Below, piece by piece: positions 1 to 45,558 of a stretch of 45,558 nt of DNA. Position 1 is the first letter of the stretch. Every line of letters starts with the position of its first letter. Source of the stretch: a virus; the IMG/VR virus record IMGVR_UViG_3300032156_000022, positions 1-45,558 of that record; one strand, given 5' to 3'. A program made the translations under genes and the position numbers. The notes under the pieces were generated by a model, which saw only the letters and a program-made list of their open reading frames with translations, made no database searches and was not told where the DNA came from.

Positions 1-7
1 GAAAGGT

Positions 8-36
8 TTGACAAGGGTGTAAAGTTGTGGTATACT
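8..36 (+). promoter_or_regulatory. sigma-70 promoter for the capsid-protease operon
   Basis: TTGACA at 8-13 and TATACT at 31-36 are separated by 17 nt, a near-consensus sigma-70 promoter. Predicted transcription start is near 43, leaving a ~28-nt leader before the ATG at 71. It would drive the modular capsid-associated genes that follow. Confidence 0.6.
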
Positions 37-70
37 GATGTTAATGTAAAGAACCCTTATCCGAGAAACT

Positions 71-2227
71 ATGGAAAAACCTATACCCTCAAATTGGCAC
101 GTTGTATGTAGTAAGGAACACGAAGGTCACAAGTGCCGAAGTATCGTCGTAGAAAAGGGTAAAGGAATAAAAGCACTTTACTGTCAGAAGGATAATAAGA
201 TAGTAAAAATGCTTTTTAAGAAAAGTCGTGGGTGGTCTGATGAACAGGCGTTAGAATATACAAAAAAGTTTTTGGCAGACGTGCAAGAATTAAATTGCAT
301 ATCGGTTGACCAAGAGCCAGAGTTTATAAAAGTAATTGCAACCAAAAATGACGGTGAGACGTTGGAGTTAAATCCAAACTCACCGTCTTTTATTTATACA
401 GGCAAAGAGGAAATCCCTGAAGTGGAAGAAAAGGGTGGACAAGGGAGCGGAAACTTTGGACATCTTGGGGTAGATGGACAACGAGGCGGTTCAATGTCTA
501 CGATAAATCCCGATAAAGATTTAAGTTATCAGGAGAGAAAAGATTTTGACTCGTTAAAACCATCACAACAAAAAGATTATATCGCACACCGTAACGCAGG
601 GATGGAACACGAACCTGCGCTCCGTCTTGCCGAGCCAGACCTTGTTGAAGCAGGAAAGATTATCAAAGCAATTAGAGAACAGAGTCTTGTTATATCTGGC
701 GTAGATAGTTTTGCAGTTGCGGAAAAGCGGATGACGGATGAGGGTGTTTGTTTTGAACAGGCGCACGCAGAGAGTAATTCATTTATGTCTGGCGGTGCGC
801 CTTGTGCATTATATGTTGAGGAAGAAAAAGAATTGATAATTCTTCCGCACGCAGAGGTAGGCAAGGGCGGTCAGGGGTCGGGGAACTTTGGTCATTCGGG
901 TCGGGAAGGTGAACGTGGTGGTTCTGCACCATCTGATGTAGCGCAGACAGCGATGTCAATGACTATGGCAGAAGGTGGAGCGAGCGTCAACCTGAAAGGA
1001 AAGCCACCGAAAGACGGTTTTATGGTTTCTCCTTACAAAGACAGAGAAGCGGTCAAGCCATTCAAGCGTGACCGTGCCGAAATGGTCAAAGCGTTCAAGG
1101 ATTATCAAGCACAGAACAAAGATTTTATTGCACAGAAAAATCATTATATGGGTGCGTGGAAAAATAAGGGGAATGTTTACTTGGACATTTCCGTGAACGT
1201 TAGAGATAGAGCCGAAGCAATGAGTATGGCGAAGGACAATAGACAGTTGGCGATTTGGGATGTAAAAAATAAACAGGAAGTTACCGTCGGGAAAGAACGA
1301 GCAGTCAATATTTATATGTTGCCTCTTGACGCTACCGACGCTGAAATAGAAGAAATGGTTGACCTAATTTTATCAGAGCCAGAGGAAGAAGAAAAAGGTG
1401 GAGAGGGTTCTGGAAACTTTGGTCACGCAGGCAGGGTAGGAGAAGTTGGTGGGTCTGCGTCTGGCGAAGGTGGCGCAACCGTAGCCATAAATCCGAGTGG
1501 CAAGACATCCAAAGAGAGACACACGGACGCAAATGGAGAATGGTCAAAAGAGAGGCAAGTTCTACACGAAAAAATTAAAGCAGATTTTTTTGAAGGTAAA
1601 ACTCCTGTTGAAAAGCCAGTTAATTATTTAATGGGGGGTGGACCTGCGTCTGGTAAGAGTTCTTTGGTAGGAAGTGGTCAGTTAGAGATACCAGAAAACA
1701 CGGTGATGGTAGACGCAGATAAGATTAAAGCAATGTTACCTGAATACCAAGAAGCGTTAGCCAAAGGAGATTTTAACGGTGCGCCTTTTACGCATAGTGA
1801 GTCGTCCGATGTTTCAAGAATGGTGTTGCAAGACGCAGTAGAGGGAAAATATAATACGATGTTGGATGGCACAGGCGATAGCGACCTCAATAAGTTAGAA
1901 GAAAAAATTGCCATTATGCGAAGCGGTGGTGCGTCAGTTGAAGCGCACTATGCGACCATAGATGTTAAGGACGCATTGGAAAGAAATCTTGCGAGAGCAG
2001 AAAGCACTGGTCGTTATGTTCCAGAAGCAGTCATTAAGCAGACCTACAAGTCATTATCAACCGTTGTGCCTCAAGCCATAGAAAAAGGTCTTTACGACAA
2101 GTTTACTCTTTGGGACACGAAGGAGAGGACACCAGTTAAGATAGCAAGTGCAGAGGGTAAAACTCTGGTCATTCACGACAAAGTAAAGTGGGACAAGTTT
2201 ATTGCGCAAAAGGATATTGTGCTATGA
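71..2227 (+). CDS. Modular capsid-associated protein with C-terminal zeta-toxin-like kinase
   Basis: A 718-residue protein built of modules separated by three copies of a GSGNFGH-type motif (starting at K121, K265, K442). The N-terminal module (1-120) has Cys/His residues and a 'GWSDEQALEYTKK' helix resembling sequences near phage prohead proteases. Residues ~197-264 form a small domain that recurs in the next gene. The C-terminal module (from ~465) is zeta-toxin-like: P-loop GGGPASGKSS at 522-531, then VDADKIKAMLPEY, a THSESSD stretch and LDGTGDS. Zeta-family enzymes are P-loop kinases that phosphorylate UDP-sugars or related substrates; here the target is unknown. The start at 71 has only a weak ribosome site (GAGAAA). 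The stop overlaps the next gene by ATGA, so the two are probably translationally coupled. Kinase call is solid at motif level; role in the virion is inferred. Confidence 0.8.
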   Translation: MEKPIPSNWHVVCSKEHEGHKCRSIVVEKGKGIKALYCQKDNKIVKMLFKKSRGWSDEQALEYTKKFLADVQELNCISVDQEPEFIKVIATKNDGETLELNPNSPSFIYTGKEEIPEVEEKGGQGSGNFGHLGVDGQRGGSMSTINPDKDLSYQERKDFDSLKPSQQKDYIAHRNAGMEHEPALRLAEPDLVEAGKIIKAIREQSLVISGVDSFAVAEKRMTDEGVCFEQAHAESNSFMSGGAPCALYVEEEKELIILPHAEVGKGGQGSGNFGHSGREGERGGSAPSDVAQTAMSMTMAEGGASVNLKGKPPKDGFMVSPYKDREAVKPFKRDRAEMVKAFKDYQAQNKDFIAQKNHYMGAWKNKGNVYLDISVNVRDRAEAMSMAKDNRQLAIWDVKNKQEVTVGKERAVNIYMLPLDATDAEIEEMVDLILSEPEEEEKGGEGSGNFGHAGRVGEVGGSASGEGGATVAINPSGKTSKERHTDANGEWSKERQVLHEKIKADFFEGKTPVEKPVNYLMGGGPASGKSSLVGSGQLEIPENTVMVDADKIKAMLPEYQEALAKGDFNGAPFTHSESSDVSRMVLQDAVEGKYNTMLDGTGDSDLNKLEEKIAIMRSGGASVEAHYATIDVKDALERNLARAESTGRYVPEAVIKQTYKSLSTVVPQAIEKGLYDKFTLWDTKERTPVKIASAEGKTLVIHDKVKWDKFIAQKDIVL
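431..1456 (+). repeat. Three GSGNFGH motif copies in the first modular protein
   Basis: Copies of a 21-residue motif lie at 431-493, 863-925 and 1394-1456. Each begins KGG, continues GSGNFGH and ends GGS, with the Gly, Asn, Phe, His and Arg positions held. The first copy is the most divergent (LGVDGQR after GH). Each sits after an acidic stretch (EEK or VGK) and before a new domain, so it marks module boundaries. Confidence 0.85.
659..862 (+). repeat. Duplicated ~68-residue module, copy A
   Basis: Encodes a domain with ISGVDSFAVAEKR, a Cys pair and a KELII strand, ending directly at a GSGNFGH motif. A diverged copy (ISGIDTFEVAEKR) lies at 3337-3540 in the neighbouring gene, also directly before a motif copy. 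The domain is unrecognised. Confidence 0.75.
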
Positions 2228-5200
2228 GTTTGACTTCAGAACAAGTTAATGAAATCTTGATAGATGAAACAACAGGGCGTAAGCCGACCATTCAAGGCGC
2301 AGAGGCAGACGCTTTGCGGAAAGACCTTGCCAAAGATATTGATTTAGCAAAATCAAAAGGTTGGCAAGTTGAAGTTCCTGCGGAGTGGAGTGTTGAGGGG
2401 GTATCCGAAAAAGGCGGTGCAGGTTCGGGTAACTACGGACATTCTGGAAGGCAGGGAGAAGTGGGTGGTAGTTCGGTAGGAGACGCAACAATTGAAAATG
2501 CTATGGGTGCGTCCGTAGGGAGACACGAGAGATTAAATATAACCAATGGCAGTTCGGAGATAAGAAGGATTTTATCTCGCTATCCTTATGAAAGAAGTGG
2601 AACATCCGCAGGTATGAAGGTTGAAGAAAATAGAACCAAGTTTCCTGTTCCTGAAGAAAGACTGACAGAACGCATTAAGGGCAGGGAACATATTATTGTT
2701 ATGTCGCAGGCAGAGGCATTGGCGACGGGACAACCGAGCGAGTATCGGACATTAACTGATGGGACAAAAGAGGCATTATCAAACTATCCGACTCATATCC
2801 AAGCATTGATTTTGGGGAACATAGATGAAATCCGAGAGTCAAATAAATTACAGGACGGAGCAACATACAAACAGAAGTATTCATCAAAAGATGACAGCGT
2901 TACCAGAAGTGTCATTATCTCAAGTGGGAACAGCGCACAACCACGACTCGCACAAGCAGAATTAACACACGAGTTTGCGCACGCACTTGATTATTCCTTT
3001 AATAAAAAAATCGGGCAGTCCTTGAGCGACACGAAAGAATATACGCACGCTATGCTAAAGGGCGGTCTTTCTGTTTCGCAGTATGCGAATAAGGATGAGA
3101 AAGAGCATTTTGCAGAACACGCAACAGCGTATGTTTATGCTCCTGAACATTTGAAGGAAATAAATCCGCAAGTTCACGGTTTCTTTACGGAACTATTTGC
3201 AGGCAAAAGAGATTACCAGAACCTTAACGCTATTAAAATGGTGAGCAACAAAGGTGAGGACAGCAACGTATTTGAAATAGTGGAAACCTTTGAGGGTTCT
3301 GTCGTTCATCTGCTTGCGAAAGACATAGACAGAGAGGTGGTCAAAATGATTATAGAGAATGGTCTTTCAATTTCAGGGATAGACACGTTTGAAGTTGCCG
3401 AGAAACGATTACGAGAGGAAGGCGTGCAGTTTGACAAATCCATAATTGCCGAAAAAGTATTTTGTTCTGGTGATTTGGCGTGCGCTGTGTGGGTTGAACA
3501 AAACAAGGAATTGATAATCTCACCGAAGGCAGTAATCGGTAAGGGCGGTGCAGGAAGCGGTAATTTCGGACACTCTGGTAGGGAAGGAGAACGTGGCGGT
3601 AGCGCACCTGCGGATGGTGGCAGTGGTGGCGGTGATACAATGGCAGACGTGCAACGGTCAATTGCAGGTCAATATAGAGAAGTCCGAGACGAAATTGATA
3701 AAGTCAGAGACGAGAGGGGTTCAAGCCAAGAGCATTACCGAGACGCAGGTATGCGTAATCCGCAATTTCCTGTTGACTACAATATCAAAGTGGGAAAGGT
3801 TGAAATCCCCGATTTTGTTCGTGAGGGTGGGATGGTTGAAGGAGAACATATTGAAGCAATTGGGGAAAATGTAATTGAGGAGATTTTTCAACAGGAAGCA
3901 CAAGATAGAATTGCTATGTTTGCCGATAACGCAAAGGCAGAATATAAAGACATAAATGAAATCGGTCAGGCAGGTCGGGGTGGCGGTTGGCTCGTTGTTG
4001 ATTATAAACTTGATGAGGATGGTTTGGTAGATAATCACAATGCGGTGCAAGGCAAGTTGGGAGAAGTTAAGCCATCCGATATAAGTGACTGGAAAAAATC
4101 ATATCAGGACACGATGACAACGCTGACGCACGTTGACCAAGTTGGAGAGGACATCAAGGGGATGGTGCGTAATTATAAATCAGATTTAAGTTCCCCGAAG
4201 TGGTGGAAAGAACGTATGATGGAAAAGCACGAAAAAGGTGGTGCAGGAAGCGGAAACTATGGACATTCTGGACGTGCAGGTGAAGTTGGTGGTTCGGCTT
4301 CTGAAGGTGGAGCGTCTTGGGAAAGCCGAGTTCAAGCCGAAGAAGCAAATGGAGCAACCAGAAGTGACGCTCAAGCCATAGTAGACGCACAAGACGCAAA
4401 AGCAGGACGAGAACGTGATAGTGGGAGAGCAAAGGAAAGCGAGTCGCAGTCTGGTGGTATAAAACTCGCTGTTGATGGTAAGGCAGACGTTCCGAAAGAT
4501 AAGTTTGATAGACTGTGGGATAAATACCACTCCAAAGATTATTTTTCATTGCAGAATACGCCAGAGCGAGAAGCAATGGGTATTCACGTTTCAGAAGAAC
4601 AGGTTGCAGGACTTAAAGAAAAGACGTATGCGTTTATGCGTCAAAGAATGACAGAAATGTCTGAAGGTAAAATGCCACCGCAGAGAGAAAAGTTATCTTG
4701 GGAATTATACCGAGAAATGACTGGAACAAAGATATACATAAGCAAGGGTGGACAAGGTTCGGGTAATTTTGGACACGCAGGGCGTGAGGGAGAACGTGGG
4801 GGTTCAGCACCAAGTGACGCAACCGCAGGCGCAGACGCAGGTGCGAGCGCAGGCGAGAGCCAAGCCACGAATGGCGCAGGCACTACAATGGAAGCAGGCG
4901 CAAAGGAACTTGGCAAGGACGTGCTTGGGTCTTTCAAACAGGATGGTGGAGAGTTTGGCGAAGATATGTCTGATAGGGTCGGGAGCATAGAAGTCAATGG
5001 CGAAGGAATGAACATCATCGCAAGCGAAGATGACGCTATTGCCATTGCAGAGGAGCAGGTTCGTAACGACCTTGAAAACGAGCCAGAACTTTTTAACCAA
5101 GAATGGTTGCAGAATTATGTGTCAATGTCCGAAACAGACATCCGTATTATAGCGGATGAGGAAGCCACAAGTCTTACTGATGATTTGGACGACAAAGAAG

Positions 5201-6450
5201 TTATAGATAGGTCGGGTAAACAAGATGAGTTTGATAACCTTCAAGAAAAAATGGACGCAATGGATGACCCGACCACAGGAGAGTATAAAGAATTAGAGGA
5301 CGCACAGGCAAAGTTAGTAGAGTCGGGACGAGAGGATTTACAAAGCCAGAAATATGATGAGGTCAAAAGCGCATTAGAGAAAGACCCGAAAGATTATTTT
5401 GTTAATGAACTCGGTGCTTATACCGCAGAAGATTTGATGAAGCAACCGTTCATCAGGATAGATATTGATAACGCAACAGAGGACGCAGTTGCAGAGGATG
5501 GATGGGCGCATTTCATATCTCGGTATGACGGAGATTTTAAGTCAACCGATAACGGAGCAGTATATTTTCGTAGGTCAGACAAGAGAGAAAAGGTTTTATT
5601 GCGAGCGATGAAAATAGGAAAATCTCGCAATATGATTTTAGGTATGGCGCAGAAAAGAATTGTGAAGAATAAAGCGCAGGGGGAAACATCTAATAATGAA
5701 ATGATTATTTGTAAAACCGATGAGGCAAAGCGGATGGTCTATGGTATCTTCCTTTATCCAGAGGAAGCAGACCACGATGGAGACGTAATATCCGCAGAAG
5801 ATATTGAGAAGGTTGCTCACGGTTTTATGACCGACTATCGGACGATAGATGAAATGCACAAGGAAGTTATTGAAGCCGATATTGTTGAGTCGGCTATTGC
5901 TTGGAAAGATGACCTTGAAGTTTTTGGCAAGAAGGTTAAGAAAGGGACGTGGTTCGGAGCAGTAAAGGTCAATGACGATAAGGTGTGGGATAAGGTTAAG
6001 GCAGGACTTTACAAAGGTTTCTCCGTGCGCATATCGGGCGTGCGTGAGGATTATGTTGAGAAGGGTGGCGCAGGCAGTGGCAATTTTGGTCACTCTGGTC
6101 GTGCAGGGGAAGTTGGCGGTAGTGCTTCAGGAGAAAATGTTGTTGAAAATCCGATAAGCGATAAACCTGCTGATGGCAAACCTGCTAAAAATCCTTACGG
6201 TAAGACCGTGAAAGTCAATGAACCGCACGCAGTATTCAGAGAGAATGGTTGGGAGTGGAGAGTATTAAAAACATATCAGACTCCTGAAAAGGAAAAAGAA
6301 AATCCTTATGCACGTTGGTTCTGTGCAGTAAAGAGTCCGATGACTCAAGGTGGTTATGATATGGGAGATACATATATTAAAGATGTTGGAAAGAGTGAAG
6401 TTGTAAAACCGTTTGGTGAGGAAGCAAAAGAGCCATTGGAAAAGTGGTAG
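2224..6450 (+). CDS. Polyprotein-like capsid protein: HExxH metallopeptidase and XkdF-type protease modules
   Basis: About 1,408 residues from the ATG at 2224, which overlaps the previous stop as ATGA; an upstream in-frame start at 2188 would overlap more deeply and is less likely. Five GSGN[FY]GH motifs begin at K63, K440, K671, K841 and K1280. Module 1 (84-370) has a zincin signature HEFAH at 249-253 and a downstream EHFAEHATAY, typical of metallopeptidases. Residues ~372-439 repeat a domain of the preceding gene. Modules after the third and fourth motifs are unrecognised and rich in charged helices. Residues ~1160-1275 match the XkdF family: YPEEADHDGDVISAEDIEKVAH, EMHKE, VESAIAW and KKGTWFGAVKV. 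XkdF proteins are putative prohead proteases. The next gene continues with an XkdF-like tail, suggesting a split protease. Domain calls are by motif; processing of the polyprotein is inference. Confidence 0.82.
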   Translation: MSLTSEQVNEILIDETTGRKPTIQGAEADALRKDLAKDIDLAKSKGWQVEVPAEWSVEGVSEKGGAGSGNYGHSGRQGEVGGSSVGDATIENAMGASVGRHERLNITNGSSEIRRILSRYPYERSGTSAGMKVEENRTKFPVPEERLTERIKGREHIIVMSQAEALATGQPSEYRTLTDGTKEALSNYPTHIQALILGNIDEIRESNKLQDGATYKQKYSSKDDSVTRSVIISSGNSAQPRLAQAELTHEFAHALDYSFNKKIGQSLSDTKEYTHAMLKGGLSVSQYANKDEKEHFAEHATAYVYAPEHLKEINPQVHGFFTELFAGKRDYQNLNAIKMVSNKGEDSNVFEIVETFEGSVVHLLAKDIDREVVKMIIENGLSISGIDTFEVAEKRLREEGVQFDKSIIAEKVFCSGDLACAVWVEQNKELIISPKAVIGKGGAGSGNFGHSGREGERGGSAPADGGSGGGDTMADVQRSIAGQYREVRDEIDKVRDERGSSQEHYRDAGMRNPQFPVDYNIKVGKVEIPDFVREGGMVEGEHIEAIGENVIEEIFQQEAQDRIAMFADNAKAEYKDINEIGQAGRGGGWLVVDYKLDEDGLVDNHNAVQGKLGEVKPSDISDWKKSYQDTMTTLTHVDQVGEDIKGMVRNYKSDLSSPKWWKERMMEKHEKGGAGSGNYGHSGRAGEVGGSASEGGASWESRVQAEEANGATRSDAQAIVDAQDAKAGRERDSGRAKESESQSGGIKLAVDGKADVPKDKFDRLWDKYHSKDYFSLQNTPEREAMGIHVSEEQVAGLKEKTYAFMRQRMTEMSEGKMPPQREKLSWELYREMTGTKIYISKGGQGSGNFGHAGREGERGGSAPSDATAGADAGASAGESQATNGAGTTMEAGAKELGKDVLGSFKQDGGEFGEDMSDRVGSIEVNGEGMNIIASEDDAIAIAEEQVRNDLENEPELFNQEWLQNYVSMSETDIRIIADEEATSLTDDLDDKEVIDRSGKQDEFDNLQEKMDAMDDPTTGEYKELEDAQAKLVESGREDLQSQKYDEVKSALEKDPKDYFVNELGAYTAEDLMKQPFIRIDIDNATEDAVAEDGWAHFISRYDGDFKSTDNGAVYFRRSDKREKVLLRAMKIGKSRNMILGMAQKRIVKNKAQGETSNNEMIICKTDEAKRMVYGIFLYPEEADHDGDVISAEDIEKVAHGFMTDYRTIDEMHKEVIEADIVESAIAWKDDLEVFGKKVKKGTWFGAVKVNDDKVWDKVKAGLYKGFSVRISGVREDYVEKGGAGSGNFGHSGRAGEVGGSASGENVVENPISDKPADGKPAKNPYGKTVKVNEPHAVFRENGWEWRVLKTYQTPEKEKENPYARWFCAVKSPMTQGGYDMGDTYIKDVGKSEVVKPFGEEAKEPLEKW
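2410..6123 (+). repeat. Five GSGN[FY]GH motif copies in the second modular protein
   Basis: Copies lie at 2410-2472, 3541-3603, 4234-4296, 4744-4806 and 6061-6123. All keep KGG, GSGN, [FY]GH, GR, GE and GGS. Two alternate forms occur: one ending GEVGGS and one ending GERGGSAP. The intervals are irregular (~170 to ~440 residues), so they bracket different domains and do not form a tandem array. Confidence 0.87.
3337..3540 (+). repeat. Duplicated ~68-residue module, copy B
   Basis: Diverged partner of the module at 659-862; shared features are ISG[VI]D[ST]F.VAEKR, an E-x-GV-x-F turn, a Cys-x(3-5)-A-C-A stretch and KELII. It again ends at a GSGNFGH motif. Confidence 0.75.
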
Positions 6451-6463
6451 AAGGAGCGGTCAA

Positions 6464-7657
6464 ATGCCAAAAGCAAGATACAGGTTACACGCAACAAAGG
6501 TTGACCGCATAGCGATAGTTGATAGACCTGCTGTCCCTAATGCGGAAATACTTTTGTTTAAGCGTAAGGATGGAAGTGTAGAGGATTTTATTATAGAGAA
6601 AGTTGTGGAGAAGGTTTTGGAAAAAAGCCAGTTCGGAGACTCTTTTATTTATGGAGCGACGAACAGTGCTTGCGACGCTTTGGAGTCAAGTCTCTGGAAT
6701 AATCTAATGATGAATAACGGAGACAAAGCGTTGATGACGAAAAGCATTGAGGATATATTTGGGGAGTTTACAAAGGCAGTCTCGCAATTGATGAGACTGG
6801 CGCAAGCAGTGGAAGCAACCGTGAGTAAGCAGGAAATGCCGATAGCGGAATATCCGTTGGGCGATGACTTGGTGGCAGACTTCAGGAAAGGCGTTGCGTG
6901 TTCCGCAATACAGGGAGCATTTCAAGCGTTCCGTAACTATATGTCGTTTTTGGTTATCGGGAACAGTCAAATGCCTGACGCAGAGAAATCTATCGGTTTG
7001 CTTACTGCTGAATTAAAAAGTATAATCACGCAGGGTCTTGAGACGATTATACCGAAGTATTTGAAAGAGGAAAATCCTGTTGAATTATTAAAAATTGGAA
7101 GGAAGATTTCGTCTGCCAGACTTGCAAAGTTGAGGGAAGCACTGGTCACGTTGACAGCGATTATCAAAGAGCAAGAAGGTGACGAGTCTACCCGAAAAGG
7201 CGAAAAAGAAAAGGGGGACGGTATGACATTAGAGGCGATTACCAAAGCAGTAGAGACCCTCAAGGCGCAGTTGGCAGAGATTTCTGCTCAATTAGCGAAA
7301 ATTGAGGAAGGCAAGGCGTTAAAAGCCGACAAAGCAGATGTGGAGAAATCCATTTCTGAATTGAAGGTTGAAATTGAAGCGTTGAAGCAAGCGGTTAAAA
7401 CCGCAAGCGAAGCGTTGAAACCCATTCAGGATGGGGTCACTCCATTGAACGAGAAGATGGAGAAGTTTGCGAAGGATTTTGAAGGTCTCTCAAGCATTGT
7501 GGATGGCGTAAAGAAATCGCAGGAAGCAATGAACAAAGGTATTGAGACCATAGGAAAACGGTTTGGCGTAAAGACATCCGTTGACATTGAAAAGGGAGCG
7601 GAAGGTGAAGGGGAAAGCAAGGATGTATTCGGGGACGCATTGAGGGGAAAGAAGTAA
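6464..7657 (+). CDS. XkdF C-terminal-like / capsid scaffolding protein
   Basis: 397 residues from the ATG at 6464, chosen because AAGGAG sits 7 nt upstream; the longer frame from 6413 overlaps the previous gene and lacks such a site. The N-terminus (VDRIAIVDRPAVPNAEILLFKR) resembles the end of XkdF-type protease domains. A helical middle contains GRKISSARLAKLREAL, a segment common in phage protease/scaffold proteins. Residues ~250-370 are a Lys/Glu/Ala-rich coiled coil, as expected for a scaffold. It lies directly before the major capsid gene, the usual place for a scaffold. A strong internal ribosome site suggests a second, shorter product (see 7223). The function is inferred from position and architecture. 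Confidence 0.7.
   Translation: MPKARYRLHATKVDRIAIVDRPAVPNAEILLFKRKDGSVEDFIIEKVVEKVLEKSQFGDSFIYGATNSACDALESSLWNNLMMNNGDKALMTKSIEDIFGEFTKAVSQLMRLAQAVEATVSKQEMPIAEYPLGDDLVADFRKGVACSAIQGAFQAFRNYMSFLVIGNSQMPDAEKSIGLLTAELKSIITQGLETIIPKYLKEENPVELLKIGRKISSARLAKLREALVTLTAIIKEQEGDESTRKGEKEKGDGMTLEAITKAVETLKAQLAEISAQLAKIEEGKALKADKADVEKSISELKVEIEALKQAVKTASEALKPIQDGVTPLNEKMEKFAKDFEGLSSIVDGVKKSQEAMNKGIETIGKRFGVKTSVDIEKGAEGEGESKDVFGDALRGKK
7223..7657 (+). CDS. Possible nested scaffold protein from an internal in-frame start
   Basis: An in-frame ATG at 7223 (codon 254 of the 6464 gene) is preceded by AAGGGGG with a 5-nt gap, the same Shine-Dalgarno core used by several genes here. Translation would give a 144-residue protein consisting almost entirely of the coiled coil. 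Lambda makes its scaffold Nu3 in just this way, from an internal start in the protease gene C. Here the start is only predicted. Confidence 0.4.
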   Translation: MTLEAITKAVETLKAQLAEISAQLAKIEEGKALKADKADVEKSISELKVEIEALKQAVKTASEALKPIQDGVTPLNEKMEKFAKDFEGLSSIVDGVKKSQEAMNKGIETIGKRFGVKTSVDIEKGAEGEGESKDVFGDALRGKK

Positions 7658-7753
7658 TAATTCAGTAAACGGTTGTTTGTGAGAGTGAAGGCAGTAGGGT
7701 AACTCCGATGACCTTCCTAAAGTAGTTAAACCCAAAAGGGAAGGAGATTTAAT

Positions 7754-8692
7754 ATGACAATAGACCAAGTATTAGAGAAGGCGTTTACGTCCGCTTCTCT
7801 GGCGAGCGGTGGTCTGCTTAATCCAGAGCAAAGCGCAAGGTTCGTGCAGGCAATTATTGACAACGCAGTAATCAGTGTTGAGGCAAGACGTGAGCCGATG
7901 AAGGCGAGCAAGAAGCAAATTGACAAACTGACTTTCGGGTCTGCGATTTTGCAGAAACCGACAGCAGTGGGAACGCCTCATACCGTGACGACTGACCCGA
8001 CTGCGAGCAAGGTTACTCTTGACGCACAGGAAGTCATCGTAGCAATTGATTTAGGGTATGACGCACTTGAGGATAGCATTGAGGGGAACAACCTGTTTGA
8101 TACCATTCTTGGGATGACAGCAAAGAGAGTGGCTTTTGATTTAGACCAGTTGATAATTCACGGAGACGCTTCAGGTGGAACAGGAACTTTCCTTGACGTG
8201 TTTGATGGTGTTTTGCACCAGATTACGACCAATACGCACCCCATCGCAGGCGTTACGGGTTGCACGGACGCTAATCTTGCCATTGCGTTGAAGAAACTTC
8301 CGAGCAGGTTTTTCAATAACGAAAGTGAATGGAGATTTTACGTTTCTCATCTTGCCAGACTGAACTATGTGGAATGTCTCGCAGGAAAGAACGTAAACGA
8401 CGCATTTACTCGTTATCTCGTGGAAGCCAAAGAACCGTCATACAACGGTATCCCTGTTCGCAAAGTGGGCGCAATTAAGACCTACGATGTGACTGGCGGT
8501 GGCGTGAATGGTTCTGATGGTATCTTGATAATGCCGAAGAACATCGTGCTTGGTGTTCATCGTGACATTATGTTTGAGTTTGAGAGAAAGCCGAGAGCAA
8601 GGATAATTGAAGTTACGATGACGATGAAAGCCGATGTGAAGTTAGAGGAAGAAACAGCGTGCGTGAAGATTACTGGTTTCAAGCATACTTAA
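7754..8692 (+). CDS. Major capsid protein
   Basis: 312 residues with a strong ribosome site (GGAAGGAG, 8 nt upstream). The sequence has the layout of HK97-fold major capsid proteins: an N-terminal helical segment (GGLLNPEQSARFVQAI), then a strand-rich region with PTAVGTPHTVTTDPTASKVTLDAQEV, a helix with AFDLDQLIIHGDASGG, and a C-terminal strand-rich part with PRARIIEVTMTMKADVKLEEETA. Position directly after the protease/scaffold genes supports the call. It would form the icosahedral shell. No long N-terminal delta domain is visible, consistent with a separate scaffold. Confidence 0.85.
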   Translation: MTIDQVLEKAFTSASLASGGLLNPEQSARFVQAIIDNAVISVEARREPMKASKKQIDKLTFGSAILQKPTAVGTPHTVTTDPTASKVTLDAQEVIVAIDLGYDALEDSIEGNNLFDTILGMTAKRVAFDLDQLIIHGDASGGTGTFLDVFDGVLHQITTNTHPIAGVTGCTDANLAIALKKLPSRFFNNESEWRFYVSHLARLNYVECLAGKNVNDAFTRYLVEAKEPSYNGIPVRKVGAIKTYDVTGGGVNGSDGILIMPKNIVLGVHRDIMFEFERKPRARIIEVTMTMKADVKLEEETACVKITGFKHT

Positions 8693-8725
8693 TAACACAG
8701 TAATCTGGAGTCGGTAAGTAATCGT

Positions 8726-8811
8726 GGTCGCAACCTGAAAATAAAGTCTGAAGGACTAAATGAACCGTAGCCGACGAAGGCGACCAAATAGGCGTAGTGA
8801 AAGTGCGGTTC
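8726..8811 (+). other. Candidate pseudoknotted leader RNA between capsid genes
   Basis: In the 153-nt gap, GGTCGC (8726-8731) can pair with GCGACC (8780-8785), and GAACCG (8762-8767) with CGGTTC (8806-8811). The two helices cross, which is pseudoknot topology. A small hairpin AGTC/GACT (8745-8757) sits inside the first helix. No ORF fits the gap. It lies just upstream of the ribosome site of the next gene, so a role in translation or RNA stability is possible. Confidence 0.35.
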
Positions 8812-8845
8812 GGGTGGTTCAGAGGACAACGAAAAGGAGAACAAA

Positions 8846-9298
8846 ATGAAAGATATGTTAATGGTCAAAGGGTTCGTGAGGTTGCAGATAACCGACGTGA
8901 AGGGTAAAATTGTCGGTGACTCTGGATGGCAGAAAAACACGGTAACTAATCTTGGTTTCCAAGATTATATCGTGGGTTCTGTGGGTGCAATTGGTGGTTC
9001 TAAAGCAGTAAGCAATATGGCTATCGGAACAGGTGGCGCACCAGTGGCTACCGACACCGCATTGTCTGGAGAGACAGGAGCAAGAGTTACCACAAGCAAC
9101 AGCGTAATCTCATCCAAGACTCTGCAATGCACAGCGCAGTTTAGCGGAACAGCAATGGGTGGAACTTGCACCATTCAGAACGTGGCATTGGTCAATACCT
9201 CATCGGGTGGAACAATACTCGCAGGGACGACCTATTCCACTTCACAGTGGGCGAGCAACCAGAACGTGAACGCCACTTATCAGTTAAGGTTCTCGTAA
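8846..9298 (+). CDS. Small structural protein, possible capsid decoration protein
   Basis: 150 residues with a strong ribosome site (AAAAGGAG). It is Gly/Ser/Thr/Ala-rich with alternating strands (GWQKNTVTNLGFQDYIVG; NMAIGTGGAPVATDTAL; TIQNVALVNTSSGGTILAG) and ends in a typical beta-strand NATYQLRFS. Such sequences occur in phage head-decoration or fiber-like proteins that present a 'WQKNTVTNLG' start. Location between the major capsid gene and a terminator supports a virion role in high copy number. The exact function is not established from sequence. Confidence 0.6.
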   Translation: MKDMLMVKGFVRLQITDVKGKIVGDSGWQKNTVTNLGFQDYIVGSVGAIGGSKAVSNMAIGTGGAPVATDTALSGETGARVTTSNSVISSKTLQCTAQFSGTAMGGTCTIQNVALVNTSSGGTILAGTTYSTSQWASNQNVNATYQLRFS

Positions 9299-9334
9299 AC
9301 TGAAAAAAGCGTAACGTTTAAGTCGCAATAAATC

Positions 9335-9367
9335 GGGGGAGAGCGTAAATGCTCTCCCTCTTTTTTT
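9335..9367 (+). terminator. Rho-independent terminator ending the capsid operon
   Basis: A 10-bp stem (GGGGGAGAGC with GCTCTCCCTC, one G-U pair) closes a 6-nt loop GTAAAT and is followed by seven T residues. It lies 36 nt after the last capsid gene. Confidence 0.92.
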
Positions 9368-9410
9368 CCATTACGTCCCTGCCTTATCCCTTTCTTATAC
9401 TAATTATATG

Positions 9411-9439
9411 TTGACAATAAACTCCGAATTGTCTATAAT
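9411..9439 (+). promoter_or_regulatory. Consensus sigma-70 promoter for the accessory block
   Basis: TTGACA (9411-9416), a 17-nt spacer and TATAAT (9434-9439): a perfect consensus. The predicted start site (~9446) coincides with the ATG of the next gene, implying a leaderless or near-leaderless message, or that the true coding start is further down. Confidence 0.85.
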
Positions 9440-9445
9440 AGTTTT

Positions 9446-9694
9446 ATGAGACAACGTTCCCCGAAATATCTTTTACTGTGGCAACCAGACTGGTTAAAGA
9501 CCCGATACGAGAAGGACGGATTATCAACCTATCAGATAGCAGAGATAGTCGGGTGTGACCAGTCGTCTGTTTTTTATGTAATGAGAAGGTTGGGAGTCAA
9601 GAGGAGAAAGTATACGATGAGTAGAATGGCAAGACTTGCGAGACAGAAGGGTGGAATTGCACGTCAAACAAAAAAAGGAGAAGGCAAATGCTGA
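9446..9694 (+). CDS. Small helix-turn-helix DNA-binding protein
   Basis: 82 residues. Residues ~25-50 (GLSTYQIAEIVGCDQSSVFYVMRRLGV) form a clear helix-turn-helix, with the recognition helix SSVFYVMRRLG; the pattern resembles HTH domains of resolvases and homing-endonuclease-associated modules. The C-terminal third is strongly basic (RRKYTMSRMARLARQK). As the first gene after a consensus promoter it may be a regulator of this block. No Shine-Dalgarno sequence can exist if transcription starts at the ATG. The stop overlaps the following gene by 7 nt. Confidence 0.68.
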   Translation: MRQRSPKYLLLWQPDWLKTRYEKDGLSTYQIAEIVGCDQSSVFYVMRRLGVKRRKYTMSRMARLARQKGGIARQTKKGEGKC

Positions 9695-10269
9695 CCAAAG
9701 AAGCGCAGGAAAAAATTGACCTAATGGTCAAGAAGATGGGTGGAATTAAGTTAGACGTTGGAGCAGGAGATAATATTCAAGCAGGGTTTATCGGGATGGA
9801 TATGCGTCCGACGAAGAACGCAGACATCGTGCATAACGCAGAGGTCACGCCTTATCCATTACCATCAGACATTTGCCATATTATAATTTGCAGTCATCTT
9901 GTGGAACATCTTAATCCGAGCAGGATGATAGACATAATGAACGAATGGTGGAGACTGTTGAAAGAGGGTGGTCAATTGTGGCTATCAATGCCATACGCAG
10001 GTTCATTTGGGTTCTGGCAAGACCCTACGCATATCAAGACGTGGAACGAAGCAACCGCAACATATTTTGACCCATCGCAATTCCTTTACAATATCTATAA
10101 ACCTAAACCTTATAAAATAATCCGTAATTCTTGGTTTGAAGTTGGCAACCTTGAGGTTGTTCTTGAGAAGTTGCCAGAGGCACACGGAGTTGTAACGCCA
10201 CAGGGATACGACAATATCCAGAAGGACGAAAAGAAGAAAAAGAAAAATGGGAAAACCAATAAGCGTTGA
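9688..10269 (+). CDS. SAM-dependent methyltransferase, class I fold
   Basis: 193 residues with a good ribosome site (AAAGGAG). Motif I is LDVGAGD at 22-28, followed by GMDMRP (acidic residue that would bind the SAM ribose) and a CSHLVEHLNP segment like motif IV of the Methyltransf_11 group. The stretch GFWQDPTHIKTWN is seen in small methyltransferases of carbohydrate clusters. The tail is lysine-rich. The substrate is unknown; it is not a recognisable DNA methylase because no catalytic NPPY, DPPY or PC motif is present. With the glycosyltransferase nearby, modification of a sugar or small molecule is plausible. Confidence 0.75.
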   Translation: MLTKEAQEKIDLMVKKMGGIKLDVGAGDNIQAGFIGMDMRPTKNADIVHNAEVTPYPLPSDICHIIICSHLVEHLNPSRMIDIMNEWWRLLKEGGQLWLSMPYAGSFGFWQDPTHIKTWNEATATYFDPSQFLYNIYKPKPYKIIRNSWFEVGNLEVVLEKLPEAHGVVTPQGYDNIQKDEKKKKKNGKTNKR

Positions 10270-10495
10270 GGATATTATCAACATCATTAACACGACGTGG
10301 GAAGGCGTGAACAAAAGTGTGCTTGGTCCTATTATCCGAGAAGATGTAGATGTCAAACATATTGATGATGAGGCGTGGAAGCCGACGCAGAAGATGGCTA
10401 TTATCAATATGGCTTCTTACGACACTTACAAGATAGTGCTTGAGGCACAGTTAAACATCTTAATAAACAGGGGGATTTACGATGGCGAAAAATAA
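10247..10495 (+). CDS. Small hypothetical protein
   Basis: 82 residues overlapping the methyltransferase gene by 23 nt and the glycosyltransferase gene by 14 nt. The sequence is helical with no Cys, signal peptide or membrane segment; it contains MGKPISVEDIINIINTTWEGVNK and a second helix KMAIINMASYDTYKIVLEAQLNILI. I do not recognise the family. The tight overlap suggests coupled translation within the accessory operon. It is supported mainly by its position in a continuous chain of overlapping genes. Confidence 0.5.
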   Translation: MGKPISVEDIINIINTTWEGVNKSVLGPIIREDVDVKHIDDEAWKPTQKMAIINMASYDTYKIVLEAQLNILINRGIYDGEK

Positions 10496-11384
10496 GAAGG
10501 AAGCAGTTGTGAGCAAGAAGAAGGTGCAGGCACAGGCGTTTGGAGTTTATCAACCTACGATGGAAATGCCAGTCAACGAGGACTGGAAGGGATGGGTGAA
10601 GCGGATTTGCATTTGCGTGCCGACCACAGGGCGTGTTCGCATTGAGTGGGTGATGGGTCGGTTCGGGCAGATAGTGCCTTGCAATTGGAGTAACAACGAC
10701 ATCTTCCAATTCTTTGACCAATATAGTCCGATGGGGTTTAACGTAGCGGACGCACGCAATTTCTGTGTGGATTATTCCATCAAAGGGAACTTTCAGTGGA
10801 CATTCTTTATTGACCACGATGTAGTTTTACCTGCCAATGTTTATCTAAAATTGACCGAGATTATGAATATGGTCAAGATAAGCGAAAAGGATGGAAGCGA
10901 AGATAGAAGCAAAGCCATCCCGATATTCGGTGGTCTGTATTACTGCAAAGGATACAAGCCAGAACCGTTGATTTTCAGGGGACGTGGCAATTCCTATTAC
11001 GGTGAATGGAAGCGTGGAGATTTGGTTTGGTGCGATGGTCTGCCGATGGGTTGCACGCTTATTCATAATAGCATACTGAAGGAACTGTATAATTCTTCAG
11101 AGCCATACACAATGCCGACGTTGAATGGACCTCAAGTCGTCAGGCGTGTATTTGATACACCACGTCACGCTTGGAATGACCCTGAAACTGGAAAGTATAA
11201 CCAGAAGGTAGGGACAGAGGACTTGTGTTTCTTTGACCGTTTGAAGGCAGAGCGGATTTACGAGAAGGCAGGATGGAAGAAGTATCAGGATATGAAATAT
11301 CCGTTGCTATGCGACACAGGAATATTCTGTCAGCATATTGACGAGAACGGAACGAGGTATCCTGCAAACGTCGGGATTATTTGA
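10482..11384 (+). CDS. GT-A-like glycosyltransferase
   Basis: 300 residues. After a ~40-residue lead, RICICVPTTGRVRIEWV starts a nucleotide-sugar binding fold; FFIDHDVVLP contains a D-x-D metal-binding motif (D111-H112-D113), and GTEDLCFFDRL (from 244) matches the ED motif that provides the base in GT-A inverting enzymes. DGLPMGCTLIH before it is typical of the acceptor side. No membrane segment is seen, so it is probably cytoplasmic. It would move a sugar from a nucleotide donor to an unknown acceptor (virion protein, host glycan or DNA). The neighbouring methyltransferase and the sulfation genes downstream point to carbohydrate decoration. Confidence 0.75.
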   Translation: MAKNKKEAVVSKKKVQAQAFGVYQPTMEMPVNEDWKGWVKRICICVPTTGRVRIEWVMGRFGQIVPCNWSNNDIFQFFDQYSPMGFNVADARNFCVDYSIKGNFQWTFFIDHDVVLPANVYLKLTEIMNMVKISEKDGSEDRSKAIPIFGGLYYCKGYKPEPLIFRGRGNSYYGEWKRGDLVWCDGLPMGCTLIHNSILKELYNSSEPYTMPTLNGPQVVRRVFDTPRHAWNDPETGKYNQKVGTEDLCFFDRLKAERIYEKAGWKKYQDMKYPLLCDTGIFCQHIDENGTRYPANVGII

Positions 11385-11578
11385 TGAGAATGGTGATTAT
11401 CATTCTTGCGCTCGTGTGCGTGAGTGGGTGCGCAGGAACAGGGTTCAATAAGAAGGCAGACCTGATGTTTGACGAGATAGAAGTTGCACCAAACCTGAAG
11501 GTGGATACGCAGGGCAAGGCAGATAAACCAGTTGACCTTGACAGCGTTAAGGTCGGGTTCAAGTGGAAGTTCAAGTAG
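11384..11578 (+). CDS. Small lipoprotein
   Basis: 64 residues from the ATG at 11384, which overlaps the glycosyltransferase stop. A signal peptide MRMVIIILALVCVSGC ends in a lipobox (V-S-G-C, Cys16), so it should be lipid-anchored. The mature part is ~50 residues, charged, with no known domain. Small phage lipoproteins may be outer spanins (Rz1-type) or superinfection-exclusion factors, but proline richness typical of Rz1 is absent. Confidence 0.65.
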   Translation: MRMVIIILALVCVSGCAGTGFNKKADLMFDEIEVAPNLKVDTQGKADKPVDLDSVKVGFKWKFK

Positions 11579-11643
11579 GCGTTATGACCACAGGGGAGAG
11601 CGCAGACGCATAAGACTAATCCCATACTGAAAGGGTAACGCCT

Positions 11644-11808
11644 ATGAATACTATGACCGAGCAATGGTCATTCACGATAAAACAAACGAATGGTGCGCAG
11701 ATGAAATGGATAATCGGGATTATCATTTACTGCATAATATTGGTTGCGATGTGTTGGTTTTGGTATCGGTTTAAGCAAACGGTAGGTAGAGAGGACGACG
11801 AACTATGA
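11644..11808 (+). CDS. Short single-pass membrane protein
   Basis: 54 residues. One hydrophobic helix (WIIGIIIYCIILVAMCWFW, ~22-40) is followed by a charged tail (RFKQTVGREDDEL). The stop overlaps the permease ATG as ATGA, a pattern used repeatedly here, which supports it being a real gene. A weak AAAGG ribosome site lies ~9 nt upstream. It could assist the permease or be holin-like; the sequence does not decide. Confidence 0.55.
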   Translation: MNTMTEQWSFTIKQTNGAQMKWIIGIIIYCIILVAMCWFWYRFKQTVGREDDEL

Positions 11809-12554
11809 TGACTTGGTTAGTTTTACCAATTGCATTTTGCTGTGAGTTTGTAGACCAGTATCTCGGAATGGGGTTTGGGACGATACTCGCACCAGTGTTG
11901 TTGTTGATGGGATTTAAGCCGATGGAAGTCGTGCCTATTATTTTACTTGAGGAAGTTATCTCTGGAATGACAGGAGTGTTCTTCCATCATAGAAACGGTA
12001 ATTGCGATATGTCTCCGAGCCAGAGACCGTTTAAGATAGCGACGAGAATTACAATATTTACAGTGGTTGGAACAGTTGCAGGAGTTGTTGCGTTTATCAA
12101 CATAGCACAGAGCGCATTAACTGGACTGATAGCGGTCATCGTATTGGCGATGGGCGTTATTATTTTATGGAATAGGAAGAACCAGTTTGAGTATTCTAAA
12201 GCGAGGATTTATACGGTCAGCACGATAGCGTCATTCAATAAGGGTATAAGCGGTGGTGGGTATGGACCTCTAATGATGGGTGGCAATATTCTTTCAGGAG
12301 TTAAGACGAAAGAAGCCATAGCCATTGTCTGTTTTGCAGAGGCAGTCTGTTGCGCTCTTGGGTTCACGCTCTACGCATTTTCAAAGAGCATTGTCTGGAC
12401 GTTAGCACCGTATATCTTGGTGGGTGGATTTTTAGCAGTGCCTGTGGGCGCACGCTTGGTCAGGCAGACAGATGAGACCAAGTTAAAGACTATGGCAGGG
12501 GTTATGATTTTAATACTTGGGACAATTCTACTGTTCAAGACTTTATTGAAATGA
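11805..12554 (+). CDS. TauE/SafE-family membrane permease
   Basis: 249 residues with about seven or eight hydrophobic segments. The family pattern of two related halves is visible: an N-terminal GMGFGTILAPVLLLMGF and a second-half SGGGYGPLMMGGNILSG, equivalent to the glycine-rich loops of TauE/SafE proteins (sulfite exporter family). Members move sulfite, sulfoacetate or other organic and inorganic anions across the cytoplasmic membrane. Full length for the family (~250). A transporter between a glycosyltransferase and a CAP-domain gene in a phage is unusual. Sulfur-related genes (APS kinase, sulfotransferase) lie 3 kb downstream, so a sulfur-anion substrate is a reasonable inference, not shown. 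Confidence 0.78.
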   Translation: MMTWLVLPIAFCCEFVDQYLGMGFGTILAPVLLLMGFKPMEVVPIILLEEVISGMTGVFFHHRNGNCDMSPSQRPFKIATRITIFTVVGTVAGVVAFINIAQSALTGLIAVIVLAMGVIILWNRKNQFEYSKARIYTVSTIASFNKGISGGGYGPLMMGGNILSGVKTKEAIAIVCFAEAVCCALGFTLYAFSKSIVWTLAPYILVGGFLAVPVGARLVRQTDETKLKTMAGVMILILGTILLFKTLLK

Positions 12555-12622
12555 AACATCGTGGCAAGTTTCAACATCCAATGGCGGTTATCAATGCCAG
12601 AAAAAGACAAGGGGGTTTTAAG

Positions 12623-12844
12623 ATGGCAGGCGAGAATGATTTAGGCATAAAGGTTTCCGATGGGATTAAGACAGCAGATAAGTTTGGCGTAGGAGACCAA
12701 GCGAACCTTGACCGTCAGATGAAGGGTATAGGTGGGACACTACATTTGACGAAGTTAGAGGACGCACTGAAGGTCGGAGAACTGGCGATAGAATTGAGCC
12801 GACAGACAAAATTGCCAGTAATCATTGTGGTTAAAGGGTTTTGA
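12623..12844 (+). CDS. Small hypothetical protein
   Basis: 73 residues from the ATG at 12623, which has AAGGGGG 7 nt upstream, the same site used at 25631 and 29382. An in-frame ATG at 12551 overlapping the permease stop (ATGA) would add 24 basic residues and is the alternative start. The body (NLDRQMKGIGGTLHLTKLEDALKVGELAIELSRQTKLPVIIVVKGF) looks like a small alpha/beta protein. Function unknown. Confidence 0.5.
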   Translation: MAGENDLGIKVSDGIKTADKFGVGDQANLDRQMKGIGGTLHLTKLEDALKVGELAIELSRQTKLPVIIVVKGF

Positions 12845-12897
12845 GCAATACATAAAAAAGTTGATATTGAGTCAGAAATACCAATGAGGTTAGTAAG

Positions 12898-13014
12898 ATG
12901 ACTGCGACAGCGTGTAAAGTTTACAAGAATGGGGATATGCGTATTTACGACCAGAAGAAACAGAAGTGGATTTTGATTAAGGCGAAAAAGGAAAAGAAAT
13001 GTGGTTCAAGTTAA
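12898..13014 (+). CDS. Very small basic protein (uncertain)
   Basis: 38 residues, Lys-rich, with KVYKNGDMRIYDQKKQKWILIKAKK, which reads like a small beta-hairpin. GAGG lies 9 nt upstream of the ATG. It overlaps the next tiny ORF by 16 nt. Too short for confidence. Confidence 0.35.
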   Translation: MTATACKVYKNGDMRIYDQKKQKWILIKAKKEKKCGSS

Positions 13015-13118
13015 TGCCTTTGTGGGCGAAGATAGTTTTTTATTTAGGCGTGTTTGATGTTTTGCTTATCATAATCATTATTAGTGCTTTTGTGCTTCTC
13101 ATAATAGAGCCGACATAA
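12999..13118 (+). CDS. Very small membrane protein
   Basis: 39 residues, nearly all one hydrophobic segment (VFYLGVFDVLLIIIIISAFV) with a short polar end. AAAAGGA lies ~8 nt upstream. It is the last ORF before a new promoter. Holin-like or a small membrane partner; not resolvable. Confidence 0.42.
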   Translation: MWFKLMPLWAKIVFYLGVFDVLLIIIIISAFVLLIIEPT

Positions 13119-13129
13119 CGACGTTTCGC

Positions 13130-13157
13130 TTGACTTTTTAGAGATTTAAGGTATAAT
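13130..13157 (+). promoter_or_regulatory. Sigma-70 promoter for structured RNA / CAP operon
   Basis: TTGACT (13130-13135), a 16-nt spacer and TATAAT (13152-13157). The predicted transcription start is near 13164. Confidence 0.78.
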
Positions 13158-13163
13158 ATAGGC

Positions 13164-13277
13164 ATAAGGTAAGTATAAAAGTTCCGTCTAAAAAGGGACG
13201 GACTGTATCTATACGAACAGTCTACGAACCCGACAGAGACAGACCAAAATTGGTCTTTCAGTGTCGGGTTTTTTCTT
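13164..13277 (+). ncRNA. Candidate ~110-nt structured RNA or attenuating leader
   Basis: The RNA from the predicted start to the U-tract holds three hairpins: TCCGTCT with GGACGGA (13183-13202, loop AAAAAG); GACTGT with ACAGTC (13201-13222), sharing two bases with the first, so the two helices would stack or compete; and a terminator with a nested AGACC/GGTCT helix (13229-13268). No ORF lies within. It may be a free small RNA, or a leader in which read-through of the terminator controls the CAP, beta-helix and sulfation genes. It does not match a riboswitch or ribozyme consensus I know. Confidence 0.5.
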
Positions 13278-13278
13278 T
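13229..13278 (+). terminator. Rho-independent terminator or attenuator
   Basis: CCCGACA (13229-13235) pairs with TGTCGGG (13262-13268); AGACC/GGTCT (13241-13256) forms an inner helix; six T residues, C and three T residues follow. It lies 13 nt before the CAP gene ATG, so that gene depends on read-through. Confidence 0.85.
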
Positions 13279-13290
13279 GTAGAGAGGATT

Positions 13291-13626
13291 ATGGAGAATA
13301 TAATAAACGAGTTCAGGGCGCAGAATGGTAAAGAGGCAGTAAGTCAATTTGACCGCTTGGTCAATGACTACTGCCTTTCTCATTGTATGGCAATGGCTCG
13401 TAATGGTTATATCTACCACGCAGAACCTTCTCATCTGGAAGGATGGAGTGAGGCGGTTGCTATGGGTTCTTATAATGGAGATTTTTTTTCAAGTGTGAGA
13501 AGGATAATGCACGAAGCATTTGGGAAAAGCGAGTTGCATAAAAGTGTGATATTAGACCATAGCACTTTAGCGTTTGGAGTATTCACGTCAAATTATAAGA
13601 TGTTCGTAACGATACGAGGAAGGTGA
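13291..13626 (+). CDS. CAP-domain (SCP/PR-1-like) protein
   Basis: 111 residues. IINEFRAQNGKEAV followed by LVNDYCLSHCMAMARNGYIYHAE, then EAVAMGS, and a C-terminal LHKSVILDHSTLAFGVFTSNYKMFVTIRG fit the CAP superfamily core: an N-terminal helix with FR-x-x-NG, a helix bearing A-x-x-H/M-A, a central His, and the 'H..iL....lafGv' strand. It is a minimal, soluble form without a signal peptide. CAP domains bind sterols, lipids or glycans or act in extracellular assembly; the role in phage is unknown. I start at the ATG at 13291 (GAGAGG upstream); a GTG at 13261 lies inside the terminator stem and is rejected. Confidence 0.7.
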   Translation: MENIINEFRAQNGKEAVSQFDRLVNDYCLSHCMAMARNGYIYHAEPSHLEGWSEAVAMGSYNGDFFSSVRRIMHEAFGKSELHKSVILDHSTLAFGVFTSNYKMFVTIRGR

Positions 13627-13630
13627 AAAT

Positions 13631-15685
13631 ATGAGTATAAAATACTGTGATTTCTTAACTGGAAGTGATACCACAGGAGACGGAAGCGCAGGTAATCCTT
13701 ATCAGACTATTGATAAAGCGAGTGAAGGTTTGACTGGTGGAGACGAAGTTAGAGTAGCGAAAAGTCCGAACCATACTGCATTGACAGGAACGTTGTCTTT
13801 TGTAGAAGGGAGTAACGCTGTTGTAGGTAGTGGAACTAATTTTACAGGAGAATTAGCGCAATATGATTTTATTATTGGTGCAGACGGTCTGTGGTATATG
13901 GTTAATACCATAACAGATAATACGCATTTAACATTAAGCAGGAAATATACAAACGTAGATAGTGCTGACCAAACAATTCAGAAGGTAGGAGTTACTGATG
14001 TTGGTTCAGTTAGGCAGACCCTTATCGTAAGTGGGAGCAGTGGGACAGTTCATTTAGTAATTAGCGGTGGATGGGATTTAACATCTGAAACCCAAACAGG
14101 AATAACTACGTTTCGTGGCAATGGCAGTATGGCAGTAATAAGAAAAGAGTGCGATACTCGGTTTATCACAATCAGTAAAATTAACTGTTTAAGAGGCGAA
14201 GATGGAATAGTTATGGGGAATGATAGTAACCCGATGTATCTTGAGGCAGGTTGTAACATAAAAGTATTGGATTATATTGGCAATGGTAATCAATATACTG
14301 GTATGGACATTTCTTGCAATCACTATCATTTGGAGAATGTCCAGACCTGCTTCAATAATGATACAGGAGTTAAGTCAAGAGACAGTGTTGGTTCATACCT
14401 TAAAAACCTGATAGCGAATGGAAACACTTATGAAGGATTAGATTTAGATAGGACTCATACTTTTTTAGCCGAAGGTTATGTCATTTGTAATTACAATGAT
14501 ATTTATGGTGTAGCAGGTGGGTGGGGATACGGAACATCAGATTTAACTTTTGATTGTGAGGTTACTGTTTGCCATAACATTGAAGCAGGATTTTATAGCG
14601 GTAGTAGCACAGGATTGTCAATCAAGAAATTAACAGCAAACTATAATGTCGGTTACGGTGTTTATTTTGATTTTTATTTAGATTTCATACGAGGGGATGA
14701 GTGGGAAGCCAATTACAATGGCAAGAATGGTTTTGAATGTTATATCAATGCAGGAAGGGTTGGAAAAATTACTGCAATTGGCAATACATTGAGCGGAATG
14801 TTGATAGGCGCAGGGTGGAACTTCAGTATCGGAGAAGCAATTTTGGAAGATAACCTGAAAGGCGGTCTTTGGCAGTATTTTGAATGGGTAGTGGATGGGT
14901 TTTCTATTGAAAAATTATCAATGAGCGGAAATGGGTATATCTTTATTTCTATTGGTGGCAGTGCAACGTGGACACAAGGTAGTGATGAGGTAACTGAAGT
15001 ATCTTCAGATATTATATGGCGACCTAATGTCGGTGATTTAATACAAGGTCCAGATGGCAATGTCTATGAAATTGTAAGTATTGACACAGTGGGCTTCAAG
15101 TTTGTTTTGATTTCTAATTATGCAGGGACGACCAGTGGTGGTGGTCTTATATTTGCTGAAGATGGGAACGTTCCAAGCCAAAGCAATATAAATTGGTCTT
15201 ACGCTTTCTCGCCATACACAGGATTGCGGATTTCTGATTATAAAGGACAAGGAGCGTATAATTTTTGGTTCTTTGGAAGGTCAATGGTAAATACAGTTGA
15301 GGCAAGGGGTGGAAGCGGAAAATGTTTGCAGATTGCTCCTCGTCCTTACAAAAATAAACTTGAAAGTTATCCTACTTATAGTCTATTGGCTAACTTTCTG
15401 TATCACGAGTTTGATTTTAAGGCAGACGCATTGGTTGAACAAACAGTAGGGATTTATGTAAAAAAGGATAGTGCCTACAACGGTATAGTTCAAGCGAAGT
15501 TAGAGTTTCACGGAAAGTCAATAACGGAGTGGACAGATTTCCTTCCGTCTGTTGCGGACGTATACCAGTTAAAAACTTTGGTAGCCGATAGTGCGAAGAT
15601 TTATGCCGATAGCGTTCTCAAGTTAGTGTTGAGGGCAAAGGCAAGCGCAGGCAATATCTACGTTGACGATATTTCAATAGCATAA
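13631..15685 (+). CDS. Right-handed beta-helix tail protein (spike-like)
   Basis: 684 residues. An N-terminal segment (SDTTGDGSAGNPYQTIDKASEGLTGGDEVRVAK) is the classic start of pectate-lyase-like beta-helix domains. Many ~22-residue coils follow (residues ~60-430), rich in Asn, Gly and aromatic residues. Two segments (~45-115 and ~445-500) look like inserted small domains with 'VVGSGTNFTGELAQYDFIIG' and 'WTQGSDEVTEVSSDIIW' strands. The C-terminal ~120 residues resemble a carbohydrate-binding jelly roll (KADALVEQTVGIYVKKD). Such proteins bind or cut host polysaccharide. No catalytic triad can be assigned by eye. Confidence 0.72.
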   Translation: MSIKYCDFLTGSDTTGDGSAGNPYQTIDKASEGLTGGDEVRVAKSPNHTALTGTLSFVEGSNAVVGSGTNFTGELAQYDFIIGADGLWYMVNTITDNTHLTLSRKYTNVDSADQTIQKVGVTDVGSVRQTLIVSGSSGTVHLVISGGWDLTSETQTGITTFRGNGSMAVIRKECDTRFITISKINCLRGEDGIVMGNDSNPMYLEAGCNIKVLDYIGNGNQYTGMDISCNHYHLENVQTCFNNDTGVKSRDSVGSYLKNLIANGNTYEGLDLDRTHTFLAEGYVICNYNDIYGVAGGWGYGTSDLTFDCEVTVCHNIEAGFYSGSSTGLSIKKLTANYNVGYGVYFDFYLDFIRGDEWEANYNGKNGFECYINAGRVGKITAIGNTLSGMLIGAGWNFSIGEAILEDNLKGGLWQYFEWVVDGFSIEKLSMSGNGYIFISIGGSATWTQGSDEVTEVSSDIIWRPNVGDLIQGPDGNVYEIVSIDTVGFKFVLISNYAGTTSGGGLIFAEDGNVPSQSNINWSYAFSPYTGLRISDYKGQGAYNFWFFGRSMVNTVEARGGSGKCLQIAPRPYKNKLESYPTYSLLANFLYHEFDFKADALVEQTVGIYVKKDSAYNGIVQAKLEFHGKSITEWTDFLPSVADVYQLKTLVADSAKIYADSVLKLVLRAKASAGNIYVDDISIA

Positions 15686-15697
15686 AGGGGGATAGTA

Positions 15698-16183
15698 ATG
15701 GGAAAGATAATTTGGATTATTGGATTACCGTGTTCAGGAAAAACAACCATTGCACAGGCATTAGCGCAGGATATAGGCGCAGAGGTTCTTGATGGAGACG
15801 ATATACGAGGAAGTCAATTTACAATCGGAACGGATACAGGGTTCAGTGAGGAGCAGAGAGAACATCATTTGTTAAGGGTTAATTATATGGCACAGAGACT
15901 TGCAAAACATACGAATGTTATTTGTGCATTTATAGCACCGTTTTCACAGGCACGGAAACGGTTGACCAAAGATTTGCTTGTTTATCTTAATCCACCTGCT
16001 TCAGTTTGTGAACAGCGTGATGTTAAGGGTGATTGGATGAAGGCGAGAAAGCATAGGATTAAAAACTTTACAGGAGTAAGTCAAGAGTTCCAAGCACCAG
16101 ATAAAGATGAACCCTGCTTAAAACTGGATACGTCAGTCAAAACAGTTGCACAGTGTATAGCGGAGATTAAACAATGTCTGTAA
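15698..16183 (+). CDS. cysC: Adenylylsulfate (APS) kinase
   Basis: 161 residues. The P-loop is GLPCSGKT (9-16). DGDDIR (32-37) corresponds to the DGDN/DxIR substrate motif; GFSEEQREHHLLRVNYMA matches the GFS..R..H..RV block; FIAPF equals the usual FISP; CEQRDVKGDWMKARKHRIKNFTGVSQEFQAP matches the family's C-terminal APS-binding block. All main motifs are present, so it should be active. The enzyme phosphorylates APS with ATP to give PAPS, the universal sulfate donor. The length is slightly shorter than typical (~195) because the N-terminal extension is missing. The ribosome site is AAAGGGGGATAGTA. It overlaps the sulfotransferase gene by 10 nt, implying coupled synthesis of donor and transferase. 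No ATP sulfurylase is in the window, so APS would come from the host. Confidence 0.92.
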   Translation: MGKIIWIIGLPCSGKTTIAQALAQDIGAEVLDGDDIRGSQFTIGTDTGFSEEQREHHLLRVNYMAQRLAKHTNVICAFIAPFSQARKRLTKDLLVYLNPPASVCEQRDVKGDWMKARKHRIKNFTGVSQEFQAPDKDEPCLKLDTSVKTVAQCIAEIKQCL

Positions 16184-17460
16184 AGTTTATCATCGTAACA
16201 GGAGAACCGAGAAGCGGAACGTCTATGACAATGGGCGTTCTTAAAGAGTTGGGTGTGCCAGTGTGGGGTTCAGAGAAGATGGATAGAAGCCAAGATAAGA
16301 ACCCTTTAATGAAAAAGATGAGGCAAGCACTCGGTCTCAAAGAACCACAATTATCTGAACAGGATAAGTTGACAATTGCAAAGCGTAAAGAACGAGTTGA
16401 GAAGTTAAATGAAAAGTTCTATGAGGTTGGTCACGTTGTGACACGAGGAATAAATCTTAAAACATTACAAGCACAGGAAGCGAATATCAACAAATCTAAT
16501 GCCTTACCTGCACTTAAACTTATGCACAAAGAAATGATTAAGCAGAAAAGGCAAGAAATTGAATGTCATAATGGAGACGCTGTAAAGATAATAACCACAG
16601 GTTTGCATAATACCGAGTTATCAATACTAAAACAGTCAAGGATTATTTGGTGTTTAAGAAACCCCATCCATATCGCCTTGAGTCAAAAAAAATTGGAAAG
16701 TGGTGAAATCCAAATAGCGCAGGCAGACGAGAAAGACCAGACTTATTGGACATCACCAGAACGAGAGTTTACGCCTGCGAGTTACCTGCGTGGGTCGTCA
16801 AGTATTTTGAGGTTGTTGTTTAATCATCCAGAACTAAAAGACAACATTATCACTGTTGATTTTGAAGATATGCACAATAGTCCTGCCATAGAGATAGCCA
16901 AGATTAACGCTCATCTAAAAATCAACCCAAATCAACAGGTAGTTAATGGCGCAGTTGCAAGCGTAGACCCTCTGAAAAAACGTAGTTCTATTGACCTACC
17001 AATGCCTGCGGATAAACAAATTGCGTGGCAGACAGCAAAAGATGTTTATGTTTTAACTAAACAAAATAAGTTCAATGAGGCGTATTTGAAGTTGAACGAA
17101 TATCGTGCTTATTATGCGCAAGAACAACGGTTTGCTCCGTATTTAGATACGGAAGTTGAAGGCAGTAATCAACCGACGTGGTGGTTTGTGCAGTCTCCAC
17201 AATTATTGAGGCAGATGAAGGATAATCCAAACTTGCGTCAACAGATGATAGATGTCCATAATCAACCTGCGTTTATCAACAATACCTGCGATAAATGTCC
17301 ACTGTATAACAGGTTTGGAGCGCAATATACGGTCAACCGTCCAAGCGAATTAGGCGGTGATTTGACGAGGGCAAAAGTGGACTGTCCAGAGTTAAAAAAA
17401 GAAGTTACTCTTGAGGTATGCCAGAACCATTGGATAAGAGTAAAGAAAAATACGGTGTGA
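16174..17460 (+). CDS. PAPS-dependent sulfotransferase
   Basis: 428 residues. The N-terminal FIIVTGEPRSGTSMTMGVL holds the 5'-phosphosulfate binding loop PRSGTSM (12-18). RIIWCLRNPIHIALSQ (from ~156) matches the 3'-phosphate binding segment 'lRdPrdvaiS' (R162, N163, P164), with DNIITVDFEDM downstream. The C-terminal ~170 residues extend beyond the catalytic domain and carry four cysteines in CDKCPLY ... CPELKKEVTLEVC, a likely zinc-binding site. It should move sulfate from PAPS to an acceptor hydroxyl (sugar or tyrosine). It overlaps the APS kinase gene and sits 1 nt before a tyrosine-rich protein gene. The family is clear; the acceptor is unknown. Confidence 0.88.
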   Translation: MSVKFIIVTGEPRSGTSMTMGVLKELGVPVWGSEKMDRSQDKNPLMKKMRQALGLKEPQLSEQDKLTIAKRKERVEKLNEKFYEVGHVVTRGINLKTLQAQEANINKSNALPALKLMHKEMIKQKRQEIECHNGDAVKIITTGLHNTELSILKQSRIIWCLRNPIHIALSQKKLESGEIQIAQADEKDQTYWTSPEREFTPASYLRGSSSILRLLFNHPELKDNIITVDFEDMHNSPAIEIAKINAHLKINPNQQVVNGAVASVDPLKKRSSIDLPMPADKQIAWQTAKDVYVLTKQNKFNEAYLKLNEYRAYYAQEQRFAPYLDTEVEGSNQPTWWFVQSPQLLRQMKDNPNLRQQMIDVHNQPAFINNTCDKCPLYNRFGAQYTVNRPSELGGDLTRAKVDCPELKKEVTLEVCQNHWIRVKKNTV

Positions 17461-17461
17461 T

Positions 17462-18379
17462 ATGTCTTACGGAATAATTGATGAGCAGTATCCCCAAAGG
17501 ATAGCCATAGTGCTTGGTCCTTGCTTTGGCACAGGGAACGCAGAGTATATGGGATTAAAGGCAGGACAAACACTCACTTTACAACGAATACCTGAAGAAT
17601 GTAACGAGAAACAATTGGCTTTTTCAGAGGATGGAACGAATGTTATTAAATGGAGACGAGACGGAAGCGTTGCTCCGAATAGAATTAAGATGAGGATGAG
17701 GGCAGGTTCAAAATATTCCCAGTTTGGTTATTATACTTATTCGTCGGGTATGTATGCTCAAATGAGGTTTTACATAGACTACGGTAGGGGAAACTATACA
17801 CCATCGTGGGAACGAATAGCACCGACGCAAGCGTTTAATACTGGTGTTAATTTTACTTGGAATAAACTTCAAGCAAATTATTGTTTTTATTGGGGAATGT
17901 ATTACTCCTCTGGTTGTGTTCCGCAAACAGGTATGTATTATCCCTCTTACTATGCACATTATAAATATTGCTATCTACCGAGACAGTATGTTCACTATAC
18001 AGAGAAGATGACTTACCATCCTCGTTATCCTGTGTCTTATTCTACCTATGAGTATTATCAACGTTATCGTTTCAAAAATGTTTTTGAAGCAACGTATAAA
18101 TACTATGGTGGGATTAGTCAGTTTATTTCGGCAATGTTTTTAGGGACTATGCAGATAAACGTTAGGGAGAAGGGAGCAAAGAGGGTTGATGTATTTCCTG
18201 CCGATGGAACGTTTGCAAATATTTACGCATACGAGAATGTTCAAGTTGGAGACCCTGAATGGATGACTTCTCATTACCGAGAACAGTTTTATGCGTCATT
18301 TTGGGACTACGAGTTTATGGCGCAGGATGATGTTTTTGTAGAAGATTATTTGTATTCAATGACAATGTATACAGTCTAA
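17462..18379 (+). CDS. Tyrosine-rich protein, probable virion component
   Basis: 305 residues, of which I count 42 tyrosines (about 14%), mostly between residues 70 and 220 in runs such as YYTYSSGMY, MYYPSYYAHYKYCYLP and YEYYQRYRF. Trp and Phe are also frequent. The C-terminus is acidic around tyrosines (QDDVFVEDYLYSMTMY). No known domain is recognised. The N-terminal ~60 residues (GPCFGTGNAEYMGLKAGQTLTLQRIPEECNEKQLAFSEDG) read as a beta-domain. The gene starts 1 nt after the sulfotransferase and 11 nt precede the giant adhesin. A tail or fiber role is inferred from context; it is a candidate sulfation target. Confidence 0.6.
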   Translation: MSYGIIDEQYPQRIAIVLGPCFGTGNAEYMGLKAGQTLTLQRIPEECNEKQLAFSEDGTNVIKWRRDGSVAPNRIKMRMRAGSKYSQFGYYTYSSGMYAQMRFYIDYGRGNYTPSWERIAPTQAFNTGVNFTWNKLQANYCFYWGMYYSSGCVPQTGMYYPSYYAHYKYCYLPRQYVHYTEKMTYHPRYPVSYSTYEYYQRYRFKNVFEATYKYYGGISQFISAMFLGTMQINVREKGAKRVDVFPADGTFANIYAYENVQVGDPEWMTSHYREQFYASFWDYEFMAQDDVFVEDYLYSMTMYTV

Positions 18380-18390
18380 TAAGGTGACGA

Positions 18391-21300
18391 ATGAAATATT
18401 GGTATGAAGGACAACCTGTAAACTTTCACTCTCAAGCCGATGGTTTTGGGTATTGGTATGAGGGTGCGCCTTATACATTTTATGAATTAGGCGAACCGTT
18501 CTCTGGACTGGAAATCAATGTCGGAGAGGACATTCTCACAGAGGAGTTCTGCCAATATCGTTCACCAGTAGACGGATGGTTTGACCCGAACTGGAAGTAT
18601 TGTATTCGGGTGAGTTATAGTCAGGGTAGTGGTGTGAACCAAGTCAATATACCTTTTACACTTCACTTGTCTCAATTTGTAAGTAATAAACTCTTTGATT
18701 ATATCCGACCTGATGGTATGGATATTGTCATTTGCGATAGTGATGGTGTGACCGTATTAGATAAGCAGTTGATTTACATAGATACTGTTAGGCAGGCAGG
18801 AAAGATTACATTCAAAGCACCTGTTATTGAAACAGGTGTTTTGTATTATTGTTATCTTTATTTCGGGAACGCAAACGAGAAGTCAGCGAACTCTCCGTAT
18901 GTTTGGGATGAGGACTATTTAGCAGTTTATCATTTCAAAGACGACCCTGCACTATACACGTTTAAGGACTTTACACGCTATGGAAGAAACGCCAGAAAGT
19001 TAAATCCTTATAGTCCTGCTTTCTATCCTGCACCTGAATATGGGATAGAAGCAAATCCTCTTTCCGAATGGGAGAAGGGTGTATCACAGGGAGCAAATGT
19101 AGTTCAGTATTCGGAAGTTTACATAGATGATATTTCAGCATTTGAAGGATTAGAGCATTTGTCCTTTATGACACTTATCGGAGACAATACTTACAATGCC
19201 GAGTATACAGAATATAATACAGGGTTTTTCGCCAAGAAGGATAACCTGAATTGGTTGATGTTTGGTATTTTAGAAAATACTGGTTGTCGCTTAATGATAG
19301 ATGGCGTTGAATATAACACTTGGCAAGGGGGAATAAGTGGTGGTGGGACGAACTTCCCTCATTATTATATTGGTAGAGACGGATGGTATCAGAGGTCTGA
19401 TGGATGGAATGGTAGCGGAATAGTCCCATCAAGAACTCAAGCACTGACAGACATCGCAGGTTTAACAAAAGTTGGTTTATTCTTTTTCCCGAATAAAAAC
19501 AGCAGGATGTTTAGGGGTGTGGGGTTTGTTGCCATTAGTAGAATTAAGAGGTCAGAAGAATACTGCACCGTGATTAGGGACACTTATCAAGCAGGTTGGG
19601 GAATAACCGTTCTTGAGTTTATTCCTCAAACATTGGACATCAATGTTCAGGACAATATTATTTCTGAAGAAGAAGCGACACAGGGTAGGGAACTGCTTGA
19701 GTTTGACGTTACCGATGAGCAGATTATCATTGTCAAGAAAGAAGAAGTTGCCACAGGTTTAGTTACTGATGGGGAGACCGAGATATTTGTTGTTGATTTT
19801 GTTGACCCTGATGAGTTCGGTGGCGCAGGCGCAGACCCATTTGACCTACCTTTGGTCAATGAAGATATTGTTATTGAAGATGTCAGCATAAACCAAGAAC
19901 CATTTGACCCTTCCGAATGTCCAGTGGTTTTTGATGGCGTTGAAGTTGGAGAGTTTGACGATATAGCGGATTATATTCTTGCAGAAGATGATTTAGTAAG
20001 ACTGCTTGTTGGCATAGATGGAGAGATTAACGTCTTTGATGATGATGTTGTTGGATATATCACGATTAGTGAATATGTAGAGTTTTTGTTCCCACCTGAA
20101 ATGTTTGCGTCTGAAGATATTACTGTTACAGATTATATGCTATGGTCATTGCCATATATTCTTGGTCACAGTAATTGCGACCTGTTGCTTCATCTTGACC
20201 GATTATATGGTTCAGTGTTCCAAGATAGTGGACGCAATGGATTATCCGTTTATAAAAATGGGACTGTTACTCTTGATACAAGCATAAAGAAGTTTGGAGA
20301 CGGAAGTGCGCTATTCCTGAATGATGGTAATTCATATTTGTATACGTCAAGTCATCCTTCTTGCTTCAACGTTAAAAATATTCCCTTTGTATTTGAAGCA
20401 CGTTGGTATCCGACAGAAACTCCGAGAAATCCTGCCGAGTTCTTCAAGATATTTTGGTCTGGCAATAACAATTTATTCGCACAAACAGAAAATTATAACG
20501 GTCAGTTTGGAGTGCGTGTTGGATTTATCAAAAATGGTGGTGGCAGTAGTTATGGTTGGTATCTCGGAAGTCTATCCTTAAACTCGTGGCATACTTTCCG
20601 TGTTTATAAAGACGCAGGGGATACGTTTTATATTTGGGTAGATGGTAATTATATCGGTTCTATTAACTTTGGCAGTTCGTTACCCGATAATGGCACTGCT
20701 TATATGCGAATTGGTTTGGTGACGACATCTACTGCCTCTGTTCGTTTAGATGAAGTTTACTATGCGCAGAACCTTATTATTCCAAATCCGACTTCCAGTT
20801 ATGCGCCTGCCTCAAGTCCTTACGATGATAATGCAGAGGAAGGTATCGGAGTTGATGAGAGCGTTACTGTAAGCAGGTTTGCTGACCCCACCCTTATTAT
20901 AAATAGAGTTGATACGATTACTGTCACGGAAGTCCAAAATGTAACAGTAAGCAGGGTTATAGATAGGTTTGACACGATTACAGCAACAGAAAATCTCGCC
21001 ATCGTAATTGATAGACTCGTTTCTGTTTCTGACGACATCACTATAACAGAGTATGTTTTAGGTGAAGAAGTCCTCGCATTTCTGTCAAACGACGACCTTG
21101 TAACAGTTGCCGAAAACCTTGAACTTTTTGTAACAGTATACAACCTATCCGTATACGAAAGTTTCCTTATCACAGAAAGTATTTCTGTTATTGATGAGAT
21201 TATAGAAGTCGGAGTCTGCGTAGATAGTGTTTCTATTACTTCAGAACCAGTGCAGTTCGGTTTTGACCCACTGTTGATAGGGGTCTACGAAGATATTTCT

Positions 21301-24300
21301 ATAATTGATGGTGGGATGAACTTATACAATGGGTTATTGTGCGCTTATCGGATGAATGACAACGCAGGGAATAAAGACGTAGCGGATTTCACAGGGCGTT
21401 TACCTGCACAAGCAGTTAGGAACACAAACCTTTTAAGCGTTGCAGGTAAATTGAATAATGCACTCAATGCCACAGGATTTACATATTCTGATTTTATAAG
21501 TTCTATTGGGACAACAAACCTCAAAGAAACAAGTGTTGTAACATTTGCTTTTTGGTTTAAGGCAGAAAGTATATCAGGTGGCACACGAGCATTGGGCGGT
21601 TTGGATGGATATATCGGGGTGGCTTATAAGGTATCTGGCAATATGGCGATATGGAGCGCAGAAGGTCCTTATAGCGTGACTCCTTCTCCCATAGATGGTG
21701 GGTGGCATTTAGCCATAGGCGAGTTTAATAGATATACAGGGAAGAAAACTTTATGGCTTGATGATGTTTACAAAGGAGAGTCGGCTTTTGGAGTGGATTT
21801 AAGAGCCGACGTTAATAAAAAGATAGTCATTGGTAATTATGGCACTGGTTCAAATTGGTATATGAACTCCCCTATGGATTTTTCTGCTGTATGGAAGCGT
21901 GCTTTGACCGCAGGAGAGCGCAGTTCATTATGGAATGGTGGGGTTGGGGTTGAAGATATATTCGCTGAACATAGCACCATCCTTACTACTCTTAATATAT
22001 CAGTTGCAGAAAACATAACAGTTGCAGAAGTTCTCACCAAGAATATAGAGAATACGGTATTTTTTGATTTACCTTTATTGTATGAGAGCATACCTGCTCT
22101 TACCGATGTCCTCGTCAATGTTGAAATACCGATAAATCTGCGGAAGATATACAACGTCTGGTTATTGACCCATTTTGAAGGAAACGGAGTTAATGGGTCA
22201 GCGTTCCTAATAGATAATAGCGCATACAAGAGAGGACCATTAAGCGGTAGTAATGGGAGCATAGATACAAGCACAAAGGTGTTTGGCAAAGCGTCTGGTA
22301 AAGTGAACAATGGTCAAGGATGGTATTTTTTCCCTGCCAATGACAGCGTTGGGCGCATACGAACCAATACATTCTTTTTTGAAACACGTTTTCAAATGAT
22401 AGACACTCCTGCGGAATATTATAACAATGGAGTTTTTTGGTATGTTTGTGAGTCTGGAAACGCTTTCAATAGATTTTATCTCGCCATTGTAATGCAGGAA
22501 ACGACTTGGCAAATTAAATATGGATATATCAATGCGTCGCAGGTAAATGTTCTTGGTAGGGGATTATCCAATATTAACAGGTCAACCATAGACCCGACGA
22601 CTTGGCATACATTAGGTTTCTCAAGGGATGGCGCAGGTAACTTTAGGGTCTTTTTAGACGGAACATTGATAGACACTTATACCCCTGCACCTGTTGATAT
22701 ACTTGCGTCAATAACAGGAAACCTTGAACAAATAATTGGCGGTGGAAATTGGTCAAACGAAAGAGTAGTCGCTCGGTTTGATGAACAGATATTGATATTC
22801 GGAGACCCTGTTAAGACCGCTACTTATACTCCTGCGACTGAAGAATACAACGAAATGCACGGTGACGACATCACCGTTTCCGAGAGCGCAACATTAGAAC
22901 TCGGAGCGTTCTTCCTTCAGGTAAATGTCAATGACGCAATAGCGGTCACGGAAGATAAGACGGTGGAGCGGATAGGGGTCATTGCTCCATTTGAAAATAT
23001 AACTGTATCCGAATATAGAGCGGTATCTTTAGAGGTTCTTAATATAAATATCTTTGATAGTATCAATGTCTACGAGACATTTGCTAATTATGTATCTGTT
23101 CTTAACTTATCTTCAGTTCAAGAGTATGCAGATTTCCTGTGTCATTTCAATAGTCAGCAGTCATCCCATTTTATAGATGACGGAAAACTCGCTCTTTCTT
23201 TAACCGAACTCAATACCGTAATTCTTGACACAGGGACAAAACTATTTGGAGCAGGAAGTGGAAGATTTGATAATGCGTCATACGTTTATAACCCCTCACC
23301 GAGTCCTATGTTTGCAGGAAGCAATAGGGATTTTACTCTTGAGTTTCGTGCAAGATGGGTTAATGCTCCTGTATTCAATGGTTTATTTACCATCTATAAA
23401 GACTCTACAAATTATTTAGGGTGCAGGCACGAACTTGGTGGAAATATCAGATTATTTTTGGTTGTAGATGGGGGTGTAAAGTTATCCACCGCAATAAGCG
23501 TCGGAACTTTATCGTCTGGAACTTGGTATACGATAGAAGTTACAAAAAGCGGTAATACATTTTATATCTTGGTAGATGGGGTCTATAAAGGACAGGCGAC
23601 TGCTTCAGCAGACTTTTTTACTGGAAGTGGTCAGTTGCTTCTTGGGTATGATAGATACAGTGGGAACTTTATTAACGGTGGAAATGGTTATGCGTGGGTG
23701 GACGAAGCATATTATCAAACAGTCTGCGAACACACAACCTCTGACTATACTCCGTTAAACAACGAATACCCGAATGACGTAGCAGACACAATAACAATAA
23801 CAGAAAGTTTATCAGACCTCATTGATGTTCTCAATATATCTGTGGTTCATAATATTACTTTGTCCGAATATGGTTTTCTATTTAATGGTTTTGCAGGCGA
23901 AGTGGATGTTAATGACGCAGTATCCATAGAAGAAACATATCAGTCAAGTGTCCCAATAGATTTTAATATATTTGATGAGATAACCAGTATATCAGAGCAG
24001 TCCGAGGTTGGATTAGACGCTCTCTTTATGGACGTTCTTGAGCCATTCCACTGTCTTATAACGGAATGGGGATACCTTGTAGATTTAGTTATTGAGTTGG
24101 GTGTTGTTATGGAAGCCATCTACGTTAATGAGGACGCAGATGTCTTTTTGAACGACCTCAATATAGATGACGATGACGCAAGCGATGACGTGAACGCACA
24201 AGATAGCGCAAACGTATCGCTTGATGTTCTCGTTCTGGATTATTACGAAGAAATAAACGCAGGGGATTATGATGATGAGTGCGTAGACATTCTTTATCCG

Positions 24301-25611
24301 AGCGTGCAGGTAGATGACATCGTGGTATCGGAGTTCGTTGACGAATATCTTACAAACTGGAATATCGTTGTCAGCGAAAATATCTCTGGCACGGAAGATG
24401 TGCTTGGAGACATTCTTATAGAGGTAAGCGTAGTCAGCAATATAACCGTGACTGAAGAAGTCACGATGACCGACATTATCATTGAAATCTGGACTGTCTT
24501 TGAGGCAGTCACAGTCACAGAAGATTTAAGTATAGACCTGCCAATAGAGACCTTCCGAGTTGATAGCGTTATCGTTGAAGAAAGTATCTTTATGCACGAC
24601 ATCATTATTGAGTTGGGAGTCGTGTTTGAGGATGTTTCTATAATAGATTATCAAGAGTTGGAAGTCTTGCAAGGTATTACCGCACTGGATGACGTTGTTG
24701 TCCACGAATGGGTCAACATCTTTGACATCGTAATTGAACTCGGTATTGTCACGGACGACATCGCAGTTGATGACTCTTTGGTTATCAACCTGCTTATAAA
24801 GGTTGACGTTTTAGACAGCGTGGCGGTTGCGGAGAACCTTGAGACCATCTTGACCGTTCAGGTAGACGTATTTGAAGGCATAAATGCCTCTGAAAACGTG
24901 CTTCTGGAAGTCCCGATAGCAGTAGACCAGAGCGAGGAGATAAGCGTCACAGAGGCGTTCCTGTGCGCTTTACCAGTAGATTTTGCGGTAGGTGAGGACA
25001 TTTTGGTGCAGGAGAGCCAAGAAATGCTCCTGCCGACCCTTATGCTTGACGTTCTTGACCCTTACCATACCGTTGTGACCGAACACGTTGACGTAATTGA
25101 CCTCGTGGTTGAACTCGGTGTGGTTATGGAAGCGTTGGGGGTTCAGGATGAGATAACGCTTTATTTAAGTGAACTATTCGTAGATGTATCGGAAAATATA
25201 GCGATAGATGAGCAAAAAGCAGTTGCGTTGCCGATTATGTATTTGTTCTTCAGCGATGATGTCTTGGTTGAGGACTATGCGCAGGCGCAAAAGACAGTTG
25301 AGAACGTCATCGTAAGCCAGATTTTAACGGTTTCGGAGCAGATAGATGTCATAGTCCCAATAGCAATAGATGTTTTTGAAGCGGTTATAGCGGTATCCGA
25401 GTCATTAACGATGTGGGACATTATCATTGAACTCGGAATAGTTAGCGAGAATGTGGATGTGTCCGAGTTTGTAGAGATAAGGATGGACGCTTGGGGAATA
25501 GAGGTTGCGGAACTTATCACGAGCGTGGAGCAGTTCGTAAATAATATGCCGATTAACTTTGAAGTAGCAGAACAAAGAGGTATTTGTCTCGTAAAAGTTT
25601 CGGGATGGTAA
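18391..25611 (+). CDS. Giant adhesin-like protein with LamG-like domains and acidic repeats
   Basis: 2,406 residues. The N-terminus repeats a YWYEG-x-P motif twice, then residues ~69-200 resemble DUF2341 (DGMDIVICDSDGVTVLDKQ ... YYCYLYFGNANEKSANSPYVWDEDYLAVYHF) and lead into a ConA/LamG-like domain to ~400. Four more LamG-like domains lie at roughly 594-800, 977-1187, 1254-1474 and 1577-1784, each opening like LLLHLD or LLTHFEG and closing with a 'RLDEVYY' or 'RFDEQILIFG' strand. They are spaced by, and followed to the C-terminus by, ~20-residue repeats with consensus D-x-I-x-V-x-E. LamG-like domains bind glycans; the repeats probably form an extended acidic shaft. No signal peptide is seen, consistent with assembly on a virion. 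Probably a tail or capsid fiber. Confidence 0.7.
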   Translation: MKYWYEGQPVNFHSQADGFGYWYEGAPYTFYELGEPFSGLEINVGEDILTEEFCQYRSPVDGWFDPNWKYCIRVSYSQGSGVNQVNIPFTLHLSQFVSNKLFDYIRPDGMDIVICDSDGVTVLDKQLIYIDTVRQAGKITFKAPVIETGVLYYCYLYFGNANEKSANSPYVWDEDYLAVYHFKDDPALYTFKDFTRYGRNARKLNPYSPAFYPAPEYGIEANPLSEWEKGVSQGANVVQYSEVYIDDISAFEGLEHLSFMTLIGDNTYNAEYTEYNTGFFAKKDNLNWLMFGILENTGCRLMIDGVEYNTWQGGISGGGTNFPHYYIGRDGWYQRSDGWNGSGIVPSRTQALTDIAGLTKVGLFFFPNKNSRMFRGVGFVAISRIKRSEEYCTVIRDTYQAGWGITVLEFIPQTLDINVQDNIISEEEATQGRELLEFDVTDEQIIIVKKEEVATGLVTDGETEIFVVDFVDPDEFGGAGADPFDLPLVNEDIVIEDVSINQEPFDPSECPVVFDGVEVGEFDDIADYILAEDDLVRLLVGIDGEINVFDDDVVGYITISEYVEFLFPPEMFASEDITVTDYMLWSLPYILGHSNCDLLLHLDRLYGSVFQDSGRNGLSVYKNGTVTLDTSIKKFGDGSALFLNDGNSYLYTSSHPSCFNVKNIPFVFEARWYPTETPRNPAEFFKIFWSGNNNLFAQTENYNGQFGVRVGFIKNGGGSSYGWYLGSLSLNSWHTFRVYKDAGDTFYIWVDGNYIGSINFGSSLPDNGTAYMRIGLVTTSTASVRLDEVYYAQNLIIPNPTSSYAPASSPYDDNAEEGIGVDESVTVSRFADPTLIINRVDTITVTEVQNVTVSRVIDRFDTITATENLAIVIDRLVSVSDDITITEYVLGEEVLAFLSNDDLVTVAENLELFVTVYNLSVYESFLITESISVIDEIIEVGVCVDSVSITSEPVQFGFDPLLIGVYEDISIIDGGMNLYNGLLCAYRMNDNAGNKDVADFTGRLPAQAVRNTNLLSVAGKLNNALNATGFTYSDFISSIGTTNLKETSVVTFAFWFKAESISGGTRALGGLDGYIGVAYKVSGNMAIWSAEGPYSVTPSPIDGGWHLAIGEFNRYTGKKTLWLDDVYKGESAFGVDLRADVNKKIVIGNYGTGSNWYMNSPMDFSAVWKRALTAGERSSLWNGGVGVEDIFAEHSTILTTLNISVAENITVAEVLTKNIENTVFFDLPLLYESIPALTDVLVNVEIPINLRKIYNVWLLTHFEGNGVNGSAFLIDNSAYKRGPLSGSNGSIDTSTKVFGKASGKVNNGQGWYFFPANDSVGRIRTNTFFFETRFQMIDTPAEYYNNGVFWYVCESGNAFNRFYLAIVMQETTWQIKYGYINASQVNVLGRGLSNINRSTIDPTTWHTLGFSRDGAGNFRVFLDGTLIDTYTPAPVDILASITGNLEQIIGGGNWSNERVVARFDEQILIFGDPVKTATYTPATEEYNEMHGDDITVSESATLELGAFFLQVNVNDAIAVTEDKTVERIGVIAPFENITVSEYRAVSLEVLNINIFDSINVYETFANYVSVLNLSSVQEYADFLCHFNSQQSSHFIDDGKLALSLTELNTVILDTGTKLFGAGSGRFDNASYVYNPSPSPMFAGSNRDFTLEFRARWVNAPVFNGLFTIYKDSTNYLGCRHELGGNIRLFLVVDGGVKLSTAISVGTLSSGTWYTIEVTKSGNTFYILVDGVYKGQATASADFFTGSGQLLLGYDRYSGNFINGGNGYAWVDEAYYQTVCEHTTSDYTPLNNEYPNDVADTITITESLSDLIDVLNISVVHNITLSEYGFLFNGFAGEVDVNDAVSIEETYQSSVPIDFNIFDEITSISEQSEVGLDALFMDVLEPFHCLITEWGYLVDLVIELGVVMEAIYVNEDADVFLNDLNIDDDDASDDVNAQDSANVSLDVLVLDYYEEINAGDYDDECVDILYPSVQVDDIVVSEFVDEYLTNWNIVVSENISGTEDVLGDILIEVSVVSNITVTEEVTMTDIIIEIWTVFEAVTVTEDLSIDLPIETFRVDSVIVEESIFMHDIIIELGVVFEDVSIIDYQELEVLQGITALDDVVVHEWVNIFDIVIELGIVTDDIAVDDSLVINLLIKVDVLDSVAVAENLETILTVQVDVFEGINASENVLLEVPIAVDQSEEISVTEAFLCALPVDFAVGEDILVQESQEMLLPTLMLDVLDPYHTVVTEHVDVIDLVVELGVVMEALGVQDEITLYLSELFVDVSENIAIDEQKAVALPIMYLFFSDDVLVEDYAQAQKTVENVIVSQILTVSEQIDVIVPIAIDVFEAVIAVSESLTMWDIIIELGIVSENVDVSEFVEIRMDAWGIEVAELITSVEQFVNNMPINFEVAEQRGICLVKVSGW
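23780..25590 (+). repeat. Acidic ~20-residue repeat array (fiber shaft), C-terminal part of the giant protein
   Basis: Successive units with the core D-x-[IV]-x-V-x-E, for example DNITVTE-like and DDIAVDDS, plus a longer subunit containing D[IL][IV][IV]ELGVV. DNA copies are diverged, so this is an old protein-level repeat and not a recent tandem expansion. Confidence 0.75.
24031..24126 (+). repeat. Conserved EPFHCLITEWGY cassette, copy 1
   Basis: A 32-codon unit shared with 27632-27727 in the other giant gene. Only two codons differ in meaning while 18 differ silently. Confidence 0.8.
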
Positions 25612-25630
25612 ACAAAGAAGGGGGTTTAAG

Positions 25631-26065
25631 ATGGCACTGACACCAGAACAGATAGAATATTATAAAAAATGCGTAGCCGAACTTAATCGTGGAATGTTTT
25701 TCGGGGATGTTCAGAATTATGTGGGTATGATGGACACGGAGATAGGTCGCCTTGAAGCATTAGACCCTGCGTATGCGCTTATTCCAGACGCAGACTGTGA
25801 CGCTGTGGTTTTGGCAAAACCTTATGGAGCGCACAAGTCTCACGCAATTGCGGTAGCAGACAATGTTGAAGATGTCGTGACCGACAAGGAAGGGATTATT
25901 TACAGAAGGTTGAACAGGGTAAGTCGCATTAGAATTAAGGCAAGAGAGAGAGTGGATGTTAATGATAGAGGCGAAAATGCGAAGATTATAACACCTAAAA
26001 TTGATTTTGATGTCAATTCTCCTCGCATTAACATAAATGAGCGAGTTTGGGTCAACATAACATAA
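25631..26065 (+). CDS. Hypothetical protein between the two giant fibers
   Basis: 144 residues with a strong ribosome site (AAGGGGG). The N-terminal half is helical (PEQIEYYKKCVAELNRGMFFGDVQNYVGMMDTEIGRLE), the C-terminal half strand-rich (DVNDRGENAKIITPKIDFDVNSPRININERVWVNIT) with ~10-residue periodic strands that resemble the start of the neighbouring repeat proteins. It may be a chaperone or an adaptor for the fibers. Not recognised. Confidence 0.55.
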   Translation: MALTPEQIEYYKKCVAELNRGMFFGDVQNYVGMMDTEIGRLEALDPAYALIPDADCDAVVLAKPYGAHKSHAIAVADNVEDVVTDKEGIIYRRLNRVSRIRIKARERVDVNDRGENAKIITPKIDFDVNSPRININERVWVNIT

Positions 26066-26077
26066 GCAGGTGTATCT

Positions 26078-29000
26078 ATGGCAAAAGAAAATCTTTGGGG
26101 AACAAGTTGGTCTTTCGTTGGGTTAATCGTCACCAATGGTGGAAACGCCATTGATAGTTTATTCAATGACGCTACCGCCACCGTAAATCCAAACGCAACA
26201 GGTAATTTTACTTGGAACGTTATCACGGATACTATTGTGGGTGCTGACGAATTGCTTGACCACGTTGACCTTGAAGTAAGATTTTATGGGACAGGAATAA
26301 CTAATTCGGTATTTAATCTTGAGTTGTGGGATGGGTCAGCGTGGCATATCTTGGCAACATATAACGGAGCAAACCTACCGCCTGCTATCATAACAACCGT
26401 TGTTTTCAATGTTACATCACTATTGAATACGGTAAGCAAGATAAATAATGCGCAGGTTAGGTTCAATTGCACAACCAAGAAAGCGAATGAAAAATATGAC
26501 CTTGACGAAATAGAACTTGTTGTTACCTCTAAAAACCGAGTTAATGTCAACGAAGCCATAACGATAGCAGAGAATGTTGCGATGTTATTGTTAAGGTATG
26601 ACATTGACGTTTTAGAGACTGTCAGCGTCCTTGAGAACTTCTCTGCAAGTCCAAGCATTTTATTTATAGATGTTCTTGACCCATTCTATGCCACAGTCAA
26701 TGAAGCAGTAGCCATTGTTGAAGCAACGGTTCAGGTAGGAATTGTGATGGACACAATTACCGCTTTGGACGGAGCGGTAGCGTTTATACCAGAACTCTAT
26801 GCTTTTGCTTCAAGGACAGTAGCGGTTGGTGAGTTTGTAGAGTTTTATGCGGAGATACTTTTAGAAGTCTACGAAGATATTATCATTAGCGAAAATATAT
26901 CTAATTCCCTTCCATTTCTGTTGACATTTATTATAGAAACTATTGCTACCACAGAACAAATCAGCATATTTTTGGATGTTCTTTGCGTGGACGCTTTTGA
27001 ACCATTTGGCGTTCTATTGACTGAAGAAGTCAACATCGTTGATTTAATCGTAGAGGTGGGAGTAATCACAGATGAGGTATATGTAAGTGATTTTCTGATT
27101 AACGTCATCCTTGCAAATCTCGTTATAGACATACCAGAGGAAGTTCCAGTAACTATTATTGATACTGTCTTAATAGATATAACACTTGACATTTTTGTTG
27201 ATGAGACGCTCACTGTCCAAGAAGTTGTCAATATAATAATACCAAGCATAGATATTAGTTATAGCGTATACGATGACTTAAATATTGATGAGACTGTTGA
27301 TATTATTCTTGCGAACTATGCCATTGAAGTAAGCGAAGATATTTTAATTGAGGAAGATGTTTCTGTTATCCCTTTAACTGGCATTTACGCTGATGACAAC
27401 GTTAATGCGTTTGAAACCATAGATTTAAGTATTCCAATAGATATAGCGCAGGGCGACGATGTTACTACCTATGAAATATCGTCATTGGAAATTGCATTGT
27501 TGGTTGTTGCAGGAGACGATACCACCACCGAAGAAAACTTTGAGTATTGTTTTGATGTTTGGAACTTTGAGGTTATAGAAGATGTAGGTGTCAGCGAAGA
27601 AGTTGAACTTTCGCTTGATATTTTATGCGTAGATGTCCTTGAACCTTTCCACTGCCTGATAACCGAATGGGGTTATATTCTTGATTTGGTTATTGAGTTA
27701 GGCGTAGTAATGGAAGCAATTTATGTAGATGGGAATATTGCAGAAGCAAACCTTGATAATCTTTTTTCAGAGATTTCTGATGATGTCACTGTTGATGAGC
27801 AAATAAGCATATTGATAGGAAGCATATTTATCAACGTAGGCGACGATATAATCAGCGAGGAAAACTTTGCAATATGGATAGATGAGTTAAATATTGGTGC
27901 GGAAGATGACGTTAGGATTGACGACAACATCGTATCGGATATTGTTACGTTCTTATATTCGGCACAGGTAGATGAGACGATAGCGGTTGATGAGAACGTG
28001 GATATTTTCTGCGATGTCTATTTTATATCGGCAACCGACAATGTTAGTCTTTCCGAGAGCATAGGGTTGTCTCCTGAAATTACGGAAATAGATTTAGTGG
28101 AAGATGTTTCTACTTCAGATTATGCTCAATGCTTGCTTGATATTTTATCAATACAGACAGGAGAGGATATATCGGTTGTTGAGAACACTAATGTATTTCC
28201 TGACACTATTTATTTGAATGTTCAAGACCCATTTGGAGTGTTGATTACCGAACATATAGATATTATAGACTCAAACAAAGAGGTTGGCGTAGTTGATACC
28301 AAAATATATGTTACCGAAAGCATATCTATTTATTTGGATATTCTTTGTCCGTTTGCGCCAGATATGCCATATCTTTTATGGCAACATCACGTTGATGAGT
28401 GGGTCGCTCTTGTAATTTCAATTTCTGTTGTGGTAAGCGATAACGTGAGCGTGAGCGAGCAGGCGCAGGGGAATGTCAGCATAAGGATAAGTGTCAGCGA
28501 TAGCGTATTGTCACAGGAAATCATAACAATAATTAGAGACCCACTATTTGTGGTCTCTGACGTAGTGGTGGTTTCCGAGAGCGCAAGCATAGCGGAGTCA
28601 TCTGCACCTATTACGTTCAGTATAAATGTTAGCGAACAGATTTTAATATCCGATAGTAAGACACTTTGTTTAGATAGGTTATCCATATCTATCTTTGAGC
28701 CGATAACAGTCTCCGAATACTTCAACCTATTAGACCTTGTGGTTGAGATACCACTTCTGGTTGATAGCGTAGCAATAGTAGAAATTACTAACGTAGTTCT
28801 TGCCTACTCATCCATATTATCAATATCGGTATTTGATAGTGTTGTATGGTTAGGAGATTTCTATGTGTTTGGATTAGACCCACTATCATTTAATATTTAT
28901 GACAGCGTAGTCATTACCGAGCATACGAATATCTTTGACATCATCGTGGAATTAGAAGTGGGAGAGAATGTCGCAGTCGTAGAGTTTATCAATGTTCCTG

Positions 29001-29368
29001 CGCCATTTGAGGAAGGCGAAATACCTGTCCAGATTTACGAGGACATAACGGTTAGTGATTTTGCTCAAGTCTATCCCATCATTTTAAGATTTATTGCAAT
29101 TGATGGTGTTGTTATAGATGAAGTCGTTAGCACGGACATCGGAAATCTTTGGTTTGGTGTATTCAGTGCTATTGCGGTAAACGAGATTATCAATGTAGAC
29201 ATAGAGAAGAACCTTGAGATACACGACAGCGTATCAGTGATAGAGTCCGCATATCTTATAATGGAAGGTTTTATTCCAAGACCACCGATTATATTTGATT
29301 ACCACAGGTATCCGACGGACTCGGTTACTTTTGAATATGACTCACGGACAATAACTTTGCCATATTAA
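26078..29368 (+). CDS. Second giant repeat protein (fiber-like)
   Basis: 1,096 residues. The first ~155 residues form a beta-sandwich-like domain (NPNATGNFTWNVITDTIVGADELLDHVDLEVRFYG split by loops), followed by about 900 residues of the same D-x-I-x-V-x-E repeats as in the 18391 gene, including the EPFHCLITEWGY cassette (residue 519 on). The C-terminal ~40 residues leave the repeat (RPPIIFDYHRYPTDSVTFEYDSR). Very acidic, almost free of Lys and Arg. It precedes a fiber-tail adaptor gene, which supports a fiber role. Confidence 0.68.
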   Translation: MAKENLWGTSWSFVGLIVTNGGNAIDSLFNDATATVNPNATGNFTWNVITDTIVGADELLDHVDLEVRFYGTGITNSVFNLELWDGSAWHILATYNGANLPPAIITTVVFNVTSLLNTVSKINNAQVRFNCTTKKANEKYDLDEIELVVTSKNRVNVNEAITIAENVAMLLLRYDIDVLETVSVLENFSASPSILFIDVLDPFYATVNEAVAIVEATVQVGIVMDTITALDGAVAFIPELYAFASRTVAVGEFVEFYAEILLEVYEDIIISENISNSLPFLLTFIIETIATTEQISIFLDVLCVDAFEPFGVLLTEEVNIVDLIVEVGVITDEVYVSDFLINVILANLVIDIPEEVPVTIIDTVLIDITLDIFVDETLTVQEVVNIIIPSIDISYSVYDDLNIDETVDIILANYAIEVSEDILIEEDVSVIPLTGIYADDNVNAFETIDLSIPIDIAQGDDVTTYEISSLEIALLVVAGDDTTTEENFEYCFDVWNFEVIEDVGVSEEVELSLDILCVDVLEPFHCLITEWGYILDLVIELGVVMEAIYVDGNIAEANLDNLFSEISDDVTVDEQISILIGSIFINVGDDIISEENFAIWIDELNIGAEDDVRIDDNIVSDIVTFLYSAQVDETIAVDENVDIFCDVYFISATDNVSLSESIGLSPEITEIDLVEDVSTSDYAQCLLDILSIQTGEDISVVENTNVFPDTIYLNVQDPFGVLITEHIDIIDSNKEVGVVDTKIYVTESISIYLDILCPFAPDMPYLLWQHHVDEWVALVISISVVVSDNVSVSEQAQGNVSIRISVSDSVLSQEIITIIRDPLFVVSDVVVVSESASIAESSAPITFSINVSEQILISDSKTLCLDRLSISIFEPITVSEYFNLLDLVVEIPLLVDSVAIVEITNVVLAYSSILSISVFDSVVWLGDFYVFGLDPLSFNIYDSVVITEHTNIFDIIVELEVGENVAVVEFINVPAPFEEGEIPVQIYEDITVSDFAQVYPIILRFIAIDGVVIDEVVSTDIGNLWFGVFSAIAVNEIINVDIEKNLEIHDSVSVIESAYLIMEGFIPRPPIIFDYHRYPTDSVTFEYDSRTITLPY
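26560..29230 (+). repeat. Acidic ~20-residue repeat array in the second giant protein
   Basis: Tens of units of the same D-x-I-x-V-x-E family cover most of this gene; unit length varies from about 18 to 33 residues. Confidence 0.75.
27632..27727 (+). repeat. Conserved EPFHCLITEWGY cassette, copy 2
   Basis: Partner of 24031-24126; codon-by-codon comparison shows almost only synonymous change. Confidence 0.8.
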
Positions 29369-29381
29369 GAAGGGGGACATT

Positions 29382-29693
29382 ATGAGCGTAGCGACATTAA
29401 AGAAAAGACCAAGTGAGAGGTTTCCAATAGGGTTTAGGTATGGAGAACCAGAAATAATTAGTGGAGAGACTATTGCGTCGGCAGTCGTGCAAATATCACC
29501 GAATGAGTCAGGCGGTCTCGTTAAATTAGGAAACCCGATAATTGGAGTAGATACCGTGACGCAAGTGGTTGATGGTGGTGTTGATGGTCACGATTACTAT
29601 GTCACCTATATCGTGACGACATCAGTCGGGAACATTTTTGAGGGAACAATACTGGTGTTTGTCCGAGAAGTTATACCGCAAGGGGGTGAATAA
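29382..29693 (+). CDS. Fiber-tail adaptor-like structural protein
   Basis: 103 residues with AAGGGGG upstream. The layout is an opening KKRPSERFPIGFRYGEPEIISGETIASAVVQISP strand pair, then TVTQVVDGGVDGHDYYVTYIVTTSVGNIFEGTILVFVRE. This matches small proteins annotated as phage fiber-tail adaptors or head-tail structural proteins, an Ig-like fold with the pattern 'G-x-x-Y-x-V-x-x-x-I-x-T-x-x-G'. It sits between the fiber genes and the head connector, as expected for an adaptor. Confidence 0.6.
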   Translation: MSVATLKKRPSERFPIGFRYGEPEIISGETIASAVVQISPNESGGLVKLGNPIIGVDTVTQVVDGGVDGHDYYVTYIVTTSVGNIFEGTILVFVREVIPQGGE

Positions 29694-30329
29694 ATGAGCC
29701 ACTATATTACGATAGCAGAGTTAAGGAAGCCACCGTATAACTTGTCCGAGCCGATTATGGACAATGCTTATGCAGGTGTGCTGTTAGATTTAACGCAGGA
29801 GTTTGTTGATACTGTCCTGAAGCAGACCTTTTTTCCAGAGGGGAGCGTAGGTCACGAAGTGGAAAAGATGGTCAGGGGAAGTGGTAACGAGACTTGCTAT
29901 CTTCCGAGGCGGTTAATCTCATTAAAAGAAGTGCGTATTTATGTCAACGCAACGCAGTTTACCGCTTATACTCCCGAATATTTCATTGTGAACAAGAGGG
30001 ACTTGACGTGGAAAACGTGGGAAGCAGACCCAAGTATCAGGATGACCGCAATTCTCGGTGCGTCTGGTGTGTTTCCTGTAACCGCAGGGAGTTGCTCGGT
30101 GGTCGGGATTTGGGGATATGCTGAAGTTCCTGCGCCTGTAAAATATCTTCAAGGCAGGTTAATTCAGAAGATAGTTAGAGAAAACACGATGGCAGACAAA
30201 ACTGGTAGCGAGTCCATCGGAGATTATTCATATTCAAAAGTCAGTATGCAGATGATGGTAACAAATGACCCTGAACTGGATATGATTATCAAACGCTACC
30301 AGAATTGGAGAATTGATGTCCCTGTCTAA
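29694..30329 (+). CDS. Head-tail connector protein, gp6-like
   Basis: 211 residues; its ATG immediately follows the previous stop (TAAATG) with AAGGGGGTGAA upstream. ITIAELRKPPYNLSEPIMDNAYAGVLLDLTQEFVDTVLKQTFFPEG is the helical start typical of gp6-like (HK97/SPP1 gp15) connectors, followed by a beta-rich insertion (RRLISLKEVRIYVN) and a C-terminal helix. It would form a ring beneath the portal. Confidence 0.7.
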   Translation: MSHYITIAELRKPPYNLSEPIMDNAYAGVLLDLTQEFVDTVLKQTFFPEGSVGHEVEKMVRGSGNETCYLPRRLISLKEVRIYVNATQFTAYTPEYFIVNKRDLTWKTWEADPSIRMTAILGASGVFPVTAGSCSVVGIWGYAEVPAPVKYLQGRLIQKIVRENTMADKTGSESIGDYSYSKVSMQMMVTNDPELDMIIKRYQNWRIDVPV

Positions 30330-30669
30330 TTTAGAGAGAACATTTATTGACCGAGTAAAGATTAGTCGCCTTGAAAAGACTCCCGACTCGTTTGGTGGTT
30401 TTAGCACGGTGGATAAGGTCATTGCGAGCAATGTTCCTGCACGTCTCTATGGGACATCAGGAAATTACGAGCGCACTTATGCAGGGCAGACGTTGCGTGC
30501 GTCAATGAAAATGATGGTCTCCAAAGACCAGAACATTAACGTTGGTGATATTATCACCGCAGAAGATGGAAATAAATATCTTGTTATCTGGATAAGAAAT
30601 TACCGTGATATGGGGAACGCTCATCATATCACCGTAGAATTGACGACGTATTCAGAGACGAAACTTTGA
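30316..30669 (+). CDS. Head-tail joining protein
   Basis: 117 residues from the ATG at 30316, overlapping the connector by 14 nt. RTFIDRVKISRLEKTPDSFGGFSTVDKVIASNVPARLY, then DIITAEDGNKYLVIWIRNYRDMGNAHHITVELTTY, is the classic small beta-barrel of the phage head-tail joining (SPP1 gp16-like) family. It closes the connector channel. Confidence 0.74.
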   Translation: MSLSNLERTFIDRVKISRLEKTPDSFGGFSTVDKVIASNVPARLYGTSGNYERTYAGQTLRASMKMMVSKDQNINVGDIITAEDGNKYLVIWIRNYRDMGNAHHITVELTTYSETKL

Positions 30670-30676
30670 GGTAAAC

Positions 30677-31060
30677 GTGCCTAAAGTATTTGGGATGGAG
30701 ATTACAGGGGTTGACAGAATTGCCTTGAGTCTTGCTATTGCGAACCCAAAGTTGCATAGCGAACTTGCAAAGGGAATGTTCCGTGCAGGCGTTGCTGTGC
30801 AGAAGCGAGCGCAGGAAATTATTACCGAAAAGGGACACGTTGTCACAGGTAATTTGCGTAGGAGCATACACACGGAAGTGACTGTTGAAGAAGATAAAAT
30901 GGAAGTCCAGATAGGAACAAACGTGGAATACGCTCCGTATGTGGAAGCATTGCCTGATGGCGGTTATTTATTTCCTGCATACTGGCAAGAAAAAGATGGT
31001 GTCATCGCAGACTTGCAGGCGGTAGTCACCAAAGTTATCAATGAAGTAAAAGGGAGTTAA
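30677..31060 (+). CDS. HK97 gp10-like tail-completion protein
   Basis: 127 residues, GTG start with GAGG 6 nt upstream. ALSLAIANPKLHSELAKGMFRAGVAVQKRAQEI followed by HVVTGNLRRSIHTEV and VQIGTNVEYAPYVE is the signature of the HK97 gp10 family (G-x-L-R-x-S-I ... Y-A-x-Y-V-E). These proteins act at the head-tail junction. Confidence 0.82.
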   Translation: MPKVFGMEITGVDRIALSLAIANPKLHSELAKGMFRAGVAVQKRAQEIITEKGHVVTGNLRRSIHTEVTVEEDKMEVQIGTNVEYAPYVEALPDGGYLFPAYWQEKDGVIADLQAVVTKVINEVKGS

Positions 31061-31062
31061 AT

Positions 31063-31521
31063 ATGCCATTCAATATGGACGCAGGAGCAAAGAGTATACT
31101 GGAAAATCTCACGACGATATTGAGGAGCGACGCTACATTAAAATCTCTTGTTAATTATGATAGCAAAGCACCAAATATCCGACGTGGATTTCAGACGGAA
31201 GGCGAGTGGAAAATCCTTTTGGTTTATTATTTTCAACCAGAAGTGATTATGGAAGCAGTGGATTTTTCTCCTGACTTCCGTGTATTGCCAGTGATAGTGA
31301 ATATGTGGTCAAAGCAGAATGATTTAGTGCTTTACGACATAGGGGAGAGAGTCATTGAGTTGGTAGACGGACAGGAGTCAGGATTAACGAAGGCAGGGAA
31401 GAACTTTATTTACTGTTGCACCTATGACGGAGCGGTGGTTGAGTTACAAATGGACGCTCAACGTCAAGCGTATAACCGAGCGTTACGGTTTCTAATAACG
31501 TTCAGAAAGGAGACGACATAA
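31063..31521 (+). CDS. Probable tail terminator protein
   Basis: 152 residues, located between the gp10-like gene and the tail-tube gene, where the tail terminator normally lies. An N-terminal helix (SILENLTTILRSDATLKSLV) precedes alternating strands (WKILLVYYF; LPVIVNMWSK) and a helix, as in lambda gpU-like folds. No strong sequence signature is visible. Its stop shares a base with the next ATG (TAATG). Confidence 0.6.
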   Translation: MPFNMDAGAKSILENLTTILRSDATLKSLVNYDSKAPNIRRGFQTEGEWKILLVYYFQPEVIMEAVDFSPDFRVLPVIVNMWSKQNDLVLYDIGERVIELVDGQESGLTKAGKNFIYCCTYDGAVVELQMDAQRQAYNRALRFLITFRKETT

Positions 31522-32105
31522 TGCCAGACTATGTAGCGAAGAACGTGTTGGTCGGAGTTGGGACGCTTAAACTTGACGGTGTATCCGTAGGGTATACCTC
31601 TGGTGGCGTGATGTTGACTGCGAAAGCAGAAAGGGTAGACAAAGAGGTAGACCAGTCGTATGCACCTATCGGGATTATGAAAGTGCGTGAGTCGTTTGGT
31701 ATCCAGACGAACCTCGCAGAAGCAACGCTTCAGAACCTTAAACTGGTTTGGGAGCAAACATCGCCTATCGTTGACGTGGTAGGACCACCGAACAAGCAGA
31801 CGATGGCGTGGGGTATGAACCAAGCAGTTGTTGAACATACGCTTGAGTTCAGAGGCAAATCACCTGAAGGACTGGACAGGATTTTCAAACTGTTCAAGGT
31901 GGTTGTGATGGAAGTTGGCGATATGGCGCACCAGAAGGATAAGATAACCCTTATCCCTGTTACGTTCAGGGTATTGCCTGATGTGACCAAGAGCGCAGGG
32001 GAAGAATACGGAACTATTGTGGATTTTGAGGAAGGCGCAGAGTTTGATGTGGATGTTCACGAGGATATTGCAAAGACTGAAAACGGAGAAGCAGAGGTCG
32101 TATAA
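31521..32105 (+). CDS. Tail tube protein, copy 1
   Basis: 194 residues. NVLVGVGTLKLDGVSVGYTSGGVMLTAKAERVDKEVDQS and KITLIPVTFRVLPDVTK give the strand pattern of siphovirus tail-tube proteins (two orthogonal beta-sheets). A C-terminal ~25-residue acidic extension (EEGAEFDVDVHEDIAKTENGEAE) is absent from its paralogue. It overlaps the tail-terminator stop by TAATG. It would polymerise into hexameric rings around the tape measure. Confidence 0.76.
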   Translation: MPDYVAKNVLVGVGTLKLDGVSVGYTSGGVMLTAKAERVDKEVDQSYAPIGIMKVRESFGIQTNLAEATLQNLKLVWEQTSPIVDVVGPPNKQTMAWGMNQAVVEHTLEFRGKSPEGLDRIFKLFKVVVMEVGDMAHQKDKITLIPVTFRVLPDVTKSAGEEYGTIVDFEEGAEFDVDVHEDIAKTENGEAEVV

Positions 32106-32135
32106 ACAGTATTATCAAAGCAAAGGGGGTGCGCT

Positions 32136-32654
32136 ATGGATTATACAGCGAAAAATGTATTGGTAGGCGTAGGCACTCTGACGGTTGACGCAGTGAGCGT
32201 CGGTTATACGTCAGGTGGCGTTATGCTTACAGCGAAAGCGGAGAGAGTTGATAAAGAGGTTGACCAGTCCTATGCTCCGATAGGCATTATGAAAGTCCGT
32301 GAGAGTTTCGGGGTTCAGACGAACCTTGCGGAAGCCACACTTGAGAACCTGAAATTGGTGTGGGAACAGACCGCTACCATCGCAGTTGTGGTAGGTCCAC
32401 CTGCAAAGAAAACCTTGAAATGGGGAATGAACTCATCGGTTGTTGAGCATACTCTGTCATTCAAGGGGAAATCTCCTGAAGGGTTTGACAGAACCTTCTC
32501 GGTTTTCAAAGCAGTCGTAATGGAAGTCGGGGATATGGCTCATCAAAAAGACAAAATCACTCTGATACCTGTGACTTTCAGGGTGTTGCCTGACGTTACG
32601 AAGCCATCAGGTGAGGAGTATGGAACGATAGAGGATATTACTTCATTAACGTAA
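32136..32654 (+). CDS. Tail tube protein, copy 2 (paralogue)
   Basis: 172 residues, roughly 80% identical by eye to the preceding gene product over its length, with AAAGGGGG upstream. Long blocks are identical (for example SGGVMLTAKAERVDKEVDQS and VVMEVGDMAHQKDKITLIP), while the DNA differs at many third positions, so both copies are under selection. Either both are tube subunits or one has a special role such as at the tail end. Confidence 0.76.
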   Translation: MDYTAKNVLVGVGTLTVDAVSVGYTSGGVMLTAKAERVDKEVDQSYAPIGIMKVRESFGVQTNLAEATLENLKLVWEQTATIAVVVGPPAKKTLKWGMNSSVVEHTLSFKGKSPEGFDRTFSVFKAVVMEVGDMAHQKDKITLIPVTFRVLPDVTKPSGEEYGTIEDITSLT

Positions 32655-32664
32655 GAAAATAATT

Positions 32665-32698
32665 GAGCAGGGCGGTGGGTAATACCATCGCTCTGCTC
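32665..32698 (+). other. Strong 14-bp RNA hairpin between tail-tube and chaperone genes
   Basis: GAGCAGGGCGGTGG pairs with CCATCGCTCTGCTC over 14 bp (two G-U pairs) around a GTAATA loop. No T-tract follows, so it is not a canonical terminator. It may stabilise the upstream tail-tube message or limit read-through to the chaperone and tape-measure genes. Confidence 0.7.
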
Positions 32699-32722
32699 CA
32701 CTAAAGACAAGGGAGAAAGACA

Positions 32723-33133
32723 ATGGCAGAAGTTAAAAAGGGAATGACGGTTCAGGAAGCCAGAGAAGCAATAGCGAAGCCAAAGGTAATCACCTTGCCA
32801 TCGGGTATGGTGGTGAAGGTGAGAAGGTTGACTCCGTATGATTTTATCAAAGAGGGTCTGACTTCAATACCTAATGAGTTTTATACGTTCATCGTGGAGT
32901 TACATCAGGGAAAGTTAGACCTTGCAAATCAGGACGAGACCAAAGCGAAAGAGAACATAGCGATATTTGAGAAGTTTATTGACATCACCTTGAGCAAAGG
33001 GTGCATAGAACCGCAGATTATGTTCCGCTTTGAGAAGGAGAAGGAATTGACGCATTTGCTTTATGCTGAATTGAGCGCACAAGACCAAGCAATACTGGTG
33101 GGAGAAATTATAGGTAAGACAGAGGCAAAATGA
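32723..33133 (+). CDS. Tail assembly chaperone (gpG-like)
   Basis: 136 residues between tail-tube and tape-measure genes, the usual chaperone position. MTVQEAREAIAKPKVITLPSGMVVKVRRLTPYDFIKEG resembles tail chaperones with a 'P-S-G-x-V...v-r-x-l-t-p-x-d' start. The rest is helical and charged. It would keep the tape measure soluble during tail assembly. The ribosome site is AAGGGAG. Confidence 0.66.
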   Translation: MAEVKKGMTVQEAREAIAKPKVITLPSGMVVKVRRLTPYDFIKEGLTSIPNEFYTFIVELHQGKLDLANQDETKAKENIAIFEKFIDITLSKGCIEPQIMFRFEKEKELTHLLYAELSAQDQAILVGEIIGKTEAK

Positions 33134-33411
33134 GTTTAGAAAGTTTTTTTAAGGATAAAGACGTTTTAATGCTTGTTGATAATATGGCACAGCGATATGG
33201 GATGACTCCTATGGAAGTCATATCGTGCCAGACATTATACGATTTTAATTTCAACAGCGCAGTTATGCTTGGCGCAATGAGCATTGAAGCGGAAATAAAA
33301 AAAGGTGTAATGGCTACTGGTGCGGATAGCGCAAAGAAAGATGGGAAAGAAGAACCGACACTTCAAGATTTCGGTATTAAGCGGACTATCCGCAAGAAGG
33401 CAAAGGGATAA
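33130..33411 (+). CDS. Second tail assembly chaperone (gpT-like partner)
   Basis: 93 residues starting within the previous stop (ATGA). SLESFFKDKDVLMLVDNMAQRYGMTPMEVISCQTLYDFNFNSAVMLGA is a helical protein with a basic C-terminus. In lambda the equivalent is made as a gpGT frameshift fusion; here the reading frame is -1 relative to the first gene but an ATGA coupling is sufficient, and I see no slippery heptamer in the overlap. Confidence 0.58.
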   Translation: MSLESFFKDKDVLMLVDNMAQRYGMTPMEVISCQTLYDFNFNSAVMLGAMSIEAEIKKGVMATGADSAKKDGKEEPTLQDFGIKRTIRKKAKG

Positions 33412-33414
33412 CCT

Positions 33415-36282
33415 ATGGCAGATAATCTGGTAAATGTAAAGTTTACAGCAGACATAGCAAACTTGCAGTCTGGTCTTAATCAAGCCAGAACAGGTTTGCA
33501 GTCTTTTGGTAATGTGGGTAATACGGTAATGGGAAGTCTGGCTTCTATCGCAGGAACGGTAGGAGTCGCTTTTGCGACCAGTCAAGCCATTGAGACATTC
33601 AAGACTTGGGAGTCTGGTCTTATAGATTTGGGGACTGAACTCGGTAAACTCCGAGATAATGAAGTCCCTCGTTTCTCTGAAGCATTAAAGAACCTTTCAG
33701 TTTCCTCTGGAACAAACCTGCGAGAACTCACGAGTGGTCTTACCGAGTTAATCAGCAAGGGTATGGCACTCGGCAATGAGCAGGAAGCACTGAACCAAAT
33801 AAATAAGTTAAGTGTCTCTACCAATTCTGCGCTCGGTCAGTCCATCAGTGCGGTTGCTGTCGTAATGAACCAGTTTGGTGCGCAGGCAGGGACGTTGAAC
33901 CAAGTCACAGATAAGATTTTTGAAACAATGCGCTCTGGTGCAATGAATATGGGCGAGTTTGAGCAATTTATGAAGCGCATTGGCGTTGTAGCAAACGGTG
34001 TTGGCGTATCGTTTGATGAATTAGCGAGTATCACTGCCTTCCTATTACAGAAGCAAGTTCCCTTTAGGGTTGCGCAACAGGCGTTGGTTACGGTAATGCA
34101 AGACCTTCAGAAACTATCGCCAGAACGCATTGCAATGTTCAAGCAGGAAGGCATTGCCATAGATGAGCATACTGTTAAGGAAAAAGGTTTGGGTTATGCA
34201 ATGGCAGAGTTGAGCAAATTATCTGATGAGTCATTGCAGAAGATAATGCCAAACATCCGCAACAGGGAAGTGCTGACCTTAATCACTAAAAATTATAATG
34301 AAGTTGAGCAAAAGCGTTTAGATATTGTCAAATCGGGCGGTGTCGTTGAGGAAGAATATAAAAAGAGGCAAGCAGATTTGGCGCAGTTGACAAAGCAATT
34401 GTCTGCCTCACTCCAAGTGCTTTCCATTGAAGTCCTGACTCCGTTAGTCCCTGTAATAAAACAAATAATTGAACAGGTCATAGTTGTTGCCAAAGAGTTT
34501 AGGCAGTGGGCGAAGGATAATCCAGTCCTGCTTGAACATATTGTCAAGTTAGTTGCAGGTCTCGGAGCGGTCATTCTTATCGGGACAAATGTTATTACGA
34601 TTATCACTGCTGTCGGGAGTGCCTTTAGTGGTTTAGTATTCCAAATCGGAGTTCTGATACCCAAGATAGTAAGTGCGTGGGAAACATTGCAGTTACTTGG
34701 GATGTATGCAGGTGGACCAATGATACTGGCTATTGGCGCACTCGTAATAGAAATCGCCATTATCACGAAAGCACTTTATGACTGGTGGAAAGCAAACGAG
34801 CGATTAAAAGCAAGCCAGAACGAGATAGCAGGTATTGTGAGACTGAATACGAATAATATGATTAAGCAAATGGACGATTTGGTCAATAAGTATTCAGACC
34901 TTACAGCAGTTGAGCAGGAGCGTATCAAAGGCGTTAAGGAAGAAGCGCAAGCACTGTTGGCAAAGACTGCTATTGCAATGGAAGATAACAAAGTAACCGC
35001 AGAAGAAAGCAAGGTCTTGAGGGACGCAGTTCTTGAGTTAAAAGCGCATACTATTGAAGTTGAAAATGCAGTTGAGGGACGTAAACATCAGGCAGAAGCA
35101 GTAAAAGGAGTAGCAGACAACGAAGAAGAATTAAATGTAAAGATGAAGGAAGCCGAGATAGTAGAAAAAGAAAAAGAAGCCAGACTCAATTTCATCGTTC
35201 TTAAATATATTGAACTTGCGAAACAATATGACATAGGTGGGATAAAGACAGATGAGTTTAGAGCAAAATTAGAAGCATTGGTATTGTCGGGTCAGGCGGT
35301 TACTGGCACTATGGACGACATTATCAATAAGATAAAAGGAGTTGCCGAGAGCGATTTCTCTATCAGTCTAAAAGTTAGACTTGAGACGCTTGATGTTGTC
35401 AACGATATGAAAGAGAAGTTGCTTCAGGCGCAAGAAGATTTAGTTTTGAACCACGCTCAAGGTGAAACAAAGAAGCGTATGCAGATAGAGATTACTGAAA
35501 GGCGTGCGCTCCGTGCCATAGCGGTTGAGATGGAAGCGCAGGCACTTAAATATAAAGAAGCGATACGAATGATAGACGCTGAAGCAACAGCAGATATTGC
35601 GAGTGCGAGGTTCAAGGCAATAGAAAAAGGGATGATAGAAAGCGAATACATTACATATCGCAGAGGACTTTGGGACGCAGATAAGGCAAAACAGGAAGCA
35701 CTATTTGCCGAACAAAAGAAAATACAGCAAGACCTTATCGCCATAATTAAGGATACCTCTCAAGTAGAACTTGACTTAATGGATGGTAAGGTTGGCAAAC
35801 ACGAAAAACTTAACGAAGAATATCTGAAACGTCTCAAACTTTTGGACGAGGAGAAGTTCAAAATACTTGATGTGCTTTGGTTGGGAACTGGTCAACCGCA
35901 ACCATCAAACTTACCATCTGTTCTTTCTGGCGGTGTAGGTAGCAATATCGGGAGTATGGCAAATGGTGTTCTTGAGTTCAAAAAAATGCCTGCTTTTGGC
36001 GAAGTTCCTATGGGACAACCATACCGAGTTGTTGGCGGTTATGCTGAAGGCACGAACTTTGTTCCGATGACAGGGGTTTATCAATTACATCGTGGAGAGA
36101 AAGTTCTACCTGCGGACGTAGCGTCAGGCGGTGGTGGTAGTAACGTGACCATTGTCACGTTGTTAGACCCGAAGTTAGTTCCAGAAATTATGTCGCAGTA
36201 TCCTAACGCAATTCTAAACGTAGTTAATTCGGACATTTTGAGGAATGGGATAACAAGGAGAAACATAAAGTCCGTTAAATAA
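33415..36282 (+). CDS. Tail tape measure protein
   Basis: 955 residues. Residues ~80-270 match the TP901 tape-measure core (LRELTSGLTELISKGMALGNEQEALNQI; MNMGEFEQFMKRIGVVANGVGVSFDEL). A hydrophobic region follows (~340-460), then long charged coiled coils. The C-terminus has GGYAEGTNFVPMTGVYQLHRGEKVLP, a segment shared by many tape measures. It sets tail length and may form a channel in the host membrane; 955 residues would suggest a tail of roughly 130-150 nm by the usual ~0.15 nm per residue rule. Confidence 0.88.
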   Translation: MADNLVNVKFTADIANLQSGLNQARTGLQSFGNVGNTVMGSLASIAGTVGVAFATSQAIETFKTWESGLIDLGTELGKLRDNEVPRFSEALKNLSVSSGTNLRELTSGLTELISKGMALGNEQEALNQINKLSVSTNSALGQSISAVAVVMNQFGAQAGTLNQVTDKIFETMRSGAMNMGEFEQFMKRIGVVANGVGVSFDELASITAFLLQKQVPFRVAQQALVTVMQDLQKLSPERIAMFKQEGIAIDEHTVKEKGLGYAMAELSKLSDESLQKIMPNIRNREVLTLITKNYNEVEQKRLDIVKSGGVVEEEYKKRQADLAQLTKQLSASLQVLSIEVLTPLVPVIKQIIEQVIVVAKEFRQWAKDNPVLLEHIVKLVAGLGAVILIGTNVITIITAVGSAFSGLVFQIGVLIPKIVSAWETLQLLGMYAGGPMILAIGALVIEIAIITKALYDWWKANERLKASQNEIAGIVRLNTNNMIKQMDDLVNKYSDLTAVEQERIKGVKEEAQALLAKTAIAMEDNKVTAEESKVLRDAVLELKAHTIEVENAVEGRKHQAEAVKGVADNEEELNVKMKEAEIVEKEKEARLNFIVLKYIELAKQYDIGGIKTDEFRAKLEALVLSGQAVTGTMDDIINKIKGVAESDFSISLKVRLETLDVVNDMKEKLLQAQEDLVLNHAQGETKKRMQIEITERRALRAIAVEMEAQALKYKEAIRMIDAEATADIASARFKAIEKGMIESEYITYRRGLWDADKAKQEALFAEQKKIQQDLIAIIKDTSQVELDLMDGKVGKHEKLNEEYLKRLKLLDEEKFKILDVLWLGTGQPQPSNLPSVLSGGVGSNIGSMANGVLEFKKMPAFGEVPMGQPYRVVGGYAEGTNFVPMTGVYQLHRGEKVLPADVASGGGGSNVTIVTLLDPKLVPEIMSQYPNAILNVVNSDILRNGITRRNIKSVK

Positions 36283-36287
36283 ATGAT

Positions 36288-37247
36288 ATGGCAGACCTTA
36301 ATTTTAGTGTTAATGAAACTCTCGGTGTCAGTGAAGCACTTGATAATTCACCGACTAACTTAAATGTCTCGGTCTCCGAGCCGATTTTGGTCGGGGACTA
36401 TGGCGATATTTGGAACTTTATTCAGGTTAGCGATGACGTTATCTACGAAGATATAGTTTATGTTTTTCAACCAGAGTTGGGGTTGTTTGCCTATGAGACT
36501 ATTAGCATTGAAGAAAGTTTCACCAGACCATTAGAGATAAACTTATTTGAGTTCTTTTTTACTACTGATTTTGCCGATACAACGTGGGGTCTGGCATACC
36601 GTGCGGTTGACGATAGTGTTGCGTGTTCTGAATATGCAGAGTTATCCGTAGTTCAGATATTTTCTGTATATGAAGTTACGTCTATTATAGAAATTGCGGA
36701 AGTCAAAATCGGAAGGGCGTTATCTGGTTTTAGCGTTGCGTCTGTCAGCGAGTTTCTTAATATCGCAAGAGATATTCTTTATAACGAGATAGATGAAACA
36801 GTAGGTGTAATTGAATACGCAATATTAGGGAGAGAGGTAGAAATGTTAAACGCACAAGATGATTTGGTAGTTTTGGAAGTCGTAGTTGCAGAAATAACTT
36901 TAGACTTATCGTTTAATGATTTCCTGCGCAGTTATCCATTTGATGAGGAGACGCTCACGAATATCATTGTTGAACAGTTTGAGAACGGAGCAGAGCAGAG
37001 GCGTGATAAGTGGGGACGGACACGCAAGCGTTTCGGGGTAAACTTTAATCCGAGAAGCAAGGAAGAAATCACCGCATTAAGAAAGTTCTTTCTTGAGCGC
37101 AGAGGACCTGCCAATGCGTTTGATTTTGTTAGTCCTTTAGATGAAACAGATTACCTTGTGCGCTTTGAGGAAAATAGTTTAAGGATAAGCAGGACAGCAT
37201 TTGGCATTTATCAAGCACAGGTCACACTGGTTGAGGTATTTAGATAA
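36288..37247 (+). CDS. Minor tail protein (lambda M-like / DUF2460-like) with N-terminal repeats
   Basis: 319 residues. The first ~200 residues are the same D-x-I-x-V-x-E acidic repeats found in the giant fiber proteins. The C-terminal ~110 residues (EQRRDKWGRTRKRFGVNFNPRSKEEITALRKFFLERRGPANAFDFVSP) match the distal tail-tip minor protein family with 'RRDKWGR.R.RF'. The fusion of a shaft-type repeat onto a tail-tip domain is unusual. No strong ribosome site; a start at 36288, 6 nt after the tape-measure stop, suggests coupling. Confidence 0.72.
   Translation: MADLNFSVNETLGVSEALDNSPTNLNVSVSEPILVGDYGDIWNFIQVSDDVIYEDIVYVFQPELGLFAYETISIEESFTRPLEINLFEFFFTTDFADTTWGLAYRAVDDSVACSEYAELSVVQIFSVYEVTSIIEIAEVKIGRALSGFSVASVSEFLNIARDILYNEIDETVGVIEYAILGREVEMLNAQDDLVVLEVVVAEITLDLSFNDFLRSYPFDEETLTNIIVEQFENGAEQRRDKWGRTRKRFGVNFNPRSKEEITALRKFFLERRGPANAFDFVSPLDETDYLVRFEENSLRISRTAFGIYQAQVTLVEVFR
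36300..36900 (+). repeat. Acidic ~20-residue repeats in the minor tail protein
   Basis: Repeats of the same family as at 23780 and 26560, here fused to a tail-tip domain. Confidence 0.65.
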
Positions 37248-37867
37248 TGAGACTCGTAGGCGATAGTTTTAAGCAGGCAAAAAACGCAGAACTGGTCAGA
37301 CCGATTTTCCTTTATTCGCTTCTGCTTGACCCGACAGGGAATGTTTGGAAGCGATGGACGAGTTGGTCAGGCGGTGTCACGTTTGATGGGATAGATTATG
37401 AGTTCTATCCTATCACGCACAGTTCAATGGGGGAAGATGGCACAGGGAGTATACAAAAAGGCAGTGTTGTCATTTCCAATGCGAACCGAGAAATGCAGGC
37501 GTTGCTTGATGAATATGATGGGTTCAGGGAGAGACCTTTGACCATCACGCAGGTTTGGGAACAGACCCTTTTAGACCCTACTGCTTTTATCTCGGATACT
37601 CTGGCAGTTAAAGAGGTCTCCATCACAGAAAAAAGAGTGTCTCTAACACTTTCATCCGAGTTGGATGTTTTAAGCATACGAATACCTCGTAAGGTTATGA
37701 CCAGAACGTTTTGTAGATTTTCATTCAAGGGAGTTGAGTGTGCATACGCAGGCGCAGAGACACGATGTAATAGGACATTGAACAGGTGTAGAGAGTTGGA
37801 AAATCAGGCACGGTTTGGAGCGTTCCCTGCGACACCGTTGCAGAGAATATTTTTAAGGGGAGAATAA
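37247..37867 (+). CDS. Minor tail protein L-like
   Basis: 206 residues, overlapping the previous gene by TAATG. VRPIFLYSLLLDPTGNVWKRWTSWSGGVTFDGIDYEFYPI and the C-terminal CRFSFKGVECAYAGAETRCNRTLNRC resemble lambda gpL. Its four C-terminal cysteines are spaced like the gpL cluster that holds an iron-sulfur cluster; they are at about residues 157, 164, 173 and 180. It would sit at the tail tip between the tape measure and gpJ. Confidence 0.75.
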   Translation: MRLVGDSFKQAKNAELVRPIFLYSLLLDPTGNVWKRWTSWSGGVTFDGIDYEFYPITHSSMGEDGTGSIQKGSVVISNANREMQALLDEYDGFRERPLTITQVWEQTLLDPTAFISDTLAVKEVSITEKRVSLTLSSELDVLSIRIPRKVMTRTFCRFSFKGVECAYAGAETRCNRTLNRCRELENQARFGAFPATPLQRIFLRGE

Positions 37868-38505
37868 TGTATTCTCGGTTTGTAACGTGGCAGAAGAACC
37901 CGACATTCTCAAGTTTAGTCAAAGCGAGCGACGTTAATCAGTTCATCGTAGATGACGAGGCGATGGATTTTCGCTTTAATTTGAAGGGATATGGCTTCAA
38001 AAAAGTCGGGGAACAGAACCGAGTCGTCCACCATTTCGGGTGTTACAAATGCTTTTACCGAAAGGTAGGAGAAGCCGACTGGAACTTATTTGCGCACGTT
38101 ATGAGCGCACGAGAGTCATCAGAAGGAAGCAACGTTTATAAAGATATATCGGTGACGAGTGGCTCATTAGCACAGGCGCAGTATGAGGTCAAGGTTGTTG
38201 CGTGTCGGCTAATTGAGTTGGAGAATTGGATAGGCGGTGAAGTTGAAGGCATAGCGAGCGATGACCAGTTTTTCTACGAACTTCAGGCAAGACAAAATAT
38301 ACCGAACAGGGTAAAGGTTTCTGAAGCCATAGATGTCCAAGAGTCCTTGATGGTAGCATTTGACATAGTAGACCTTGTGGCAGGCATTGAATACGAAGAA
38401 GTAACGTATGCAATAGATATGGCGTATATGGAAGTGCCTGTGGACATTAGCATACTTGAGGACACCATATTGGTCATAGAAAATCTAAATGTTCAGACAT
38501 CATAA
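37867..38505 (+). CDS. Tail-tip protein with paralogous N-terminal domain and short repeats
   Basis: 212 residues. The N-terminal ~145 residues (MYSRFVTWQK ... LKGYGFKKVGEQNR ... HFGCYKCFYRKVGEADW) are closely paralogous to the start of the next gene product. The last ~60 residues have the acidic repeat (VSEAIDVQESLMV). Overlaps both neighbours by one base (TAATG). The CYKCFYRKVG segment with paired cysteines is conserved between copies. Family not recognised; tail-tip position is inferred. Confidence 0.62.
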   Translation: MYSRFVTWQKNPTFSSLVKASDVNQFIVDDEAMDFRFNLKGYGFKKVGEQNRVVHHFGCYKCFYRKVGEADWNLFAHVMSARESSEGSNVYKDISVTSGSLAQAQYEVKVVACRLIELENWIGGEVEGIASDDQFFYELQARQNIPNRVKVSEAIDVQESLMVAFDIVDLVAGIEYEEVTYAIDMAYMEVPVDISILEDTILVIENLNVQTS

Positions 38506-41500
38506 TGTATTCACGATTTATTGTATGGCAAAGCGATACGAAGATAGAAAATCAGAGCGAAATACAGGATGTCAACCTGTTCCGCTTGAAAGAGGGAGCA
38601 TTAGACATCAGGTTTCGCCTGAAGGGTTATGGTTTTAAGAAGGTAGGGGAGACGAACCGTGTCATTTATCATTTTGGATGTTACAAGTGCTTCTATCGGA
38701 AGGTTGGGGAAACAGAGTGGACGATGTTCGCTCACGTCCAGTCAGAACGTGCCGACGGTAGCAATGAGGCAACACTCTATGGCGATGTTAGCGTCAACAC
38801 AGGAGTCCTTGAGTTTGGATTATACGATTTCAAAATTGAAGCGTGCAAACTCGTGGAATTATCAAACTGGTCTGGTGGGGTTGTTGAAGGGATTACCGAA
38901 GGAGAGCAGTTTTATTATGCTATCAGCGCACGACAGCAATTGCCACAGAAGGTTGGAGCGCAAGAGGACATCAATGTTGAGGAGTATTTTTTACAAGGGG
39001 TCACACCAATACCATTATTTGCAACAGACCCCGACCCGAACTTGTTTGATGGTATCCAATGCGTTGAAATCTGGTCAGTCGTTCTTGAGCATAATATTAA
39101 AGTTTCTGAAGAAGTCATTGCAGTCAGCGATGATGGTCGGGTTGACTCTCTTATTGATATTCGCTACACCGACAATATTTCTGTTGTTGAGTCTTGGAGT
39201 GTTGGTCCTGATAACCTCTTTATCAATAATGTGGGTGGTGACGCTACGTCCATTGAACTTATGGACAAGGCGAGAGAAGAAGAAATCCGCAAGGAGAAAG
39301 AATTATTTGCTCTACTTCAAGAATATAGGAGACTTGTTGATGAGAAGTTGGCAGGTGTTATACCACCAGACGATTATACAGTTCAGTTAAACAATGTAAT
39401 AAATCAGGGTGGCACTTATACTTTATCGGTTGACGAGTTTATAGAGTTAATAAAAGCGAAGATAAGGGCAATAGAAAACGCAGGGTATGTTGATTATGCG
39501 CAAGCACCAGACCCGAATAAGATATACGCAACAAGAGACGAGTATTTATTTTTCTGGACAATTGATTTAGCGAAAGAACAAGTTTACGAATTAGAACATA
39601 TACAGGAACACAATTATGAAGTTCAGTTAGCAGAGGATATAGCCAATGCGAAAGACGAAGCAGAAAGACAGGCAATTCAAGACGCTTACGACGCTCAAAA
39701 GGCAATTCGTGACGCACAGAGTGAAGCGGAGAAGTTGTTGCTTGAACAAAAATATGGTGTTTACAGAGGGTCTGCCGATGTCTTTGAAGTTAAAGAGAAT
39801 GTCCATCTTACGTTCTATCCATTCTACTCATATTGGTATGAAGCCATCCCTGTCAGGGACTATATTGATGTCAACATCTTTGGTTCAAGACAGAGTGTTG
39901 ACAATATCCACGTTGAGGATTTTCTCATTGATGTCAACATTTGGGGACACAGGACGATTTGGGAAGCACTCTACCTCTACGAAGTCGTTGACGTTAATGT
40001 CTATGGGACGTTCACGAAATGGGAAACCATTACTGTGTCCGATGTTCTCCTTGATATTAACCTTCCATTCAGTAGACAGTCAGTTGATAGTATCGCAGTT
40101 ACCGAAGCAGTCGCAGTTGGTATTCCGTTTACCATTGTCTTTAGCGATGACATCACAGTCACAGATGTCTTATTTATCAATATATTCGGAAGCACAACAG
40201 TCCTTTACGAAACTTTCGTGGTATCAGAATGGATACACGTTCTCATTCCGCATACCGTGCAAGTTGACGACTGGATTTCTGTTACCGACTATGCTGAATA
40301 CAATGTCATTAGGTCAATACTCGCATTTGACCCGATTATCTACGTTACAGAAACAGTCGTTGTCAACGTTCCGTTTACTATCACAGTCACAGATGACATC
40401 ATCCATATCACAGAAGTCCTTACGATATGGGGTTTCCAAGCCAAAGTCTCCGACGCTATCAATGTCACCGAGTTTGTTGCCATACTCTTTCCGTATCAGA
40501 TTAACAGATTTGATACAGTTGGCGTATCCGAGAGCGTCACGATGGACGCAAAGCAGAAACTTGTTTGGGATACGATTACAGTTACCGAGTTCGTATCTCT
40601 CTCATTGCCATCTATCAGGACTGTCGTTGATACAGTTGTGGTTACAGAGTTTGCTTCTGTTAAACCCCATCCACTCGTCTCAAGTATTCAAAGCATTACG
40701 GTCACAGAGAACTTATCTCTCCGTCTCACTGTTCTCAACCTATCAGTCAATGACACTATCGCAATTACAGAGAACGTATCTACGAAACTTGTGTGGTTGG
40801 TTAATGTCGTTGACAGCGTGGCGGTATCAGAGTTCAGGGCAGTTAATCTTACCGTTCTCAACATCAACAAGGTTGAGTCTATTAGCGTATTTGAGTTCGT
40901 TAAAATTGAATGTCTCTCTCCAAGTGTTAGTGACAATATACTCATATCAGAGTTCCGCTCACTCTATGTATTCTGGTCACTCACTGCTTATGACGTTGCT
41001 TCAGTTGCAGAAGATGTCTCGCTCACATTGCTGTGGTTGGTCAATGTTTCAGACAGCATATCTGTCCAAGAAAATATCCTCGTCTCAATGGGGATACAAA
41101 GATTTGAGATTATCAATGTTACCGAAGCAGTTACCGTCATCATTGCACCGAGAGAAGTCACAGAGGACGATAATGCGTGGGTCAACGGTGCGCTCACAGA
41201 TGACATCCAAGTCCAAGAATATGTCGCACTGCTCAAGTTTGTCGTTCTGCCTTTCAATGTCTACGACAGCATATCTGTCAGCGAGGCACGTTCAGTCAGC
41301 ATTGGCATTGCTTTTGAAATTGGGGATGACGCAGGGGTTTCGGGTGCGCTTTACGATACGGTCAATATCGCAGAATACGCTTCTGCGTATAAGTTTGACA
41401 TCATTGAAAGAACAGTCTCCGACAGCATTGAAGCGAGCGAAGATGTCTCTTTGGTTATTGGTATCGCAATTGACACACCATACGATGAGGCAGGAATTGA

Positions 41501-41717
41501 AGGCGCACTCTATGAGAGCGTTCTCACGCAGGAATATACAGCGTTCCTGCTCATCACTTACAGGTATGTCTCGGTCACGGACGACATCGGGGTCATTGAA
41601 AGCACCACGCTCTATGTCCCGACAGAGATTTACGGAGCATACGAAGAAGTCGGGGTCTTTGGAGCATTATACGAGACCATCAACATTGCAGAGTTTGTGC
41701 AATTAGCGAGGATTTAA
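38505..41717 (+). CDS. Long tail-tip fiber with coiled coil and beta repeats
   Basis: 1,070 residues. The N-terminal ~145 residues repeat the domain of the preceding protein (HFGCYKCFYRKVGETEW). Residues ~245-420 form a charged coiled coil (EEEIRKEKELFALLQEYRRLVDEK; AKDEAERQAIQDAYDAQKAIRDAQ). From ~430 to the end there are about thirty ~20-residue units of the D-[ST]-I-x-V-[TS]-E family. The strict 20-residue period (DTITVTEFVSL to DTVVVTEF) suggests a regular beta fold. It lies between the L-like and J-like genes, so it is probably a tip-attached fiber. Confidence 0.66.
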   Translation: MYSRFIVWQSDTKIENQSEIQDVNLFRLKEGALDIRFRLKGYGFKKVGETNRVIYHFGCYKCFYRKVGETEWTMFAHVQSERADGSNEATLYGDVSVNTGVLEFGLYDFKIEACKLVELSNWSGGVVEGITEGEQFYYAISARQQLPQKVGAQEDINVEEYFLQGVTPIPLFATDPDPNLFDGIQCVEIWSVVLEHNIKVSEEVIAVSDDGRVDSLIDIRYTDNISVVESWSVGPDNLFINNVGGDATSIELMDKAREEEIRKEKELFALLQEYRRLVDEKLAGVIPPDDYTVQLNNVINQGGTYTLSVDEFIELIKAKIRAIENAGYVDYAQAPDPNKIYATRDEYLFFWTIDLAKEQVYELEHIQEHNYEVQLAEDIANAKDEAERQAIQDAYDAQKAIRDAQSEAEKLLLEQKYGVYRGSADVFEVKENVHLTFYPFYSYWYEAIPVRDYIDVNIFGSRQSVDNIHVEDFLIDVNIWGHRTIWEALYLYEVVDVNVYGTFTKWETITVSDVLLDINLPFSRQSVDSIAVTEAVAVGIPFTIVFSDDITVTDVLFINIFGSTTVLYETFVVSEWIHVLIPHTVQVDDWISVTDYAEYNVIRSILAFDPIIYVTETVVVNVPFTITVTDDIIHITEVLTIWGFQAKVSDAINVTEFVAILFPYQINRFDTVGVSESVTMDAKQKLVWDTITVTEFVSLSLPSIRTVVDTVVVTEFASVKPHPLVSSIQSITVTENLSLRLTVLNLSVNDTIAITENVSTKLVWLVNVVDSVAVSEFRAVNLTVLNINKVESISVFEFVKIECLSPSVSDNILISEFRSLYVFWSLTAYDVASVAEDVSLTLLWLVNVSDSISVQENILVSMGIQRFEIINVTEAVTVIIAPREVTEDDNAWVNGALTDDIQVQEYVALLKFVVLPFNVYDSISVSEARSVSIGIAFEIGDDAGVSGALYDTVNIAEYASAYKFDIIERTVSDSIEASEDVSLVIGIAIDTPYDEAGIEGALYESVLTQEYTAFLLITYRYVSVTDDIGVIESTTLYVPTEIYGAYEEVGVFGALYETINIAEFVQLARI
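39860..41700 (+). repeat. Regular ~60-bp / 20-residue repeat array in the tail-tip fiber
   Basis: Most regular array of the window. Consensus D-[ST]-I-x-V-[TS]-E-x-V-x-L-x-[LI], about 60 bp per unit. Third positions vary between units, so the repeat is conserved in protein rather than DNA. Confidence 0.75.
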
Positions 41718-41718
41718 T

Positions 41719-44700
41719 ATGAGTGAAAGTGAATATGGAATGTTGGGATTAGGTATCAACGACCCACTGACCGAAATCATACCAGTGCAGGACGCTTCTT
41801 TATTGCCTAATTCTGATGTCAATATGGACGACCTTCCGACCTATAAGTGGAATGGTGCAACACTGAAGCAGAAGGTTGGCGATGTGTTACCTATTGTCTA
41901 TGGTCGGCACTTGGTTGCTCCTTATTTAATCAATGCTTACATAGAGGAAGGGGAGAACGAAACGCTGAACCTTCTTCTGGCGTGGTGCGAGGGCGAAATA
42001 GAGTCAATTACCAATATTAAGATAGGTGGAAATCCTGCCGAAAACTTCTTTAGCGCAGACCCGAATGACCCTTATGGAGAAAGCACAGAAATCACTGTGC
42101 GCACAGGGTCTCTTAATCAGGAAGCGATACAGCATTTTGATGAGTTACATAACCAGTCATCGGTGTCGCATAAATTAAAGAAGGACGTTCCGTTTACATT
42201 TATGGGGACTGTCACCACAGCGAAAGCCATCAAGTTTGAGTTCGCCATAGACAAACTCTATAAGAAGGCGTTTGATAATCCTCAAAATCTTTTGTCGTGG
42301 TATGTCTCTGTTCGCATAGAAATAAGGAAGAAGGGCGCAGGAGAGTTCCAATATTTAGGAACAATAGATATTAACAAAAAGACTACGACATATTTTAAGC
42401 GATGGTTTAAGACCGAATATATGGACGCAGGTCAATATGAGGTTAGGGTCACAAAGGTTTCAGATGACCAAGACAAAGGAGATAATGCGCTATCGTTTGG
42501 CGAGATTACTCTGATGTCAATTGATGAGATAACCACAGAGGAATTATCATATCCGACAGTTGCATTGACAGGCGTGCGCTTACTGGCATTTAAGGATTTG
42601 AAGGATGGACTGCCGAACATCACTGGTATTATTACAGGACGAAAGATACGTTGTCCGAAGGTTACATTTGATGTCGGTGGGACACAACCTGTGGACTGGG
42701 AAAATTATTATTTTGACTCCACCGATGGTAACTATCATCGTCTTGGAAATAAAGCAATTCTTTATTGGGATGGCGTTACATATCACGAGCAGTGGTGCGC
42801 AAATCCAGTGTGGTGCTTGCGTGATTTGCTTCTTAACAAGCGGTATGGTCTCGGTGACTTTATAAGCGATTACAAGATTAACGACACTTCTTTTCTCGCT
42901 GTGTCTCAATATTGTGAAGAACCAGTTGAAAACGACGAACACGAGTTTGAGAAAAGATTTATGCTTGACTGTGTTATTGATAAGTCGCAACCTGCGCCTG
43001 ACTTCATCGGAGCAATGCTTAAATCCTTCAGGGGAATACTTTATAACAGCGAAGGAACGCTCCGCTTGAACGTGGAGAAGCAAGAGACGGTCAAAGCGAT
43101 TTTCAATATGGGTAATATTCTTGCCGAGAGTTTCACGATGAAATACTTGAGCAAGAAGAAACCTAACGTTGTATCTGCTTCATATACGAATAAAGACAAA
43201 GAGTATGCAAGAGACAGCACAGAAATATCTTTTTCATCGCAGGAACTTGCCGACGTTATCGCAGACACACAGTCTATTCAATGGTTTGGAGTGACCAGAT
43301 TAACGCAGGTATTGCGTGAGTCTCGTATCCTACTTAATAAAATAAATAACAATACACGAGTGATTTCGTTTTCCGCATATTATGACGCAGTGCTTCTGCA
43401 ACCTTACGATGTCATAGAGTTTCAGCACGACGTGGTTGGATGGGGTGATGGTGGCAGGGTAGCAGAGGCGAATACGAACCTGAACATCATCCTCAATATG
43501 CCTGTAATGTTAGAGCCAAGTTTTACTTATAAATTGAAAATCCGTAATCCGCTTACAGACGAGTTAGAGGAGCGCACGGTAACAAATATTGCAGGTATCT
43601 ATACCTCGCTGACTGTGGACGCTCCTTACTCGTTTGTCCCACAGGAAAATGCACTCTGGCAATTAAACGCTATCGGTGGCGCAGAGGCACAGAAATACCG
43701 TATAACGTCTATTAGTAAGGATGAGGGTGGGCGTGTATCCATCAGTGCCATTGAGCATAATGACGATGTTTACGACCCGACAGAGTTGGTCATTCCGCAG
43801 GATAAATATGTCCATCTTATTATGGACATCCCAAAAGTCCAGAACCTAAAGGTAGAGGAGATTTTCAATAGGTTGCCGAGCGGTGGATTTGAGAGCAAGT
43901 TACAGGTTTCCTTTAAGACTCCACCAGTCACAGCGAAATATATTAAGCAGGCACGGTCATTTGAGATATGGTGGTCAGATAACGACGGTGCTTCTTGGAA
44001 TATGGTCGGGACGACAGACCGAGAATACTATATCATACCAGAAATTATCAGCAGGAAAGTTGTCTATACGGTAGCGGTGGTCTCGGTTACAGAGAATGGG
44101 GAAAAGAACCCAATAGCGAATAGTCCGCAACAGACCATCGTGGCACAGGGGTATGTTTCTGCTCCATCTATGGTTGTGAACCTTAAATATTCTTTCACCG
44201 ATGAAATCCAATTGTCTTGGGACAAAAATCCAGAGTCCGACATTATCGGTTATGAAATACGGACGAATGATACAGGATGGTTGTCAGACGCAGAGGGTTT
44301 GGTTTGGAGAGGTGACGCACAGAAGTTTGTCATTGTTAGACCGACTGCACGGTCTGGCGTGACATATTTTGTGCGTGCTATCAATACACAAAACGTCACG
44401 TCTTTGCAGTCCGCAACGGTTGAGCCAGTTAATCCGAGACCGAGCGCACCATATCTTTTCGCAGTCACCTTATTCCAAAAAGGTTTCTTGTCTTGGTTGC
44501 CAGTGACAGACGCAGACATCGTTGAATATGAAATCTGGCAATGCGACGAACCTGTATTCTTTGGGATAGAGGAGAACGCAGGGCGTGAAAAGATTTATGG
44601 TAGGCATACAGGAACGAACTTTTCCTGCGAAGTTCCTTACGACCCGACATATTACAGGATATGTGCAGTAGATAGATTTGGTAGAGGACAATTTTCAAAC

Positions 44701-45558
44701 ATCGTATCGGTCACAAAGGTCGGTATCAGTAGTGATGACTTGGGATTATTCGCTATTCAAGAAACGAATATCGCTCCTGACGCAATAACGACTCCGAAGA
44801 TACGAGCAGGTTCTATTATATCAGGGCATATTTCAGCGAAGGCAATTGTAGCGGATAATATTGATGTAGCGCAGTTGTCTGCTATATCCGCAGACTTGGG
44901 GACGGTTCGGTCAGGTAATATTATTGGTGCTTTTATCAAAACATCCGATGATGTAAACCGTCTTGAAATGGATAGTTTTGGTCTGCGTGCGTATGATAAT
45001 TTTGGACGAAAGACCGTTGAAATGGCGCAAGGGAGTTTAAGGTTAATTGACCCTGCTAATCCAGATAATTATTCTTACTTAAACGCAGGCGGTCTCGTAT
45101 TTCATACTGCTTATGGGGACACTCCGTATGCGACACGCCTGTGCGCAGGCGTAGCGTGCGCAGGACAAAGGGTATGCCTTGATAAATGGGTCAGTAAACC
45201 AGAAATCGTCTTGGGTATTAAACGTTTGACTTCCTACGATAAAACCAGAGCCGAGAGTTCGCAGGAGTGGTGTGTTTATGCAGACAACCTTCAGTATTAT
45301 GATTTTGGCAGTGGTAACTTTGGTTGGCAATTTGATGTGAGAGCCAAGTTGGTAATTTCTGGTGGAACAAGACCAGAGAATGTTTACGATGTTCCATTTG
45401 GTGTGACTCGTTGCACAGGCACAGGCGTGTGTCAGTTACAGGTAGCGGTCTGTCTGAATGGATGGTGTCATCAGATAAGTCCTGACCCGATTTGCTATGC
45501 GTGTATCTGCTACGAAGTCGCTTATCGGGCAGTTGGTGGTGGTGCGTGGACAAGGGTT
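41719..45558 (+). CDS. Tail-tip host-specificity protein, gpJ-like (partial, runs off the window)
   Basis: 1,280 codons are visible without a stop; the 3' end is outside the window. The N-terminal part contains TLKQKVGDVLPIVYGRHLVAPYLI, a run of domains, and NPVWCLRDLLLNKRYGLGDFI (around residue 355), a segment highly typical of lambda gpJ-type central tail-tip proteins. Residues ~715-995 look like fibronectin type III domains (SAPSMVVNLKYSFTDEIQLSWDKNPESD split across strands). The C-terminal visible part has the GIFAIQE-like then IRAGSIISGHISAKAIVADNIDVAQL region common in gpJ tails. It determines receptor binding and closes the tail tip. The start 1 nt after the previous stop implies coupling. 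Confidence 0.85.
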   Translation, partial: MSESEYGMLGLGINDPLTEIIPVQDASLLPNSDVNMDDLPTYKWNGATLKQKVGDVLPIVYGRHLVAPYLINAYIEEGENETLNLLLAWCEGEIESITNIKIGGNPAENFFSADPNDPYGESTEITVRTGSLNQEAIQHFDELHNQSSVSHKLKKDVPFTFMGTVTTAKAIKFEFAIDKLYKKAFDNPQNLLSWYVSVRIEIRKKGAGEFQYLGTIDINKKTTTYFKRWFKTEYMDAGQYEVRVTKVSDDQDKGDNALSFGEITLMSIDEITTEELSYPTVALTGVRLLAFKDLKDGLPNITGIITGRKIRCPKVTFDVGGTQPVDWENYYFDSTDGNYHRLGNKAILYWDGVTYHEQWCANPVWCLRDLLLNKRYGLGDFISDYKINDTSFLAVSQYCEEPVENDEHEFEKRFMLDCVIDKSQPAPDFIGAMLKSFRGILYNSEGTLRLNVEKQETVKAIFNMGNILAESFTMKYLSKKKPNVVSASYTNKDKEYARDSTEISFSSQELADVIADTQSIQWFGVTRLTQVLRESRILLNKINNNTRVISFSAYYDAVLLQPYDVIEFQHDVVGWGDGGRVAEANTNLNIILNMPVMLEPSFTYKLKIRNPLTDELEERTVTNIAGIYTSLTVDAPYSFVPQENALWQLNAIGGAEAQKYRITSISKDEGGRVSISAIEHNDDVYDPTELVIPQDKYVHLIMDIPKVQNLKVEEIFNRLPSGGFESKLQVSFKTPPVTAKYIKQARSFEIWWSDNDGASWNMVGTTDREYYIIPEIISRKVVYTVAVVSVTENGEKNPIANSPQQTIVAQGYVSAPSMVVNLKYSFTDEIQLSWDKNPESDIIGYEIRTNDTGWLSDAEGLVWRGDAQKFVIVRPTARSGVTYFVRAINTQNVTSLQSATVEPVNPRPSAPYLFAVTLFQKGFLSWLPVTDADIVEYEIWQCDEPVFFGIEENAGREKIYGRHTGTNFSCEVPYDPTYYRICAVDRFGRGQFSNIVSVTKVGISSDDLGLFAIQETNIAPDAITTPKIRAGSIISGHISAKAIVADNIDVAQLSAISADLGTVRSGNIIGAFIKTSDDVNRLEMDSFGLRAYDNFGRKTVEMAQGSLRLIDPANPDNYSYLNAGGLVFHTAYGDTPYATRLCAGVACAGQRVCLDKWVSKPEIVLGIKRLTSYDKTRAESSQEWCVYADNLQYYDFGSGNFGWQFDVRAKLVISGGTRPENVYDVPFGVTRCTGTGVCQLQVAVCLNGWCHQISPDPICYACICYEVAYRAVGGGAWTRV

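Follow-up and report, generated by a model that had tools for sequence, protein, structure and literature searches.

A putative phage sulfation module: an APS kinase gene overlapping a sulfotransferase gene in the accessory region of an uncultivated phage

Introduction

APS kinase (CysC) makes PAPS, and sulfotransferases spend it. In bacterial sulfation clusters, such as raxST with raxP/raxQ in Xanthomonas and nodH with nodP/nodQ in rhizobia, a PAPS-making enzyme is encoded together with a sulfotransferase for a secreted peptide or glycan. The gene pair described here resembles these clusters. However, the Rax and Nod clusters, which are carried by chromosomes or plasmids, include an ATP sulfurylase, whereas our pair lies in a phage virion block and no ATP sulfurylase was recognised in the fragment. 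Homologous APS kinase domains with the same active-site residues are also found in bifunctional SAT/APS kinases and PAPS synthases (2gks, PAPSS1), but the kinase studied here is stand-alone, without an ATP sulfurylase domain.

Phage cysC has been read as a gene of assimilatory sulfate reduction (PMC10914622, PMC9529941). It is reported from lakes and deep-sea sediments as a phage APS kinase gene, the kind also found here, carried by many uncultivated phages and expressed in lakes. PMC10914622 mentions sulfotransferase zero times, whereas our kinase gene overlaps a sulfotransferase gene in a fibre block. The function of phage sulfotransferases has been called unclear (PMC10580990). Sulfotransfer_3-type enzymes, to which ours is comparable, are encoded by the Synechococcus phages S-SRM01, S-SCSM1 and S-SKS1 and by OM43 phages (PMC10580990), and in S-SRM01 the gene lies among glycosyltransferase genes. 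The cultured cyanophages differ from our locus in that an APS kinase is missing from the ~6 kb around the annotated sulfotransferase, and our enzyme is not detectably related to theirs at the family level.

Phage cysC and phage sulfotransferases were known separately beforehand. In the open-access papers searched, a paired, virion-linked cassette of the two was unreported, and we regard such a cassette, which is sometimes fused, as provisionally new. The pairing, the fusion and the links to fibre and glycosyltransferase genes join cysC to the sulfotransferase and change the prediction, in that PAPS would be spent on sulfation. Phage cysC is usually taken as an aid to sulfur assimilation; it now seems more like one component of a gene set by which surfaces of the phage or the host are chemically modified. 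If this is true, the fibres or glycans of many uncultivated phages would be sulfated. No report of such a virion modification was found in the open-access papers searched, and its consequences for adsorption, receptor use and host recognition would be testable.

Genomic Setting of the Gene Pair

The window, that is, the whole stretch of DNA analysed, is a linear virus record of IMG/VR of 45,558 bp and represents a fragment. According to PHROG matches, it carries a phage backbone with a head maturation protease, capsid, connector, tail tube, tape measure and central tail fibre. The capsid gene ends at 8692 and the connector block begins near 29382; between them lies an accessory region of ~20 kb, which encodes a methyltransferase, a glycosyltransferase-2-like protein, a TauE permease, a fibre, CysC, the sulfotransferase, a Tyr-rich ORF and a giant laminin-G protein. 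The features are as follows.

7754..8692, + strand: major capsid-type protein, the upstream backbone anchor (phrog_1623, E 1e-70)
9688..10269, + strand: SAM-dependent methyltransferase (PF08241, 24.2 bits, cut-off 21.2; homolog in sister phage L099)
10482..11384, + strand: glycosyltransferase-2-like protein (L099 homolog, E 4.5e-118)
11805..12554, + strand: TauE/SafE-family permease (PF01925, E 7e-32), 3.1 kb upstream of CysC
13631..15685, + strand: 684-aa protein of the tail fibre/spike type, immediately preceding CysC (PHROG tail-fibre families, E down to 6.5e-9, residues 52-160)
15698..16183, + strand: CysC, predicted APS kinase, 161 aa (PF01583, 2gks match, residue mapping to M. tuberculosis CysC)
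16174..17460, + strand: predicted sulfotransferase, 428 aa (PF13469 and PF00685 over cut-offs)
16174..16183, + strand: overlap of the two reading frames, exactly 10 nt, read in the sequence
17462..18379, + strand: Tyr-rich orphan, 305 aa, starting 1 nt after the sulfotransferase stop
18391..25611, + strand: LamG protein, 2406 aa, with four concanavalin/laminin-G-type domains (PF13385, E 2e-24, 4 stretches)

The protein encoded at 10482..11384 had zero Pfam matches over the cut-off, and its homolog in L099 matched PF00535 with E 8e-5 and 23.0 bits, under the cut-off of 23.3. The TauE/SafE permease is a possible transporter of sulfur anions, and the 684-aa fibre-like protein is a candidate substrate or scaffold for sulfation. 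The 2406-aa LamG protein, which has a weak homolog in L099, is probably a fibre or adhesin.

Relatives of the capsid protein (L095-L100) are 79-56% identical to it. In the sister phages found through this gene (56-61% identity), genes for GT9, GT2 and methyltransferase proteins follow the same capsid gene. Comparison of L099 with the window showed that the genes that flank the pair, at 12551 on the upstream side and 18391 on the downstream side, are conserved in order. The sister phages, L099 included, lack homologs of CysC, the sulfotransferase and the Tyr-rich protein, and these genomes therefore do not point to a conserved partner. Because L099 keeps the flanking gene order without the pair, the cassette appears to be an insertion into a phage genome rather than an accident of assembly. 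The sequence-only reading had placed the pair inside a virion gene cluster, and this is borne out by PHROG matches on both sides and by the synteny with sister phages.

The APS Kinase

CysC matched the Pfam profile PF01583 with E 9e-32 (110.6 bits; cut-off, 21.1), and its PDB match was the SAT/APS kinase 2gks (E 1.3e-25). The NCBIfam profile TIGR00455 was covered at positions 18-183 of 184, nearly its full length. However, the score of 116.1 bits is under the equivalog cut-off of 138.7 bits, and the protein should therefore be regarded as a diverged APS kinase.

The residues that hold the ligands have been named from structures of M. tuberculosis CysC (PMC4373884). They are the P-loop Lys456, the Mg/phosphate ligands Ser457/Ser458, the catalytic Asp480, the phosphosulfate ligands Arg483 and Arg497, the adenine-stacking Phe492 and Phe576, and Arg559, Lys562 and Cys556 of the lid (PMC4373884). 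By motif and alignment, K15, T16/T17 and D34 of the window protein correspond to K456, S457/S458 and D480, and R37, R54, F49 and F124 correspond to R483, R497, F492 and F576, respectively. In the lid, R107 and K110 correspond to R559 and K562, and a cysteine (C104) is also present. All of the checked side chains that bind APS, ATP and Mg in the M. tuberculosis enzyme are kept. Judged by these residues, the window protein is convincingly predicted to be an APS kinase with an intact active site. The earlier description of CysC as complete-looking holds for the active site, whereas the low TIGR00455 score marks the protein as diverged.

In the phylogenetic tree, CysC was placed with phage APS kinases that bear a C-terminal NMNAT-like domain, a weak grouping (SH-aLRT 82) that also includes marine Euryarchaeota proteins of similar make-up, which are the nearest cellular relatives. 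The marine archaeal kinase genes adjoin a gene of the inositol-monophosphatase family that, by eye, looks like CysQ, a PAP phosphatase.

Fusions of an APS kinase with a short NMNAT-like (HxGH) domain were observed at L002 3033-3851, L010 985-1824, L011 4001-4900, L016 3995-4840 and L255 5959-6873. Such fusions are found in phages and marine Euryarchaeota. The PDB matches of the NMNAT-like domain were NMN adenylyltransferases, and ATP sulfurylases were not among them. As a guess, this domain, or the separate NMNAT-like gene that adjoins many phage APS kinase genes, would be a minimal ATP sulfurylase, and the fusion protein could be a compact PAPS synthase.

The Sulfotransferase and the Gene Overlap

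The sulfotransferase exceeded the cut-offs of PF13469 (E 4e-7, 30.9 bits vs 27) and PF00685 (E 1e-5, 25.6 bits vs 22), with a Pfam alignment that spans residues 6-258. The two PAPS-binding motifs that had been pointed out by the sequence-only reading were found as stated, namely the 5'-PSB (phosphosulfate-binding) loop GEPRSGTSM at residues 10-18 and LRNPIHIALS at residues 161-170; VDFEDM is located at 228-233. In an alignment of 20 divergent sulfotransferases, the 3'-phosphate-binding R162 and S170 were invariant, and G15 of the phosphosulfate loop was nearly so. The extra C-terminal part of the protein carries Cys372, 375, 404 and 416.

Single-sequence searches of phage and plasmid collections and of viral and genome contigs found no close relatives, and the two loci hit by a nucleotide pattern that encodes GEPRSGTSM were unrelated. 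The AF2 model predicted without an alignment had a pLDDT of 32. When 17 distant sequences were supplied, the model was weak overall (mean pLDDT 54, pTM 0.45), with core segments at 70-90. The nine best PDB matches of this weak model were structures of tyrosylprotein sulfotransferases (TPSTs), with E from 1e-4 to 1e-3 and TM-scores <0.42, and its best viral match was the S-SCSM1 sulfotransferase. These predicted-structure matches would support the assignment to the sulfotransferase family and say nothing on the substrate. The window protein is likely a PAPS-dependent sulfotransferase, and an orphan.

The coordinates confirmed the 10-nt overlap (16174-16183) that had been claimed for the two genes. 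From this arrangement we infer that their translation is likely coupled.

Kinase-Sulfotransferase Pairing in Other Phages

On the kinase side, we fetched 80 viral loci with CysC-like genes. PF13469 was present in 16/49 APS-kinase-bearing viral records and in 1/48 control records (Fisher p 7e-5), the controls being capsid-related records that were unmatched for habitat and size. On the sulfotransferase side, a viral family defined by one family alignment led to another 80 loci. Adjacent CysC and sulfotransferase genes, for which the sequence-only reading had proposed a search of viral databases, were frequent here. A CysC-like gene was located at ≤4 kb in 67/80 loci of the family and in 0/80 controls, and in 46 of those 67 loci it lay immediately 3' of the sulfotransferase gene; near-copies inflate these pairing counts, and the seeds of the family came from kinase-fetched loci, which biases the choice of subfamily to pairs. 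PF01583 exceeded its cut-off in 37/45 records of the family, compared with 0/48 controls. The neighbours in the 80 loci included a GT9-like gene (64 loci; likeness to GT9 judged by comparing profiles, with 93% probability), a tail fibre gene of the S74 chaperone type (55 loci) and an NMNAT-like gene (50 loci).

Direct profile comparison gave no link between the window sulfotransferase and this family, and because our enzyme is outside it, the evidence from the cassettes reaches the window by analogy. Many or most kinases of the 80-locus family match only ~3-110 of the 152 PF01583 positions and have no counterpart of the Lys and Phe of the lid, which leaves their APS kinase activity uncertain.

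Pairs of other kinds were also found. In the tail cluster of L002, an unrelated phage fragment, CysC overlaps an ORF (GFMRTGTS) that is sulfotransferase-like but scores below the Pfam cut-off. In L343 (2630-3808), a single protein of 392 aa has a sulfotransferase-like N-terminus (PF00685, E 6.5e-4, under the cut-off) and an APS kinase C-terminus (PF01583, E 1.8e-43), and its gene is flanked by genes for the major head protein and for head closure/neck. FkbM-like methyltransferase and GT9-like genes were noticed downstream of it. Genes for a PIG-L deacetylase and sulfotransferase-like proteins stand beside the kinase gene in L010 and L016, with the deacetylase genes at L010 4572-5186 and L016 3245-3940. 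Deacetylation precedes the N-sulfation of glycans, and these phage gene sets are reminiscent of that order.

In a further kinase-seeded set, our detection picked out a sulfotransferase-like ORF at only 3/13 loci with the canonical FTG motif. Kinase-sulfotransferase pairing in phages is common, not universal. The earlier claim of a dedicated donor-plus-transferase pair is strengthened by co-occurrence far above the controls, by the L343 fusion and by the conserved cassette with tail fibre genes, with the caveat for a dedicated donor that no ATP sulfurylase was recognised in the window.

APS-kinase-like genes without a sulfotransferase were seen near NADAR-type genes in L004 (5080-6507) and L008 (4565-5741), a sign that the CysC-like kinases of some phages may have a different role. 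Three phage-labelled CysC records, MT839805, OQ572406 and MT838634, were set aside, as their neighbouring genes look bacterial.

A Putative Sulfation Module

We consider it fairly probable, with considerable room for doubt, that CysC and the sulfotransferase form a phage sulfation module whose target is a fibre of the virion or the glycan on it. In the first step, CysC would phosphorylate the 3'-OH of APS to give PAPS, as is expected from its family and the checked active site. We assume that the ATP sulfurylase of the host supplies the APS. No ATP sulfurylase was present among the family matches of the scanned window proteins (45.6-kb fragment), and the window has no NMNAT-like nucleotidyltransferase. 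Because no ATP sulfurylase was recognised, APS would have to come from the host or from genes beyond the fragment. With a kinase of its own, the phage would lift the supply of the PAPS donor during infection.

In the second step, the sulfotransferase would transfer the sulfuryl group of PAPS onto an acceptor, as its family and the checked PAPS-binding residues suggest. The gene neighbourhoods point to the adhesion apparatus of the phage as the likeliest acceptor in the third step, either a fibre or a glycan that would be added to the fibre through the glycosyltransferase and methyltransferase genes, which lie in this accessory region too. A host surface glycan would be the next likeliest acceptor. 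By analogy with the other cassettes, a virion component is a plausible target. The sequence-only reading had suggested receptor mimicry, superinfection exclusion or defence evasion as the purpose, and we found no specific evidence for any of them.

Alternative Explanations

The ORF after the sulfotransferase gene raises another reading, in which a sulfotransferase of the TPST/RaxST type acts on the tyrosines of an adjoining surface or adhesion protein. The 305-aa ORF contains 42 Tyr (13.8%), while the maximum in the other ORFs of the window is 6.1%, and none of the 2601 ORFs of >=150 aa in the fetched loci reaches 10% Tyr. The ORF had no family match in Pfam, PHROG or NCBIfam and no relative was found, and no diversity-generating repeats were detected near it among repeats of >=45 nt. 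The likeness of the sulfotransferase to TPST1/2 consists in the nine best fold matches of the weak model, the PRSGT sequence of the PSB loop and a glutamate, E34, whose distance beyond R13 of the PSB loop, 21 residues in a weak alignment, equals that of the TPST1 Glu. We take the TPST glutamate at this position to be the catalytic base.

However, the model is poor and TPSTs fall in the same broad fold family as our enzyme, so that the matches do not fix the substrate, and phmmer found no sequence relation to TPST1/2. The tyrosine surroundings are also unlike TPST sites. Only 12/42 Tyr have D/E within 2 residues, and the densest 100 residues of the ORF have a net charge of +4. In addition, a Tyr-rich neighbour occurs at none of the other sulfotransferase loci seen. 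Sulfation of tyrosines in the adjoining protein is unlikely on this evidence. A phage operon in which a kinase, a TPST-like enzyme and a Tyr-rich virion or surface substrate would form one translational unit is speculative, and we give it the same low probability.

The published view of phage cysC (PMC10914622, PMC9529941) would have CysC, which is predicted to be an APS kinase, boost the assimilatory sulfate reduction of the host, with the sulfotransferase being incidental. This is improbable for our locus. PAPS reductase (CysH, PF01507) is missing from the window fragment, and PF01507 was found in 1/45 sulfotransferase-family records and 1/27 kinase records, which are also fragments. The near absence of PAPS reductase favours a donor role over a reductive one. 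The sulfotransferase is strongly linked to the kinase and is fused to it in L343, and the genes are located within a virion block, not among metabolism genes. The partner of these phage kinases is far more often a sulfotransferase than a reductase.

The kinase and its P-loop partner might instead move a group other than sulfate from another nucleotide-linked donor. The cytidine diphosphoramidate kinase of Campylobacter is a CysC-like kinase that acts on a non-APS donor. Many viral relatives of our kinase are diverged and accompanied by an NMNAT-like nucleotidyltransferase, and some phage APS-kinase-like genes adjoin NADAR-type genes instead of a sulfotransferase gene. However, the window CysC keeps F49, F124, R37 and R54, which hold the adenine and phosphosulfate of APS, and its partner keeps PAPS-type motifs. 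The nearest cellular relatives, in marine archaea, are encoded beside a CysQ-like gene. We give a non-sulfate donor little chance.

That the pair belongs to a bacterial chromosome, through an assembly chimera or contamination, which the sequence-only reading had named as a refuting condition, is very improbable, for although sister phages lack counterparts of CysC, the sulfotransferase and the Tyr-rich protein, same-orientation phage genes flank both sides, L099 keeps the order of the homologs of the 12551 and 18391 genes, the GC content of 0.39-0.41 equals that of the neighbours and CysC groups weakly with phage kinases, all of which indicates that the genes are phage-borne.

Other Observations in the Window

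A promoter-like site, TTGACT-16-TATAAT, is present at 13130-13157, before the fibre-CysC-sulfotransferase block; it is a consensus match only (11/12).

Two head-gene ORFs, at 71-2227 and 2188-6450, contain about eight copies of the motif KGG.GSGNFGH.GR.GE.GGS, which belong to a 77-nt repeat family and are perhaps linkers between modules. The minor-head-type protein encoded at 71-2227 has a zeta-toxin-like kinase domain at residues 512-668 (PF06414, E 3.5e-25). The adjacent genes at 31521-32105 and 32136-32654 are near-duplicates of a tail-tube-like type with Ig domains.
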